A stretch of DNA of 58,303 nucleotides from Bacteroidaceae bacterium (lineage in GTDB: Bacteria; Bacteroidota; Bacteroidia; Bacteroidales; Bacteroidaceae): assembly GCA_017451645.1 (NCBI GenBank), contig JAFTNZ010000010.1, positions 1-58,303 on the forward strand. Reading direction: 5' to 3'. Position 1 is the first letter of the stretch. Every line of letters starts with the position of its first letter. This document shows positions 1 to 58,303 of the stretch, in pieces. The translations under genes and the position numbers were made by a program. A model generated the notes under the pieces. That model saw only the letters and a program-made list of their open reading frames with translations, made no database searches and had not been told where the DNA came from.

Positions 1-759
1 GCTTTGGAAACCTACTATCTGTATGGAGGTTTGCCTGGTGTGGCACAGATGAAGACACCCGTGGAAAAGCAGAACTATCTGCGGGAGATATACGAAACGG
101 TCTATCTGCGCGATGTGATAGAGCGTAACCATCTGCGTAGTGCTGACGGTATGCGAGAACTGGTGCGTATTCTTGCTTCCGGCATAGGAGCCAGTACCAA
201 TGTCCGTCGCATAGCCAATACGTTCAAGTCAGTTGCAGGGATAGACATCGGGCCTAATACCATTTCTCGCTATCTGGAGCATCTGCAGGATGCGTTTATC
301 ATCAACGAAGCAATGCGGTATGATGTAAAGGGACGCAAATATATCGGCACCGAAACGAAATACTATTTCGAAGATATGGGCATACGTAATGCTATCCTCG
401 ATTTCCGTCAGATAGAGTTTACCCATACCATGGAAAATGTTATCTACAACGAATTACGTCGTTTGGGATATAGTGTTGATGTGGGACAGGTAGAAACCAT
501 GAAACGGAATGTGGAAGGTAAAAATGTACGGAGCAATCTGGAAATAGACTTCGTAGTGAATCGCCACGACGAGCGTATCTACATCCAGTCGGCCTATGCT
601 CTTCCCGACAAGGAAAAGGAAAATCAGGAAATGGCATCATTACGGCATGTTTCTGATAATTTCAAGAAAATTGTCATTGTTGGTGACCGTTATCATTCTG
701 CATACAATGAAGAAGGCATACAGTTGACGGGCATCTATGATTTTTTGCTCTATCAGTAA
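1..759 (+). CDS. DUF4143-type ATPase, C-terminal part (5' end outside window)
   Basis: The reading frame is open from base 1 (Ala-Leu-Glu-Thr), so the TTG at position 4 is not a real start and the gene begins upstream. The visible 250 or so residues match the C-terminal half of the AAA (AAA_14) plus DUF4143 proteins common in Bacteroidales. They show the winged-helix stretch around STNVRRIANTFKS, the NTISRYLEHLQDAFII helix, and a nuclease-like C-terminal fold with the string EIDFVV. The P-loop would lie in the missing part. These proteins are usually described only as ATP-binding proteins, and no function is assigned here. A hairpin terminator follows 34 bases downstream. Confidence 0.8.
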   Translation, partial: ALETYYLYGGLPGVAQMKTPVEKQNYLREIYETVYLRDVIERNHLRSADGMRELVRILASGIGASTNVRRIANTFKSVAGIDIGPNTISRYLEHLQDAFIINEAMRYDVKGRKYIGTETKYYFEDMGIRNAILDFRQIEFTHTMENVIYNELRRLGYSVDVGQVETMKRNVEGKNVRSNLEIDFVVNRHDERIYIQSAYALPDKEKENQEMASLRHVSDNFKKIVIVGDRYHSAYNEEGIQLTGIYDFLLYQ

Positions 760-793
760 CCTCGTCCCCTTGTTATCCTCTTTCCCTTCTCTC

Positions 794-833
794 GTCCCGA
801 CAGGTTCACTCCCTCGTTCGGGACATTTTCGTT
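794..833 (+). terminator. Hairpin terminator after the DUF4143 gene
   Basis: GTCCCGA at 794-800 pairs with TCGGGAC at 818-824, followed by a T-rich stretch (ATTTTCGTTTT). It sits 34 bases after the stop codon. Confidence 0.6.
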
Positions 834-897
834 TTCATCGTCTTGTCTTCAGCATATTCAGGGCAGGAAGAGGATATCAATAGACTCTCCGTAAACG

Positions 898-947
898 ATT
901 AACTCCGTTTGCGAACCGAACAAACACGGTAGGCGAACGGAGTTAAT
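898..947. repeat. 12-bp perfect inverted repeat in a long intergenic region
   Basis: ATTAACTCCGTT at 898-909 is the exact reverse complement of 936-947, with a 26-nt spacer that itself contains CGAACC/GGCGAACGG-type partial repeats. No T-run follows, so it does not look like a normal terminator. It could be an operator, an RNA structure or a relic. The rest of 834-1228 holds no convincing gene. A TATATTTG box at 1060-1067 and a 16-codon frame at 1102-1152 are the only other marks. Confidence 0.5.
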
Positions 948-1228
948 GCTGTTTTGGCGCAGACGTTGTAAATGAAGAATGAAGAGGAACTGACATACTG
1001 AAAACATTGACGAAAGAAAAAACAAGGACAAACACTTGGGTCGCGCTTTGGATTATTCGTATATTTGAATATACTTCAGATTATCATCAAAATAAAGCAG
1101 TATGGCGGGATACGAAAGATTACAGAGAATAGTTGATGCACGTATAGAGTGATTGCAGATTCCTGTGCTTGCAGATACCTACATTTAGGTATTGTCGCCT
1201 GATTTTTGGAAAAAAGCTTGCACGATGC

Positions 1229-1260
1229 TTTGGCAACGTCGAAAAGAAGATGTAATTTTG
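1229..1260 (+). promoter_or_regulatory. Bacteroidetes-type promoter of feoAB
   Basis: TTTG at 1229-1232 and TAATTTTG at 1253-1260 are 20 nt apart and fit the -33/-7 pattern. Transcription would begin near 1266, which rules out the upstream in-frame TTG at 1192 and fixes the feoAB start at 1285. Confidence 0.7.
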
Positions 1261-1284
1261 CGACAAAATAGTTGGAAAAAAGAA

Positions 1285-3822
1285 ATGCGATTATCAGAAC
1301 TGAAGACTGGGGAAAGGGGAGTGGTCGTCAAAGTACTTGGCCATGGAGGCTTCCGCAAACGCATCGTAGAGATGGGTTTCATCAAAGGAAAAACAGTGGA
1401 GGTCGTGCTGAATGCACCCTTGAAAGACCCAATCAAATACAAGCTCCTCGGCTATGAAGTGTCGCTCCGTCGGCAGGAGGCTGAAATGATAGAGATTGTG
1501 AGTGAAGAGGAGGTTGGGCAAAGCTCTGTTCAGCCTCCCTTTTGTGAAGGAGGGAAGGAGGATGCCCCTGCAAAGAAACCTGCTCGTGTCTCGGCAAACC
1601 TCGAAGAGGATTCGGGAAGAGAGACAATGCAGAAACTGGCCCGGGACAAACGCCGCACCATCAATGTGGCTCTGGTAGGTAATCCTAACTGCGGGAAAAC
1701 TTCGCTCTTCAACATCGCCAGTGGGGCGCACGAGCACGTGGGTAACTACAGCGGAGTGACGGTGGATGCCAAAGAGGGAGTGTTCAACTTTCAGGGCTAC
1801 CGCTTCCGGCTCATCGACCTGCCGGGAACTTATTCACTATCGACTTATACGCCAGAGGAACGCTATGTCCGCAAATACATCATCGATGAGACACCCGATG
1901 TCATCGTCAATGTGGTGGATGCCGGCAATCTGGAGCGTAACCTCTACCTGACCACTCAACTCATTGACATGAATGTACGCATGGTCATCGCCCTGAACAT
2001 GTATGACGAACTGGAGGCCAGTGGCAACCGGCTCGATCACGTGCAGTTGGGCGAACTGCTGGGAGCACCGATGGTGCCCACTGTATCGCGTACTGGCAAA
2101 GGGGTGGAGAAACTGTTTCATACCATCATCAGCAGTTATGAAGGGGGAGATTTTCTCGACAAGGAGGGGCATCTGCGCTCCGAGGCCCTGAATGACCTGA
2201 GTGACTGGCACCGCGAGTATGTGACCGATCACTCCTTTGATGCCAAAAGCATGAAACATGAGCATCCGCGCGGATTCTACCACCATATCCATATCAACCA
2301 TGGTGCGGAAGTGGAGCGTAGCATTGAGGAGGTTAAAAAGGCTGTCAGCGAAAATGAGGACATCCGTCATAAATATTCCACCCGCTTTCTGGCTATCAAA
2401 CTGCTGGAACACGATTCGGATGCCGAGCAGACAGCGGAAGCCCTCCCTAACGGGCAGGACATCATCCGCTTGCGCGACCGCGAAGCCGAACGTCTGCACA
2501 AGGTGCTCAATGAAGATAGCGAACAGGCCATCATGGATGCCAAATATGGCTTCATTCAAGGTGCCCTGCGCGAAACTTTCACCGACAATCATCAGGAGCC
2601 CCGGCAGATTACCTCAGCCATCGACACCATTGTCACACATCGGCTGTGGGGATTCCCCATTTTCTTCCTCTTCCTCTACATCATGTTCGAGTGTACGTTC
2701 ACCTTGGGAGAGTATCCCATGATGGGAATCGAATGGCTCGTCGGACAGTTGGGAGGTCTCATCGAAGGCAATATGCAGGAGGGACCGCTGAAGGATATGC
2801 TTATCGACGGCATTATCGGGGGTGTGGGAGGAGTCATTGTGTTTCTGCCCAATATCCTGATACTCTATCTCTTCATCTCCATCATGGAAGACTCCGGCTA
2901 TATGGCTCGCGCAGCCTTCATTATGGACAAACTCATGCATAAGATGGGGCTTCATGGCAAGTCGTTCATCCCCCTTATTATGGGATTCGGTTGCAATGTG
3001 CCGGCCATCATGGCCACACGCACCATTGAGAGTCACAAGAGCCGGCTGGTTACGATGCTCATCACTCCGCTGATGTCGTGCTCTGCCCGTCTGCCTATCT
3101 ACCTGCTGTTAGTAGGAGCTTTCTTCCCCCAACAGGCCAGCCTCGTGTTGCTTGGCATCTATGCGGCAGGCATCCTGTTGGCCGTGCTGTTGGGAAGGGT
3201 TTTCAGTCATTTCTTCATGAAAGGGGACGACATGCCCTTTGTGATGGAACTTCCCCCTTACCGTATGCCTACGAGCAAGGCTATTTTGCGGCATACGTGG
3301 GAGAAGGGGGCGCAATACCTCAAGAAGATGGGAGGCATTATCATGGTGGCATCCATCATCATCTGGTTCCTCGGATATTATCCCAGGGGGGGGGAACACG
3401 AAACATTGGCCGAGCAGCAGGAAAATTCCTATATCGGACAGATCGGACGTGCCATAGAACCTGCTATCCGGCCTTTGGGATTCGACTGGAAGTTGGGCAT
3501 CGGACTCATCTCCGGTGCCGGAGCAAAGGAACTGGTGGTCAGTACCATCGGTGTGCTTTATCACGAGAGTGAAGAGGAAGTGGCTGCGGCCACCGATGGC
3601 GAAAGCAGTGCCCTTTCGGCACGCATTGCCAAAACTATCAACCCGTTGGCTGCCGTCAGCTACATGCTCTTTGTGCTTATCTACTTCCCCTGTGTGGCCA
3701 CTTTGGCTGCTATCAAGCAGGAGTCTGGCAAATGGAGGTGGGCCCTGTTTACTGCCGTCTATACCACGGCCTTGGCATGGGTGGTGTCTTTTGCTGTTTA
3801 TCAGATAGGAAACCTTTTCTGA
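1285..3822 (+). CDS. feoB: FeoA-FeoB fusion, ferrous iron transporter
   Basis: This 845-aa inner-membrane GTP-dependent Fe(II) importer has FeoA fused at its N-terminus. Residues 1-73 form the FeoA SH3-like domain. The G domain follows, with GNPNCGKT at 132-139, the GVTV switch near 157, DLPG at 178-181 and NMYD at 238-241. A long helical cytoplasmic segment rich in His/Asp/Glu comes next, then from about residue 440 the membrane core with the two Gate regions (including the GKSFIPLIMGFGCNVPAI stretch). The start was chosen because a promoter lies inside the longer frame. The FeoA/FeoB linker (about residues 77-100) is encoded by a palindromic repeat (1534-1554). FeoAB fusions are normal in Bacteroides. 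The next gene encodes a Cys-rich partner. Confidence 0.95.
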   Translation: MRLSELKTGERGVVVKVLGHGGFRKRIVEMGFIKGKTVEVVLNAPLKDPIKYKLLGYEVSLRRQEAEMIEIVSEEEVGQSSVQPPFCEGGKEDAPAKKPARVSANLEEDSGRETMQKLARDKRRTINVALVGNPNCGKTSLFNIASGAHEHVGNYSGVTVDAKEGVFNFQGYRFRLIDLPGTYSLSTYTPEERYVRKYIIDETPDVIVNVVDAGNLERNLYLTTQLIDMNVRMVIALNMYDELEASGNRLDHVQLGELLGAPMVPTVSRTGKGVEKLFHTIISSYEGGDFLDKEGHLRSEALNDLSDWHREYVTDHSFDAKSMKHEHPRGFYHHIHINHGAEVERSIEEVKKAVSENEDIRHKYSTRFLAIKLLEHDSDAEQTAEALPNGQDIIRLRDREAERLHKVLNEDSEQAIMDAKYGFIQGALRETFTDNHQEPRQITSAIDTIVTHRLWGFPIFFLFLYIMFECTFTLGEYPMMGIEWLVGQLGGLIEGNMQEGPLKDMLIDGIIGGVGGVIVFLPNILILYLFISIMEDSGYMARAAFIMDKLMHKMGLHGKSFIPLIMGFGCNVPAIMATRTIESHKSRLVTMLITPLMSCSARLPIYLLLVGAFFPQQASLVLLGIYAAGILLAVLLGRVFSHFFMKGDDMPFVMELPPYRMPTSKAILRHTWEKGAQYLKKMGGIIMVASIIIWFLGYYPRGGEHETLAEQQENSYIGQIGRAIEPAIRPLGFDWKLGIGLISGAGAKELVVSTIGVLYHESEEEVAAATDGESSALSARIAKTINPLAAVSYMLFVLIYFPCVATLAAIKQESGKWRWALFTAVYTTALAWVVSFAVYQIGNLF
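1534..1554. repeat. REP-like palindrome inside the feoAB linker
   Basis: CCTCCCTTTTGTGAAGGAGGG is an imperfect palindrome of the same kind as 11078-11101 (CCTCCCTTGTGAGAAGGGAG core). It is translated in frame in the linker between FeoA and FeoB, where it adds a PPFCEGG-type stretch. Confidence 0.5.
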
Positions 3823-3864
3823 ATGAGTTTGTTCTGTGTGTACCGTAATTGAACAGTGTCAGTC

Positions 3865-4047
3865 ATGCAAGAGATAGCAGTTGCAGTCATCGTGTTGGTA
3901 GCCCTTGGGGTTGCAGGAAAGGCTTGTTGGGGCTATATCCGTGCCTTCAGAGGGAAAGAGCCTCCCTGCAAACATTGCAGCGGTGGATGCCAATGTGCTC
4001 AAAAAGGCAGAAAAACAACTGCTGAATGCGAAAAAAACAGCAATTAA
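3865..4047 (+). CDS. FeoB-associated Cys-rich membrane protein
   Basis: A 60-aa protein with one N-terminal membrane helix (about residues 3-22) and a short cytoplasmic tail bearing the cysteines CKHCSGGCQC and a final C. This is the layout of the FeoB-associated Cys-rich membrane family (PF12669), small partners encoded directly after feoB. It starts 42 nt after feoAB and is probably co-transcribed. The role is inferred from family and position: metal sensing or handling at the FeoB pore. A GTG three codons upstream (3856) is an alternative start. Confidence 0.8.
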   Translation: MQEIAVAVIVLVALGVAGKACWGYIRAFRGKEPPCKHCSGGCQCAQKGRKTTAECEKNSN

Positions 4048-4069
4048 CGAAAAAAAACGGACCGAATAG

Positions 4070-4099
4070 TTGCAGATTCGGAAAAAAGCAGTACCTTTG
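4070..4099 (+). promoter_or_regulatory. Promoter of tRNA-Cys
   Basis: TTG at 4070-4072 and TACCTTTG at 4092-4099 are 19 nt apart. The mature tRNA begins 20 nt after the -7 box. Confidence 0.65.
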
Positions 4100-4118
4100 C
4101 ACACGCAAAATGGAACAG

Positions 4119-4189
4119 GGTACCCTGGCCGAGTGGCTAGGCAACGGTCTGCAAAACCGTCTACAGCAGTTCGAATCTGCTGGGTACCT
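4119..4189 (+). tRNA. tRNA-Cys (anticodon GCA)
   Basis: The cloverleaf is visible: acceptor GGTACCC (4119-4125) with GGGTACC (4182-4188) and discriminator T. The anticodon stem is ACGGT/ACCGT around loop CTGCAAA, with GCA at 4151-4153. The T-arm is CAGCAG TTCGAAT CTGCTG. CCA is not encoded. It has its own promoter and terminator. Confidence 0.96.
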
Positions 4190-4207
4190 CAAGAATATGA
4201 TGATAAG

Positions 4208-4236
4208 AAGGATGCATTCAGGTGCATCCTTTTTTC
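4208..4236 (+). terminator. Terminator after tRNA-Cys
   Basis: AAGGATGCA (4208-4216) pairs with TGCATCCTT (4223-4231) around a 6-nt loop, followed by a T-run. Confidence 0.85.
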
Positions 4237-4308
4237 GTAGGTAGAGAGGACATCCGGACTCAGTAGAAATTTAGTGGGGATAATTTCATGGATTATTATT
4301 TTTTTCTA

Positions 4309-4316
4309 TAAATTTG
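4309..4316 (+). promoter_or_regulatory. -7 box upstream of the GHL10 gene
   Basis: TAAATTTG matches the TAnnTTTG box. With transcription starting about 6 nt later, the ATG at 4327 would have almost no leader, so the ATG at 4354 is favoured. The -33 element is weak (TTTC at 4284-4287). Confidence 0.5.
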
Positions 4317-4353
4317 CACCCGAATCATGAAACGAAGAAATAGCATAACATAT

Positions 4354-5850
4354 ATGAGAAAAATCTATTCAGCAATCATCGTATGGATGGCAGTCGCTTT
4401 TGTGGGAATGGCACAGACTGCTCCTAAACGGGAATTCCGTGGTGCATGGATACAATGTGTCAACGGACAGTTTCAAGGAATGTCCACCGAAAAGATGCAG
4501 CAGACATTGACATCGCAACTTGATAAATTGCGCGAAGCAGGCATCAATGCCATCATCTTTCAGGTGAGACCTGAAGCTGATGCCCTATACAGATCGCAAT
4601 ACGAACCATGGAGCCGTTTCCTTACCGGGGTGCAGGGACAACAGCCATCGCCTGACTGGGATCCTTTGCGATTCATGATTGAACAGTGTCACCGCAGGGG
4701 AATGGAGTTGCACGCATGGATAAACCCTTATCGGGCTAAAACAAAGGGGACACAGGTGTTGGCTCCACACCATCCGGCCCGGCTTTATCCCGACCGCTGC
4801 ATCAGTTATGACGGACAGCTGTATTTCGATCCCGGACTGCCGGAGAACAGAAGATATATCTGCAAGATTGTGACAGACATCGTGAAGAACTACGATGTGG
4901 ATGCGTTGCACATGGACGACTATTTTTATCCCTATCCGGTGAAAGGAGAGGAGTTTGGCGACGATGCCTCGTTTGCCCAACATGGCAGAGGATTCACTGA
5001 TAAGAGTGATTGGAGACGGAACAACGTCAACCTGCTCATTCAGGAGGTGATGCACACTGTGCGGGGAATCAAACCTTGGGTGAAGTTCGGTGTCAGCCCC
5101 TTTGGTATCTGGCGCAACAGACAGAGCGATGGGGCGATGGGTAGTGATACGCGTGGTCTGCAGAACTATGATGACCTCTATGCCGATGTGCTTACGTGGG
5201 TGAACAACGGATGGGTGGATTATAACATTCCGCAAGTCTATTGGGAAATCGGTCATCCGGCTGCTGACTATGAAGTGTTGGTAAAATGGTGGGCGGAAAA
5301 GGCGGGCAATCGTCCGCTCTTCATCGGACAGGATGTCATGCGCACAGTGAAGCATGCTGACCCTGAAAATCCCTCTGTACACCAATTGCCGGCTAAAATG
5401 GAAATGCAGCGTGCCGAACCGGCTGTGAGCGGAAGCTGCCAATGGCCGGCAAGTGCAGTGGTGGAGAATGTGGCAAACTATCATACTCTGCTGGCGGGAA
5501 ACTATCACCGTTATCCGGCATTGCAGCCGGAATTTCCTTTCATGGACAATCAGGCGCCGGGCAAAGTGAAACGCCTGAAGGAGGTTTGGACGGAGGATGG
5601 ACTGATGCTTTTTTGGACTGCTCCGAAGGCCGGTAATGTCATGGATGAAGCTTGCCAATATGTAGTCTATCGGTTTGCTAAAGGAGAGAAAGTGAACATA
5701 GAGGACCCCTCGAAAATAGTAGCCATTACACAAAGGACATACTACAAACTGCCCTATCAGGACGGGAAGAAGAAATACCGCTATGTGGTCACGGCCCTCG
5801 ATCGGTTGCAGAACGAATCGAAAGGGGTGAAGACTACGGTGAAACTCTGA
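4354..5850 (+). CDS. Secreted GHL10/DUF187-type glycoside hydrolase-like protein
   Basis: A 498-aa exported protein. The signal peptide MRKIYSAIIVWMAVAFVGMAQ ends at about residue 21. The body is a TIM-barrel of the glycosyl-hydrolase-like 10 family (PF02638). It shows the N-terminal FRGAWIQCV strand, HAWINPYRA and HMDDYF motifs carrying the likely catalytic acidic residues, and GVSPFGIWRN, the usual family marks. A C-terminal fibronectin-like domain (about the last 85 residues, VKRLKEVWTEDGL onward) follows. The start at 4354 fits both the promoter spacing and a clean signal peptide; the ATG at 4327 is the alternative. The substrate is unknown; related proteins are linked to cell-wall or polysaccharide turnover. 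It converges on chrA with only 12 nt between stops. Confidence 0.85.
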   Translation: MRKIYSAIIVWMAVAFVGMAQTAPKREFRGAWIQCVNGQFQGMSTEKMQQTLTSQLDKLREAGINAIIFQVRPEADALYRSQYEPWSRFLTGVQGQQPSPDWDPLRFMIEQCHRRGMELHAWINPYRAKTKGTQVLAPHHPARLYPDRCISYDGQLYFDPGLPENRRYICKIVTDIVKNYDVDALHMDDYFYPYPVKGEEFGDDASFAQHGRGFTDKSDWRRNNVNLLIQEVMHTVRGIKPWVKFGVSPFGIWRNRQSDGAMGSDTRGLQNYDDLYADVLTWVNNGWVDYNIPQVYWEIGHPAADYEVLVKWWAEKAGNRPLFIGQDVMRTVKHADPENPSVHQLPAKMEMQRAEPAVSGSCQWPASAVVENVANYHTLLAGNYHRYPALQPEFPFMDNQAPGKVKRLKEVWTEDGLMLFWTAPKAGNVMDEACQYVVYRFAKGEKVNIEDPSKIVAITQRTYYKLPYQDGKKKYRYVVTALDRLQNESKGVKTTVKL

Positions 5851-5862
5851 TGTCGGGAGTTT

Positions 5863-7065
5863 TCAGAACCATCCATACACCAATGCTCCGATAAGCCCGC
5901 TGGCCAGAATCACCCGGATGGGGCTGGCCTTGAAGGAGCGCACTGCCACGAAGGCTCCGATGAAAAGTGCTATGCTGATGAAGAACTGCCGGGGAGAATT
6001 GTTGAAACTGCCAAAATTCTCGGCGTTCATCAACAGCAGGGCTGCTGAGGCCAACAGACCGACAACAGCTGGGCGGAGGATGCGGAAGACAGACTCCAGC
6101 AATGGACTATCCTTGTGGCGGAGCAGCAGACGACTGATGCCAAGCATCAACAGGAAGGAGGGAAGGACAACAGCTGTGGTGGCCATAGCCGAGCCCGCTA
6201 TGCCCATCCAAAGAGAGTGACCAGCCCCGACTGATGCCAAGTAACCTACGTAGGTGGCAGAATTGATACCGATAGGGCCAGGAGTCATTTGGCTGACAGC
6301 TACAATATCTGTAAATTCTGACGCTGAAATCCAACCGTAGTGATTCACAACTTCACCCTGTATCATGGAGAGCATGGCATATCCTCCCCCAAAGCCGAAG
6401 AGACCTATCTTGAAAAAGGTGTAGAACAATGGGAGGAAAAGCATGGAACTCCAGACTGCACTATTGGCCATCCCGGCCTTTGCTGAAAGGAGTATGCTGA
6501 TTATTGAACAAGGTGTCTTATGGCTTTGATAAAAAAGGTATCCTCCCAAACCTGCTGCGATGATAATCCAAACGGGAGAAACCCCAAACTGCCAAATCAA
6601 CAGGGTGCTTACTATCGGTATCCAAATGGTGCGCCGACTGATTCCGGCACTGCGTGCCACATTGAAAGTGGGGACGGCTATGAGAGCCACTACTGCCGGA
6701 CGGATGCCTTTGAATATCTGCTCCACCAACTCGTATTCCCTGAAGCGCTGAAAAAATATGGCTACAGACAATATGATGAGGAAAGAGGGCAACACTGTGC
6801 CCAAGGCTGAAGCGATGCTGCCACGCAGTCCGCGTAGCTTGTAGCCGATGAATACAGCCATGTTCACGGCAAACACTCCGGGTACGGATTGGGCAATGGC
6901 CAACAGGTCGAGAAAATCGGTCCTATTCATCCAACGGTGTCTGTTCACCACTTCGCTCTCTATCAGCGGAATCATGGCATAGCCTCCACCAATGGTGAAG
7001 AGGCCGATATGGAAAAAGGTTCTGAAAAAGTCCAGACAGATGGTGGTTCGGGTATTCTTATTCAT
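5863..7065 (-). CDS. chrA: Chromate transporter, two-domain CHR family
   Basis: A 400-aa inner-membrane protein made of two homologous CHR domains (about residues 1-180 and 205-400). Each starts with the diagnostic pair F-x-IG-x-F(T/G)xGGGYAM, followed by SVPGVFAVN in the first half and MTPGPIGINSAT in the second. Long-chain CHR proteins are proton-linked chromate/sulfate-type anion transporters. In many Bacteroidales the two halves are separate adjacent genes, so this is a fused version. The ATG at 7065 overlaps the stop of the upstream regulator gene (ATGAATAA), so translation is probably coupled. The actual substrate in an anaerobe is uncertain. Confidence 0.85.
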   Translation of the reverse strand: MNKNTRTTICLDFFRTFFHIGLFTIGGGYAMIPLIESEVVNRHRWMNRTDFLDLLAIAQSVPGVFAVNMAVFIGYKLRGLRGSIASALGTVLPSFLIILSVAIFFQRFREYELVEQIFKGIRPAVVALIAVPTFNVARSAGISRRTIWIPIVSTLLIWQFGVSPVWIIIAAGLGGYLFYQSHKTPCSIISILLSAKAGMANSAVWSSMLFLPLFYTFFKIGLFGFGGGYAMLSMIQGEVVNHYGWISASEFTDIVAVSQMTPGPIGINSATYVGYLASVGAGHSLWMGIAGSAMATTAVVLPSFLLMLGISRLLLRHKDSPLLESVFRILRPAVVGLLASAALLLMNAENFGSFNNSPRQFFISIALFIGAFVAVRSFKASPIRVILASGLIGALVYGWF

Positions 7066-10000
7066 CGTTCTTTTTCTGCTGTTTCTTGATGTATTCACTC
7101 GGATTCATACCATAATATTTCTTGAAAACTTCGCGGAAGTATTTTGGTTCACCGAATCCCATCAGGTCACTCACTTCAGATATGCTATGCTCGCCGGTGA
7201 TGAGCAAGGTACATGCATGTTGCATCCGTATTTCACGGATGATGTCGGCGGGCGAATGTTCTGTCAGTCCCTTGATTCTGTTGTAGAGACTTGTGCGGCT
7301 CATGCCCATTTCCATCGCCAGAGTATCGACATCGAAGTTGCCGTCTTCTACATGTGCTTTGATGGTCTCGTGTACCTTGGTAAGGAACTTGGTGTTCTGT
7401 TCCTTATGTGCGAAATTGCTCTCCTTGGCCTGTCGGCGGACTGAAATGGCCTTGGGGAGGTGCTCCTCCAACCGCTTACGGTTTTCCATGATGGTGAAAA
7501 GCACCCTTCGGATTTGCGGTATGTCAAAGAGCTTGTCGATATAATAGTCGGCCCATATTCTGCTGTCGTATGAGGCATTTGTGTCCTCTTCATCGGAAGT
7601 GATGAGGATGAGAGGGATATGATTGGTATTGAGGTTGGACTTCAATTGTGTGCATAGATTGTTTTCTCCTTCTCTTAAAGCGAGGCCGCCAGCTATAATG
7701 ATGTCAGGTTCGTTTTCTTCTACCAGTTCTAATGCCATGGTTACATTGGGTGCGATGACAATCTCCCACTCGTCGCAGAAGGTGGTATCCAAAAAGGACA
7801 GTATTTCCCGATTTTCACTGACGGCCAGCAGGCATCCTTGTTTTGTATTTCTGCTTGTCCTCGGGCCATTGTTGGTTCCGAATGTAGGAATCCATTTGCG
7901 TAAGCGGTGAGTCCAATGCACTTCTTCTGATGAAGTGTCGGCAGTAGCCTCCTTATGTGGGAAGCCGGGGTCTATGGGAAACTTGACAGTGAACGTGAAG
8001 GTATGCAACCCTCTTATGTCGTAAGAGAAATGGCCTCTGTGTCTTTTGATTATATTCTTGAGGAGGAGGAACTCGTCATCCGATGTTGCAAAATGCTTCC
8101 ATATCCTGTTTGTGTCCGGCTTATCCTCTAAAATCGGCTGATTTGAGCAAACGGCTTTCCAATAATCCTTTTGGCAAAACAATCTTAATGATACGGTATG
8201 GCCAGAAACGGAGTGGCTGATAGCATTGGATATCAAAAGGTAGAATATCGAGTCGCATACCTGTTGGTCTATCCATATTTCTTGTTCTTCTTCTACCGGT
8301 ATGTAGTTTAAGGAAATACGGTGCTCATCTGCCAAAGGAGCGAAGAACTCCATGTACGATTCGATATGCCTGTTCAGATAATGGCGGGTGGTAAATGGAA
8401 TCTTGCCGAAAGTGTTTTCTTGGAGGTTCAACAAATTGCATACTCCAAAATATAGATTTTCAACGCTGTATAGAGTCTGTTGCAGATACTTGTTGCTTTT
8501 GGCAGTGATAGTCTTCTCCTCGTGAGTCAGAACCTCTCTGACTGATGCTCTGATGAGGGATAATGAAACCTTCAGCCCGTGTTGTATCCGATGGAAATAG
8601 CGGATTCTCTTTTCTGCACGGTTTAATCGGAATTTCATACTGACAAGCCGGAATAGAAGAAATCCGACAAGTCCTATACCCAAGAGGCAAATTAAGATAC
8701 CCCATCCGGTATGCCAGAAAGATGGTCGTATGATAATCTTCAGAACTTTCTCACCAATGATGCTACCGTCTTCTTGAGCTACGTTCTGTACGTGCAGCAA
8801 ATATTCACCAGGGGAAAGGTTGTGATAGTGTATCCAATTGTCAGAATTGCTTTGTGTCCAGTAATCTTGTTTTCCCCGTAGTTTCCACCGGAAATAGGTG
8901 TGTTTCGGATTGCCATAGTTGATACTGGATATGTGGAAAGATATAGAATTCTGGTCATGATTCAGTTGTAATGATTCCACCGAGTTCCAGTCCGTAATCT
9001 CTCTCTTGTCCGTTTTCCCTAATACAGCTGTATGTGGCTTTTCAATCAGAATCTGATCAATGAGGACCTTGGTGTAATAGTATCCTGGAATCTGTATAGT
9101 GTCGTTCACTTCGATGGCTCCATTGTTGCTGCCGAAAATGAATGTTCCAGTGGAAGTGTGTATTCCGGCTCTTGGATTGAAACACGCATTTATAAGTCCT
9201 TGTTCTTCTGTCCAATTGTAAAACTGGTCTTGAGGGATGTTGTAAATGGTAACATTCCTCTCGGTGGTTATAATCAGGTTATCTTCATTCTGTGGCAAGA
9301 TGGTGTTGATGACACTGTTGAGTAGTGAACTGACCAGATGTGTGTATATATGGTATTTCCCATTAGCGTGGAGTACCACAAGCCCCGAATTGGTTGTCCC
9401 TATGTAAAGGTCACCATTGGAGTGGAGGTACATTGTATTGATGTGCTGTGAGGAAAAGGGCATAAGCATCCGCTTGTATTTCTTAGTCTGTTTGTTGATT
9501 TCGAACAGACCATCTCCTGTGCCGACAAGCAGCGTGACGGAATCTCTCTGCAGGATGCAGGTGACGGGGTTGTCCAATGGATAGCAGTATGTTGACAAAT
9601 CTTTCGGATTGGTGCAACCCAAATAGTTGCTTCCTCCGGTCCAAATGAATCCTTCGGAGTCTTGGAAAATGACTCGTATGAATCTGTTCAACGAGTGGAA
9701 TTTAAGGCTGTCGATAAAAAAAGTGGGTTGTATCAACTGTACCTGTCCGCTCTTCTTGTCTATGCTGTAGATTCCCGTCATGTATCCTCCTGCAAACATA
9801 GTGCCCGGTCTGACTTCGCAGAGCGACAGGAATGTATGACCTTTTTGCCAAAGATCTGTCTGATTGGGCTTTGTGAGAAGATGCTTCCAACTGTTTTTTG
9901 CTGGTGAATAGATGCTGAGTCCATCATTGGTAGCAAACCAAATGTCTCCTTCCGAATCTTCCTGAATATAGTTGACTTGGTCGTTTGCTATGGAAGTTTC

Positions 10001-11125
10001 ATTCCCTATATGGTTCTTGAACCATCGGAAAGAGGGATAGCGCTTGTCGTAGATTGTGATGCCTATAGGATAAATCGCCATCCAAATTCGTAGGTTTTCA
10101 TCCAGATATATAGAACCGATGTTGTTGCCATTCATTTTGTTGGGTTCATCTCTATCGTAACTGAACTTCTGTTCCAGTATCTTCTCATCAAAATCATAAC
10201 TGAAAAGGCCTGCACCGCGAGTGGCAATCAGAATGCTTGTCTCATTGTAGCCGCAAATGTCCGTGATTGGCAAATCAGACAATTCGGTCAGTGAATGTTC
10301 GATGATTTTCCTCCTCATATTATATACAAGTAGGCCGTCTTTGGCACTGCATATAATCAAACGTCCGTTTTCCTTATGATAATAAAGTTTTTGCGGATGT
10401 TGGGACTGTGGGCCTGAAAGGAGGGTGTTTGTAATCGAGAGTTGTCCGTTCTCAATGCTGGCCTGAAAAACTCCCTCTTCTGTTCCTATGACGTAGAACT
10501 CTGGGGTTATCTGGCAAAGATTGAAGAGCTTGTTGGCTTTTTCTGGCAGGTTGACTTTTTCTAAAGTTCGGGTCTTGAACTTGTATATGCATGCATATCC
10601 TTTATAGCAGAACCAAGCTTCATCATATTCGGTGATTTCAACCAATGTAGGCCGGTCATCCGCAATTTCGGACGGCAAGACAATCTCTTTGAAATCGTCC
10701 GACAAACCATCGTGATAAAAAAGTTTTCCTTTGGGAATCGCTATCCAAATCTGCCCGTCCGAACTGGTTTTCATGATGTTCTCTTCGGAGTAAAGACCTA
10801 CATAGCCTTGCGCAGAAGAGAGTCGGTAGTGCCGGATGTCGTTTCCATCAAAACGATCAATTCCCGTGTAGGTGAGAAACCACATATAGCCGGTCCTGTC
10901 TTTCTTGATGGACAGTACCCGTTTGTCGCTCAAACCGTTGTTTACATCAATATACTTAAATAATTGTGATGATGCAGGGGAAGATGATAAGAGAAAATAT
11001 AGCAGAAACAAGAGACGCACCCACCCACACCTTTCCTTCAAGGAAAGGATTGTAAAGGGTGTCTGGCTATCCCATTCCCCTCCCTTGTGAGAAGGGAGAG
11101 GAATGGTCCATAAGGGTATTTTCAT
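7058..11125 (-). CDS. HTCS-like one-protein regulator with degenerate kinase and receiver
   Basis: A 1355-aa protein with hybrid two-component architecture. A hydrophobic export segment lies at about 37-53, Reg_prop beta-propeller blades at about 55-700, a Y_Y_Y domain at about 735-800 and a membrane helix at about 806-828. A histidine-kinase-like region spans about 840-1050, a receiver 1098-1205 and an AraC-type HTH about 1255-1350. Family members sense glycans in the periplasm and act on DNA through the AraC domain. Key residues are missing. The H-box reads RIQHGLKVSL (His849 kept, following acidic residue replaced by Gly). Neither the DxGxG (G1) nor the GxGLxL (G2) ATP-lid motif is seen. 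The receiver phospho-acceptor position is Gly1146 (IIIAGG in place of IIxD), although Lys1198 remains. The start ATG overlaps the purL stop (ATGA). Residues 4-36 are encoded by palindromic repeat sequence. A later GTG at the codon of V36 is an alternative start. Confidence 0.85.
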   Translation of the reverse strand: MKIPLWTIPLPSHKGGEWDSQTPFTILSLKERCGWVRLLFLLYFLLSSSPASSQLFKYIDVNNGLSDKRVLSIKKDRTGYMWFLTYTGIDRFDGNDIRHYRLSSAQGYVGLYSEENIMKTSSDGQIWIAIPKGKLFYHDGLSDDFKEIVLPSEIADDRPTLVEITEYDEAWFCYKGYACIYKFKTRTLEKVNLPEKANKLFNLCQITPEFYVIGTEEGVFQASIENGQLSITNTLLSGPQSQHPQKLYYHKENGRLIICSAKDGLLVYNMRRKIIEHSLTELSDLPITDICGYNETSILIATRGAGLFSYDFDEKILEQKFSYDRDEPNKMNGNNIGSIYLDENLRIWMAIYPIGITIYDKRYPSFRWFKNHIGNETSIANDQVNYIQEDSEGDIWFATNDGLSIYSPAKNSWKHLLTKPNQTDLWQKGHTFLSLCEVRPGTMFAGGYMTGIYSIDKKSGQVQLIQPTFFIDSLKFHSLNRFIRVIFQDSEGFIWTGGSNYLGCTNPKDLSTYCYPLDNPVTCILQRDSVTLLVGTGDGLFEINKQTKKYKRMLMPFSSQHINTMYLHSNGDLYIGTTNSGLVVLHANGKYHIYTHLVSSLLNSVINTILPQNEDNLIITTERNVTIYNIPQDQFYNWTEEQGLINACFNPRAGIHTSTGTFIFGSNNGAIEVNDTIQIPGYYYTKVLIDQILIEKPHTAVLGKTDKREITDWNSVESLQLNHDQNSISFHISSINYGNPKHTYFRWKLRGKQDYWTQSNSDNWIHYHNLSPGEYLLHVQNVAQEDGSIIGEKVLKIIIRPSFWHTGWGILICLLGIGLVGFLLFRLVSMKFRLNRAEKRIRYFHRIQHGLKVSLSLIRASVREVLTHEEKTITAKSNKYLQQTLYSVENLYFGVCNLLNLQENTFGKIPFTTRHYLNRHIESYMEFFAPLADEHRISLNYIPVEEEQEIWIDQQVCDSIFYLLISNAISHSVSGHTVSLRLFCQKDYWKAVCSNQPILEDKPDTNRIWKHFATSDDEFLLLKNIIKRHRGHFSYDIRGLHTFTFTVKFPIDPGFPHKEATADTSSEEVHWTHRLRKWIPTFGTNNGPRTSRNTKQGCLLAVSENREILSFLDTTFCDEWEIVIAPNVTMALELVEENEPDIIIAGGLALREGENNLCTQLKSNLNTNHIPLILITSDEEDTNASYDSRIWADYYIDKLFDIPQIRRVLFTIMENRKRLEEHLPKAISVRRQAKESNFAHKEQNTKFLTKVHETIKAHVEDGNFDVDTLAMEMGMSRTSLYNRIKGLTEHSPADIIREIRMQHACTLLITGEHSISEVSDLMGFGEPKYFREVFKKYYGMNPSEYIKKQQKKNDE
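11010..11105. repeat. Composite REP-like palindromic repeat at the start of the HTCS-like gene
   Basis: Two palindromic units lie side by side: CCTTTCCTTCAAGGAAAGG around 11030-11048 and CCCCTCCCTTGTGAGAAGGGAGAGG around 11077-11102, separated by pyrimidine/purine-biased DNA with CACCCACCCACACC. On the minus strand they are translated as the unusual residues between the start Met and the hydrophobic export segment of the regulator. The second unit resembles the one in feoAB. Confidence 0.5.
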
Positions 11126-14100
11126 CTTTTCTTATTTGCTTCTACCCACTTGCGTGCATTGACGAAGGCTTCAATCCAAGGAGTCACTTCATCGTTAGGA
11201 CGTGGGTAGTATCCGCATTGCCATGGAAAGATGGTACGCTCGGGATGTGGCATGATAGCCAAATGGCGTCCGTCCTTGCTGGCTACGGCGGCTACACTAT
11301 AAGATGAGCCGTTGGGGTTGGCTGGATAACCATCGTAGGTAAACTTGGCCACCACATTGTACTCGTCTTCGGGAAGTGGCAAGTAGAACTTGCCTTCGCC
11401 ATGAGCCACCCATGTACCAATCTTGTATCCGCTCAGCGAACCGAACATCACGCTACGGTTCATCGGGATAGTCAGCGATACGAAGTTGCTTTCGAACTTG
11501 TGCGAATCGTTATGCAACATCTTGGCTTTCTTATCAGCCGGATGTTCGGGATTGATAAGACCCAATTCAATCATCAGCTGGCAACCGTTGCAAACACCCA
11601 ATGAGAGGGTATCTTCACGGGCATAGAAGTTGTCGAGAGCAGCTTTCGCCTTGGGGTTGTAGAGGAAGGCACCTGCCCATCCCTTGGCTGAACCAAGAAC
11701 ATCGGAGTTGGAGAATCCGCCACAGAAGGCGATGACGTTCACATCCTCCAATGTCTCGCGTCCGCTGATAAGGTCGGTCATCGTCACATCCTTCACATCG
11801 AAACCTGCCAACCAGAAGCTATAGGCCATTTCGCGCTCAGAGTTGGTACCCTTTTCGCGGATAACGGCAGCCTTGATGCCTGAAGGTGTACGACGGTCAG
11901 GGTCAAGTCCCCATTGTTTCAGTTTACCTGTAAATTCGGGACCGAAGGCGAGGTCAAGCGGTTGTTGCTTGTAGTTCTCGAAACGTTCTTTGGCCTTGCC
12001 ATTGAAGCTCTGCTTGCGATCCATCAGGTATGAAGTAGAGTACCATACATCGCGCAGATGGTCGATACCGAACTGGTAATCGTATCCATCTTTGCTTACC
12101 ATGATGTGGCGCTCGTCGGTGGGCACACCAATCTTCACGTAACCCACACCGGCATCGTCCAGTATCTTCTTCACACGAGCTGAATCCTTGTCAGATACCT
12201 GGATGACAACACCCGGATTCTCGGCAAACAATGCCTGTACGATGTCGCAACCCTTCAGCTTGTCGAGGTTCACATCAATACCGCCTTCCATGTTGGCAAA
12301 GCACATTTCCAGCAAGCAGGTCAGCAGACCACCGGCAGAGATATCGTGTCCGGCCATGATGAGACCTTCGTTCACCAATTGTTGTACGGCCAAGAAAGCA
12401 TCGCGGAAATATTCGGGATTCTTCACCGTAGGCACATCGCTACCAACCTTGTTGAGGCTCTGTGCAAAGGCCGAACCGCCCAATTGCAGGGTGTCGAATG
12501 AGAAGTCGATATGGTAGAAACGGCTCTTTGGCTCGTTCTTCATCACGGGAGATACAATCTTGCGGATATCGCTCACCTCGCCTCCGGCAGAGACGATGAC
12601 CGTACCCGGGCTGACAATCTTGCTTCCGTCGGGGTACTTCTGAGTCATGGAGAGTGAATCCTTACCAGTAGGCACGTTAATCTGGAGTGAGCAGCAGAAG
12701 TCGCTCAATGCCTTTACGGCGGTATAGAGACGTGCATCCTCACCCTCTTGGGCACGGCAGGGCCACATCCAGTTGGCAGAGAGGCTCACACTATCCAATC
12801 CTTCGGCCAAAGGAGCCCACACAAGGTTGGTCAATGCCTCGCTCACTGAGAGCACCGAACCTGCAGCAGGGTCGGCAAGGGCAGCTTGCGGAGCATGACC
12901 GATAGAGGTAGCAATACCCTTGCGTCCGCGATAGTCAAGCGCTACGGCTCCACAATCGCTCAACGGCAATTGCAATTCACCCTGGCACTGCTGGCGGGCT
13001 ACACGACCCGTCACACAACGGTCCACCTTGTTGGTCAACCAGTCCTTGCAAGCTACGGCCTCCAGTTGGAGTACACGTTGGATATATTCGTCGAGCTTGG
13101 TGATGTCGTAGGTCACTACGTCATACTTGCGCTCTACGGTCTTGTCTATCATGTATGTCTTGGGCGATGAACCGAACATCTGGTCAACGGCCAAGTCGAA
13201 GGGACGTACACCATCGGCCTGCTCGAAAGCAAAGCGCTGGTCGCCGGTAGTTTCACCTACGGTGTACATCGGGGCGCGTTCACGCTCGGCAATCTGACGT
13301 ACATGCTCGATGGCCGATTCGTCGATGAGCAATCCCATACGCTCCTGGCTCTCGTTGGCAATGATTTCCTTGGCACTCAGGGTTTGGTCACCAATGGGGA
13401 GTTTGTCCATGTGAATCAATCCGCCACACTCTTCCACCAACTCGCTGAGGCAGTTCACGTGTCCGGCTGAGCCATGGTCATGGATAGACACGATGGGGTT
13501 CTCCTCTTCTTCGCACAAAGCACGCACTACGTTGTAGGCACGCTTCTGCATCTCGGCATTGGCACGTTGTACGGCATTCAGCTCGATACCCGAAGAGTAG
13601 CGGCCTGTCTCTACCGATGAAACCGAACCTCCACCGAGACCGATGCGGTAGTTGTCACCACCCATCACCACCACTTTGTTGCCTGGTTGGGGAGTACCCT
13701 TCAAGCAGTCGCGCTTGGTACCGTAGCCCACACCACCGGCCAACATGATAACCTTGTCGTAGGCATATTGTTCGCCATTCTCCTGATGCTCGAAGGTGAG
13801 GAGCGAACCGCAGATGAGCGGTTGGCCGAACTTGTTTCCGAAGTCGCTGGCACCGTTGCTGGCCTTGGTCAGAATCTGTTCAGGTGTCTGATAGAGCCAT
13901 TTGCGCACGGGCAGGATATCTTCCCACTCGCGTCCTTCTTCACTGCGCGGATAGGAGGTCATATATACGGCAGTACCGGCAATGGGCCATGAGCCCTTAC
14001 CACCACCCATACGGTCACGGATTTCACCACCCGTACCGGTAGAAGCACCATTGAAAGGCTCTACGGTCGTGGGGAAGTTGTGTGTCTCGGCCTTCAGTGA

Positions 14101-14826
14101 GATGACACTCTCTATCTCCTTCACCTGGAAGTAGTCAGGCTTTGAGTGGTCAGCCGGAGCAAACTGCTCGATGATGGGGCCTTGTGCAAAGGCTACATTA
14201 TCCTTATAGGCTGATATAATCTTGTTAGGATTCTCCTGAGTAGTCTTCTTGATCATCTGGAAGAGGCTTGACTCTTTCTCTTCACCATCGATGATGAAAG
14301 TTCCTCCGAAAATCTTGTGACGGCAGTGCTCCGAGTTGATTTGGGCAAAGCCGAACACCTCACTATCGGTCAAGGGACGTCCGAGGTCCTGCTCCACTTT
14401 CTTCAGGTAGTCCATCTCTTCCTTGCTCAAGGCCAAACCTTCCTGCTCGTTGTAAGCCTCCAAGTCGGCAATGTGCACGATAGGTTGTGGTTGGATGTTG
14501 GTTTTGAATATTTCCTGCCCAAGTCCCTTGTACATGCGTTGGAGCATCGGGTCGTGGTCGGCATTCTCGTCGGCTACGGGGAAATATTCCTCGATGCGGG
14601 CTACACCTTCCAATCCCATATTTTGGGTTATTTCTACAGCGTTCGTACTCCACGGAGTAATCATCTCCTTGCGTGGGCCAACAAAACAGCCTTTCAGGTT
14701 TTCTTCTTTTTCAGGTGTGGCATCTCCGAACAGCCAACAAAGTTTTTGGATTTCCTCTGCATCAGCAGCGTGATTCATTTCTATGGCAATCACGTTATTA
14801 GTAGAGGTTCTGAAAAATAATACCAT
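11122..14826 (-). CDS. purL: Phosphoribosylformylglycinamidine synthase, single-chain
   Basis: This 1234-aa FGAM synthase catalyses the fourth step of de novo purine synthesis in the cytosol, converting FGAR, glutamine and ATP to FGAM. The order is: N-terminal PurS-like domain, linker with FAQINSEHCRHKIF, two AIRS-type ATP-binding halves, and a class I glutamine amidotransferase domain at the C-terminus. In the last domain the catalytic Cys lies in LGVCNGCQL and the His/Glu pair in MPHPERT. The length fits the large PurL form of Bacteroidetes and Proteobacteria. The ATG at 14826 follows a promoter at 14884-14915; a TTG two codons upstream is not preferred. The stop overlaps the next gene's ATG by 4 nt, placing a regulator and a chromate transporter in the same operon. 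Confidence 0.97.
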   Translation of the reverse strand: MVLFFRTSTNNVIAIEMNHAADAEEIQKLCWLFGDATPEKEENLKGCFVGPRKEMITPWSTNAVEITQNMGLEGVARIEEYFPVADENADHDPMLQRMYKGLGQEIFKTNIQPQPIVHIADLEAYNEQEGLALSKEEMDYLKKVEQDLGRPLTDSEVFGFAQINSEHCRHKIFGGTFIIDGEEKESSLFQMIKKTTQENPNKIISAYKDNVAFAQGPIIEQFAPADHSKPDYFQVKEIESVISLKAETHNFPTTVEPFNGASTGTGGEIRDRMGGGKGSWPIAGTAVYMTSYPRSEEGREWEDILPVRKWLYQTPEQILTKASNGASDFGNKFGQPLICGSLLTFEHQENGEQYAYDKVIMLAGGVGYGTKRDCLKGTPQPGNKVVVMGGDNYRIGLGGGSVSSVETGRYSSGIELNAVQRANAEMQKRAYNVVRALCEEEENPIVSIHDHGSAGHVNCLSELVEECGGLIHMDKLPIGDQTLSAKEIIANESQERMGLLIDESAIEHVRQIAERERAPMYTVGETTGDQRFAFEQADGVRPFDLAVDQMFGSSPKTYMIDKTVERKYDVVTYDITKLDEYIQRVLQLEAVACKDWLTNKVDRCVTGRVARQQCQGELQLPLSDCGAVALDYRGRKGIATSIGHAPQAALADPAAGSVLSVSEALTNLVWAPLAEGLDSVSLSANWMWPCRAQEGEDARLYTAVKALSDFCCSLQINVPTGKDSLSMTQKYPDGSKIVSPGTVIVSAGGEVSDIRKIVSPVMKNEPKSRFYHIDFSFDTLQLGGSAFAQSLNKVGSDVPTVKNPEYFRDAFLAVQQLVNEGLIMAGHDISAGGLLTCLLEMCFANMEGGIDVNLDKLKGCDIVQALFAENPGVVIQVSDKDSARVKKILDDAGVGYVKIGVPTDERHIMVSKDGYDYQFGIDHLRDVWYSTSYLMDRKQSFNGKAKERFENYKQQPLDLAFGPEFTGKLKQWGLDPDRRTPSGIKAAVIREKGTNSEREMAYSFWLAGFDVKDVTMTDLISGRETLEDVNVIAFCGGFSNSDVLGSAKGWAGAFLYNPKAKAALDNFYAREDTLSLGVCNGCQLMIELGLINPEHPADKKAKMLHNDSHKFESNFVSLTIPMNRSVMFGSLSGYKIGTWVAHGEGKFYLPLPEDEYNVVAKFTYDGYPANPNGSSYSVAAVASKDGRHLAIMPHPERTIFPWQCGYYPRPNDEVTPWIEAFVNARKWVEANKKR

Positions 14827-14883
14827 ATTCAAATATCGATTAAATGATTGTTTATTGCAGTTTTTATGTTAAAAAAGCGGGGA

Positions 14884-14915
14884 CAAAAGTACGAAAAAGC
14901 GGGGGCAATACCAAA
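14884..14915 (-). promoter_or_regulatory. Promoter of purL
   Basis: On the minus strand TTTG (14915-14912), 20 nt, then TACTTTTG (14891-14884). The remaining intergenic DNA 14916-15141 shows no gene or clear structure. Confidence 0.7.
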
Positions 14916-15141
14916 GAAAGTAACATCTTTTTCTCAAAAAAAGCGTTACTCGGGCTATTATAGCAGGGATATAGCCATTTCTACATTGAATTTTGCACAT
15001 AAGTCACTGCCGCAATTGACTCATTGATAATGACGGACAAAAAAGCATGGTATTTCTGACGGAAGAGTGACGAACTTTTGTAAGCTATTTAGTACGAATG
15101 AGTGTTTTGTAATAATTAGGACAAAAAATAATGGATTTCTT

Positions 15142-15172
15142 TTTGTTGTTAGGAATTAAACTTCTATATTTG
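15142..15172 (+). promoter_or_regulatory. Promoter of the lipoprotein/DUF5723 pair
   Basis: TTTG at 15142-15145, 19 nt, then TATATTTG at 15165-15172. This is a full match to the Bacteroidetes pattern and leaves a leader of about 75 nt. Confidence 0.75.
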
Positions 15173-15252
15173 CGAAATATTTATAAAATAGTGTCTCAAA
15201 TAGACCAGCTTGAGCGTCAAAAAGACAGAGGAATATTAATAAACCTAAATAA

Positions 15253-17082
15253 ATGTATTGTTTTATGCGGAGGAGTGAACTGAAAACTTTAATCTTGTGC
15301 GCAATGGGTGCACTTTTGTTTTTGCAGTCATGTGTAAATGATGATTATGATTTGAATGAAGACATCGACATGACCATTGGAGTGGGCGGAAACCTGACAC
15401 TGCCACAGAGTGATACCGAACCATTGAAAATGAAAGATGTGTTGGACTTGGATGATGATGATGTCGTGAAAGTGCGTCCCAATGATCCGGACAGTGTCTA
15501 TTATCTGATAAAAAAGGCAGAAGAGCCTGGAAAATTTGAGATTGATTTGCCTGATATGGTGGTGGAAGATCCTACGTTGGATCCTTTCCGCCTGTCTTAT
15601 ACGATGCCTGACAAAAAAACACTGTTGTCCAAAGCTGGCCTTACGGATATGCAAATTGAACTTGTATTGCAGAATCCTGATTATTTGGGGCAATTTGTTG
15701 ATTTGAATGTGATTTATGAGACCAATCCCATAAACCTGAATCCTGAATTCCATCTCATGAACCAAAGTTTTGAGATGCCCGAAGAAGTGGTGGCATTGAG
15801 TCACATCGGTTTTGCCAAACCGATGAAACCCGATTTCCTCTTGAGCACGACAATGTCTATGGGACAAGTGGGCTTGCACGATGTGTATGCTGAATTCCCA
15901 GGAGAGATGCAGCACGACAACGTGGTGAGTGGTGGCTCATGGTTAGGACATTTGAATGAAGCCGGACACCATGTTTACAATCTCCCTAAAGATGTGTGGT
16001 TGGACAAAAATAGCAGAGAACTGCTGAGTATGGAGTTTATCGGCATTGATTTCACCTCCAAACCCTGGACACGCGAGAATAATCCTGACGGATACCTGCA
16101 TCTGAAAGAGGATGTACACATGTATGGTACAGTAACTGTCAAAGCTACGGCAAAACAGTTCCTTGATTTGGCTGGAAAAACTTTTTATCTGGATGCTGAA
16201 ATCAAGTTGAAGGCTCCGGATTTGGATGATGTAACCGTGATGGTTGATCCAAAAATAGATTCGGAAAGTACAACAGTGGAGTTGGATGATTTGCCCGATT
16301 TCTTGACGGAAAATGATGTCACCATCATTCTGCAGAGTCCCGCCATATTGTTTGATGTAACTAATAATACTCCTGTAGAAGTGAACTGTTGGGGAAAACT
16401 TACTTCAGACAAGGGATATGAAGTAAATATTAATCGTCCGAATGGCACGGATCTTCAGATTGGAGGAAACCGTAATTCCAATTGGTGTATCTATGACGGA
16501 GAACAACCGGAATGGGGAAGTTCTTACTCTTACTATCGTGCAGAGGGACTTTGTGACATCCTTCGCGTTGTTCCTAACCAACTTGATTTGAACTTTGATG
16601 CCCGTGTGAATCAGGAATATTACACACTGAAGTTGGGCAGAAGCTATTCTGCCTCTGTGGATTATCGTATGGAATGCCCGTTGGCCTTCGGTGCAGGGTC
16701 GCAGATTGTTTATTCTGATACGATTGATGAATGGCATGAGGATATGGCTGATTACGAAGTGCAGGCATTGAAAGTGACCGCCACATTAATTAATGACACA
16801 CCACTTGATGAACTGGATTTGGAGGTGTCTGCCATCGACTTGAACAAACAGGTGATAGAAGGAATTACTGTCACTCCGTTGAAGAATATCAAAAATGGAG
16901 ATAAGATAGAAATCCTTCTGACATCGGAGGCTGGGGCAATGAAGAACCTTGATGGTATCATCCTGAAAGCTACGGCTCGCGTGACCAACGAGAATTCTGC
17001 ACCACTCAAGGCTAACAGCACTATCCAACTGACAGGTGTTGGCCTTTCTATTGTGGGTGGAGTGATTGCTGACCTTAATTAA
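15253..17082 (+). CDS. Large lipoprotein of unknown function
   Basis: A 609-aa protein with a lipoprotein signal (MRRSELKTLILCAMGALLFLQSC). The lipid-anchored Cys is residue 27 counted from 15253, or 23 from the ATG at 15265. Directly after the Cys comes VNDDYDLNEDID, an acidic stretch of the kind that sends Bacteroidetes lipoproteins to the cell surface. The mature part looks beta-rich with repeated TLINDTPLDELDLEVSAI-like segments and no recognised catalytic motif. It is followed 21 nt later by a DUF5723 outer-membrane protein with which it surely forms an operon; a joint envelope role is an inference. I do not recognise the family. Confidence 0.8.
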   Translation: MYCFMRRSELKTLILCAMGALLFLQSCVNDDYDLNEDIDMTIGVGGNLTLPQSDTEPLKMKDVLDLDDDDVVKVRPNDPDSVYYLIKKAEEPGKFEIDLPDMVVEDPTLDPFRLSYTMPDKKTLLSKAGLTDMQIELVLQNPDYLGQFVDLNVIYETNPINLNPEFHLMNQSFEMPEEVVALSHIGFAKPMKPDFLLSTTMSMGQVGLHDVYAEFPGEMQHDNVVSGGSWLGHLNEAGHHVYNLPKDVWLDKNSRELLSMEFIGIDFTSKPWTRENNPDGYLHLKEDVHMYGTVTVKATAKQFLDLAGKTFYLDAEIKLKAPDLDDVTVMVDPKIDSESTTVELDDLPDFLTENDVTIILQSPAILFDVTNNTPVEVNCWGKLTSDKGYEVNINRPNGTDLQIGGNRNSNWCIYDGEQPEWGSSYSYYRAEGLCDILRVVPNQLDLNFDARVNQEYYTLKLGRSYSASVDYRMECPLAFGAGSQIVYSDTIDEWHEDMADYEVQALKVTATLINDTPLDELDLEVSAIDLNKQVIEGITVTPLKNIKNGDKIEILLTSEAGAMKNLDGIILKATARVTNENSAPLKANSTIQLTGVGLSIVGGVIADLN

Positions 17083-17103
17083 ACAAACAATAATCAAATA
17101 TAG

Positions 17104-18501
17104 ATGACACACATTATGAAATCGATTATAAAGAAAACCGCATTATCCCTTATATTTGCTTCATGTGCGGGTGGAGCCATGGCACAATCACTCAATGCCG
17201 GATACTTTCTTGACGGATACACTTATAGGCACGAATTGAATCCTGCATATATGGGCGATTCTTATTTCAGCATGCCCGTGTTGGGTAATACGAATGTTTC
17301 TCTGCGTGGAAATATGGGATTGGAGAATATCCTTTACCGTACCGACCGTTATGGATTGACCACGTTCTTGAATCCGGATGTCAGTGCCAATGAATTCCTG
17401 GGCGACTTGAATGATAACAACAAGTTGAACCTTAACCTCAATATGGCAATCTTCTCCGTGGGCTTCAAGGCTTTCGGCGGATATAACACCATCGGATTGA
17501 ATGTGCGCGTGAATGCCGGGGTAAATATGCCTTACGACTTCTTCGATTTTGCCAAGCGCGGTATGCATAGCGAAAACACTCAATACAACATGGATGACCT
17601 GTCCGTCCGTTCACGAGCTTATGTTGAGTTGGGGTTAGGACACTCTCGCCAGATTAATCACAACTTGACGGTTGGAGCCAAGTTGAAGTTTTTGGTCGGT
17701 GGTGCTGACCTCGATGCCACCATTGAAGACATGAGTGTGAACATGAGTCAGGACCAATGGCTTGTGCGTGCGCATGCCAAAGTGAATACTTCCATGAAAG
17801 GGGCCTTCTATACACTTGATGAGGATGGACTTGTAGATGGCATTGATGTCGAGTCTCCTGGCGTCGGCGGATTCGGTTTGGGAATTGATTTGGGTGCTAC
17901 CTACAAGTTTACAGAAGGGGCATTGAAGGGATTGACCCTTTCAGCTGCAGTGCTCGACCTTGGCTTTATCAATTGGTCAGACAATGTTGTAGCATACAAT
18001 CAGGGTGAAGACTTTTTCTTCAAAGGTTTTCATAATATAGCCATAGAAAGTGATGGAAGTGGTCGCGAATTGGAAGACCAATTCGATGATTTGCAGGATG
18101 ATTTGGAGAAACTCTACAATGTGAAGACTGATGGCGAAGTGGGTAGCCGTTCTACCATGTTGGCGGCAACAATGAACATTGGTGCCGAATATGCTTTGCC
18201 TGCGTATGACAAGCTGAAGTTCGGATTGCTTTCATCCACCCAGTTCAACGGACCCTTCACCTGGACGGAAGCCCGTCTGTCTGCCAATGTGAATCCGACC
18301 AATTGGTTCGGTGCAAGTGCAAGCTATGCTTACTCTACATTCGGTTCATCGTTCGGTTTGCTCGTCAACTTCCACCCGAAAGGATTCAACTTCTTCATCG
18401 GCACCGATTGTATGTTGGGTGAAGTCAATTCGCAGTTCATCCCTATGAATTCGAATGCCAACGTTTCGTTCGGATTCAATTTTATATTAGGCAAAAACTG
18501 A
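17104..18501 (+). CDS. DUF5723 family outer-membrane beta-barrel protein
   Basis: A 465-aa protein with a signal peptide (MKSIIKKTALSLIFASCAGGAMAQ, counted from the second ATG at 17116). The remainder is rich in alternating aromatic/polar beta-strands ending in a C-terminal aromatic-containing strand (SFGFNFILGKN). The opening GYFLDGYTYRHELNPAYMGDS is typical of DUF5723/PorV-like Bacteroidetes proteins. Either the ATG at 17104 or at 17116 could start it. It is second in an operon with the lipoprotein and is closed by a strong terminator. The function is not known; the family is presumed to sit in the outer membrane. Confidence 0.8.
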   Translation: MTHIMKSIIKKTALSLIFASCAGGAMAQSLNAGYFLDGYTYRHELNPAYMGDSYFSMPVLGNTNVSLRGNMGLENILYRTDRYGLTTFLNPDVSANEFLGDLNDNNKLNLNLNMAIFSVGFKAFGGYNTIGLNVRVNAGVNMPYDFFDFAKRGMHSENTQYNMDDLSVRSRAYVELGLGHSRQINHNLTVGAKLKFLVGGADLDATIEDMSVNMSQDQWLVRAHAKVNTSMKGAFYTLDEDGLVDGIDVESPGVGGFGLGIDLGATYKFTEGALKGLTLSAAVLDLGFINWSDNVVAYNQGEDFFFKGFHNIAIESDGSGRELEDQFDDLQDDLEKLYNVKTDGEVGSRSTMLAATMNIGAEYALPAYDKLKFGLLSSTQFNGPFTWTEARLSANVNPTNWFGASASYAYSTFGSSFGLLVNFHPKGFNFFIGTDCMLGEVNSQFIPMNSNANVSFGFNFILGKN

Positions 18502-18540
18502 TATAGGATAGGGGAATATTTTCCCTGACCTGTGCTTTTT

Positions 18541-18621
18541 CAGGCACGGACGAGGCGAAAAAACAGAGAAGCTATTCTCTTCTGTTTTCTTTGCCTTGTC
18601 CGTGCCTGATTCATTTTTTTG
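18541..18621 (+). terminator. Long-stem terminator
   Basis: CAGGCACGGAC (18541-18551) pairs with GTCCGTGCCTG (18598-18608). Further pairing runs inside (GAGGC/GCCTT and ACAGAGA/TCTTCTGT), and ATTCATTTTTTT follows. Confidence 0.8.
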
Positions 18622-18696
18622 CATCACATTGGAATTATTCCCGTGAAAAAGTGTAAAAAGACACCTCTTATATTATAGGAAAATAACTTTTTGCAC

Positions 18697-18704
18697 TATC
18701 TTTG
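18697..18704 (+). promoter_or_regulatory. -7 box directly before lysE-like gene
   Basis: TATCTTTG ends 5 nt before the ATG at 18709, which would give a leaderless or nearly leaderless transcript. No clear -33 TTTG is present at the usual distance. Confidence 0.45.
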
Positions 18705-18708
18705 CAAA

Positions 18709-19386
18709 ATGAATTGGTTTGAGCAAATATTCGGGCAAATATCGCTGATTGAAATCATTATAAAGGGATTCATTGTGGGTGTGGTCGTGTCTGCACCTTT
18801 GGGTCCTGTGGGAGTGTTATGCATTCAGCGTACCTTGAACAAAGGACGTTGGTATGGTTTCGTTACAGGATTGGGGGCTGCCCTGAGTGATATCATCTAT
18901 GCCCTTATCACCGGGTATGGCATGAATTTTGTGGCTGACTTCATAGAAAATCCGCAGACAATGTATTGGTTTCAGTTGGTTGGTAGCATCATGCTGTTCT
19001 GTTTTGGAGTATATACCTTCCGTAGTAATCCGGTAGAAAGCATCCGTCCGGTGTCGGCCAACAAAGGAAGTCTGGTGCGGAACTTTGTGACAGCATTTCT
19101 TGTCACCTTGTCAAATCCATTCATCATCCTGCTTTTCATAGGCTTGTTTGCACGTTTCTCATTTGTTTTTCCAGACAAATATTTCTACGAACAGACATTG
19201 GGCTATTTAGCCATCGTGGCCGGAGCTCTTTGTTGGTGGTTTGCCATCACTTATCTTGTCAACAAACTCCGTGCACGTTTCGATCTGCGTGGCATTTGGA
19301 TACTCAATCGCATCATTGGTGTTGTCGTTATGCTGGCTTCGGTGGCCAGTGCCATTTTTACGTTATTCGGAAAAACATTGTATTGA
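18709..19386 (+). CDS. LysE/RhtB family exporter
   Basis: A 225-aa inner-membrane protein with about six hydrophobic helices. The family marks are visible: PLGPVGVLCIQRTLNKGRW near the N-terminus, GLGAALSDIIYALI, and the NPFIILLFIGLFARF helix. LysE-type proteins export amino acids or similar solutes; the substrate cannot be read from sequence. The ATG at 18709 (MNWFEQ) is chosen because upstream in-frame codons precede or overlap the promoter. It begins a plus-strand cluster with DUF4924, rfbD and prfC. Confidence 0.85.
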   Translation: MNWFEQIFGQISLIEIIIKGFIVGVVVSAPLGPVGVLCIQRTLNKGRWYGFVTGLGAALSDIIYALITGYGMNFVADFIENPQTMYWFQLVGSIMLFCFGVYTFRSNPVESIRPVSANKGSLVRNFVTAFLVTLSNPFIILLFIGLFARFSFVFPDKYFYEQTLGYLAIVAGALCWWFAITYLVNKLRARFDLRGIWILNRIIGVVVMLASVASAIFTLFGKTLY

Positions 19387-19405
19387 TTAAGTAAGGCTGA
19401 AGCGT

Positions 19406-19951
19406 ATGTTTGTATCAAAACAACTCAAAGAAAACAATATAGCCGAATATCTGTTGTATATGTGGCAGGTAGAGGACATGATACGTGCTAACCAGATGGA
19501 CATGGAGCGTATCAGAGAGACCTTGGTCCGTCCTGCCCGTTTGGATGCGGAACAGGAGAAACAACTTTTTGACTGGTATGAAAACCTTGTGGAGATGATG
19601 CGTATAGAGGGAGTCTCCGAGCGTGGCCATTTACAGATAAACAAGAATGTTGTCACCTTGCTCACCGACCTTCACCTCCAATTGCTCAGATCCACCAAAC
19701 ATCCCTTCTATAGTGCCGCCTATTACAAAGCGCTTCCGTTCATCGTAGAACTTCGCACTCAAGGTGATAACCGCAATCTTTCTGAGTTGGAGAATTGTTT
19801 CGAGGTACTCTATGGGGTTTTACTCCTCAAGTTGCAGAAGCGCGATATCAGTGAGGGTACGCTTCAGGCTGTAAAGACCATCAGTCAGTTTCTGGGTCTT
19901 TTGAGTGATTATTATAAAAAGGATAAGTCAGGAGAACTTGAATTGGAATAA
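19406..19951 (+). CDS. DUF4924 family protein
   Basis: A 181-aa, predominantly helical soluble protein starting 19 nt after the lysE-like gene. The opening FVSKQLKENNIAEYLLYMWQVED, with a conserved helix about RANQMDMERI, is characteristic of DUF4924, a Bacteroidetes family with no assigned role. The C-terminus is acidic and charged. The position between a LysE-type exporter and rfbD in one transcription direction is the only context. Confidence 0.75.
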   Translation: MFVSKQLKENNIAEYLLYMWQVEDMIRANQMDMERIRETLVRPARLDAEQEKQLFDWYENLVEMMRIEGVSERGHLQINKNVVTLLTDLHLQLLRSTKHPFYSAAYYKALPFIVELRTQGDNRNLSELENCFEVLYGVLLLKLQKRDISEGTLQAVKTISQFLGLLSDYYKKDKSGELELE

Positions 19952-20048
19952 TTGATAATAATAATATTATTGTGACTCTTCGTTTGCAGTCAGTTGCTAT
20001 TCATTTAGTTGCTTTTTGCAGGGATTGTCACTAAAAAAAGGAATCGTG

Positions 20049-20912
20049 ATGAAGACTATTTTGGTTACCGGGGCCAACGGACAGCTTGGCAATGAAATGC
20101 GGGTGTTGTCCGTAGAGCACCCCGAATACACCTGTTTTTTTACGGATGTGGAGGAATTGGATATCTGCAACGAGCAGGCTGTGATGGATTTTGTACAGGG
20201 TAATGCCATTGACTGTATTGTCAATTGTGCGGCCTATACAGCTGTGGACAAAGCTGAGGAGAATGTCGGATTGTGTGACAGGCTCAACCATGTGGCTCCG
20301 GGCTTTTTGGCCAAGGCTGCTGCATCACGAGGTGCGGCCTTCATCCAAGTCTCTACCGATTATGTGTTCGATGGCACAAATCATACACCTTATCGTGAGA
20401 CGGAACCTACCTGTCCCAATTCAGTGTATGGCCGTACAAAACTTTTAGGTGAACAAGAGGCTTTGGGGATTTGTCCCCGCACGATGATTATCCGTACGGC
20501 ATGGCTCTATTCCACTTTCGGGAACAACTTCGTGAAGACGATGATCCGGCTTGGGCGCGAAAAAGAACAGTTGGGGGTTATCTTTGACCAGATAGGGACA
20601 CCCACTTATGCCCGCGATCTTGCCCGTGCCATCTATGCTGCCATATCCAAGGAGGTGCCTGCCGGTATCTTCCATTTCAGTAACGAGGGTGTCTGTTCAT
20701 GGTATGATTTTACCCGTGCCATTCATCGCATTGCCGGCATCACCACATGCAAAGTGCGACCTCTCCATACTGAAGAGTATCCCACACCTGCTGCCCGTCC
20801 GCACTACTCGGTATTGGACAAAACAAAGATAAAGGAGACATTAGGCATTGAGATTCCCTATTGGGAAGAATCTTTGCAAGAGTGCATAGCACAGTTGATA
20901 GTTGATAAGTGA
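20049..20912 (+). CDS. rfbD: dTDP-4-dehydrorhamnose reductase
   Basis: A 287-aa cytosolic short-chain dehydrogenase/reductase that makes dTDP-L-rhamnose, the last step of the rhamnose-donor pathway for surface polysaccharide. The NAD(P)-binding GANGQLG lies near residue 8, STDYVFDG in the middle, and the YGRTK catalytic Tyr/Lys pair at SVYGRTK. The start at 20049 follows AAAGGAAT, a plausible ribosome site; the longer frame has no support. The last few codons (LIVDK and stop) lie inside the left arm of a 29-nt inverted repeat, suggesting that the C-terminus was replaced when the cassette next door inserted. Confidence 0.93.
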   Translation: MKTILVTGANGQLGNEMRVLSVEHPEYTCFFTDVEELDICNEQAVMDFVQGNAIDCIVNCAAYTAVDKAEENVGLCDRLNHVAPGFLAKAAASRGAAFIQVSTDYVFDGTNHTPYRETEPTCPNSVYGRTKLLGEQEALGICPRTMIIRTAWLYSTFGNNFVKTMIRLGREKEQLGVIFDQIGTPTYARDLARAIYAAISKEVPAGIFHFSNEGVCSWYDFTRAIHRIAGITTCKVRPLHTEEYPTPAARPHYSVLDKTKIKETLGIEIPYWEESLQECIAQLIVDK

Positions 20913-20925
20913 TAGTTGATAGTTG
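20897..20925 (+). repeat. Left arm of 29-nt inverted repeat flanking a four-helix-bundle gene
   Basis: This arm reads GATAGTTGATAAGTGATAG followed by TTGATAGTTG. It is the reverse complement of 21310-21338 with a single mismatch. The arm is itself built of GATAGTT units. Confidence 0.8.
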
Positions 20926-20932
20926 TATAGCT

Positions 20933-21298
20933 ATGTTTAAAAATAATAATGTAACTCAGCAAAAAACATACGCATTCGCCATACGTATCGTGAATTTGTA
21001 CAGATATATGTGCAAAGAGCAGTATGAGTACATTTTATCCAAACAACTTTTGCGTAGCGGTACAGCTGTTGGTGCGATTGTTTCAGAGGGAGTACATGCA
21101 CAAAGTCGTGCTGATTTTCTGAACAAAATGAACGTTGCACTGAAAGAGGCACAAGAAAGTGAATTTTGGATACGCCTTTTACACGACACAGACTATCTGA
21201 CTGACGAAATGTTCGAGTCAATCCACGAAGATTGCGTAGAAATCGTAAAATTATTAACGAGTATAGTAAAAACATTAAAGGATAGTATGGGAAAATAG
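20933..21298 (+). CDS. Four-helix-bundle protein (S23/23S-rRNA-IVP family)
   Basis: A 121-aa protein of the four-helix-bundle family first known from 23S rRNA intervening sequences (TIGR02436 type). Visible marks are KTYAFAIRIVNLYRYM, LLRSGTAVGAIVSEG, and ADFLNKMNVALKEAQESEFWI. The function is unknown. It lies between arms of a 29-nt inverted repeat inserted between rfbD and prfC, so it looks like a small cassette that arrived as a unit. The ATG at 20933 is used because the longer frame begins within the repeat. Confidence 0.85.
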   Translation: MFKNNNVTQQKTYAFAIRIVNLYRYMCKEQYEYILSKQLLRSGTAVGAIVSEGVHAQSRADFLNKMNVALKEAQESEFWIRLLHDTDYLTDEMFESIHEDCVEIVKLLTSIVKTLKDSMGK

Positions 21299-21309
21299 CT
21301 GAGTGCATT

Positions 21310-21338
21310 CAACTATCAACTATCAATTATCAACTATC
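21310..21338 (-). repeat. Right arm of the 29-nt inverted repeat
   Basis: This arm begins CAACTATCAACTATCAATTA and is the mate of 20897-20925 with 28 of 29 positions matching. It ends 9 nt before the prfC start codon and so forms most of the prfC leader. Confidence 0.8.
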
Positions 21339-21347
21339 AGATTTATG

Positions 21348-22910
21348 ACGGAAATAGAAAGAAGAAGAACCTTTGCGATTATCGCTCACCCGGATGCGGG
21401 TAAGACATCACTCACCGAAAAACTGCTGCTTTTCGGAGGTCAGATACAAGTGGCCGGAGCCGTAAAGAGTAACAAAATCAAGAAAACTGCCACCAGCGAC
21501 TGGATGGACATAGAGAAGCAACGCGGTATCTCGGTGACCACTTCTGTGATGGAGTTTGACTATCGCGACTACAAAATCAATATTCTTGATACCCCTGGAC
21601 ATCAGGATTTTGCCGAAGATACCTATCGTACATTGACGGCTGTCGATTCCGTTATCATCGTAGTGGATGGTGCCAAAGGTGTGGAGACTCAGACGCGCAA
21701 ACTGATGGAAGTGTGCCGTATGCGCAACACCCCCGTCATCATCTTTGTCAACAAGATGGACCGCGAGGCCAAAGACCCCTTTGACCTGTTGGACGAATTG
21801 GAAGAAGAACTCCATATCCATGTGCGTCCTTTGACTTGGCCCATCGAGAGTGGCGAACGTTTCAAGGGAGTCTATAACCTCTACGAACACAATCTCAACC
21901 TGTTCCAGCCATCCAAGCAAGTGGTGGCCGAAAAAGTGGCTGTAGATGTCCATACGGAGGAGTTGGATAACCATATTGGCACCGACTTGGCCGATAAATT
22001 GCGTGGTGAACTGGAGTTGCTTGAAGGAGTTTATCCTGAGTTTGAAACAGGGGGGTACCTCAAAGGAGAGTTGGCTCCCGTCTTCTTCGGTTCGGCACTC
22101 AATAACTTCGGTGTAGAGGAGTTGCTGAATACTTTTGTGGAAATAGCTCCCAGTCCTCGTCCCACCAGAACAGAGGAGCGGGAAGTTACTCCCGATGAGT
22201 CAAAGTTCACAGGTTTTATTTTCAAGATTACGGCAAACATTGATCCCAACCACCGTTCCTGTATCGCATTTTGTAAAGTCTGCTCAGGGAAATTCTCGCG
22301 CAATACACCTTATTATCATGTGCGTCATGACAAAGTGATGCGCTTCTCCAGTCCTACCCAATTCATGGCACAGCGTAAGACCACTGTCGATGAGGCTTGG
22401 GCAGGCGATATTATAGGTCTTCCCGACAATGGCACTTTCAAGATTGGTGACACGCTTACAGAAGGAGAAAAACTGCATTTTCGTGGCATTCCGAGTTTCT
22501 CGCCTGAAATGTTCAAATACATAGAGAATGCCGACCCGATGAAGCAAAAGCAGTTGGCCAAAGGTATCGATCAATTGATGGATGAGGGTGTGGCCCAACT
22601 TTTTGTCAACCAGTTCAACGGACGTAAACTCATCGGTACGGTAGGACAGCTCCAGTTCGAAGTGATTCAGTACCGTCTGGAAAACGAATACAATGCCAAG
22701 TGTCGTTGGGAACCGGTCAGCCTCTATAAAGCATGTTGGATAGAAAGTGACGATTTGGAGCAGCTTGAAGCATTCAAGAAGCGGAAGTACCAGTATATGG
22801 CCAAAGACCGTGAAGGTCGTGACGTATTCTTGGCCGACAGCGGTTATGTGCTCCAGATGGCGCAAAACGACTTTGAACACATCCGCTTCCATTTCACCAG
22901 CGAGTTCTGA
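21348..22910 (+). CDS. prfC: Peptide chain release factor 3
   Basis: A 520-aa translation GTPase that recycles RF1/RF2 from the ribosome after termination. AHPDAGKT at residues 14-21 (P-loop), RGISVTTS (switch I), DTPGHQDF (switch II) and NKMD (base specificity) are all present. The RF3 C-terminal domain includes [22 protein letters not shown]. The start at 21348 is preferred because the longer frame from 21303 would translate the inverted repeat. It is the last gene of the lysE-DUF4924-rfbD cluster. Confidence 0.96.
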
Positions 22911-22924
22911 TTCGTATGCACAAA

Positions 22925-22960
22925 GAGCCGGCTTTTTCTGCACGAAGAGCCGGCTTCTTA
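22925..22960 (+). terminator. Probable terminator after prfC (paired AGCCGGCT units)
   Basis: AGAGCCGGCTTTTT (about 22925-22937) is followed by AGAGCCGGCTTCTT (about 22946-22959). The AGCCGGCT cores are self-complementary and complementary to each other, and the first is followed by a T-run. Confidence 0.5.
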
Positions 22961-23045
22961 AAGCGTTTAACCTTGGTGATACGCTTTTATTACCCGAGTG
23001 ATGCGATTGTATTACTCGGGTGGTGCGTTTGTATTACCTAGGTGA
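22961..23045 (+). repeat. Degenerate 22-nt tandem repeat, about four units
   Basis: Units at 22977-22998, 22999-23020 and 23021-23042 share the pattern TGRTRCGNTTNTATTACCYRGG. A partial unit lies before them (22961-22976) and the head of another after (from 23043). Adjacent units can also pair (ACCCGAGT with ACTCGGGT). Confidence 0.65.
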
Positions 23046-23190
23046 AACGGTCAAAGGAGTACGGTTCTTGCATGGCCAAAGCCTGCTTCGTGAGTCAGTC
23101 AAGCGTGCTTCGTGTGGCTACCAACTGGGATGCATTTCTCATTTCTTTAAAATATTTCTATTTCTTAATACTTATTTCCAAATAATTGTT

Positions 23191-23198
23191 TACCTTTG
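23191..23198 (+). promoter_or_regulatory. -7 box of the structured RNA
   Basis: TACCTTTG fits TAnnTTTG. No good -33 TTTG is seen, though the DNA upstream is very AT-rich. Confidence 0.5.
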
Positions 23199-23204
23199 CA
23201 CCGT

Positions 23205-23516
23205 TCCCATGCCGAATGTCCTCCCATCGGGGAGGGAGCAGGGTGGGGACATACATTTATGGAAAGGCGTTTACTTGACGCTTTGGTTTTGGTGATCTGA
23301 AATTCTCGCAAAATTTCGCCTATTCAAAAACAAAGCAGCGTGAATGCCCTATGGGAATGTGTTCAGGCACTTGGCTTGCTTCTCTACGGAGAGGCAAGTT
23401 GAGTCGTTTATACATATCGGCGTGGGGTTATTGGCGTTGCTCGTTCTGAATAGGTGGGCAATGCGAGAAGCCTCAGATTACCGGACGAGCAGCAGGCACA
23501 GACTCCTCGCTTTTTT
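23205..23516 (+). ncRNA. Probable structured non-coding RNA, rod-like (6S-like shape possible)
   Basis: About 310 nt without a credible coding frame, bounded by a -7 box and a T-run (23511-23516). Nested long-range pairings build one long rod: 23291-23300 with 23473-23482 (10 bp), 23303-23310 with 23462-23469 (8 bp), and 23319-23326 with 23447-23454 (8 bp). The rod continues with 23334-23340 with 23435-23441 (7 bp), then a 16-bp hairpin 23369-23384/23389-23404 capped by a UACG tetraloop. A nearly symmetrical 8/7-nt internal loop lies at 23311-23318/23455-23461. Two 5' hairpins come before the rod (23216-23252 and about 23263-23284). No tmRNA, RNase P or SRP signature motifs are seen. A 6S RNA of Bacteroidetes is my best guess from shape alone. 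Confidence 0.6.
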
Positions 23517-23608
23517 ATATATGTATCCATCAAAACAGATTAAAAACAATCTTATTTATTATCCGCTCATTTCCGGGAGTCTTTCAAAGAGCATAAAAAC
23601 TATTGAGA

Positions 23609-26600
23609 ATGAAGAACAGACTCTTACTTAGTGCATTTGCACTCCTTGCCATAGGGATGTGCAACGAGGCGTATGCCCAAACATGGGATTTCACCAACTT
23701 CTCGGAAGAGACATTGGCCGGTTTGCAAAACGACTATAACAATGGAGGATGTCGGAGTCAGACAAAGGAAACAAGATACACCCTCCAGTGTGAACAACAA
23801 ACACTGACATACAATGCAAATGGCACCGATGAACCGATAAAAGAGACCGAAGGACTGCTTTTTTCCGGAGGTGGTTCAGGATATTTATACTTTGACTACG
23901 ATGGAACCAAATCACGCATAAAATTCAACAAGACAGACCTTGCAGTAACCATACCGGGGCTGACCGATGGTACTGTGATAACAATTGTTACCAAAACAGG
24001 GAATTCTTCCAGTGAGCGGGGGATTGTCTGCACGACAAATAATGCTGTCAGGATAGGTGGGGCAGAAGTCTCTTTGGAGGAGATTACCAACGTTTTTGTA
24101 GTCACTTGTAGCGAAGGGACCACTACAGATGTCACATTCCAACCTCAGGTTGGCGGAATCAACATCTATTCAATAGAGTGTGCACAAAGCGGTAGTGAGG
24201 CTTTGACAAATCTTACGTCCTTCATCCAAAACCCCAATGCAGCAGCCGAAACAGGTTGGACAATAGACAAAGGTACCGGCAACACCAATACGGCTTCCGG
24301 TCAACATTATTCTGGAGATGCCGATGCCCGCTATTTCGATTCTTGGAATCCGACTGCCGGAGCATTGAATTACAATGCAACCCAAACTGTAACAGACCTT
24401 CCTAACGGGAACTATACTTTGAAGTTTGCAGGACGCAACTCCGGTACCAAAGGAGCCTTTGTCTATGTGGTGACAGGCAGCGACACACTGTGGGTGGAAA
24501 TGAAGGCCAATGCCATTGCATCTGTAGATGAAAATGGTAATCCCTGTATCTCCTACGTAGGTGACTTGGGAGGAAAAATTTGGGAGGATGCCGCAGAAGG
24601 TAGTGCAGAAAAGGCTGTACACGACGGAAATGGGTATGGATGGAACTGGTATGAAACACCTGAGTTTGAGATAACAGACAACACGATGACCATTGGTATC
24701 ACCACTGACTCATTAGTGAGCGGTGTTCCGTTCGATGGCAATTGGTTCTCTGCTGTCGATTTTGAATTGTACGGTTCTGTGTCTGTTACAGTAAAGGATT
24801 TGTTGGAGGTAACTCGTGAACAAGTGGCTAAATACGTCACGTGGTTGGAAGCGGAAGGACATGAAGACGTAGGAGAATCCCTAACAAAACGTTGCGAAAA
24901 CAATGGTACTATTGACATGAATTCCACCGTTGCCGTATCTCAAGAACTTGACCGCTTGAACCAATTATTGAATCAATATAAGAGAATTGTGAGTGGATTT
25001 GACATAAAATATGACATAACTGTCACCATTGGAGACTGGTATGTATCCTTGGATCATGACAATTGTGCGGCTCGAATAAACCAATATACCGGGAAAGAAA
25101 CAGATATAGTCGTTCCTGAATCATTCATTTTCAATGGCAAAGAATACATCACGACAGTATTGGGGGGACATGGAGGTGACACTTTTACTACATGGTACTA
25201 TAATTCGATGCAAAACAATTATCATATCAAATCTGTCAAACTTCCAGCCACACTAAGGTTATTGGGGGTGGGGTCAATGAAAGGCCTCAAAGGTATCACC
25301 AATGTCACTATACCTTCGCTTGTTCATCATATACACTATGAAGCTTTTTATGGATGCAGTTCTTTAACCTCTTTAAATATACCGAGAAAAGTAAACACTT
25401 TTGGCAAATATGCTTTTTCTCGATGTGAGAACTTGCGTAAAATAGTCATACCATCTTCATCTGTATTATTTCTTATTGACAACGGTGCATTTGAATACTG
25501 TAGTAATCTGAAAGAAATAGAACTTCCCGAACAAGTGACTACAATCGGATGTTGCGCGTTTGAAGCTTGTAGCTCTCTTGAAAGTTTAGTAATCCCTTCA
25601 AAAGTAACTTCTATAGGAGAGAGCACATTCAGATGGTGTCGCAATCTGAAAGAAATAGAACTCCCCGAACAGTTGACAACCATTGACTATGGAGCATTCA
25701 ATAGTTGCTCAGCTCTTGACAATGTAGTCATCCCAGCTAAAGTAACAACCCTTGGGGATGCCATATTCTCAGAATGTACCAATCTAGTTACTCTGTACAG
25801 CGAAGCTACTTATCCCCCATCGTGTGGCTATTTGGGAGCTCCTAATTTGCAGATTATTTATGTGCCCATCGGTAGTGGCGCTTCTTATCGCAATACTGCT
25901 CCTTGGAGCTACTATTATATAGAGGAAAAAGCAATCAAGTACAACCTTACTTATGTTATAGATGGAACCGAATACAAGAAGAGTGAAGTGGAATACGGCG
26001 CAGCCATCACTACTCCTGAAACTCCCGCTAAGGAGGGACACACCTTCAGTGGATGGAGCGAGATTCCTGAAACCATGCCTGCACATGATGTGACAGTTAC
26101 CGGTACGTTCACCGTGAACAAGTATGAAGTTGTCTATACCCTTGAAGGGGAAGCGTTCAAGAAGGATTCTGTGCTCTACGGTGCAGCCATCACTGCTCCT
26201 GAAGCTCCCGCAAAAGAGGGACATACATTCGCAGGTTGGGGTGAAGTGCCCGAAACCATGCCTGCCAATGATTTGGCTCTGAACGGTACTTATACGGTGA
26301 ACAAGTACAACGTCATCTACACGGTGGATGGAACCGAATACAAGAAAACTGAAGTGGAATACGGCGCAGCCATCATTGCCGAGGCCGCTCCGGAGAAGGA
26401 GGGACACACCTTCAGCGGATGGAGTGAGATTCCGGAAACCATGCCCGCACAGGATGTGACTGTAACCGGTACGTTTACTGTGAACAAGTATGAGATTGTC
26501 TATAAAGTGGATGGTGAGGTCTATCACAAAGACAGCATCGCATACGGTGAAACAATTGTTGCGATAGAGATTCCCGTGAAAGAAGGATACATCTTCAGCG

Positions 26601-26824
26601 GTTGGAGTGAAATCCCGGAAACCATGCCGGCAGAGGATGTGGAAGTGAGCGGAAACTTTGAAGCTGACGGTATTGAGAAAATCTTTGCAGACAAGCAGAA
26701 AGTGGACGTCTATACCCTGCAGGGTGTGAAAATCAAAGAACAGATAGAGGTTGAAAGGCTTGAAGAGGAATTGCCTGAAGGAATCTATATTGTTGATGGG
26801 CAGAAAGTTGTCGTAAAGAAATGA
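23609..26824 (+). CDS. BspA-like leucine-rich-repeat surface protein with InlB-type repeats
   Basis: A 1071-aa secreted protein. The signal peptide MKNRLLLSAFALLAIGMCNEAYAQ is followed by a beta-rich N-terminal region (to about 450). Next come BspA-type LRR_5 repeats of 23 residues (about 540-760, for example SLESLVIPSKVTSIGESTF and NLKEIELPEQ). Four 61-residue Listeria-Bacteroides/InlB B repeats (PF09479-like, KEGHTFSGWSEIPETMPA) lie at about 777-1018. The C-terminal tail reads VYTLQGVKIKEQ...LPEGIYIVDGQKVVVKK, a terminal sorting-like module seen on many secreted Bacteroidales proteins. It is probably a surface adhesin. The TTG at 23603 is not the start. Confidence 0.85.
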   Translation: MKNRLLLSAFALLAIGMCNEAYAQTWDFTNFSEETLAGLQNDYNNGGCRSQTKETRYTLQCEQQTLTYNANGTDEPIKETEGLLFSGGGSGYLYFDYDGTKSRIKFNKTDLAVTIPGLTDGTVITIVTKTGNSSSERGIVCTTNNAVRIGGAEVSLEEITNVFVVTCSEGTTTDVTFQPQVGGINIYSIECAQSGSEALTNLTSFIQNPNAAAETGWTIDKGTGNTNTASGQHYSGDADARYFDSWNPTAGALNYNATQTVTDLPNGNYTLKFAGRNSGTKGAFVYVVTGSDTLWVEMKANAIASVDENGNPCISYVGDLGGKIWEDAAEGSAEKAVHDGNGYGWNWYETPEFEITDNTMTIGITTDSLVSGVPFDGNWFSAVDFELYGSVSVTVKDLLEVTREQVAKYVTWLEAEGHEDVGESLTKRCENNGTIDMNSTVAVSQELDRLNQLLNQYKRIVSGFDIKYDITVTIGDWYVSLDHDNCAARINQYTGKETDIVVPESFIFNGKEYITTVLGGHGGDTFTTWYYNSMQNNYHIKSVKLPATLRLLGVGSMKGLKGITNVTIPSLVHHIHYEAFYGCSSLTSLNIPRKVNTFGKYAFSRCENLRKIVIPSSSVLFLIDNGAFEYCSNLKEIELPEQVTTIGCCAFEACSSLESLVIPSKVTSIGESTFRWCRNLKEIELPEQLTTIDYGAFNSCSALDNVVIPAKVTTLGDAIFSECTNLVTLYSEATYPPSCGYLGAPNLQIIYVPIGSGASYRNTAPWSYYYIEEKAIKYNLTYVIDGTEYKKSEVEYGAAITTPETPAKEGHTFSGWSEIPETMPAHDVTVTGTFTVNKYEVVYTLEGEAFKKDSVLYGAAITAPEAPAKEGHTFAGWGEVPETMPANDLALNGTYTVNKYNVIYTVDGTEYKKTEVEYGAAIIAEAAPEKEGHTFSGWSEIPETMPAQDVTVTGTFTVNKYEIVYKVDGEVYHKDSIAYGETIVAIEIPVKEGYIFSGWSEIPETMPAEDVEVSGNFEADGIEKIFADKQKVDVYTLQGVKIKEQIEVERLEEELPEGIYIVDGQKVVVKK
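25937..26668 (+). repeat. Four 183-bp tandem repeats coding InlB-type repeats
   Basis: Units begin at 25937, 26120, 26303 and 26486, exactly 183 nt apart. Long stretches are shared, especially between units 1 and 3, a set-up that allows copy-number change by recombination. Confidence 0.85.
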
Positions 26825-26858
26825 CTGTGATTCTTTAATCCCATTTCCCCAAAAACAG

Positions 26859-26902
26859 TCCCCCGCAACCCAGATGCTTTTTCCGGTTGCGGGGGATTTT
26901 AT
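26859..26902. terminator. Strong terminator between convergent genes
   Basis: TCCCCCGCAACC (26859-26870) pairs with GGTTGCGGGGGA (26885-26896), 12 bp, followed by TTTTATTTAT. It ends the LRR gene and may also serve the nlpC gene coming from the right. Confidence 0.85.
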
Positions 26903-26941
26903 TTATAGAACCTCCCTATAGCATTAATAATCGGTTAGAAA

Positions 26942-27454
26942 TTACCGTTTCACCCGACCGGCGGAGAGCCAATGGCGACGGTAATAGGCCTCGTTGATGT
27001 TGTTCACAACCACTCCCCGACTGCTTGCATGGATAAAGTGCCCGTTCTTGAGATAGAGACCAACATGGGAGGCTTTCTTCCGTTGTTTCCCATTGTGAAA
27101 AAAGATGAGGTCACCTTCACGGAGGCTTCCTTTGGCTATCTTACGGCAGTTGTGCCGGCGCTGTTCCTCACTGTTACGCTTCAGTGAGGTGCGGAACACT
27201 TTGCGATAAAGTTGCGAAGTCAGTCCCGAACAGTCCACACCTCGTAAATCCTCTCCGCCCAAGCGATAGGGGGTACCTATCCATCGGGCTGATTCTATGT
27301 AAAGGGCATGATTGTCATCTATCCCAATGTCTATACCTAAAACGACCGATGCTTTTGCCAACTCCCTATAGTCGAGTGCAGGAGCTGATGAACGGCAGGC
27401 GGTAAGGAAGATGCTTGCCAATGCGAGTAGGAAAAGTGTGATGCGGTCAGTCAT
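26942..27454 (-). CDS. NlpC/P60 family cell-wall peptidase, lipoprotein
   Basis: A 170-aa protein with a lipoprotein signal (MTDRITLFLLALASIFLTAC). An NlpC/P60 cysteine peptidase domain follows: catalytic Cys in GVDCSGLTSQLY, His in ASHVGLYL, and third polar residue in HASSRG. Family members cut gamma-D-Glu-meso-DAP bonds in peptidoglycan peptides. The ATG at 27454 overlaps the end of the ABC ATPase gene (ATGACTGA), giving a three-gene operon DUF5687 - ABC - NlpC. The longer frame to 27496 has no signal at its N-terminus and is not preferred. Confidence 0.88.
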   Translation of the reverse strand: MTDRITLFLLALASIFLTACRSSAPALDYRELAKASVVLGIDIGIDDNHALYIESARWIGTPYRLGGEDLRGVDCSGLTSQLYRKVFRTSLKRNSEEQRRHNCRKIAKGSLREGDLIFFHNGKQRKKASHVGLYLKNGHFIHASSRGVVVNNINEAYYRRHWLSAGRVKR

Positions 27455-28160
27455 TGATTTCGAAGTAGGCTTCCAATTCCTTTTCTGCACTACCATCTGT
27501 GTTGTCTATATCACGCAGGATACGTCCGTTTTCCAATAGAACAATGCGTGGGCAGATGTCGGTGGTGTGGTTGAGGTTATGGCTTGAGATGATGACTGTA
27601 GCTCCTGTTTCGCGGTTGTAGTCGCGCAGAATATGCCGGATGACGGATTGCGAACTGGGGTCGAGGAAGTTGAACGGTTCGTCGAGTATCAGAACTTGTG
27701 GATGATGCAGCATGGCTGAGATGATACCCACTTTCTGCTTGTTTCCCATAGAGAGGTTGCGGATGAGTTTTTTATGTCCTGTCACTTCGCCATTCATGAA
27801 GCGTTCGAAACGATTTAGCCGTTCATCCACAATCTGTTTGTCCAATCCATATATGCGTCCCACAAAATAGAAGTATTCCTCAGGAGTGAGGTAATCAATG
27901 AGAAAACTCTCATCGATGAAGGCCCCTGTAAAGGATTTCCATTCTTCGGTGAGGGTGGGGTCGGTCTCACCGATGTGCACACAGCCTGTATCAGCTTTGA
28001 GCAAATCAAGTAGCAGGCGGAAAAGAGTGGTTTTGCCTGCTCCATTGTTTCCTACCAAACCCAGTAGGGTTCCGGTTGGGATGGTGTAGGTGTCGATGTC
28101 AATGGCGCATTTTTCGCCGAAGTGTTTCTTTAAATTCTTTATGTTGATGTCCATATTCAT
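27447..28160 (-). CDS. ABC transporter ATP-binding protein
   Basis: A 237-aa nucleotide-binding subunit with Walker A GNNGAGKTT, signature NLSMGNKQKVG, Walker B VLILDEP and the switch His in VIISSHNLNH. The sequence is typical of ABC-2 type exporters. Its membrane partner is the DUF5687 protein encoded just upstream (19 nt apart). The substrate is not evident. An alternative ATG two codons in (28154) is possible. Confidence 0.92.
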   Translation of the reverse strand: MNMDINIKNLKKHFGEKCAIDIDTYTIPTGTLLGLVGNNGAGKTTLFRLLLDLLKADTGCVHIGETDPTLTEEWKSFTGAFIDESFLIDYLTPEEYFYFVGRIYGLDKQIVDERLNRFERFMNGEVTGHKKLIRNLSMGNKQKVGIISAMLHHPQVLILDEPFNFLDPSSQSVIRHILRDYNRETGATVIISSHNLNHTTDICPRIVLLENGRILRDIDNTDGSAEKELEAYFEIND

Positions 28161-28179
28161 TCAGGATTTATTGTTTGGA

Positions 28180-29688
28180 TTATCGGGAGTTTCTGAATCC
28201 GTCCATATTCTCGTAGCGTCTGTGCATGAAACGGTTGTAGATATTTCGCAACCACCAAGGGGAGGCTAACACAAAAATTCCTCCGATGGCAGCTTGTATG
28301 CCCAATCCTGTCTGCTCTCCGAACAGGATACACATGATACTGTTGATTATAATAGGCAGGAAGATGGCACTGCTGCTCAGTAACGATTGCAGGAAGTTTC
28401 CTCCACTGTTCTTGCCCGTCAGTTTGGTGTTCAACGGAATGGTCTTTTTGTTATATACGGCCAATTGGAAGAGCATGCAATAGACGGGACCTGCTGTTAT
28501 CAGCGCGAAGGCCAAGGCCATCAGCAGACTGACCTTCCCTGTAATAAAGGTGGGAATCATCAATACGAAGGGGACGATAAGTATTGCACAATTGAACAGG
28601 TATTTGGCCCGTAGAAGAGATAATATGGATTCACGGCGGCTCATCAAACCATCGAGGTAATTGCCCTCAACGCTCATGATGCGGGTCAGAGTCATAATGC
28701 CCAGTACTACAAAACTGTAAATGCAGATGAAACTGGTCATAAAATTGCCGTCATATACCTCCGTGAAGCTGAGCAGCAAAGAGAATATGACCATCAGTAC
28801 CATGCCGAGGATGAACTGGCCGCGTACCATCTTGTTGCGCATTGTCAGTTTGATTTCCAGACGCAGGTATTCTCCCAAGTCGCCAAAGCGGTCGAGGAAA
28901 CGGTATTCCGACACATTCTTCAAGGCGCTGTCTTCACTTTTTCCTGTATTTCCTAATTCATTGTAGGTGAATCGTAATTGGAGGATACGGACAATCCATA
29001 CCAATGCAGCAATAAGGATTGTCACACCAAGGTAAGAAAGAGGGTTGAGAAGAAAAAAACCTTCAAGAAAGTTCATGCAGAATTGGCTGAGCAGATGTCC
29101 TTCCGGTACGTATTCCACTACTCCCCAAAGCGCATAGAAAGCGATGGGCAGAAGCAGATAGGTAATCTTCTCGCTGATGAGCGTGCGGCACAAGAGATAC
29201 CAAAAGTTGTTGAGTATAATCAGCAACCACCATCCCACCAGAAAACCTGCCACTCCACCAAATCCATAGAAGCGGAAGAGAGCGAGGAAGGCGAAAGGTA
29301 CCAGCAGGAAAAACCAGAAGAAGTTGTAGGAATTCGTTGCCGACCTCAGTAAGAAGAAGTCTATGACACGATTGCGTGGTACGGGCAACAATTGATAAGG
29401 CTTCACTTCCTGTACCGGAGGCTTTTGGAATGAAAATCGGGTGATAAAATCAAGTAAGAGCAGGTAGATGGCTCCCTGATTCAGGATGTGGTAAGGCTCC
29501 ATGCTGGGAAATATGCCCATGAAGGCAAAGGGTAACATGATACCCAAGAACAACATGTAGGCAGCCCAAAAAACTATCATACCATAGATGAAGATTTTGG
29601 CAAAGCGGTTTTGTTCGAACATTGGTGCCCTTTTGTCTGCCAGTTGCTGGTTCCTTCTTAATTCTTTGTATAGCTGTATGAAGTGCAT
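28180..29688 (-). CDS. DUF5687 family membrane protein, ABC exporter permease
   Basis: A 502-aa inner-membrane protein with about ten or more hydrophobic helices starting near residue 30 (FIYGMIVFWAAYMLFLGIML). It matches DUF5687, the permease paired with an ATP-binding protein in Bacteroidetes. The start at 29688 (MHFIQLYKELRR) is chosen because the longer frame runs back through the trxB terminator. It forms an operon with the ABC ATPase and NlpC genes. Confidence 0.85.
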   Translation of the reverse strand: MHFIQLYKELRRNQQLADKRAPMFEQNRFAKIFIYGMIVFWAAYMLFLGIMLPFAFMGIFPSMEPYHILNQGAIYLLLLDFITRFSFQKPPVQEVKPYQLLPVPRNRVIDFFLLRSATNSYNFFWFFLLVPFAFLALFRFYGFGGVAGFLVGWWLLIILNNFWYLLCRTLISEKITYLLLPIAFYALWGVVEYVPEGHLLSQFCMNFLEGFFLLNPLSYLGVTILIAALVWIVRILQLRFTYNELGNTGKSEDSALKNVSEYRFLDRFGDLGEYLRLEIKLTMRNKMVRGQFILGMVLMVIFSLLLSFTEVYDGNFMTSFICIYSFVVLGIMTLTRIMSVEGNYLDGLMSRRESILSLLRAKYLFNCAILIVPFVLMIPTFITGKVSLLMALAFALITAGPVYCMLFQLAVYNKKTIPLNTKLTGKNSGGNFLQSLLSSSAIFLPIIINSIMCILFGEQTGLGIQAAIGGIFVLASPWWLRNIYNRFMHRRYENMDGFRNSR

Positions 29689-29704
29689 ATGTGTGTTTAA
29701 AACA

Positions 29705-29759
29705 AGGATTACACGGATAAAAAGTCTTTGGTTTGAGAGGCTTTTTCCCGTGTAATCCT
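29705..29759 (-). terminator. Terminator after trxB
   Basis: AGGATTACACGG (29705-29716) and CCGTGTAATCCT (29748-29759) form a 12-bp stem. On the minus strand it is followed by TGTTTT. Confidence 0.75.
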
Positions 29760-29773
29760 GCTGTTTTGTACAT

Positions 29774-30715
29774 TTAAAGATTATGTTCGGACAAATAGCG
29801 TTCCGCTTCGATGGCAGCTTTGCATCCACTGGCGGCTGCAGTGATGGCCTGACGGTAATGAGGATCGGCTACATCTCCTGCGGCAAACACGCCGGGTACT
29901 TTGGTGCGTGGGGAGGCTCCTTCGGTGATGATATAGCCCACTTCGTCCGTATCAATCCATTCTTTGAAAATGTCAGAATTGGGTTTATGGCCGATGGCAA
30001 GAAAGAATCCATCAATGGCAATGTCGTAGCGCTTTTCATCTGCTTCACCCATACGCTTCACTACGTGTGCGCCTTCTACACCATTTTCTCCGAAAAGCCC
30101 TACGGTATTATGCTCGAACAGAACCTCAATCTTGGGGTTGTTCATCACGCGGTCTTGCATGATTTGGCTGGCCCGGAGATAGGGCTTGCGCACGATGAGA
30201 TAGACTTTGCTTGCCAATCCTGCCAGGTAGATGGCTTCTTCACAAGCAGTGTCTCCTCCACCCACCACGGCCACAACCTTCTTGCGGTAGAAGAAGCCAT
30301 CGCACGTGGCACAGGCACTGACTCCCATGCCTGCATACTTCTGCTCGTCTTCCAAACCGAGGTATTTGGCAGTGGCACCAGTCGAAATGATTACGGTGTC
30401 TGCTTCGATTACCTGTTCGTTGTCGATGGTGATTTTGTATGGCGCAGCACTGAGGTCGGCTTTTGTGGCTATTCCTGTGCGGATGTCCACACCGAAACGT
30501 TCGGCCTGTTTGCGCAGGTCGTCCATTAATTCTGTGCCGCCTATTCCCTCAGGGTAGCCGGGGAAGTTTTCTACTTCAGTAGTGATGGTCAGCTGTCCGC
30601 CTGGTTGGAGCCCTTCGTAAAGTACGGGGTTGAGGTTGGCACGTCCTGTATAGATTGCTGCCGTGTATCCGGCAGGTCCTGAGCCTATGATGAGGCATCT
30701 AACTCTTTCTGTCAT
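29774..30715 (-). CDS. trxB: Thioredoxin-disulfide reductase
   Basis: A 313-aa cytosolic flavoenzyme passing electrons from NADPH through FAD to thioredoxin. GSGPAGYTAA near the N-terminus binds FAD, the redox-active pair is CATC in ACATCDGFFYRKK, GGGDTACEEA binds NADPH, and GVFAAGDVADPHYRQ is the second FAD motif. It follows lolA by 25 nt in the ftsK-lolA-trxB order. Confidence 0.96.
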   Translation of the reverse strand: MTERVRCLIIGSGPAGYTAAIYTGRANLNPVLYEGLQPGGQLTITTEVENFPGYPEGIGGTELMDDLRKQAERFGVDIRTGIATKADLSAAPYKITIDNEQVIEADTVIISTGATAKYLGLEDEQKYAGMGVSACATCDGFFYRKKVVAVVGGGDTACEEAIYLAGLASKVYLIVRKPYLRASQIMQDRVMNNPKIEVLFEHNTVGLFGENGVEGAHVVKRMGEADEKRYDIAIDGFFLAIGHKPNSDIFKEWIDTDEVGYIITEGASPRTKVPGVFAAGDVADPHYRQAITAAASGCKAAIEAERYLSEHNL

Positions 30716-30740
30716 ATTCTTTTCTTTTTTTTAATTTTAA

Positions 30741-31397
30741 TCATCTCAAATCTATAACTTCCGCATCGGGATATTGTTCTGGATTGAAACGGAAATCCTT
30801 TTCTTGCCATTTTTCGTTGGCAGTGTAGTTGCTTACGGTGATGATGTTGTAGTTCTGTCCGGCTTCCTTTACCTTAATATATATAGGGAAGAGAGTCGTG
30901 CGGTCGATGTAGAGGGTAAGGTGGGCTATCTGTTGTTCATAATCCTCTGCCGTGAGTGATACCTCATGAACGGCTCGTCCGCCATACTGCTTTGTGGCAC
31001 CCATCCGGCAGGTGTAACCCTGTTTGTACATGGTGAGGAAAGCCAACGGATTAATGCCTTGCAACTCCTCTTGAGTAGGGTTAGCTATGTTCACTTCATT
31101 ATTGGCCGGCAGGTAGCTCCATTGTGTCTTTCCGTCAAACCAAGTGATTACATTGGGGGTGTTCAGACGGAAGCGGTTGCCCATCAGGCAAATGGTACCT
31201 TTTGTCTCTCCTTGTGGAGAACCATGACTATAGGTGGTCAGGGTGAAGTCAGCCTTTATTCCACCGGCTTTTTTCAAGGAGGAGGCTGTCTGGTCAAGCA
31301 CTTCCTTGGCCGTAAAAGTTTCTTGTGCGGCCAACGATAGGGAGAACAATCCCAAGAAGATTCCGGTGAGTATGTATGTGAAAATCTTGTTCTTCAT
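30741..31397 (-). CDS. lolA: LolA-like outer-membrane lipoprotein carrier
   Basis: A 218-aa periplasmic protein with signal peptide MKNKIFTYILTGIFLGLFSL up to about AAQ. The body matches the LolA/LolB fold: FTLTTYSHGSPQGETKG, an early strand, and NRFRLNTPNVITWFDGKTQWSY. LolA ferries lipoproteins across the periplasm from the LolCDE complex to the outer membrane. It lies 14 nt after ftsK and before trxB, an order common in Bacteroides. Confidence 0.88.
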   Translation of the reverse strand: MKNKIFTYILTGIFLGLFSLSLAAQETFTAKEVLDQTASSLKKAGGIKADFTLTTYSHGSPQGETKGTICLMGNRFRLNTPNVITWFDGKTQWSYLPANNEVNIANPTQEELQGINPLAFLTMYKQGYTCRMGATKQYGGRAVHEVSLTAEDYEQQIAHLTLYIDRTTLFPIYIKVKEAGQNYNIITVSNYTANEKWQEKDFRFNPEQYPDAEVIDLR

Positions 31398-31411
31398 TCT
31401 TCAAGTCCTTA

Positions 31412-33919
31412 TTATCCGAGGTTGTTGAATATGAGGTCGAGATCCATCTCTGTCTGGCAAAGTACGTCGCGCGGCTTGCTGCCTTGTGCCGGACCTACTA
31501 CACCGATGCGTTCCAATTGGTCCATGATGCGTCCAGCCCGGTTGTATCCGAGTGACAGTTTGCGTTGGATGAGCGATGTGCTGCCACTTTGGTGTATGAG
31601 GATAATCTGTGCAGCTTCCTTCAGCATAGGGTCGAGTTTGTTCATGTCCACATCGGCAGGACCTCCGCCATCTCCACCTTCCATTGGAGGTTCCGGCAAC
31701 ATGAAGGCACTGAGGTAACTTTGTTGGGTTGCTACGTGTGCAACCATGCTTTCCACTTCAGGAGTATCAACGAACGCGCATTGCACACGCACAGGGTCTT
31801 GTCCTTGCAGATAGAGCATATCTCCCTTGCCGATGAGTTGGTTGGCTCCCGGACGGTCGAGGATGGTGCGTGAGTCAATCATTGATGCTACACGGAAGGC
31901 CATTCGGGCAGGGAAGTTTGCCTTGATGGTTCCGGTGATGATGTTGGTGGTCGGACGTTGTGTGGCGATAATCATGTGGATGCCTACGGCACGGGCCAAC
32001 TGTGCGATGCGGGCAATGGGGAGTTCCACTTCCTTGCCGGCTGTCATGATGAGGTCGCCGAATTCATCCACTATCACCACAATGTAGGGGAGGAATTTGT
32101 GTCCTTTTTCAGGGTTGAGGCGACGGCCTATGAATTTGGCATTGTATTCCTTGATATTACGTGCCCCTGCACTCCTGAGCAAGTCATATCGCGTATCCAT
32201 CTCTATACAAAGTGAGTTGAGTGTCTGTACAACTTTGGTGACATCAGTAATGATGGCATCGTCACTATCAGGCAATTTGGCCAAGAAATGGTATTCTATG
32301 GGTGCATAGATGCTGAACTCCACTTTCTTTGGATCGATGATGACGAATTTCAGTTCTGCCGGATGCTTCTTGTAGATGAGCGATGTGACGATAGCGTTCA
32401 GGCCTACGGACTTACCCATACCGGTAGCACCGGCTACCAGCAGGTGAGGGGCTTTGGCAAGGTCGAACATGAAGACCTCGTTGCTGATGGTCTTTCCTAC
32501 AGCTACGGGTAACTCCATGTCACTCTCCTGGTACTTCCGGGAGGCCAGTACCGAGAGCATCGGCACGATGCGTGGTTTGGTGTTTGGCACTTCTATACCG
32601 ATGGTTCCCTTGCCGGGGATGGGGGCAATGATGCGGATGCCCAATGCGGCGAGACTCAGGGCAATGTCGTTTTCCAGATTACGTATCTTGGCAATGCGTA
32701 CACCGGCTGCAGGTGTGATTTCATAGAGAGTGATGGTAGGGCCTACTGTGGCTTTAATGGATGAGATTTCCACTCCGAAGTTTCGTAGCACTTCAATGAT
32801 GCGGTTCTTGTTGGCCAACAGTTCCTCCTCACTCACAGTGGGGGCATTGTCTTCGTATTTCTTCATCAGGTCGAGCGTAGGGTAGCGGTAGTTTTCCAAA
32901 TCAAGTTTCGGATTGTATGGCTCCAGTTCGGGGCCTGTGTACTCATCGTCTTCCGGCACATCTACCTCCATCTCTGTTTCTTTTGCTGAAGCCTTGTCAG
33001 CTTCTCGGGTAACAGAAGGAGCCGTTTCTTCCGTCGTTGTTGAAGTTTCCTTTGACTCGTTTTCCTCCGGTATATCCAACTTCGGTTCTTCTCTTCTCTC
33101 TTCTTCAACTACGGGAGTGAGAGGAATCTCTACGGTAAATTCAGCCTCTTCTTCCATATAGTTGGTTTGTTCTTCCGTTTTTTCTTCTCCGTCTGAAATT
33201 TCTTTTTCTCCAACGGGAGAAGAATTTCTGTATCGTTTCAGTTTGTCAAGTGGAAGGGTAGGGTGCAATATCTTCCGGATAAAGTTGATGGTTTCGCGGC
33301 TCAGGTATATGGCAAAGAGAATAGCTGTAGCCAACAAAAGGAGCCATACCCCCGGAGTGCCTATCTGTGATGTCAGCCAGTTGGATACGTTGTATCCGTG
33401 CAGTCCACCAGGATAGAGGAAACTGTCAGCTTCGGGAGTACCGAAGATGAACCCCAATGCTACAGACGACCATACAAGCAGCAACGAACAACAGATGAAC
33501 CATTTGGAGAGGTTAACCTTATAGACACGCATCAGATGTATTCCGGTGACCGCTATAAAAATGGCTATGAAAAAAGAGGAAAGACCAAAACAACCGTTGA
33601 TGAGCCAATTGGCCAACAAGGCACCTTGGGCACCGGCAAAGTTCTTCACATCGTTTCCCGTCCCTAAATCGCCGGGAGCAGGATTCTCCAACAGACTTTG
33701 GTCGGCAGCTCCGGTAGAGAGGAAAGAAACAAAAGCCAACAACATATAAAGCGATACAAACATCAGTAGCAGACCTACAACGAATTGCCCGATGGAATTA
33801 TTCATCGGACGTGTTACCCATCGGTTCCAAAAACTTCTTGAGGATGGCTCCTGTCCATGCGCTTGTTGTTTGCTTGAATTGTTCTTTTCCTGTATTTTTT
33901 CTTGTTTTTTCTTTGCCAT
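31412..33919 (-). CDS. ftsK: DNA translocase FtsK
   Basis: An 835-aa FtsK/SpoIIIE protein that pumps chromosome ends across the division septum. Four N-terminal membrane helices lie between about residues 35 and 200, followed by a Glu/Thr-rich linker (about 230-340). The motor contains GATGMGKSVGLNAI (Walker A) and IVVIVDEFGDLI (Walker B). The C-terminal gamma winged helix (SGSTSLIQRKLSLGYNRAGR) reads polar DNA signals. The start at 33919 (MAKKKQEK) fits the promoter at 33947-33977; the longer frame is not supported. Confidence 0.95.
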   Translation of the reverse strand: MAKKKQEKIQEKNNSSKQQAHGQEPSSRSFWNRWVTRPMNNSIGQFVVGLLLMFVSLYMLLAFVSFLSTGAADQSLLENPAPGDLGTGNDVKNFAGAQGALLANWLINGCFGLSSFFIAIFIAVTGIHLMRVYKVNLSKWFICCSLLLVWSSVALGFIFGTPEADSFLYPGGLHGYNVSNWLTSQIGTPGVWLLLLATAILFAIYLSRETINFIRKILHPTLPLDKLKRYRNSSPVGEKEISDGEEKTEEQTNYMEEEAEFTVEIPLTPVVEEERREEPKLDIPEENESKETSTTTEETAPSVTREADKASAKETEMEVDVPEDDEYTGPELEPYNPKLDLENYRYPTLDLMKKYEDNAPTVSEEELLANKNRIIEVLRNFGVEISSIKATVGPTITLYEITPAAGVRIAKIRNLENDIALSLAALGIRIIAPIPGKGTIGIEVPNTKPRIVPMLSVLASRKYQESDMELPVAVGKTISNEVFMFDLAKAPHLLVAGATGMGKSVGLNAIVTSLIYKKHPAELKFVIIDPKKVEFSIYAPIEYHFLAKLPDSDDAIITDVTKVVQTLNSLCIEMDTRYDLLRSAGARNIKEYNAKFIGRRLNPEKGHKFLPYIVVIVDEFGDLIMTAGKEVELPIARIAQLARAVGIHMIIATQRPTTNIITGTIKANFPARMAFRVASMIDSRTILDRPGANQLIGKGDMLYLQGQDPVRVQCAFVDTPEVESMVAHVATQQSYLSAFMLPEPPMEGGDGGGPADVDMNKLDPMLKEAAQIILIHQSGSTSLIQRKLSLGYNRAGRIMDQLERIGVVGPAQGSKPRDVLCQTEMDLDLIFNNLG

Positions 33920-33946
33920 AGGATTTCCTTGTTTGATAACGTCCGG

Positions 33947-33977
33947 CAAAATTAGTGAATAAAGATGGAACGGGCAA
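33947..33977 (-). promoter_or_regulatory. Promoter of ftsK-lolA-trxB
   Basis: On the minus strand TTG (33977-33975), 20 nt, then TAATTTTG (33954-33947). Confidence 0.6.
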
Positions 33978-34244
33978 GGAGTTGTGCTAAAACTTAGTGT
34001 CAAAGAATTCAAAAAAGAGTTCTTGCAACCTTTCTTATGGAGTTGGAATCGAATGAATGCAGACAGAATGTCAGTTGGTACTGACATATTTGACAAGAAA
34101 AACCCCATAGATGTCATCCTTTGTCAGCCTTCGGATGGCTGGAGAGTTTGGCACGGGTTTTGTCAATAGTAAAGTGTGAGCGAACAAAATGCCCACGAGA
34201 ATGATTAAACTTGAATAATAACAAATAAAAAAAGAATAAAGATT

Positions 34245-36143
34245 ATGGGAAAGATTATTGGTATTGACTTAGGAACAACAAACTCATGTGTTTCTGTATT
34301 CGAAGGTAACGAACCTGTAGTGATCACCAACAGCGAGGGCAAGCGTACAACTCCCTCTATCGTAGCATTCGTCGATGGCGGCGAGCGTAAGGTAGGCGAC
34401 CCTGCCAAGCGTCAGGCTATCACCAATCCCCAGCGTACGATTTTCTCTATCAAGCGCTTCATGGGTGAGACTTACGACCAGGTGGCTAAAGAGGTTTCTC
34501 GTGTACCTTACAAGGTAGTTAAGGGTGACAACAACACTCCCCGTGTAGATATCGACGGACGTCTCTACACTCCGCAGGAAATCAGTGCTATGATTCTGCA
34601 GAAGATGAAGAAGACTGCCGAGGACTATCTGGGTCAGGAAGTTACTGAGGCCGTTATCACCGTGCCTGCATACTTCAGCGACTCACAGCGTCAGGCCACT
34701 AAGGAAGCCGGACAGATTGCCGGACTGGACGTGAAGCGTATCGTCAACGAGCCTACAGCTGCCGCTTTGGCTTACGGTGTTGACAAGGCCAACAAGGATA
34801 TGAAGATTGCCGTGTTCGACCTCGGTGGTGGTACATTTGATATCTCTATCCTCGAGTTCGGTGGTGGTGTGTTCGAAGTACTCTCAACCAATGGTGACAC
34901 CCACCTCGGTGGTGACGACTTCGACCAGGTAATCATCGACTGGCTGGTACAGGAGTTCAAGAACGACGAAGGTGCCGACCTCACTCAGGATCCTATGGCG
35001 CTGCAGCGCTTGAAGGAGGCTGCCGAGAAGGCCAAGATTGAACTCTCTTCAACCACAACTACAGAGATCAACCTCCCCTACATCATGCCCGTAGGTGGTG
35101 TGCCCAAGCACTTGGTGAAGACATTGACCCGTGCCAAGTTCGAGGCTCTGGCTCACAATTTGATTCAGGCCTGCTTGGAGCCCTGTAAGAAGGCTATGAG
35201 CGATGCAGGATTGAGCAATGCCGACATCGATGAAGTAATCCTCGTGGGTGGTTCAACCCGTATCCCCGCCGTACAGAAGCTGGTAGAGGACTACTTTGGC
35301 AAGGCTCCTTCAAAGGGAGTGAACCCCGACGAGGTAGTGGCCGTAGGTGCTTCTATCCAGGGTGCAATCCTCAACAAGGAAGAGGGCGTAGGCGACATCG
35401 TACTCCTCGACGTTACTCCGCTGTCAATGGGTATCGAGACCATGGGTGGTGTGATGACCAAGATGATTGATGCCAACACCACTATCCCTGCCCGCAAGGT
35501 AGAGACCTTCTCAACAGCAGCCGACAATCAGACCGAAGTTACCATCCACGTACTTCAGGGCGAGCGCCCCATGGCAGCTCAGAACAAGAGCATCGGTCAG
35601 TTCAACCTCACCGGTATCGCTCCCGCCCGTCGTGGTGTTCCTCAGATTGAGGTGACTTTCGATATCGATGCCAACGGTATCCTTAAGGTATCAGCCAAGG
35701 ATAAGGCTACCGGCAAGGAGCAGGCCATCCGCATCGAAGCCTCTTCAGGCCTCAGCAAGGAAGAGATTGACCGCATGAAGGCCGAGGCAGAAGCCAATGC
35801 CGATGCTGACAAGAAAGAGCGCGAGAAGGTAGATAAGCTGAACCAGGCAGACTCTATGATTTTCCAGACAGAGAATCAGTTGAAGGAGTTGGGCGACAAG
35901 CTTCCTGCCGACAAGAAAGCTCCTATCGAAGCAGCCCTTGGCAAGTTGAAGGATGCCCACAAGGCTCAAGACCTTGCAGCTATCGATGCAGCTATGAACG
36001 AACTGAACACCGCCTTCCAGGCAGCCAGTGCCGAGATGTACGCACAGAGCGGACAGGCAGGTCAGCAGGCAGGCCCCGGTGCACAAGCCAACAACAATGC
36101 TAAGGACGATGTGCAGGATGCCGATTTCGAGGAAGTCAAATGA
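34245..36143 (+). CDS. dnaK: Chaperone protein DnaK (Hsp70)
   Basis: A 632-aa ATP-driven protein-folding chaperone. [13 protein letters not shown] at the start, [12 protein letters not shown] in the nucleotide-binding domain, the [17 protein letters not shown] linker/substrate domain entry and the helical lid all match. The C-terminus [11 protein letters not shown] is the typical EEVK-like tail. Its codon choice looks strongly optimised for high expression (uniform CGT, GGT, AAG). No dnaJ or grpE is adjacent. The mobile island begins just behind its terminator. Confidence 0.98.
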
Positions 36144-36176
36144 GGCATGTAAGTAAAGACATACTAAAACACTATC

Positions 36177-36218
36177 AAATAGCGTGTGGCTCAATGAGTT
36201 ACACGCTATTTGCTTTTT
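36177..36218 (+). terminator. Terminator of dnaK
   Basis: AAATAGCGTGT (36177-36187) pairs with ACACGCTATTT (36201-36211), 11 bp, followed by GCTTTTTAT. The element boundary must lie between here and 36368. Confidence 0.85.
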
Positions 36219-36367
36219 ATAGGCTCATGTTTTCTATGTGCTTATTCTGCCTTTTTTTACGGCTTTTTTGTTACATATCGTTACACAAGACAAAATGGTA
36301 GATAAGGTTGAACATAAACATACTTATTCATCTAAAAAAGACTCAGTAAAACTTAAAAGTAGAAAAC

Positions 36368-36928
36368 ATGCCAGCATTAGGAATTGAAATTAAAAGAAAG
36401 TGCCCGATTTGTGGCAAAGTGTTTATCATCAAGACTCTTGATAGTATTTATTGCTCCACAAAGTGTAGCAAGGTAGCTTATAAGAGAAAGAAGGATGCGG
36501 AGAAAAAAGAGGCCTTATTTGTTGCATACGCTCAAAATGTGCCTGATATCCGTGAGTATCTGACAGCCAAGCAAGTCATTGCTTTATATGGCATTGAGCG
36601 AAGTACATTGTATCGCCTTGCTAGATTAGGAAAAATCCCCTGCATTAATTTAGGGGTACGTCTGACTAGATTCAAACGTTCGGAACTTGACCTGCTCTTC
36701 CATTACAGAAGAGATTTGAAAAACGCGCCAGTTGTCAAAGGAAAGAAATTGTACAGCCTAGAACCCGAGGACTGTTATACTATAGGAGAAATTTGTGAGA
36801 AGTACCAATTGGATGATAGCTCCGTATGGGCACACGTTAGGAAATATTCCATTCCCTCCCGTCAAATCGGTAACTATGTTTATGTTCCCAAAGAAGAAAT
36901 TGATAATTTATATAAATCAGAAGAATAA
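36368..36928 (+). CDS. Zinc-ribbon plus double helix-turn-helix protein, excisionase-like
   Basis: A 186-aa protein. An N-terminal treble-clef/zinc-ribbon-like part (CPICG...CSTKCSK, residues 13-35) is followed by two HTH_17/MerR-type helix-turn-helix units: EYLTAKQVIALYGIERSTLYRLARLGKIP and, C-terminally, YTIGEICEKYQLDDSSVWAHVRKYSIP. It overlaps the integrase start (TAATG), so both are translated together. Such proteins accompany tyrosine integrases in Bacteroides mobile elements and may act as excisionase or regulator. Confidence 0.8.
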   Translation: MPALGIEIKRKCPICGKVFIIKTLDSIYCSTKCSKVAYKRKKDAEKKEALFVAYAQNVPDIREYLTAKQVIALYGIERSTLYRLARLGKIPCINLGVRLTRFKRSELDLLFHYRRDLKNAPVVKGKKLYSLEPEDCYTIGEICEKYQLDDSSVWAHVRKYSIPSRQIGNYVYVPKEEIDNLYKSEE

Positions 36929-38205
36929 TGAGAAAACCTTTATTGCACACGAAAGTGACGGTTAAGCTCCGTAAGTCGGAGTACCGTGAAGAATGGTACC
37001 TCGTCATCGAGTCGTACCCAGTACGTAAACCTGGAAGTGATAAACCTGGACGAATCATTGAGGCAGTAAACCGTATCATCAAAACTCCTATATGGGATTA
37101 CTCATCAGTAACCAAAATTGATGCCAACGGAAACTTCTGCTATAAGCCGAAACGTGATGCCAACGGAGTTATCCAATGTACTTCACAATTGGACAAGGAA
37201 TCATGTATCTATGCTGATAAAGTCAGAGCAATGCGACAACAGGAATACGATACAGCAGTTATCTATTCTGACAGGGAGGAAGAAATCATTGCTCAAAACG
37301 AACGGTCCGAACAGGATTTCATTGAATACTTCAAGAATATCATCTATAAATGCCATCCCAACAGCTCCAATTCTATTATAGTAAATTGGACACGTGTTGG
37401 TGAATTGCTCAGTATATACTCAAAAGGCAAACCTATTCCATTTAAAAAGATAAACGTCAGTCTCCTTGAAGATTTAAAGTTGTTCATGCTTCGTGCACCA
37501 AGAGGTGGCGGAAAATCAGGTACGTTATCTCAGAATTCAGCAGCCACATATTTCTCCATTGTAAAAGCTGGCTTACATCGTGCTTTTATAGATGAATATC
37601 TTACTGTTGATATAGCAGCAAAAATCAAAGGTATTCCAGATCAAAAAGTAAAGCGAGAAACCTTGACTCTGGAGGAAACAGAGAGACTTGCTATGACTCC
37701 ATGTGAAAATGAAGTTCTGAAACGCGCCTTCTTCTTCGCCCTTTTGACAGGCATACGTCTATGTGATATTCAAGATATGAAATGGAGTGAAATCATCCAG
37801 ACGGACAATGGATGGAGAGTTGACTTCACCCAACGAAAGACAAAAGTCGTGGATTATCTTCCAATCTCAGACCAAGCTTATGCCCTTTGTGGCGAACCTA
37901 AGGAACAGGAAAGGCGAGTCTTTGAGGGATTAACAGGCTCTTCATGGATTTCACGACCATTGAAAAAGTGGATGGCTGACGCAGGTATAACTAAGAATAT
38001 TACATTCCATTGCTCACGTCATACGTTTGCTACTTTACAGTTAGAACATGGAACCGATATCTACACAGTAAAAGATATGTTAGGCCATACCAATGTTAGA
38101 ACCACTCAGATTTATGGTCATATCGTAGATCCAAGCAAGCGTAAGGCAGCAGAAGCTATCTATATCGATGGATTAAATAGTCTTAGTATTACGGATAAAC
38201 CATAA
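36928..38205 (+). CDS. Tyrosine recombinase / integrase of the mobile island
   Basis: A 425-aa site-specific recombinase. A SAM-like N-terminal domain lies at about 95-220 and the catalytic domain from about 225. The catalytic set is visible: Arg in LLTGIRLCDIQDM, His-x-x-Arg in HCSRHTFATLQ, His in MLGHTNVRTTQ, and the nucleophile Tyr in TQIYGHIV. It is placed as the first module of the island, right behind dnaK, and presumably integrated the element there. A hairpin terminator follows. Confidence 0.93.
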   Translation: MRKPLLHTKVTVKLRKSEYREEWYLVIESYPVRKPGSDKPGRIIEAVNRIIKTPIWDYSSVTKIDANGNFCYKPKRDANGVIQCTSQLDKESCIYADKVRAMRQQEYDTAVIYSDREEEIIAQNERSEQDFIEYFKNIIYKCHPNSSNSIIVNWTRVGELLSIYSKGKPIPFKKINVSLLEDLKLFMLRAPRGGGKSGTLSQNSAATYFSIVKAGLHRAFIDEYLTVDIAAKIKGIPDQKVKRETLTLEETERLAMTPCENEVLKRAFFFALLTGIRLCDIQDMKWSEIIQTDNGWRVDFTQRKTKVVDYLPISDQAYALCGEPKEQERRVFEGLTGSSWISRPLKKWMADAGITKNITFHCSRHTFATLQLEHGTDIYTVKDMLGHTNVRTTQIYGHIVDPSKRKAAEAIYIDGLNSLSITDKP

Positions 38206-38231
38206 CATAAAATCTCTCTTCTGTTACGTTT

Positions 38232-38268
38232 CACCCTCGGAATCTCAACTGGTTTCGAGGGTGTTTTG
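38232..38268 (+). terminator. Terminator after the integrase
   Basis: CACCCTCG (38232-38239) pairs with CGAGGGTG (38256-38263), followed by TTTTGTT. Confidence 0.75.
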
Positions 38269-38376
38269 TTGTTCTATTCATCGAGTTATAGTATGTTTAT
38301 TGCGATTTTATTATACTATTCTTATAAACAATGTTAAATGTTATTTTGCTGATAATAAGGCATTTTTAGCAAAGTC

Positions 38377-38671
38377 TGCCACATCATTGTACAGATGACA
38401 AAACTAAATTTAGCCACTTCTAAAAACAGATTTCTGCCACATAACTTCCATGTTTGCTGTTCACATAGATTTCACATGTTGCGCCAGATAATTTGCCACT
38501 TTTTACCACTCCTAAAGTATTTGGGATGAACAGATTGTTTACAGCCCAAATTTTAAAATCTGCCACATTTTTTGCCACTTTAGGCATCAGTTTTTGTACA
38601 CCTACGCTTTCTTTTGTTTTGCCACATAAATTCCACTTTATTTGCCACTTCTTACAAATACTTTTTGCCAC
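38377..38671 (+). repeat. Iteron-like array of TGCCAC motifs
   Basis: Eight exact, same-strand copies of TGCCAC start at 38377, 38435, 38494, 38561, 38573, 38620, 38643 and 38666. Most stand in a T-rich context (TTTGCCACTT or TTTGCCACATAAAT). Weaker copies lie at 38412, 38504 and 38631. The rest of the 590-base gene-free stretch is AT-rich with no frame. It lies just ahead of replication-type genes, as iterons of an origin or operator array would. Confidence 0.65.
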
Positions 38672-38713
38672 ATAAATAGTCAGATAAATCACTGTTTTAC
38701 AATATTTTGCAAT

Positions 38714-38745
38714 TTTGAGATGTCGAAAATAATGCGCTAACTTTG
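38714..38745 (+). promoter_or_regulatory. Promoter of the replication/mobilization genes
   Basis: TTTG at 38714-38717, 20 nt, then TAACTTTG at 38738-38745. It lies between the TGCCAC array and the 118-aa HTH gene. Confidence 0.7.
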
Positions 38746-38798
38746 CATCAGCAATCCGATAGTAAATGCGGAATATTCAAACTTAAAACGATATAAAA

Positions 38799-39155
38799 AT
38801 GACAGATTACAAAGTGAATTCTTTGGAGGAGATGCCTAAAGCAATCTCTTACCTGATTGGCAAAGTTGAGAACTTGCAACAAACGGTAAACATTCTTCGC
38901 TCAAAGCAGAAGGATAGTGAATCACCACAATGGATGAATGTAGATGAGCTTTGTGCTTATCATCCCAGTCATCCTAAAAAACAAACGGTGTATGAATGGG
39001 TGTCAAAGAAGACTATTCCATTTCATAAGATGACCAAGGGACTTATGTTTCTAAAGTCAGAAATTGATGAATGGTTGAAAGGTGATTATCAGAAAACGGA
39101 AGCGGATCTGATACGTGAAGCTCAGGAATTCATATTATCCAAAAAGACACGATGA
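38799..39155 (+). CDS. Helix-turn-helix DNA-binding protein, excisionase family
   Basis: A 118-aa protein with an N-terminal coiled coil (MPKAISYLIGKVENLQQTVNIL) and a MerR/excisionase-type HTH (WMNVDELCAYHP...TVYEWVSKKTIPFHK, then FLKSEIDEWL). It starts the replication module and ends with a 4-nt overlap (ATGA) onto the primase-like gene. It may bind the TGCCAC array upstream; this is only inferred from position. Confidence 0.78.
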   Translation: MTDYKVNSLEEMPKAISYLIGKVENLQQTVNILRSKQKDSESPQWMNVDELCAYHPSHPKKQTVYEWVSKKTIPFHKMTKGLMFLKSEIDEWLKGDYQKTEADLIREAQEFILSKKTR

Positions 39156-39787
39156 TTAAAGAAACGGACGGAACCAATGACTACTGGGAAGGACTGGAGA
39201 ATCTTACAGCATTCTCCTTCTTCCTGAAGCCAATCCATAACATTGAGCCATATCGTGCAATCACTGTGGTAGATGTCTATCGATATGTTACTGGTCATTA
39301 TGCCAAGAAACAAACCTTGACTTTACGTTCCATTGAATCCTCCAAAGAAGCGAAACAATACAAGGCTACACACTTTGACTATTGTACCTTCTCTGGAATT
39401 TTCAAAAAGAGGAACGAAAGGGAAATAATAACACATTCAGGATTGATGTGTCTTGACTTTGACCATGTAACGGACCCCGAAGCTCTCAAACAAACACTCA
39501 TTAATCATGAATATTTTGATACGGAGTTGATGTTTACGAGTCCTTCAGGCGATGGAGTAAAATGGATAATCTCTGTCAACTTGAAAAACTGGGAACATTC
39601 AAGATACTTCAAGTCGGTTGCCAATTGCATTCAAGCTACAGGATTGCCGCCTGTCGATAGTTCTGGAAGTGATGTTGCACGCTCATGTTTTTTACCGTAT
39701 GACCCACAAGCATACATAAACCCTAAATACGAAGAATATGTCCAAGAAAATATTTTTACCCCAAGAATGGGATATTGCCCCTTCTAA
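39152..39787 (+). CDS. BT4734/VirE-N-terminal domain protein, primase-polymerase-like
   Basis: A 211-aa protein matching the BT4734-like N-terminal family (PF08800). It shows the archaeo-eukaryotic primase-like pattern: MCLDFDHVTD with the acidic pair, FTSPSGDGVKWIISV, and later SSGSDVARSCFLPYDPQAYINP. In Bacteroides mobilizable elements this gene stands directly before a DUF3987 gene, and together they resemble a split primase/helicase for copying the excised circle. It overlaps the next gene by 50 nt in another frame. Confidence 0.8.
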   Translation: MIKETDGTNDYWEGLENLTAFSFFLKPIHNIEPYRAITVVDVYRYVTGHYAKKQTLTLRSIESSKEAKQYKATHFDYCTFSGIFKKRNEREIITHSGLMCLDFDHVTDPEALKQTLINHEYFDTELMFTSPSGDGVKWIISVNLKNWEHSRYFKSVANCIQATGLPPVDSSGSDVARSCFLPYDPQAYINPKYEEYVQENIFTPRMGYCPF

Positions 39788-41516
39788 TCATTTGGTTACA
39801 ACACCCATGCATCCTGTTTCTGCATATAGTAATGTAGAAGAAGATGTGGAGCGCATTGTACATGAAATCGAAAAGCAAGGAATAGACATTGCGCCTGACT
39901 ACAAACAATGGGTAGACCTTGGTTTTGCACTTGTCGATGGATTGGGAGAAATGGGAAGAAACTATTATCATCGTATTAGTCAACTCCATCCGAGTTATAA
40001 CTATACGAATACGGACAAGCAATACACCAATTGTCTGAATGGCAAGGGACATGGGATAACCATCAAATCATTCTTCCATTTGGCAATGAACTCTGGTATT
40101 ACGGTTAGCAAACATGATTTTACCATTTTACCAAATAACCAAAATGGTAAAACGGTAAAATGGAAAAATGAGGAGACCGATTTACCCGTACTGCCAGATG
40201 AGGTATTTGATAATCTCCCACCATTTCTGGCCAAGGTTGTTGACAATGCCTTATCAAAAGAAGATAGAGATACTATCCTTCTAGGTAGCATTGCATGCCT
40301 GTCTGCTTGCTTCTATAATGTATGTGGTGTTTATGATGAACGAATCGTATATGCCAATCTATATTTATATGTTATAGCAGATGCAGGGATGGGTAAAGGC
40401 AGTCTTTCTCTTTGCCGAGAACTGGTTACACCCATCAACCAAAGACTGCATGAATTAACGAAAGAGGCTGAGAAACAATATAAAGAAGCAATGGCATACA
40501 ACAAAAGCAAGAAATCAGAAGGACCAGTTCCATCAGAACCACCCATGAGAATGTTTATTATTCCTGCTAATAGCAGTGCCAGTTCCTTAGTGAAAATTCT
40601 TGCAGACAATGATGGTATAGGATTATTGTTTGAAACGGAAGGTGACACTTTAAGCCAAACTCTTAAATCTGATTTTGGCAATTACTCTGACACGCTCCGA
40701 AAAGCATATCATCATGAAACAATCAGTTTGAGTAGAAGAAAGGACAGAGAATACCTTGAGGTTAAAAATCCGAGATTGTCTGTTGTTCTAGCAGGTACTC
40801 CCGAACAGGTACGCAGACTTATTCCTGATACGGAAAACGGTTTGATGAGTCGTTTCATCTTTAATATGCTACCGTATAAACGTTACATCAGGAATGTGTT
40901 TGCCACGGATGACATTTCCAAATCGAAGAATATAATCTTCAAGAACCTTGGAGAAGAACTTTATCACTATCAAGAGGAGTTTATACGGAGTGGACAATAT
41001 TCTTTTTCCCTACCGTCTCATTTGCAAACTGATTTTGTTGAACACTTGATTGATGCCAACAACAAGTATTGCGATGAAGTAGATGATCGCATTCAAGGAG
41101 TTATTCGCAGAATGGGTTTGATTGCATTTCGCATGATGATGTTATTGACTACACTTAGAAGAATGACCCACTTGCCTACAATTAGAGCACCAGATTATAT
41201 ATTCCCACTTGTATGCCAGGAGGTAGATTACCAAACTGTAATGACTATATGTGATTCGCTCATTGAGCATTCAGTTTATTGGTATAAAAAACTAACTCCA
41301 TGTTTTGGAGTAAATCGTGAATCCAAATCTCTAAAAAGAAGCGAACGTTTCTTTGATTTACTACCAGATACATTCAGTAAGAACACATTCGATTCATTGG
41401 TAGAACAATACAATGAGAATCCGAACACGGCCATCAAGTGGATTAACAAATACATCAAAAAAGGAAAACTCAACCGAACCTCACAAGGTAATTATGAGAA
41501 GACCGAAAGAAAATAA
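39738..41516 (+). CDS. PriCT-2 plus DUF3987 protein, replication helicase-like
   Basis: A 592-aa protein. An N-terminal PriCT-2-like region (about 30-110, APDYKQWVDLGFALVDGLGE, then GKGHGITIKSFFHLA) is followed by DUF3987 (about 150-560), a RecA/helicase-like fold. The P-loop-like string is ADAGMGKGSLSL, with Gly where Ser/Thr normally follows the Lys, so ATP binding is not certain. Later conserved parts are GLLFETEGDTLSQ and LAGTPEQVRRLIPD. It forms a pair with the preceding primase-like gene. Confidence 0.82.
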   Translation: MSKKIFLPQEWDIAPSNHLVTTPMHPVSAYSNVEEDVERIVHEIEKQGIDIAPDYKQWVDLGFALVDGLGEMGRNYYHRISQLHPSYNYTNTDKQYTNCLNGKGHGITIKSFFHLAMNSGITVSKHDFTILPNNQNGKTVKWKNEETDLPVLPDEVFDNLPPFLAKVVDNALSKEDRDTILLGSIACLSACFYNVCGVYDERIVYANLYLYVIADAGMGKGSLSLCRELVTPINQRLHELTKEAEKQYKEAMAYNKSKKSEGPVPSEPPMRMFIIPANSSASSLVKILADNDGIGLLFETEGDTLSQTLKSDFGNYSDTLRKAYHHETISLSRRKDREYLEVKNPRLSVVLAGTPEQVRRLIPDTENGLMSRFIFNMLPYKRYIRNVFATDDISKSKNIIFKNLGEELYHYQEEFIRSGQYSFSLPSHLQTDFVEHLIDANNKYCDEVDDRIQGVIRRMGLIAFRMMMLLTTLRRMTHLPTIRAPDYIFPLVCQEVDYQTVMTICDSLIEHSVYWYKKLTPCFGVNRESKSLKRSERFFDLLPDTFSKNTFDSLVEQYNENPNTAIKWINKYIKKGKLNRTSQGNYEKTERK

Positions 41517-41562
41517 ACATATCAATTTACATAACCGGTCAAACGACCATAAATTTTCGAAT

Positions 41563-41811
41563 ATGAAGAAGTATAGAAAACAAAATTTGACATTACAGGA
41601 AATTGAACATCCATTCAAGAATAATACGCTCACCTATATGGTTAAAAATCATGCGGTGCATAAAGTAATTGATTATAATCTAATCGAAGAAGCAATTGCT
41701 TCAGAATGTTTCTCGCATAAACACTTGGTATTTAACGATGGAATTACAAGACATATCCATGTCAGACATATTCCGAAACGTAGTATTACACTGCATTGTA
41801 ATGTACACTAA
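41563..41811 (+). CDS. Small hypothetical protein
   Basis: An 82-aa basic protein starting MKKYRKQNLTLQEIEHPFKN. No domain is recognised. The His/Arg-rich end GITRHIHVRHIPKRSITLHCNVH could bind nucleic acid or metal, but this is not supported further. An alternative ATG at 41494 would overlap the previous gene. It lies between the replication genes and the candidate oriT hairpin. Confidence 0.5.
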   Translation: MKKYRKQNLTLQEIEHPFKNNTLTYMVKNHAVHKVIDYNLIEEAIASECFSHKHLVFNDGITRHIHVRHIPKRSITLHCNVH

Positions 41812-41822
41812 GTAATGGTAAC

Positions 41823-41915
41823 GATTTTAGAAGGGCAAGTTTGTGTTTTAGTCCGACTAAAACTATTGGCCAACTCTATAGGTTTGCCATTGAACTTGCC
41901 TTCTAAAATCTTTTT
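41823..41915 (+). other. Nested hairpin upstream of mob genes: candidate oriT or terminator
   Basis: GATTTTAGAAGGGCAAGTT (41823-41841) pairs with AACTTGCCTTCTAAAATC (41893-41910), about 18 bp with one bulge. Inside lie a second hairpin, GTTTTAGT/ACTAAAAC (41845-41852/41856-41863), and the palindrome TTGGCCAA. TTTTT follows the outer stem. It sits 20 nt before mobC, where oriTs of Bacteroides mobilizable elements are usually found. Confidence 0.55.
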
Positions 41916-41929
41916 CTAAAATCACGAGT

Positions 41930-42277
41930 ATGACAACAAAGAAAAAAGCAGGTGGTCGTCCCAAGCTAGCCGAATATCAGAAGAGAACCAAAAGTTGCCA
42001 AGTCATGTTCACCGAATCCGACTATATCTATATCATGGATAAAGCCCAAAGAAGCGGATTGACAATCAGCGAATATTGCCATCAGGCGGCCATGAATGGA
42101 GCAGTCAAGGAACACATCCAACCTGAACAGGCAGCACTCATCAGAGACATTGCAGGTGTAGCCAACAATGTCAATCAGATTGCACATAAGATGCATGCGT
42201 TCGGACTGGAAGAAACCTACCATTCCTGTCAGGAAATCATAAACGTATTACTCAATCTCATCAACGAATCCAAGTAA
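41930..42277 (+). CDS. mobC: MobC-like mobilization accessory protein
   Basis: A 115-aa protein with an N-terminal ribbon-helix-helix region (KSCQVMFTESDYIYIMDKAQRSGLTISEYCHQAAM) and the MobC (PF05713) C-terminal helix IRDIAGVANNVNQIAHKMHAFG. MobC proteins bind oriT and help the relaxase open the DNA. It lies 3 nt before the relaxase gene. Confidence 0.88.
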   Translation: MTTKKKAGGRPKLAEYQKRTKSCQVMFTESDYIYIMDKAQRSGLTISEYCHQAAMNGAVKEHIQPEQAALIRDIAGVANNVNQIAHKMHAFGLEETYHSCQEIINVLLNLINESK

Positions 42278-42280
42278 TAT

Positions 42281-43336
42281 ATGATAGCAAAGATAAAGAC
42301 AAGAGAATCATTTGCAGCTATCGTGGATTATGCCCATGATTACGACAATGACAAGAAGAAAGCACGACTCATCGATTTTAAGGATGTATGTATCATCAGC
42401 AATAAATCAATAGCCGATTCATTTACCATCCAGGCATCCATGCGTACGAAGATTGCGAAACCTGTCAAGCATATTTCGTTAGGATTCTCTCCCAACGATG
42501 CCCATATTTTCACTGACGACGAAAAGGGTGATGAACTCATGGTAAGGATTGCTAAAGATTGGATGAAAGAGATGGGGGTCACCAATACGCAATACATCAT
42601 CGCCAGACATCTTGACACCGAGCACCCCCATTGTCATCTTGTCTTTAATCGAATAGATAACGATGGCAATGTCATTTCTGATAGTCGTGAACGAATTCGG
42701 AATATGGCGGTATGCAAACTACTCAACAAAAAATATGGATTGTATGTAGCTCCATCCAAGAGCAAGAAAATCCATGAAGACAGATTACGTGGGTATGAGG
42801 CCAAGAAACATAAATTGAGAATGGACATCAACAATATTCTGGACAAGTCATCCAATTGGGAAGAATTTTGCATACTACTGAAAGAAGCAGAAATCAGCAT
42901 CCGCTTCTTCACAAGCAGCCAAACAAATACAATCAGAGGTATTTCATTTGCGAACCATCAAATAAGTATATCTGGATCCAAATTGGAACCAAAGGTGTTA
43001 ACCTATGGCCAACTATGTCTTAATTTGGGCGAAAGAAGAATTCAGGAAAGTCCAAATCTATATGAAGAGAAGACTTTTTCTTCTTTTGTAAAAAATGAGG
43101 TTCCTGTCAACCATTCCAATGGGCATACCATAACCACTGATTCCAATTTGACGGAAAGCGGAAATAGTGATAGTACATCCTCGTCAACCGTTGGTGAAGC
43201 TATGATTGAGTTCTTGCTTCAGCCCCATCAAGTAGAAACAGGCGGTGGAGGTGGCGGTAGTGACAATCGTGGATGGCGCGATGATGACAAAGATAAGGAT
43301 AACAATAATAATCGGATCTATAAAAGAAGAAGATAA
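42281..43336 (+). CDS. mobA: Relaxase / mobilization nuclease (MobA/VirD2 type)
   Basis: A 351-aa relaxase. The N-terminal catalytic Tyr is probably Y17 in IVDYAHDYDND. The three-His metal site is in RHLDTEHPHCHLVFNRID (about 110-128), the hallmark of MOBP-type enzymes. The C-terminal tail is Gly/Asp/Asn-rich and likely disordered. It nicks oriT and leads the strand into a recipient, using a conjugation pore supplied by another element because none is coded in this window. It overlaps the next gene by one base (TAATG). Confidence 0.9.
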   Translation: MIAKIKTRESFAAIVDYAHDYDNDKKKARLIDFKDVCIISNKSIADSFTIQASMRTKIAKPVKHISLGFSPNDAHIFTDDEKGDELMVRIAKDWMKEMGVTNTQYIIARHLDTEHPHCHLVFNRIDNDGNVISDSRERIRNMAVCKLLNKKYGLYVAPSKSKKIHEDRLRGYEAKKHKLRMDINNILDKSSNWEEFCILLKEAEISIRFFTSSQTNTIRGISFANHQISISGSKLEPKVLTYGQLCLNLGERRIQESPNLYEEKTFSSFVKNEVPVNHSNGHTITTDSNLTESGNSDSTSSSTVGEAMIEFLLQPHQVETGGGGGGSDNRGWRDDDKDKDNNNNRIYKRRR

Positions 43337-43986
43337 TGAAAGAAGATATAATAGCTGCCAATCTCAGTAGCATGCGGCAGAGCATTGAGGAACTCAAAAA
43401 GAATAATACTTCGCAATCATCCAAAAACGTTCCTAATTGGAGTGAATTAGAAAATAAAATAGCCCAGACTGCAGCCAATGAGGTCAGAATCTTGTTGGAG
43501 AAACGCCAACAGAAATTTAAAGAGGAAGAAGAGAAACGAAAAGCGGAAACGGAGGAATATGAAAATTCCATATCCGAAATCTATGAAGAGCAAATCAATA
43601 AGTTAAAGAAAATTTCTATTTATTGGGATAAAGTCTACCATAACTTCTATCTGGCGAACAAGGAACGAGAAAAAGAAAAGACTGCCATTGAGAAAATTGA
43701 GGTGCAATTGACTGCTATTAATGACCATATCCAAAACAGCCTACAGCATCCCTATGAATTTCCTGTGATGCCTCATACTCCCAAAGGCTTGATCTCATAT
43801 ATTCTGGTTGACATACCCTGCTATTGTGTCAAACGAATTTGGCATAGTAAGCATATCAGAAATCTGCTACTCATTATCCTAATATGTCTATGGACAATTT
43901 TCATGGGGTTAACTGGATTTATTATTCGAGACAATGTTGCACTTCATGAACGGATGCAGCTGATAGAATTGCAATGGAGGAAATAA
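43336..43986 (+). CDS. Coiled-coil membrane protein of the mobilization module
   Basis: A 216-aa protein: a Lys/Glu-rich coiled coil over about residues 40-130, and one membrane helix near the C-terminus (LLLIILICLWTIFMGLTGFII). Its position after the relaxase matches the third mobilization gene seen in several Bacteroides elements. It may tether the relaxosome to the membrane or the coupling protein; the role is inferred. Confidence 0.7.
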   Translation: MKEDIIAANLSSMRQSIEELKKNNTSQSSKNVPNWSELENKIAQTAANEVRILLEKRQQKFKEEEEKRKAETEEYENSISEIYEEQINKLKKISIYWDKVYHNFYLANKEREKEKTAIEKIEVQLTAINDHIQNSLQHPYEFPVMPHTPKGLISYILVDIPCYCVKRIWHSKHIRNLLLIILICLWTIFMGLTGFIIRDNVALHERMQLIELQWRK

Positions 43987-44021
43987 ATGTGGTTTGTCAA
44001 CAAGACACATCCACTTTGTTA

Positions 44022-44074
44022 GACCATTTGTCCGAAGGTTACTAAATTAATTGGATAGTATCGGACAAATGGTC
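44022..44074. terminator. 14-bp perfect inverted repeat between mob and rhuM genes
   Basis: GACCATTTGTCCGA (44022-44035) and TCGGACAAATGGTC (44061-44074) are perfect mates with a 25-nt spacer. ACACAT and ATGTGT further out extend the symmetry loosely. It lies between convergent genes, so a bidirectional terminator is likely. It also marks the join between the mob backbone and the cargo. Confidence 0.6.
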
Positions 44075-44081
44075 ATGTGTT

Positions 44082-45116
44082 TTATTCTTTAGGATTTTCT
44101 TCAAAAGGAAGAGCGTCCATAAACCTATCGAAGTCACTTTGGAATAGGCGGTCTTGTATTATTCGATACTTTTCAAACTCCGTTTCTGCATGTTCTTTTG
44201 CTTGTTCGGCAGACACTTGGCCTGTCGTTTGTAGTACTTCGTTTCCACCAGCAGCCAAAATGGTATCTATCCGCTTTGCCCAGTCTTCCATGGTCATAGG
44301 GATATGCCGTTTCGCCATTCTTTCAGCCAATTCAAGCACACCATTCACCAACTGTCCCATATCTGCCAGTTCAGTCTCTTTGAGATAGTTTTTAGCAATC
44401 ACCACGTCTGTCTTTACGATTTTACCATCGGGCGCATTTTCCCACGAAGTAAGTCCCATGTGCTCCTGCTCTGCATCAGCTCGTTCTACAATCAGTTCTG
44501 CTGCTGTACGTCCGTGAATAGCATAATGCATCTTGTTCTGCATCATCTTGAAGAACAATCGTGTGGTCGGTGCATCCCGATTGTAATCTATAGCAGTAGC
44601 ATAGATATCTGTCAGTTTCTGGTAGAATCGACGTTCCGATAGTCGAATTTCCCGTATTTCTGCTAACAGATGCTCAAAATAATCTTCGCCAAGGAACGAA
44701 CCGTTCTCCATTCTCTTCTTATCCAAAACATATCCACGTATAGCGAATTCTCGCAATACGCTCGTTGCCCATTGACGAAACTGAGTTGCACGAATGCTGT
44801 TCACACGATAACCTACGCTAATAACAGCATCGAGATTGTAAAAATGGAGCGAGCGGTTTACCTCTCTGGTTCCTTCTTGGCGAACAACCGAGATTTTCTC
44901 GGTAGTTGCTTTTTCTTCCAGTTCTCCACTATCATAAATATTTCTCAAATGAAGACTGATGTTATCTGTAGAGCAATCAAACAGCATACCCATAGCTTTC
45001 TGGGTACACCAAACTGTCTTATCTTTATAATAGACTTCAACACCTTGTTCCTTCCCTTCTATTTGAAAAATTAGGAACTCTGCTGTGCTATTTCTTATTT
45101 CTTTTCTATTTGCCAT
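44082..45116 (-). CDS. rhuM: RhuM family protein (first copy)
   Basis: A 344-aa protein of the RhuM/virulence-protein family (PF13310). KTVWCTQKAMGMLFDCSTDNISLHLRNI is a Bro-N-like DNA-binding start, SVGYRVNSIRATQFRQWAT is the family hallmark, and EHMGLTSWENAPDGKIVKTDV lies in the C-terminal part. The biochemical role is unknown; such genes are frequent in pathogenicity and defence islands. It is about 40 nt downstream of a paralogue in the same direction. Confidence 0.85.
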   Translation of the reverse strand: MANRKEIRNSTAEFLIFQIEGKEQGVEVYYKDKTVWCTQKAMGMLFDCSTDNISLHLRNIYDSGELEEKATTEKISVVRQEGTREVNRSLHFYNLDAVISVGYRVNSIRATQFRQWATSVLREFAIRGYVLDKKRMENGSFLGEDYFEHLLAEIREIRLSERRFYQKLTDIYATAIDYNRDAPTTRLFFKMMQNKMHYAIHGRTAAELIVERADAEQEHMGLTSWENAPDGKIVKTDVVIAKNYLKETELADMGQLVNGVLELAERMAKRHIPMTMEDWAKRIDTILAAGGNEVLQTTGQVSAEQAKEHAETEFEKYRIIQDRLFQSDFDRFMDALPFEENPKE

Positions 45117-45158
45117 GAAATGTTATATTTTCAAATATTACTCTGAGTCCATAAAATT

Positions 45159-46163
45159 TCACTCCAACAATTTTCTGATATGCTTATCAAAGTCAGAATC
45201 AATAATTTGAGTGCGATTGAATATTTCATACTCCTGTTCTGCTTTTGCCTTTGCTTGGGCTGCAGAAATATGGCCCTTGTCAGGAAGTATTTGATAGCGA
45301 CGAAAGGCAAGGAACTCGTTTACGCTATCAGAGAACTGTTTCATATTGAAAGTATTCTCTCGTTCTATAAGGTCTTCTATATAATCGAAATATCCAGTCA
45401 CCGCACGCTCTAACTGACGTATCTCCTTTTCCTGTAGATAATTCTTTGCAACAGTCACATCCGACTTCAATATACGTCCATCAGGAGAGTTCTTCCACGT
45501 AGTAAGTCCCATATGTTCTTTTGTATGATCTGCCTTATGATATATAATTTCAGCAGCAGTCTGCCCCATAATGGCATAGTGAAAACGGTTTTGAATCATC
45601 GCATAGAAGTCATGAGTTGTTGGGGAATTCTTGTCATAATCGATACTGCACTCGGCATATATATCTGTTATTTGCTGCCATATACGACGCTCACTCGCAC
45701 GGATAGAACGTACCCTCTCAAGCAATTCTCGGAAGTAATCAACTCCGAAAACTGTTTTACCTTGCTTCAGTCGCTCATCATCAAGCACAAACCCTTTCTT
45801 GATGAACTCTTTAAGAATCTTCGTAGCCCAAATGCGGAAATGTGTAGCTTTTGCTGAATTTACGCGATAACCAACGGAGATGATAGCATCCAGAGAATAG
45901 AATTTTGTCTCTTTTTGTTGAGTTTTGCCCTCGATAGCTCCATGCTGAGTGGTTATTTCCATTTTGGAAACAACCACTGTTTCGTTGAGTTCTCCTTCCT
46001 CAAATATATTCTTCAAGTGCTTACTGATGGCAGGTACACCCACATCAAATAGTTGTGCCATGGCCTTCTGTGTACACCAAAGCGTTTCATCTTTGATGAT
46101 TACTTGTACCTTTCCATCTTCATTTGGAAGATTATATAATATAAATTGAATTTCTTGCGACAT
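45159..46163 (-). CDS. rhuM: RhuM family protein (second copy)
   Basis: A 334-aa paralogue of its neighbour. The two share WCTQKAM, SVGYRVNS, ATxFRxWAT, HYAI-GxTAAE and EHMGLTxWxNxPDGxIxKxDVxxAKNYL but differ widely elsewhere, so this is an old duplication or two independent arrivals rather than a recent copy. The start region (MSQEIQFILYNLPNEDGKVQVIIKDETLWCTQKAM) keeps a fuller N-terminal domain. Confidence 0.85.
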   Translation of the reverse strand: MSQEIQFILYNLPNEDGKVQVIIKDETLWCTQKAMAQLFDVGVPAISKHLKNIFEEGELNETVVVSKMEITTQHGAIEGKTQQKETKFYSLDAIISVGYRVNSAKATHFRIWATKILKEFIKKGFVLDDERLKQGKTVFGVDYFRELLERVRSIRASERRIWQQITDIYAECSIDYDKNSPTTHDFYAMIQNRFHYAIMGQTAAEIIYHKADHTKEHMGLTTWKNSPDGRILKSDVTVAKNYLQEKEIRQLERAVTGYFDYIEDLIERENTFNMKQFSDSVNEFLAFRRYQILPDKGHISAAQAKAKAEQEYEIFNRTQIIDSDFDKHIRKLLE

Positions 46164-46198
46164 ATATTTCTATTACTTAATTCTTCTATATTAAATTG

Positions 46199-46312
46199 TT
46201 AGAGCACTACCATTACATCAACGATGGAGAAATACTATTTTTCCTGCTCATCATCCCAAATCGTTCGCACTTTACGTTCTTCAAATAATTGTATCGCTTG
46301 TTTCTTGGTCAT
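46199..46312 (-). pseudogene. Remnant of a BRO-N domain gene, nonsense codon after 25 residues
   Basis: On the minus strand ATG at 46312 opens MTKKQAIQLFEERKVRTIWDDEQEK and then TAG (46237-46235), followed in frame by YFSIVDVMVVL and TAA. In intact Bacteroidales Bro-N/antirepressor-like proteins this stretch normally continues WYFSI, so the TAG most likely replaced a TGG Trp codon. Everything after about 37 codons is gone. It lies between the rhuM genes and the last gene of the large operon. Confidence 0.65.
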
Positions 46313-46347
46313 AGCTAAATTAGGGACAATCTCTAAATAATATAGAA

Positions 46348-46917
46348 TTAATCCAAATCTTCAGGTTCATTATCATCATCTACATCATTATCTTCAACTA
46401 AAAAGGACGTAAATACATTGAGGAATGCAGTTTCCTTGAAAAAGTAATTTGAATCTTGCTCAATTTTCTCTTGAATATAATCAAATCCAAAATTAGCATA
46501 CTGTTCCATCTTGTCAATTAGTTTATCAACAACAGCACGAGCAGTTATATCTCCTTTGTCAAGAGCAATCCAATCTATGTCAGTGCGTGCAACAAGTGCT
46601 GCAAAAATATACTCTCTTATCTTAGGATATGCTCTTCTTCCAGTTCTTTCTTCAATATTACCCCAATACATTATAGGTTGTCCTAAGACTTTACGTTTAG
46701 CATTATCATCGATAAGAGGTTTCGAGCGGTCAAAATATAAGCCAATAAAAAATGCTATTATATAGACTTCGTATCCAGCTCCGAATATTTTACCTCTTAC
46801 ATCTTGGAATCTGTTTACACCTCTACCATAATCACAAAATACATCTATAATAGACTCTTGGTAACGCTTTTCAAATTCAGGGTTGCGTTTCCCCCATAGT
46901 TCATATATTGCTTCCAT
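46348..46917 (-). CDS. Unknown protein, last gene of the defence-like operon
   Basis: A 189-aa soluble protein I do not recognise. It looks helical, with the conserved-looking string FQDVRGKIFGAGYEVYIIAFFIGLYFDRSK and a very acidic tail (EDNDVDDDNEPEDLD). Its ATG shares a base with the stop of the Rad50-like gene (TAATG), so it is made together with that ATPase and may be its partner. DndE is a small protein expected beside a DndD-like ATPase, but the usual DndE motifs are not seen here. Confidence 0.75.
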   Translation of the reverse strand: MEAIYELWGKRNPEFEKRYQESIIDVFCDYGRGVNRFQDVRGKIFGAGYEVYIIAFFIGLYFDRSKPLIDDNAKRKVLGQPIMYWGNIEERTGRRAYPKIREYIFAALVARTDIDWIALDKGDITARAVVDKLIDKMEQYANFGFDYIQEKIEQDSNYFFKETAFLNVFTSFLVEDNDVDDDNEPEDLD

Positions 46918-49088
46918 TATTCCTTAATTTTATCAACTGTTGTACGAATAGTAGCAAGATTTGACTGATCATATCCTACAGCCTTTTTTATACGATATAC
47001 AGGACAATTAAGTTTCTCTATATCTTTCAAATGAACCTCGCCTTTTGTAATGAAATCTTTTGTAACAATAATACACTGTTTTTTTATGGTATTAATTACA
47101 TTATAGAAATCATCTTCTTTAACATCTCCAAAAGAAGATGTTGCAGCATCAAATATTAGCGGATAGTCTTCACTTCTTCTTTCTTGTGTAAAGTCTGATA
47201 TAGCAAAAAGTATTGACATATACATCACTGTTTCTTGAGAACTTGATGGCTTTTTTATTTCTGTTCTATTTGAACTGAATAATTTAATTTCAGTTGATTC
47301 ATTCGCAGTTTGAACTAAACGGATTTGACCATGGAAATCTGAAGCGCTTAATGTTTCGAGGTATTCATTTGCTTTATTCTCCATTTCAGCCAGAAAACGA
47401 CGAAGATTATCTTCCTTTGCATTACCAAATGCTTTAGCTATTTCATCGAGAGTTCTATGAACATCACGCATTACTTTAACTTGCGAACTTTGAGGATCAA
47501 GTGCATCAAGTTTTTCCTGCAAGTTTTTTTTAATACTTTCATGAATTTCCAATTCAGAATTAAGTTCTGCTAACCTTACATTCGCTCTTTCTTTCTGATT
47601 AAATAAGCCTTTGATATCATTGAAGTCTTTTTCAAGAACTGCTTCAGAAACATTTCCAGCTTGAATTAAAAGACGTGCCTTTTCATCTTGAATATCTTGA
47701 AGCTTTTCTTCTACTTTTTTTAATTCCAAACGAAATCTATGAACCAATTCTTGTCTATCAAGAATCTCTTGCGCCAATCCTGAAACCAAAGACTGGTTAC
47801 TACCGCTAAGAGATATTGACATATTGTGCAGCTCTTCAATGAAGTCGTTTTTAAATAATTCTTGTTCTTCTATATTTTTAGCCTCAGTTTCTGCTTTAAG
47901 TTTTAGTTCTACATGTCGTTTATATTCCTGAAGTTTTGCGACCATAAATTTATAAGCATCTGATCCCTCTTCTGCAGGACGACCACAAACCTTACAAATA
48001 TGGTCATTAATCATTTCTTCCATTGTTTCTTGATTTGGAAGATACCACGGTAGTTCTGGAGCTCCATTAACAAGAGTGCCTTGAATTTCTCTTACAGCTT
48101 TAAGTTTCCCAATTTCTTCGGCTTGCATTTTTACAAAATCTCGCTCTTGTTTACGCTTCTCTTTACTTAATGCGGAACATTTTTGCTTAAATTCATTAAG
48201 GATTTTTGGATAAGCACATAAAATCCATAATTTATCAAGAAGACTATGGTTATAATCAACTGCGGAGATTCTGGCTCTAAAGCTATTAAGTTTTTCAACT
48301 TGTGTTTTACGTCTATTTTCTATTTCTTTATACCTTTCAGAGGTTTCTTGATTAGCTTCCAGTTCTTCTAATTTAGTAGAGTATACTTCGATAGATTCTT
48401 CTTTTTCACGAATATCCTTCCGAAGTTCTGTAATCAGTTGATTAACATTTAGGATCTGACTCTCTATAGTTTTTGCTTCTTTAGAAACTTTATCATCGGA
48501 ACGCATCTCCTTGAGATATGCTGCATTTGATTTTTCCGCAAATACCTGAGTGTATTCAACTAGTTCGTCAAATTTTCTTATATCAGAAAATTTATCAACC
48601 AATTGCTTTAAAGCAGTTTTATCATTAAACACATTTAATTCTGATTCACCTTTAAACATACTGAATCTTTGAATAAATGCGTCATAACATCTGTCGATTA
48701 AGCGCTTACCACTAACTTGTTCGCGTTCAGCTCCATTTGTCTCACATCCTCTGAAAGATAATGGACCTACCTTAAATGAATTTTCTCCAGTTCTTTCAAA
48801 CATAAATGATTTTTCAACACTCTTCAAGCCATCATGTTCAAATGACATAAAAACGGAAACTTCATCATGTTCTCCAACTTCAAGTTTTGATTTACGCATT
48901 TCTGATATATGCTCTAAACTACCCTTGTCAATAGTTGTATTAAACAGCCATTGTAACGCTTCAAAGAATGTGGTTTTACCGTCACCATTTTCTCCTAATA
49001 TAAGTGTCAGACCATCGGAGAAATTAAACACATTCTTATCTCCGTAATAACTACGGAAATTTTTAATTTTTATCTCCTTGATTATCAT
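46917..49088 (-). CDS. SMC/Rad50-like ATPase, DndD-like
   Basis: A 723-aa protein with the head-coil-hook-coil-head plan of Rad50/DndD. N-terminal head: IKIKNFRSYYGDKN and Walker A GENGDGKT at 32-39. Long coiled coils (about 190-345 and 375-590) surround a single C-x-x-C (CKVC, 365-368), a zinc-hook-like tip for dimerising. C-terminal head: SSSQETVMYMSIL in place of a standard LSGGE signature, and LIFDAATSS as a Walker B variant without the usual second acidic residue. The atypical motifs separate it from a housekeeping Rad50. It overlaps both neighbours (ATGA with the 76-aa gene, TAATG with the 189-aa gene), suggesting a three-part complex. Confidence 0.85.
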   Translation of the reverse strand: MIIKEIKIKNFRSYYGDKNVFNFSDGLTLILGENGDGKTTFFEALQWLFNTTIDKGSLEHISEMRKSKLEVGEHDEVSVFMSFEHDGLKSVEKSFMFERTGENSFKVGPLSFRGCETNGAEREQVSGKRLIDRCYDAFIQRFSMFKGESELNVFNDKTALKQLVDKFSDIRKFDELVEYTQVFAEKSNAAYLKEMRSDDKVSKEAKTIESQILNVNQLITELRKDIREKEESIEVYSTKLEELEANQETSERYKEIENRRKTQVEKLNSFRARISAVDYNHSLLDKLWILCAYPKILNEFKQKCSALSKEKRKQERDFVKMQAEEIGKLKAVREIQGTLVNGAPELPWYLPNQETMEEMINDHICKVCGRPAEEGSDAYKFMVAKLQEYKRHVELKLKAETEAKNIEEQELFKNDFIEELHNMSISLSGSNQSLVSGLAQEILDRQELVHRFRLELKKVEEKLQDIQDEKARLLIQAGNVSEAVLEKDFNDIKGLFNQKERANVRLAELNSELEIHESIKKNLQEKLDALDPQSSQVKVMRDVHRTLDEIAKAFGNAKEDNLRRFLAEMENKANEYLETLSASDFHGQIRLVQTANESTEIKLFSSNRTEIKKPSSSQETVMYMSILFAISDFTQERRSEDYPLIFDAATSSFGDVKEDDFYNVINTIKKQCIIVTKDFITKGEVHLKDIEKLNCPVYRIKKAVGYDQSNLATIRTTVDKIKE

Positions 49089-49315
49089 ACATTACGTTTT
49101 AGATATTCATTAATTTCTTTCCATAATTCATTCGAAGACGCACCTTCTCCTGTGCGTTTGATTATTTGTGCGACAGCGTTTATAACATGATTCTCTGAAT
49201 CTAATGCTTGGTAAATACTGCCAATTTCATTTAGTTCGTAGTTACCAAATTTCATTAAGCGTTCATTCATCAGAACTGCATGAAGCATTTTGTCTTCGTT
49301 GTTAATATATGCCAT
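49085..49315 (-). CDS. Small protein linked to the SMC-like ATPase
   Basis: A 76-aa protein (MAYINNEDKMLHAVLMNERL start) predicted to be all helix, with NYELNEIGSIYQALDSENHVINAVAQII in the middle and ELWKEINEYLKRNV at the end. I do not recognise it. The stop overlaps the ATPase start by 4 nt. Small helical middle components next to ABC-type ATPases occur in ABC-3C conflict systems, a comparison based only on size and position. Confidence 0.7.
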   Translation of the reverse strand: MAYINNEDKMLHAVLMNERLMKFGNYELNEIGSIYQALDSENHVINAVAQIIKRTGEGASSNELWKEINEYLKRNV

Positions 49316-49326
49316 AATATATTATT

Positions 49327-51621
49327 TTAGAACAATGATAAATCGTAATAAGATAAAATTTCTGATAACTCAGAATATGCAAAATCTGCATTTTCTGACA
49401 TTTCTGCAAAATCTTTAACTCGTTTTAATTCACTCGCCAATAAACTTCGTTCCATTGTAAAGCACTCTGAGGCTGTACTAATTTCAGGGGCAACAACAAG
49501 GTCATGTATCTCTGCTATGTGTTTATCTTTATGTAAACGAAGTATTCTTCCTCGTCTTTGAATAAATTGGCGTGGATTTCCCGTACTTGCACAAAAAATA
49601 GCTAGTTCGCTTCGTGGAACATCTACACCTTCGTCCAAACATTTCATTGATGTAAGAACTTCTAATTCTCCTTTTGCAAAACTATCTAATATCGTATTTC
49701 GTTCTTTAATTCCGGAGATAAATTTCTTTACAGTCGTAGTAGGACTTACATCCTGAACAATTTGAGTATATCTGTCGATAATTAGATCTGTTTCACTGTC
49801 TTGTGGTATAAATTCAGATGAATCAAAAAAGTCCGCACTATCATCATCTGGTTTACTACCTTCTGGTACGTAGACCAATGTATATTTTAAATTTCCTTTT
49901 TCCTTATATCTGTTTTCAAGTATTTGCTTAAAAACAGCTTCTTTATTTATAGCTTTATGGATTATGCGTTTTCTTTTAAGAAGTAAATTCATTAAAATAT
50001 CATCTCCTTTTGGAAAACTATCTTTATCGTATATAAAGTATTTTGCTAATTGTTTTGATACTTTGATGTATTCAAGCATTTCCTCATTAGTAAGTCGTAC
50101 TATATGAGGATAGTATTTGTATCTACATAAGTATTTGTTACCAATAGCATCTTGCATAGAATACTCAAATGTATATTCGTTATTGGCACACCCAAAAAAC
50201 TCCATAATACTTCTCGTACCTTTAGTATCAAATTGTCTCTCTGGAGTAGCTGATAGTCCTATTCTACGAGCAAACTTGACAGTTTCTAATCTATCAAGGA
50301 TTCTTCCAGCTCCCATATTATGTGCCTCATCGGCTATTAATAATATCTGTTTGGTTGCCTTCTTATTAAAATCAATTAAGTTGCGGAATATACTATCCCT
50401 TGCGAAAGAAGCATATGTCGCAATTATAATGTATGAGGGTTCAATATCAGAAAAATTAAAATTTTCTTTATTTTTTATATCATCCAGTTCGTTAGCCCAA
50501 TCTTTATTCTTTGAACATACTTTTACAATATTATTAAAATGGAATTTTCTACATTCTTTTTCCCATTGGTCTACAAGAGTTATAGTAGGTACAAGGATTA
50601 TTGCTTTGTAAAAATTAAACTTATTATATATATTGAGTAAGCAATTAAGTGAAGTAAGAGTCTTTCCTGTACCAGTTGCCATGGCAAATAACCCCTTTTG
50701 CTTGTTGGGTTCGCTTTTCCATTTATTAAAAGCCTCTATTTGATAATCACGAGGACTCCCATATGGGAATGAAGGTTTTTCCTCCACATGAGATTTATTC
50801 AAAGTATTCGCGTTGATTCTGTCAATAATTGCATTAACTTTTGATTTTGCTCTAAATAAGGCATTAATAATACTAAGAGGAAGCTCTTCTTGTGAGCTAT
50901 TATTAATTATCTCTACTTCATCATTGAGGAGTTGTTTAATATCTTTATTATCAAAATGTTTGCAAATATCTGTTCGAATAGCTTGTGGTGATAGGTATGA
51001 AACAGTTTGGTCTTTTTCAGAAAATGTTAGTTCAAAATCATTCTCAATATCAGATATACGAATTGCATCATTTACACTATCCCAATCACAGAAAGCAGAT
51101 ATACTTTCGCGATTTTCAATAAGGGCTGTACGAGAAAAATTGCATGAACCATCAAAAGCAACTTTGTTCAAACCATCATAAAAGATACCAATCTTACTAT
51201 GAGATATTCCATTGCCTTCGTCTGGTTTAATTATTTTAATATCCAACCTGTTGTTACGGATAAGCCATGATAAGCACTCAAAGAAGTGCTTGCCTCTATC
51301 TGATAATGTATTTTTTATCGATTCTAAATCATTAAGGTTAAATGCTGGTATAATTAAATTCTTATTTTGTGCGATAAGAATGACATCTTTATCTTCTGTT
51401 GAAAGAATGTCATTTATAATCATCCTCATTCGTCCACCATTATAAAGAAAAGCAGCAAAACCATCTGCTAAGACATTGATAGCAGAAGAAGAAAAGAACC
51501 CTAATTTTAAGTCAAATTGTGTTGCATTACACAATGCTTCAGAGAAGAAACCGACAGGTTCCCACTCTGTTTTAGACTTAAATCGTCTACTTTGAGGCCA
51601 TATGATGTCTGTTTTAAGCAT
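49327..51621 (-). CDS. PLD-nuclease plus SF2 helicase fusion
   Basis: A 764-aa protein. The N-terminal phospholipase-D-like part (about 1-200) has a single HxK motif, GISHSKIGIFYDG, then FDGSCNFSRTALIEN. The SF2 helicase (about 285-760) has the Q-motif region YGSPRDYQIEAFNKW, MATGTGKT (motif I), LLIADEAHNMGAG (II, DEAH), GLSATPER (III) and FIQRRGRILR (VI). Related fusions act in restriction and defence clusters. The ATG at 51621 lies one base after the stop of the PIN-like gene. It could cut or unwind unmodified or invading DNA; this is inferred. Confidence 0.88.
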   Translation of the reverse strand: MLKTDIIWPQSRRFKSKTEWEPVGFFSEALCNATQFDLKLGFFSSSAINVLADGFAAFLYNGGRMRMIINDILSTEDKDVILIAQNKNLIIPAFNLNDLESIKNTLSDRGKHFFECLSWLIRNNRLDIKIIKPDEGNGISHSKIGIFYDGLNKVAFDGSCNFSRTALIENRESISAFCDWDSVNDAIRISDIENDFELTFSEKDQTVSYLSPQAIRTDICKHFDNKDIKQLLNDEVEIINNSSQEELPLSIINALFRAKSKVNAIIDRINANTLNKSHVEEKPSFPYGSPRDYQIEAFNKWKSEPNKQKGLFAMATGTGKTLTSLNCLLNIYNKFNFYKAIILVPTITLVDQWEKECRKFHFNNIVKVCSKNKDWANELDDIKNKENFNFSDIEPSYIIIATYASFARDSIFRNLIDFNKKATKQILLIADEAHNMGAGRILDRLETVKFARRIGLSATPERQFDTKGTRSIMEFFGCANNEYTFEYSMQDAIGNKYLCRYKYYPHIVRLTNEEMLEYIKVSKQLAKYFIYDKDSFPKGDDILMNLLLKRKRIIHKAINKEAVFKQILENRYKEKGNLKYTLVYVPEGSKPDDDSADFFDSSEFIPQDSETDLIIDRYTQIVQDVSPTTTVKKFISGIKERNTILDSFAKGELEVLTSMKCLDEGVDVPRSELAIFCASTGNPRQFIQRRGRILRLHKDKHIAEIHDLVVAPEISTASECFTMERSLLASELKRVKDFAEMSENADFAYSELSEILSYYDLSLF

Positions 51622-51622
51622 T

Positions 51623-52456
51623 TTACGCAATCTTAAATATTTTATATTTTTTCATCGTAGATAATATCATATTAATTTTATTAACTATATACAAAGATGA
51701 AGGCTCTGGTCGATATTTCCGAATAATTTGACGAAGTTCTTTCTTTTGAAATCTCCCCAAATCTTCTATTGCTTTATACATTTCTTCGTAATTACCATTG
51801 TGATAATTGTATATGATACCATCTAATACCTTGATAATATCATTATTAGATTTAGAGTTGCTGATTTTGGACCTATATTCTTCTATGTTTGTGACAAATT
51901 GGCGTTCCTTAATATTATACTCAGATTTAAGATTTTCAAGAAACCGTTTAAGGTTATTTTCTGAAAACCTATCACTGTCACTGTGACAAAACATATATAA
52001 AATCAAATCGATTGAGTCACCAAGTAAACCAAGTTGTTGAAACATAAAATATTCACGAAATTGATCCGTTGCAGGCTTATCGTCTGTATATAAATTAATA
52101 TGCGTCATCTCATCTCGGCTTAGATATAGAGACAATAATAATGAATAATACTCACCATCGCTTTTGTAATGATGGGTAAATTCTTTAATTTCATCACAAT
52201 TTTCTGCTTTTATATTACTAACAATTTCATCATTGTTCTTAACACATAACATCAGATAAGAAAGACTTCTATCTATCCTATCATTTATCTCTTTTGACCA
52301 TCCATTCTTAAAAATATTTTTCTTAACCTCATCCAATACAATCTCTGCAATCTTAATGTTGTAAGATTGCAAATGGTTGTACAAAATTTCATCTTCATCA
52401 ATTCTAAAAATATTGATTAATGTACATGCATCCAATATGAAAGGTCGTTTATTCAT
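51623..52456 (-). CDS. PIN-like domain nuclease (predicted)
   Basis: A 277-aa protein beginning MNKRPFILDACTLINIFR. The spaced acidic residues fit a PIN fold: Asp in FILDACTL, Glu in IVLDEVKK, Asp/Glu in KSDGEYYSLLLSL, and the pair in LYTDDKPATDQF. PIN domains are Mg-dependent ribonucleases or nucleases. The second half (from about 150) is helical and unrecognised. The start overlaps the AAA gene's stop as TGATG, so the two are coupled. The call rests on motif reading only. Confidence 0.65.
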   Translation of the reverse strand: MNKRPFILDACTLINIFRIDEDEILYNHLQSYNIKIAEIVLDEVKKNIFKNGWSKEINDRIDRSLSYLMLCVKNNDEIVSNIKAENCDEIKEFTHHYKSDGEYYSLLLSLYLSRDEMTHINLYTDDKPATDQFREYFMFQQLGLLGDSIDLILYMFCHSDSDRFSENNLKRFLENLKSEYNIKERQFVTNIEEYRSKISNSKSNNDIIKVLDGIIYNYHNGNYEEMYKAIEDLGRFQKKELRQIIRKYRPEPSSLYIVNKINMILSTMKKYKIFKIA

Positions 52457-53559
52457 CAACAACAAATTATTTCGTCTTTGATTGAATCAAAGTATTGTGT
52501 ATCAATTACATCTTTACCCTCTGATATAGCATACTCCAATAGTAGGGAAAAAATCTCATTATACCGTCTAAGAGATGCTCCCTTTTCGTTACGAATAATG
52601 GAATCGATAAGTTCAGTGGTAAAGGGTTCATATTCCGATTTTCCACAGTCTTTTATCCTATGTACAGGGTTATTCATCAGCTCTTGCATGTATTCCTTTA
52701 ACGCCATATCATCAGGAGTTCCTAGTTCTATGTGAGCTCTAATTCTGGTTTTAAGAGCACTTAAAAGATACTCGCCTAAATCCTCTCTATTCATCGTTGC
52801 CGTTTGTGTCAAGTTTAAGAATATCAATAAATTATTCGGCGTAAAATCCAACAATGAACGTATAAAATTATTGACATTGCTAATATTCGTACTTGTTTGC
52901 AATGAAATATCTTCAAACTCATCTATCCAAATAATAACACTTGAGCATGCTTGTTTTTGATATGTTATAAATGAAAATAACGCTCCCAAGAGCTCTATAT
53001 AGTCATTATCCGTGGATAATTTACGAGAAACACCAGCATTTATCAAGCTATCAGAAATCTTATAATTTCCGTACAAATATGTTTTAAGTACTTTTTCAGA
53101 CGCCTGATTATTGAATATTAATTTGACAATATTTCTAATAAATATATTGTCCGTAATATTATTGAGAATAGTATCTTCAATATGTAAATCATTATCGTTA
53201 GCAAGTTGTCTTATCTCTCCGATATTGAGCTTGTCAATGATTTGGGTGTATATATCCTTAACAGGCTCTTTGCTTTTAGGGAAACTAATATAAAACGATA
53301 GTGGTTTCTTTTTAGCATCTGCTAAATCTATTAGGACATCCTCCTTATTAAAATATCTTGCTGCATGAGTTTTACCACTTCCATACTCTCCCCAGTTCAA
53401 AACCAAAGTTGATGGTGGTGTGGATATCGAACGGCTAATTCGCTTTTCTATCTTCTGTTTGGTATCTTTAAAACCCGCCCAAATGAGTTCACTTGGATTG
53501 GTTGCAGGCGTAACTCTAAATGGATTAGTTATTAACCCATATTTTTCAAAACTATTCAT
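52456..53559 (-). CDS. ORC/Cdc6-like AAA+ ATPase
   Basis: A 367-aa STAND/ORC-type ATPase starting MNSFEKYGLITNPFRVTPA. Walker A is GEYGSGKTHAARYF (about 57-70), Walker B VIIWIDEFEDISLQ and sensor-1-like LLIFLNLTQTAT. A lid with GASLRRYNEIFSLLLEYA follows. The proteins closest in style couple DNA recognition to an effector in transposon and defence operons. It lies 2 nt after the 539-aa gene and overlaps the PIN-like gene, the likely partner. Confidence 0.82.
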   Translation of the reverse strand: MNSFEKYGLITNPFRVTPATNPSELIWAGFKDTKQKIEKRISRSISTPPSTLVLNWGEYGSGKTHAARYFNKEDVLIDLADAKKKPLSFYISFPKSKEPVKDIYTQIIDKLNIGEIRQLANDNDLHIEDTILNNITDNIFIRNIVKLIFNNQASEKVLKTYLYGNYKISDSLINAGVSRKLSTDNDYIELLGALFSFITYQKQACSSVIIWIDEFEDISLQTSTNISNVNNFIRSLLDFTPNNLLIFLNLTQTATMNREDLGEYLLSALKTRIRAHIELGTPDDMALKEYMQELMNNPVHRIKDCGKSEYEPFTTELIDSIIRNEKGASLRRYNEIFSLLLEYAISEGKDVIDTQYFDSIKDEIICC

Positions 53560-53561
53560 AA

Positions 53562-55181
53562 TTATTTTATTTTTTGAATATAACCATCTTTGTACTGTTC
53601 TTGATATTTATATATATATCCAATGTTGTCTGGCCCAGAGAATAAATTCTTTATAGCAGTTGTGTCAATTACCTGTTTTTCACAAAAATATAACATATAT
53701 TTGGTATAATATGTCATCAAAGAGAAAGTAACTCTATTCGGAGCTAAAGTCTTGAATAAAGAAAAACAGTCATTAAGATACTTATCAAATGTCCCTTTTC
53801 CCCATTTCTGATATATTCCATCACACCAAATTGCATTAACAATATGCATATAATGACCATCGCAGAAACTCTCTGAATTAATCACTTTGTGTTTAATAAT
53901 ATCATTCCATGTTGACAAGTGATAATACAACTTCTCACCAGTTTCAGTTAGCTTAAAAGACGATTTTGTCATATCAATAATATCCAAATCGTACAGCCAA
54001 TGTAATCTAGGCATTATAACATGCTCAAGATACGTTGCAGAGGTTTTCCATTCTGATATTCTCTTTCTTATAATCTTCAATGTGATGATTTTCATAGAGC
54101 TATATCCGCTCAGTTCTTTTAGGCAATTGTCTATATATCGCAATAATTCTACTTGATAAATATTTTTAAGAACATTAAACTGAATATTTGGATTTATAAA
54201 TAGTTGTTCTATAAGCACATTTATATATACATAATCATTCCGTAATAACGCTTCTAAAAAAAACGCTTTATCAAGTCTCGACAACTCAAATATATTTTGG
54301 GTGACACCTTGGGCAGGTGGCATTGCGCAAAATACCTTACCGATTTTACCAATACGACAATTTTCACGAGTTTGATGAATTATACCAATATGTTCTGCAA
54401 GTTCTATATACGGTTTTGCGGATGCACCTGTCTTAGTTATAATAATTTCGCCTTTATTATTCTTATAATCAGCTAAGTATTCTTTAAACTGCTGACAATA
54501 TTGTTCAAATGATTTGCAAATAGTGCTTCTTGATATATGGGGACGCTCTTGTAACATCATTAGTAACACTTTCAAATAGCCTAATCGTCTCGTCTTAGTA
54601 TTTGAAGGTAAAATGTTAATGCTAAGACTATCCTTATATATTTGCTCGTCGGTGTAAATAGCATCAACATCACTCTCTGTTACACACTTATTTATAAGTT
54701 GCAATATTTCTATATTATCCCAATATCGTTGATTTAAAACAAAACTAGCTCCATACTCCCACGCCTCTGGGCATCCCATAAGTACACAATCCTCATCGGA
54801 TAGACAACGATAACCAATTTCATATGAATCAAAGATAGAATCATAATGCAGAGATTTTATTTTACGATTTATTTTAGAAACAATATACGTAATTGGTATA
54901 TTACAATCTTGTGATTCAAGTTCATCATCAACATCTATGGCAAATCCAAAAAATATAATTATCGAAACAACATCTTGTTTTTCTATGTTGGTAATAATCT
55001 CTTCATCAATATCGTCAATACTAAAAAAAGCATCTAACTTGTCAGTTGTCAACTTTTCTAATGACGACAGTTTGATGATTATACATAGGCTATCAATGTA
55101 AAACCATAGTTCGCCCTCATTCTCTCTAAGGTGAGATTCATAAGAGCAATTGTGATATAAATATTGCAGTACTCGTTTCAC
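53562..55181 (-). CDS. Unknown protein with winged-helix-like C-terminal parts
   Basis: A 539-aa protein with no recognised family. The GTG at 55181 is the only start close to the upstream stop (6 nt). Around residues 215-275 RPHISRSTICKSFEQY and GASAKPYIELAEHIGII look like winged-helix units. A second such unit (YLEHVIMPRLHWLYDLDIIDM and SFKLTETGEKLYYHL) lies at about 390-440. The gene is strongly AT-rich, more than the two genes before it. The position between the DndC-like gene and the AAA ATPase suggests a DNA-binding or adaptor subunit (inference). Confidence 0.7.
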   Translation of the reverse strand: MKRVLQYLYHNCSYESHLRENEGELWFYIDSLCIIIKLSSLEKLTTDKLDAFFSIDDIDEEIITNIEKQDVVSIIIFFGFAIDVDDELESQDCNIPITYIVSKINRKIKSLHYDSIFDSYEIGYRCLSDEDCVLMGCPEAWEYGASFVLNQRYWDNIEILQLINKCVTESDVDAIYTDEQIYKDSLSINILPSNTKTRRLGYLKVLLMMLQERPHISRSTICKSFEQYCQQFKEYLADYKNNKGEIIITKTGASAKPYIELAEHIGIIHQTRENCRIGKIGKVFCAMPPAQGVTQNIFELSRLDKAFFLEALLRNDYVYINVLIEQLFINPNIQFNVLKNIYQVELLRYIDNCLKELSGYSSMKIITLKIIRKRISEWKTSATYLEHVIMPRLHWLYDLDIIDMTKSSFKLTETGEKLYYHLSTWNDIIKHKVINSESFCDGHYMHIVNAIWCDGIYQKWGKGTFDKYLNDCFSLFKTLAPNRVTFSLMTYYTKYMLYFCEKQVIDTTAIKNLFSGPDNIGYIYKYQEQYKDGYIQKIK

Positions 55182-55187
55182 TATAAT

Positions 55188-56294
55188 TTATATAAAACAG
55201 TTAGCACAAGGAATTTCATCATCGTCGTCGAACATGTCCACAAGTAAGCCACTGGTTGCTTTTGCTTTTAACGCTTCTTGTTTTTTGATATAGTCCAACT
55301 TTATTTGGCGTACTCGATCCGGGTGACTCAACTCTGCAAGAGTTTCGCCTTGAATCCAAGTATACCCATCTTTCTCGTATTCCATAGATTTTTTGTAGAG
55401 ATCAGGGTGCTGTTCTAGAAGCCAAATCCATTCGATACGTTGCTGAAAGAAACAAAAATAGCATCCAGAACGACTACGGCAATATTCTCCTTTTTTGCCA
55501 TCTACTTCAAACTCTATAGGATTGTAGTACGCAGGAATACCGACACCACTTTCTTCCAAAATCCTAAATATATCCTCTTTAACAAGTATATCTTCGTTGT
55601 CTATTAAAGGAAATTCTTCAAGTTTACCTACAGGGTAGTCTGTAGTTTTCAAGAATTCATATATAACTCTATTGAAAGTCTTTATACTCAAATCTAGTAG
55701 AGAGTTTAATTTGCGACTATAATAGAATGACTTATTGATTGGAGTAGATGTAATTTCGACTGCTTCTTCTTTTATATTATCTGAAGCCCATTCCTTATAT
55801 AATTTAGTAATTATATCCAAATTATCATTATGTAAAGCTTTATGTATAACATCAAGACTCCAGATATTTCTTCTGAATGGAAATATAGCCTGAATGTTAG
55901 GTTTAGTCGAAACATAACCTTCTCGATCTTCATCTCCACGAATTCCTACATAAGATACTGTTGGCTCATCACCGACGAACTTTTCAAATTCGGCAAGTTT
56001 CATTTTGTTGGTACACCAGCGAGCTTGGGGTGATGGCAAATAGCCACCACTAATCTTGAGGAAATGGTCAAATGGAGTAGGCTCTGGACTACCTTCTGCG
56101 GCTTTAAGTCTCTCAACTTTACCAAGGAAGGATTCCAAGTTATCTACCAACTTTTCGGTTTCCTCTAATTCACATCCTGTATCAGAGTTGTAGTATTCAA
56201 CCTCTAATGTAGGATATTTCTGCTTCATATAGATGGCCAAAGCAGCACTATCCTTACCTCCGGAAATTCCTAATACGTGTCTTACTTTAGTCAT
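55188..56294 (-). CDS. DndC-like PAPS-reductase-family protein (PP-loop, Fe-S)
   Basis: A 368-aa protein of the phosphoadenosine-phosphosulfate reductase/ATP-pyrophosphatase superfamily. The PP-loop SGGKDS is at 11-16, the RWCTNKMK motif with Cys94 at 92-99 and VGIRGDEDREGY at about 116-127. The cysteine cluster C272-x5-C278-x2-C281 (CRSRSGCYFC), together with Cys94, could hold a 4Fe-4S centre as in DndC. A further CANC ends the protein (363-366). DndC/SspD use such a centre to place sulfur in the DNA backbone; BrxP of BREX-4 is another relative. The ATG overlaps the preceding gene's stop by 8 nt. The helical insert at about 150-245 is larger than I expect for DndC. True activity is unproven. 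Confidence 0.85.
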   Translation of the reverse strand: MTKVRHVLGISGGKDSAALAIYMKQKYPTLEVEYYNSDTGCELEETEKLVDNLESFLGKVERLKAAEGSPEPTPFDHFLKISGGYLPSPQARWCTNKMKLAEFEKFVGDEPTVSYVGIRGDEDREGYVSTKPNIQAIFPFRRNIWSLDVIHKALHNDNLDIITKLYKEWASDNIKEEAVEITSTPINKSFYYSRKLNSLLDLSIKTFNRVIYEFLKTTDYPVGKLEEFPLIDNEDILVKEDIFRILEESGVGIPAYYNPIEFEVDGKKGEYCRSRSGCYFCFFQQRIEWIWLLEQHPDLYKKSMEYEKDGYTWIQGETLAELSHPDRVRQIKLDYIKKQEALKAKATSGLLVDMFDDDDEIPCANCFI

Positions 56295-58303
56295 TGTTCA
56301 GTTTCTTTTTAATAATACTTAAAAGTGCATAAGCATCAATGTCGTTATCACCAGAAAGGAGCAAGTTAATTTTTGCCTCCAGTGCTTTTGCTTGCTTTGC
56401 CTTTGCTGTACTCAATTGAACGACCTGCTGTGTTTCCACTCCATCATTTGCTATCATTTCAAAACGGAAGAAGTTATCATCACTTGTTAGGCCCTTGTTG
56501 CTTAATTCTGCATACTTAAGCAACTCCTTAAATGAATGTACAAGGTTATCAATCAAATATGCCTCTTCCTCATCCATTAAAGTCTCTAACTGTTTGTCTA
56601 ATACAACATAAGCAAGAGACTGATACCAAGTTACTCTATCTGTATTCTGAGCTAAAACACGCGTTAAGAATGTCTTCTGTCGCTCAGTTAATAGGTATGT
56701 TTTAATAGAAGAGTAACGCTGGTCCAATTCAGCTTTGTATGACGTAAATTCCTTAGACTTCAGACCTAGTTCCTCTACAAGGATACGCTCCAATCTGTTA
56801 ATAAGATTAGAGTAACACATACGAAGGTCACGAATTGCCTTTTGCAAGAGCTCAACATATCGTTTTAACACTTCATCATTGTGAGCTATCTCAGCATCCT
56901 TGAAGCCTAGTGCACGAGGTAGATCGTCAAAGAAAGTCTTTTCAGGATCCTTTGCTGATGCTAATGCAGCGCGGAATTTAACGGTTGTTTTGTCAAGTCG
57001 CTTAGTCTGCTTTGCATACTTATTAAGCTTCTTGTAGAAAATCAAGAATGGTTTAATAGTCTCTATCAAACTGTCTGCAGTGAACTCTGCGTCCTGTATT
57101 ATTCCTAATGCTTCACGGTACTTGCTGAACAGATCCAATTTTACGCCCTCAACATTAAACGCCTTCACAGAGAACCCTGCAGATGACTTTTGCATAATAT
57201 CCAAAACCTCACGAGTAATTGTATGAATATAGATACCAGTATCGTTGTATAACGAATAGTCATTCTTTTTAATGATTAAGAATGCAGGCAACCACATATC
57301 AATAACACCCTGTTTTAGCTTGAATGGGCGTGAACGTAATATTTTGATAAGTTCGCCCAACTTGCGAGGTTTCTCCTTTGTGCTATCCAAGAAAGCCTCA
57401 CACACATTCCATAGTGGCATAAAGCTCTCAGAACGAGGCTCTCCAAGTAGATACTCTCTCCCCAAACGTCTATGGATACCTGTATTACGCAACAGTGTTA
57501 AATAGATAGTCTTTTCTGGTGGAAATTTGCAATCTTCGAAGCCAAGATTCTCTTCTGTACCATTCTCTAACAAATGAGCAAGGAAATTGACACGTGCAGT
57601 AGAAATAGCGCTGCTTGGCTTATGCTTATTGACCATCTCGTTAATATACACTGGCGTGTCACAATAAACCTGGTCACAAATTTCCGATAATTTCTTGTTA
57701 AATGCGGCTTTTGATGAGATATTAATAACTTCACCTTTATACACCCAAACAACATCTGAGTTGTAGTTAAATAAGGTATTAAGCACACTCATATTTAACA
57801 ACTCTTGCTCGTGTGCAATCAATGATTTAATCTCCTTTTGGGCTACTTTGTCATTACTGTCGATATCATTCTGAACATATGCTAACTTATCCAATTGCCA
57901 TACGTGATCGATAATTCGATCTGCTTTTTTGAAATAGGCATATAAAATAGCCTCCTCAACATTCGCAATTTGTTGCAAAATGTCTTTAAGTGAAATATCC
58001 TCGTTAAAAATGAGGTTTATAAAACCGTCAATTTCGTCTAGTGGCTGTTGAATAATAGGCTGCTCTGAAATCTTATATTCAAAATATCTAGGAGTACCTT
58101 TTCGAAAGTATGAGGCATTTGCAAACTCAATCGGAAGATTGAAGTTTGTAAGCAATTTCTCTATAACATCTTTTGATCTAGGAACAATGCCTGCTGCCTT
58201 CAATAACTCACCTTCGATATTTACATCAGTTCCCTCAAACAAAATGTACTGCGACTTATATGTTGCGTATCGAATAATCTTGTGTTGAGTCAGAAGATCG
58301 ATG
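56287..58303 (-). CDS. Large protein, C-terminal 671 residues (5' end outside window)
   Basis: The frame stays open from the stop at 56287 to the window edge. The codons upstream of the TTG at 58242 continue as IIRYATYKSQYILFEGTD, so the protein is longer and its start is not in view. The visible part is helical and charged. FPPEKTIYLTLLRN and RSRPFKLKQGVIDMWLPAFLI resemble the region behind the P-loop in large defence ATPases of the BrxC/PglY or DUF6079 kind. No Walker motif is visible here, so this is only a suggestion. It is the first seen gene of the operon. Confidence 0.75.
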   Translation of the reverse strand, partial: IDLLTQHKIIRYATYKSQYILFEGTDVNIEGELLKAAGIVPRSKDVIEKLLTNFNLPIEFANASYFRKGTPRYFEYKISEQPIIQQPLDEIDGFINLIFNEDISLKDILQQIANVEEAILYAYFKKADRIIDHVWQLDKLAYVQNDIDSNDKVAQKEIKSLIAHEQELLNMSVLNTLFNYNSDVVWVYKGEVINISSKAAFNKKLSEICDQVYCDTPVYINEMVNKHKPSSAISTARVNFLAHLLENGTEENLGFEDCKFPPEKTIYLTLLRNTGIHRRLGREYLLGEPRSESFMPLWNVCEAFLDSTKEKPRKLGELIKILRSRPFKLKQGVIDMWLPAFLIIKKNDYSLYNDTGIYIHTITREVLDIMQKSSAGFSVKAFNVEGVKLDLFSKYREALGIIQDAEFTADSLIETIKPFLIFYKKLNKYAKQTKRLDKTTVKFRAALASAKDPEKTFFDDLPRALGFKDAEIAHNDEVLKRYVELLQKAIRDLRMCYSNLINRLERILVEELGLKSKEFTSYKAELDQRYSSIKTYLLTERQKTFLTRVLAQNTDRVTWYQSLAYVVLDKQLETLMDEEEAYLIDNLVHSFKELLKYAELSNKGLTSDDNFFRFEMIANDGVETQQVVQLSTAKAKQAKALEAKINLLLSGDNDIDAYALLSIIKKKLNND

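Follow-up and report, generated by a model that had tools for sequence, protein, structure and literature searches.

The described systems closest to the locus analysed here, cited throughout from the portions of the papers available to us, are of the Ssp, Dnd-Pbe, CxC and BREX kinds. The SspABCD-SspE and SspABCD-SspFGH systems (PMC8092258) have the marking module SspB-SspC-SspD in common with it (SspB as judged from its relatives), the restriction module of the archaeal DndCDEA-PbeABCD system (PMC6459918) has the order A-B-C-D that is proposed here too, and the CxC ABC-ATPase/DndE systems (PMC10853773) likewise combine an HKD-SF2 helicase, a small protein, an ABC ATPase and a protein in the place of DndE. 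BREX type 4 also contains homologues of SspB, SspC and SspD (PMC12839542). As printed, PMC8092258 counts 2,211 of 2,678 sspBCD modules without sspE and sspFGH, and it asks whether further restriction partners of sspBCD exist. PMC10853773 describes Dnd-less CxC/Pbe systems across many taxa, takes such loci as grounds to question a phosphorothioate restriction role of Pbe, and notes nucleases, PIN among them, located close to Dnd genes; DNA cutting by Pbe is itself disputed, with PMC6459918 against and PMC10853773 for.

The window, the whole stretch of 58,303 nucleotides analysed here, is one entire contig (C38, exactly 58303 bases) of an assembly that is 72.6% complete, and its nine minus-strand ORFs at 46348-58302 run off the contig end, which leaves the ninth (56287-58302) without a start. 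Neighbouring genes in the ORF list overlap by no more than 10 nt or are spaced by no more than 11 nt, in agreement with the tight packing described in the earlier note, and Pfam matches bear out the mobilization and rhuM genes of the mobilizable island it names. The features are:

41930-42277: MobC/NikA-like mobilization gene (Pfam)
42281-43336: relaxase (Pfam)
44082-45116: first RhuM-family gene (Pfam)
45159-46163: second RhuM-family gene (Pfam)
46348..46917, minus strand: protein of 189 aa in the PbeD position, the place of the DndE cognate (two-step BLAST chain); overlaps the next ORF by 1 nt
46917..49088, minus strand: putative divergent PbeC, an ABC ATPase of Rad50/DndD-like type that has a CxxC hook and a coiled coil (at most 65 bits with the PbeC models of PADLOC, on the N-terminal part); overlaps the next by 4 nt
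49085..49315, minus strand: small protein of 76 aa in the PbeB position (judged by its size and its location between PbeA and PbeC); 11 nt from the next
49327..51630, minus strand: PbeA, an HKD (PLD) endonuclease fused to an SF2 helicase (PADLOC PDLC02706, 1062 bits over 1-722 of 722); overlaps the next by 8 nt
51623..52465, minus strand: predicted PIN-like nuclease of the slot (weak PF01850 in the family, conserved acidic residues); overlaps the next by 10 nt
52456..53559, minus strand: AAA+ ATPase of the slot with a faint TniB/BrxD/ORC-like resemblance (PF13401, TniB and BrxC_BrxD, all below cut-off); 2 nt from the next
53562..55181, minus strand: X1, which opens the exchangeable cassette of the slot, an undescribed family with a weak winged-helix signal; 6 nt from the next
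55188..56294, minus strand: SspD, a DndC-like ATP-pyrophosphatase/PAPS-reductase-type sulfur-transfer enzyme (PADLOC PDLC02782, 291 bits); overlaps the next by 8 nt
56287..58302, minus strand: SspC, the large ATPase in Ssp phosphorothioation, represented by its C-terminal 671 aa (PADLOC PDLC02776, 738 bits, profile 393-1037 of 1039)

Based on the PADLOC matches to SspC, SspD and PbeA, six of the nine genes can be assigned, with differing strength, to two phosphorothioate modules. What had been called a large protein is SspC cut short, and the genes for the PLD-helicase and for the 76-aa, Rad50-like and 189-aa proteins appear to make up a Pbe-type module. The defence-like operon around a DndC-like sulfur enzyme proposed in the earlier note is thus retained, with SspD as that enzyme, and its view that the known partners are lacking is overturned by these three matches and by SspB, which precedes SspC in 74 of the nearest 80 relatives of SspD (by clustering; one representative scanned, 280 bits). 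It was right that the nine genes are not covered by any one named system; the six assigned ones belong to Ssp and Pbe modules that are already known. Its domain calls hold for the PP-loop, AAA, PLD-SF2 and Rad50/DndD-like proteins, and hold weakly for the PIN-like protein.

The SspD relatives used here are the best 80 of 300, and because they were ranked by similarity they represent the nearest relatives and not a random sample. The SGGKDS PP-loop and two CxxC pairs occur in the window SspD and in 80/80 relatives, and SspC is present in 76. The N-terminal part of SspC, which carries Walker A in all 73 relatives of at least 1000 aa, falls off the contig, and SspB, given its position just upstream of SspC in relatives, would lie past the contig end as well; SspB (DUF4007) was found neither in the window nor elsewhere in the assembly by a search that ran without a positive control. 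A candidate for the SspA/IscS cysteine desulfurase is an Aminotran_5 protein (500 bits) on contig C12 of the same assembly. Single-sequence PDB searches with SspC and SspD returned no match, and the PF01507 profile search of the organism's own genome was too strict to use, since SspD is present yet went unmatched. DndC had no match in the own assembly, within its completeness of 72.6%, and 3/10 genomes of the same search exceeded the cut-off; a Dnd modification partner in this genome was rejected on that result. BREX type 4 was likewise rejected for the nine genes, among which PADLOC matched neither PglZ nor BrxL and gave only a 22-bit BrxP echo in SspD.

Within the Pbe module, the HKD motif, Walker A and DEAH are each present in the window PbeA and in 64/64 relatives of at least 700 aa; TIGR04095 scores 383 bits, under its cut-off of 600. 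The 76-aa protein, matched by 62 of 63 small proteins clustered from relatives, takes the place of PbeB by position and size only. Links of the next two proteins to PbeC and PbeD are weak or indirect at the sequence level, and both would be strongly diverged. The best PADLOC match of the putative PbeC is LmuB (76.7 bits), above PbeC itself, and its identity to a Dnd-linked PbeC is 36% over 108 aa, while a related protein in L126 reaches 102.7 bits with PbeC over most of the model. Its hook residues C365/C368/G369 are aligned in 12/12 sequences and have the CxxCG form, not CxC, as in 52 of 60 relatives (none CxCG, eight neither); by pattern, other PbeC proteins comprise six CxC and two CxxC (Lactiplantibacillus). 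The 189-aa protein is connected through very small BLAST searches, from the window to L097/L098 (E 2.7e-9, 3.3e-11) and from L098 to proteins annotated 'phosphorothioation-associated protein 4' (E 2.5e-4 and 5e-4). A direct profile test of its family with hhalign was weak (probability 9%), comparison with PDB profiles gave no DndE match and nothing usable, and in PADLOC a control PbeD was likewise unmatched.

Gene order among relatives ties the two modules together. In 70/80 loci, SspD is followed by a same-strand PbeA, and SspB, C and D with PbeA, C and D are all present in 56; the ten loci without a downstream PbeA have SspE-cluster genes (six), a contig end (three) or other genes (L044). 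Five of the 80 (L014, L022, L024, L025 and L067) carry homologues of all nine genes, identically arranged, the seven proteins of the slot and the Pbe module being 32-59% identical, and the set is therefore beyond chance. The earlier note named genes that part company in homologous operons as a refutation, and half of this is seen: SspBCD and PbeABCD mostly remain together, but the three slot genes are absent or replaced in most relatives. Twelve of 151 genomes of the family have SspD (own included); eight of these were read, seven with PbeA or part of it (a 333-aa piece in L133) and one (L131) with SspE and no Pbe. These loci add no independent count, as several are contigs already among the 80. 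Sulfur-binding-domain-related proteins, which are readers of phosphorothioate DNA, occur at the operon edge in 17/80 relatives (two were tested and match SBDHga1, PDB 8h0l, at E 3.7e-14 and 2.3e-12); the window has no such gene.

The SspD-PbeA slot is empty in 41/70 loci and elsewhere holds SspE, DndB-like, DUF262-kinase or histidine-kinase-like cassettes or the X1-AAA-PIN trio, each slot or gap cluster being named after a single scanned representative (SspE 952 bits; DndB-like PF14072 111 bits). SspE-cluster genes appear in nine of the 80, three times in the slot and six times without Pbe (one representative scanned). Clean swaps between close relatives (L013/L014, L014/L015 and L017/L016) have DNA similarity that stops at the end of SspD and resumes at the start of PbeA; L015, from Rikenella microfusus, has no X1. 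Slot content changes 23 times over 75 rows, compared to a mean of 32.7 and a minimum of 30 in 300 shuffles (six of 81 rows, lacking a clear slot label, were excluded), and thus appears to be partly inherited and often changed. In relatives, YhcG-like and PARIS-like genes, named in the same manner, also occupy the SspC-SspD gap.

X1 is 38-41% identical to eight relatives; PADLOC, PHROG and PDB gave no match to it, and NCBIfam no meaningful one; PF14947 (HTH_45) occurs in 5/9 members with a best E of 0.0016, below the cut-off. The AAA protein, with Walker A GEYGSGKT and WxDEFE invariant in 8/8, matches TIGR03015 far under its cut-off (E 2.6e-7, 30 bits), and PDB profiles gave nothing usable (TFIID bromodomain chain matches were taken as chance). 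PF01850 (PIN) is found in 2/8 members of the third family (best E 0.0047), the window member and the L126 copy being unmatched, and PDB profiles gave only weak unrelated matches; residues D12, E46, E105, D128 and D129, which would fit a PIN active site, are acidic in 8/8. In L126, neither X1 nor the PIN-like protein has an HTH or PIN match in Pfam. The three make up an undescribed trio of winged-helix-like, AAA+ and PIN-like proteins.

Searched from PbeA, ten of 395 Bacteroidota genomes drawn match at E<=1e-30, own included. Six of the other nine have Ssp genes in the stretch read, with DndC absent from the genome, and three have DndC over the cut-off, at distances of roughly 2.6, 7.5 and 11 kb, with SspC/SspD not found in the stretch read. 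These loci (L093-L101) and the 80 come from different collections that may share organisms. A cysteine-desulfurase-family gene sits directly upstream of PbeA in L093-L096 and L126. Of 13 PbeA plasmid records, ten were treated as distinct (three look like near-copies by name, length or score only), and five of the ten (L107, L109, L110, L142, cut at its record start, and L145) show neither Ssp nor Dnd genes over the part read. Pbe is therefore not always beside a phosphorothioate module, and the idea of a constant partner was dropped; a second Ssp-Pbe neighbourhood does occur on a Rhizobium plasmid.

Taken as a whole, the operon is probably a phosphorothioate-based restriction-modification system, in which Ssp marking is joined to a Pbe restriction module and an extra exchangeable cassette. 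The identities of SspC, SspD and PbeA, the gene order, its conservation and the swapping are read directly from sequence; for the chemistry, the self/non-self logic and the roles of PbeB-D and the cassette, we infer the following. A cysteine desulfurase encoded elsewhere would supply sulfur to SspD, SspB would nick a short motif, and SspC, the large AAA+ ATPase, would position SspD to insert sulfur into one strand of host DNA. PbeC-PbeD, the Rad50-like ATPase with the protein in the place of DndE, would inspect DNA and, where it is unmarked, license the PbeA nuclease-helicase, with PbeB as a regulator, such that phage replication stops. By position, weak domain signals and analogy, the X1-AAA-PIN cassette would be a second effector tied to the same sulfur mark: X1, through its putative winged helix, and the AAA+ ATPase may sense DNA or register that the first line has failed, and cleavage of RNA or DNA by the PIN protein would probably serve to halt the cell as a back-up.

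Several other explanations were weighed. SspBCD and PbeABCD could be defence-island neighbours that merely cluster and work alone, with Pbe ignoring phosphorothioate, as the five plasmids and the Pbe systems without Dnd in PMC10853773 would allow; against the single transcription direction in the 70 SspD relatives, the Ssp or Dnd module near PbeA in 9/9 other Bacteroidota genomes, the desulfurase-family gene before PbeA in five loci and the Rhizobium neighbourhood, this is unlikely. A decaying remnant, silent in its own genome, would fit the operon start being absent from the assembly, but the missing part falls at the contig end, none of the eight complete ORFs is interrupted, and the motifs tested in SspD, PbeA and PbeC are kept, making decay very unlikely.

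The remaining alternatives concern the cassette. It would hardly be credible as a divergent SspFGH in an ordinary SspABCD-SspFGH system with Pbe added: SspFGH are also three genes beside SspD and SspF carries Walker A (PMC8092258), but PADLOC found no Ssp match to X1, AAA or PIN and no SspF, SspG or SspH among the nine genes while detecting an Agrobacterium control (817, 727 and 2300 bits), and profile comparisons of X1 with SspG/SspF and of AAA with SspF/SspH, four of nine possible, were empty, so that the candidate was rejected. A real possibility, which we nonetheless lean against, is that the cassettes act as defence genes in their own right (an abortive-infection trio, for example), inserted at a tolerant site and sharing the operon but untied to the sulfur mark. 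The diversity and exchange of the contents and the YhcG-like and PARIS-like genes in the other gap speak for it; conversely, two contents are phosphorothioate-related by family (SspE and DndB-like, one representative each), the sole strong non-self copy of X1 in 395 class genomes is again directly after SspD (a weak match in G375, 19 bits, was left out of the count), and no copy was found in plasmids or viral contigs.

A restriction-modification system of the preferred kind differs from each of its closest counterparts, as far as the available portions of their descriptions go. Its nine genes lack SspE and SspFGH and have a PbeABCD-like restriction partner; unlike in archaeal DndCDEA-PbeABCD, the Pbe module is beside Ssp and not Dnd, with a CxxC hook and strongly diverged PbeC and PbeD; and the text of PMC10853773 at hand gives neither an Ssp partner nor a swap slot for the CxC systems. 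The Ssp/Pbe literature examined, in the portions seen, contains no description of the SspBCD-PbeABCD pairing with its swap slot.

In the Bacteroidota, it is an even call whether these loci form a hub, where the SspBCD mark feeds a standing PbeABCD module plus one plug-in effector, drawn from an interchangeable set, in a fixed slot and X1-AAA-PIN is a new, sulfur-mark-dependent kind. If true, many 'orphan' sspBCD modules would be explained, as would Pbe modules without Dnd. The Pbe module is a candidate partner for 'orphan' sspBCD, and PbeA beside SspD in 70/80 relatives, together with Ssp or Dnd in 9/9 PbeA genomes, offers a testable answer to the questions raised in the portions of PMC8092258 and PMC10853773 consulted. 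The swap slot provides a ready list of candidate effectors, the undescribed trio included.

The nine open reading frames on the minus strand, from 46348 to the contig end, overlap by at most 10 nt or lie at most 11 nt apart, in agreement with the close-packed nine-gene arrangement of the earlier note. Profile searches with PADLOC place a phosphorothioation marking module (Ssp) and a restriction module (Pbe) in this operon.

Genes of the operon with PADLOC matches
SspC, last gene of the window, minus strand: 738 bits, profile matched from position 393 of 1039
SspD, gene beside SspC, minus strand: 291 bits
PbeA (PLD-helicase), minus strand: 1062 bits, full model covered

As the SspC match begins at position 393 of 1039, the first third of SspC is missing; this ninth ORF is open at the contig end, and the window is an entire contig (58303 bases) in a 2.5-Mb assembly that is 72.6% complete. 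No SspB was found in the 72.6%-complete assembly, and the contig stops short of the expected SspB place. PbeA scores 383 bits against the NCBIfam phosphorothioation restriction enzyme (TIGR04095), below the cut-off of 600. The 723-aa ATPase matches PbeC in PADLOC at 65 bits, N-terminal part only, with a slightly higher match to LmuB (76.7 bits). A more distant relative of this ATPase, from a locus retrieved through the slot gene X1 (L126), reaches 102.7 bits across most of the PbeC model, and when the 723-aa protein is aligned with three PbeC proteins, one of them Dnd-linked, the P-loop and hook cysteines coincide. For the 189-aa protein, a chain of two BLAST matches, each from a very small search, leads to the annotation 'phosphorothioation-associated protein 4'; comparing the profiles directly gives a weak signal (probability 9%). 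The 76-aa gene is called PbeB from its place and size. The mobilizable island and rhuM genes described earlier beside the operon are also recovered by Pfam: genes for a DUF3987/primase, a MobC/NikA-like protein and a MobA-type relaxase occupy 39738-43336, and a tandem RhuM-family pair (44082-45116 and 45159-46163; PF13310, 357 and 349 bits) separates the relaxase gene from the operon.

The pairing of Ssp with Pbe recurs among relatives of SspD, which were collected in a single scan of genome contigs (one genome per species, 84,980 species). Among the best 80 of 300 relatives, titled mostly as Bacteroidales or members of Bacteroidales, SspC (76/80) and SspB (74/80) lie upstream of SspD, PbeA follows on the same strand in 70, and the complete set of SspB, C and D with PbeA, C and D is present in 56. 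The upstream gene, scanned in one representative, matches SspB at 280 bits and DUF4007 at 237 bits.

Viewed from PbeA, the neighbouring phosphorothioate genes in Bacteroidota are either Ssp or Dnd. An even draw of 395 Bacteroidota genomes (E<=1e-30) contained PbeA in 10, the window's own genome included. SspC/SspD occur near PbeA in six of the nine others (L093-L096, L100 and L101; fetched stretches of 12.6-19.9 kb), in L096 as an SspD end alone at the edge of the stretch. They are absent from the fetched 12.6-19.9 kb in the remaining three, and exactly these three carry DndC above the cut-off, ~2.6, 7.5 and 11 kb from PbeA. Immediately upstream of PbeA in four of the six Ssp-linked loci (L093-L096) and in L126 is a single family of aminotransferase class V, the family of SspA/DndA (Pfam 274 bits in L093; the other four copies 45-67% identical to it). 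The Ssp genes face this aminotransferase-PbeA unit from the opposite strand in L093, L095, L096 and L126 and share its direction in L094; no gene of the L093 type occurs among the 80 SspD-derived loci. In other Ssp systems IscS fills the sulfur-source role (PMC8092258), and an aminotransferase-V protein (500 bits) on another contig of the window's genome, C12, could be a candidate supplier of the same kind.

PbeA is also present in 13 plasmid records, and the counts rest on the 10 taken as distinct. Dnd genes accompany it in four (L108, L144, L140 and L143), SspABCD-type genes in one (L141, Rhizobium indigoferae, facing PbeC-PbeD-PbeA), and neither in five, within 10-15 kb where the record allowed. 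From this census, Pbe is not bound to phosphorothioate everywhere. The PbeC hook is CxC in Rhizobium and CxxC in Bacteroidota PbeC near the window, thus the two Ssp-Pbe pairings may be independent; PbeC of two Lactiplantibacillus is also CxxC. An archaeal locus, L107, has a tRNA-guanine transglycosylase gene (1238-3241) ~7 kb from its Pbe module, with no Dnd match in that stretch, and here Pbe is perhaps paired with a deazaguanine DNA mark. Hymenobacter plasmid loci (L105, L106) have SspBCD-type genes followed by further partner sets, either DUF262 with a SIR2-family gene or a helicase, a histidine-kinase-like ATPase and a separate PLD protein.

Sulfur-binding domains bind phosphorothioate DNA. 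A protein related to these domains sits at the operon edge in 17 of the 80 loci, at most ~2 kb past PbeD or on the opposite strand just before SspB; none is present in the window. Two of the edge proteins match SBDHga1 in the PDB (8h0l): one of 646 aa, compared over its first 300 aa (E 3.7e-14), and one of 171 aa (E 2.3e-12). Work on such domains and phosphorothioate DNA is cited in the reference list of PMC12839542. The sulfur-binding-domain protein that follows PbeD in L083 (16340-18280) has its C-terminal part in common with an extended PbeD, that of L072 (15484-16632; 30% over 192 aa, E 6e-26), and PbeD is 380-483 aa long in five of the 80 loci; the shared part and the long forms are hints that PbeD and the mark reader act together. 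In L080 a second PbeC-like gene (654 aa; 16360-18324) immediately follows PbeD.

The space between SspD and PbeA, termed the slot, has varied contents, with families named from a scan of one representative per cluster.

Slot contents in 70 SspD-PbeA loci
Empty (without an ORF of >=60 aa): 41
X1-AAA-PIN trio: 7
c8-c9 cluster pair (c9 DndB-like, PF14072 111 bits): 5
DUF262-kinase pair: 4, plus 1 with an extra ORF
Trio headed by a histidine-kinase-like ATPase: 4, plus 2 variants
SspE: 3
Single unclassified ORF: 3

The c8-c9 pair is resembled by a small gene and a DGQHR (DndB-like) gene beside PbeD in two Dnd-Pbe plasmids (L108, 14722-16517; L144, 19790-21564). The SspC-SspD gap, named in the same manner, is empty in 65 of 76 loci and holds PARIS-like (AriA-like/PDC-M31) genes in six and YhcG-like (PDC-S02) genes in three. 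In L033, L045, L068, L075 and L079 a PARIS-like ATPase and its partner stand between SspC and SspD; the one pair scanned matched AriA-like/PDC-M31A and PDC-M31B.

Pairs of close relatives are a direct display of slot exchange. The DNA of L013 and L014 is 85% identical up to the SspD end and 88% again from the PbeA start, with no DNA match over 150 nt between their slots, and the same pattern is seen for L014/L015 (76% and 75% flanking identity) and L017/L016 (79% and 78%). Mapped onto the SspD tree, the slot contents of 75 loci require at least 23 changes, compared to a mean of 32.7 for shuffled labels. The SspD of the window is 94% identical to that of L014 and its X1 39%, and the L014 X1 is nearest to that of L067 (60%); thus cassette and marker module moved separately.

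The earlier note found no named system to fit the operon, which stands for the combination and not for its parts: each module is ordinary, and the combination and the slot are new as far as could be searched. Ssp-Pbe operons and the slot are not described in the covered parts of the open-access phosphorothioation/Pbe literature (PMC8092258, PMC10853773, PMC6459918, PMC11931770, PMC12839542, PMC7464106, PMC12707154 and PMC11676413). Within that scope the pairing and the slot are candidates for a first description. PMC7464106, in the part covered, counts strains with phosphorothioate genes and pbeA-D with no statement of which were ssp.

The X1-AAA-PIN cassette filling the window's slot is known in 10 copies (the window, eight of the 80 loci and L126), each directly 3' of SspD. 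The eight were retrieved via SspD, so their position is true by construction; searched with X1 itself, 395 class genomes yielded a single strong match outside the window's own genome, in L126, where X1 again follows SspD, and 395 phylum genomes gave one weak match, uncounted. X1 has a weak winged-helix signal, the AAA+ protein carries Walker motifs and faintly resembles TniB, BrxD and the XrtA ATPase, and the third protein has a weak PIN signal in two of eight members with invariant acidic residues; in the L126 copies Pfam gave neither the winged-helix nor the PIN signal. PADLOC, and four of the nine possible profile comparisons (X1 with SspG and SspF, AAA with SspF and SspH), gave no match to SspFGH and argue against identity with it. 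Because phosphorothioate-related genes (SspE, DndB-like) occupy the same place, we read the cassette from its slot position as a putative second effector tied to the same sulfur mark.
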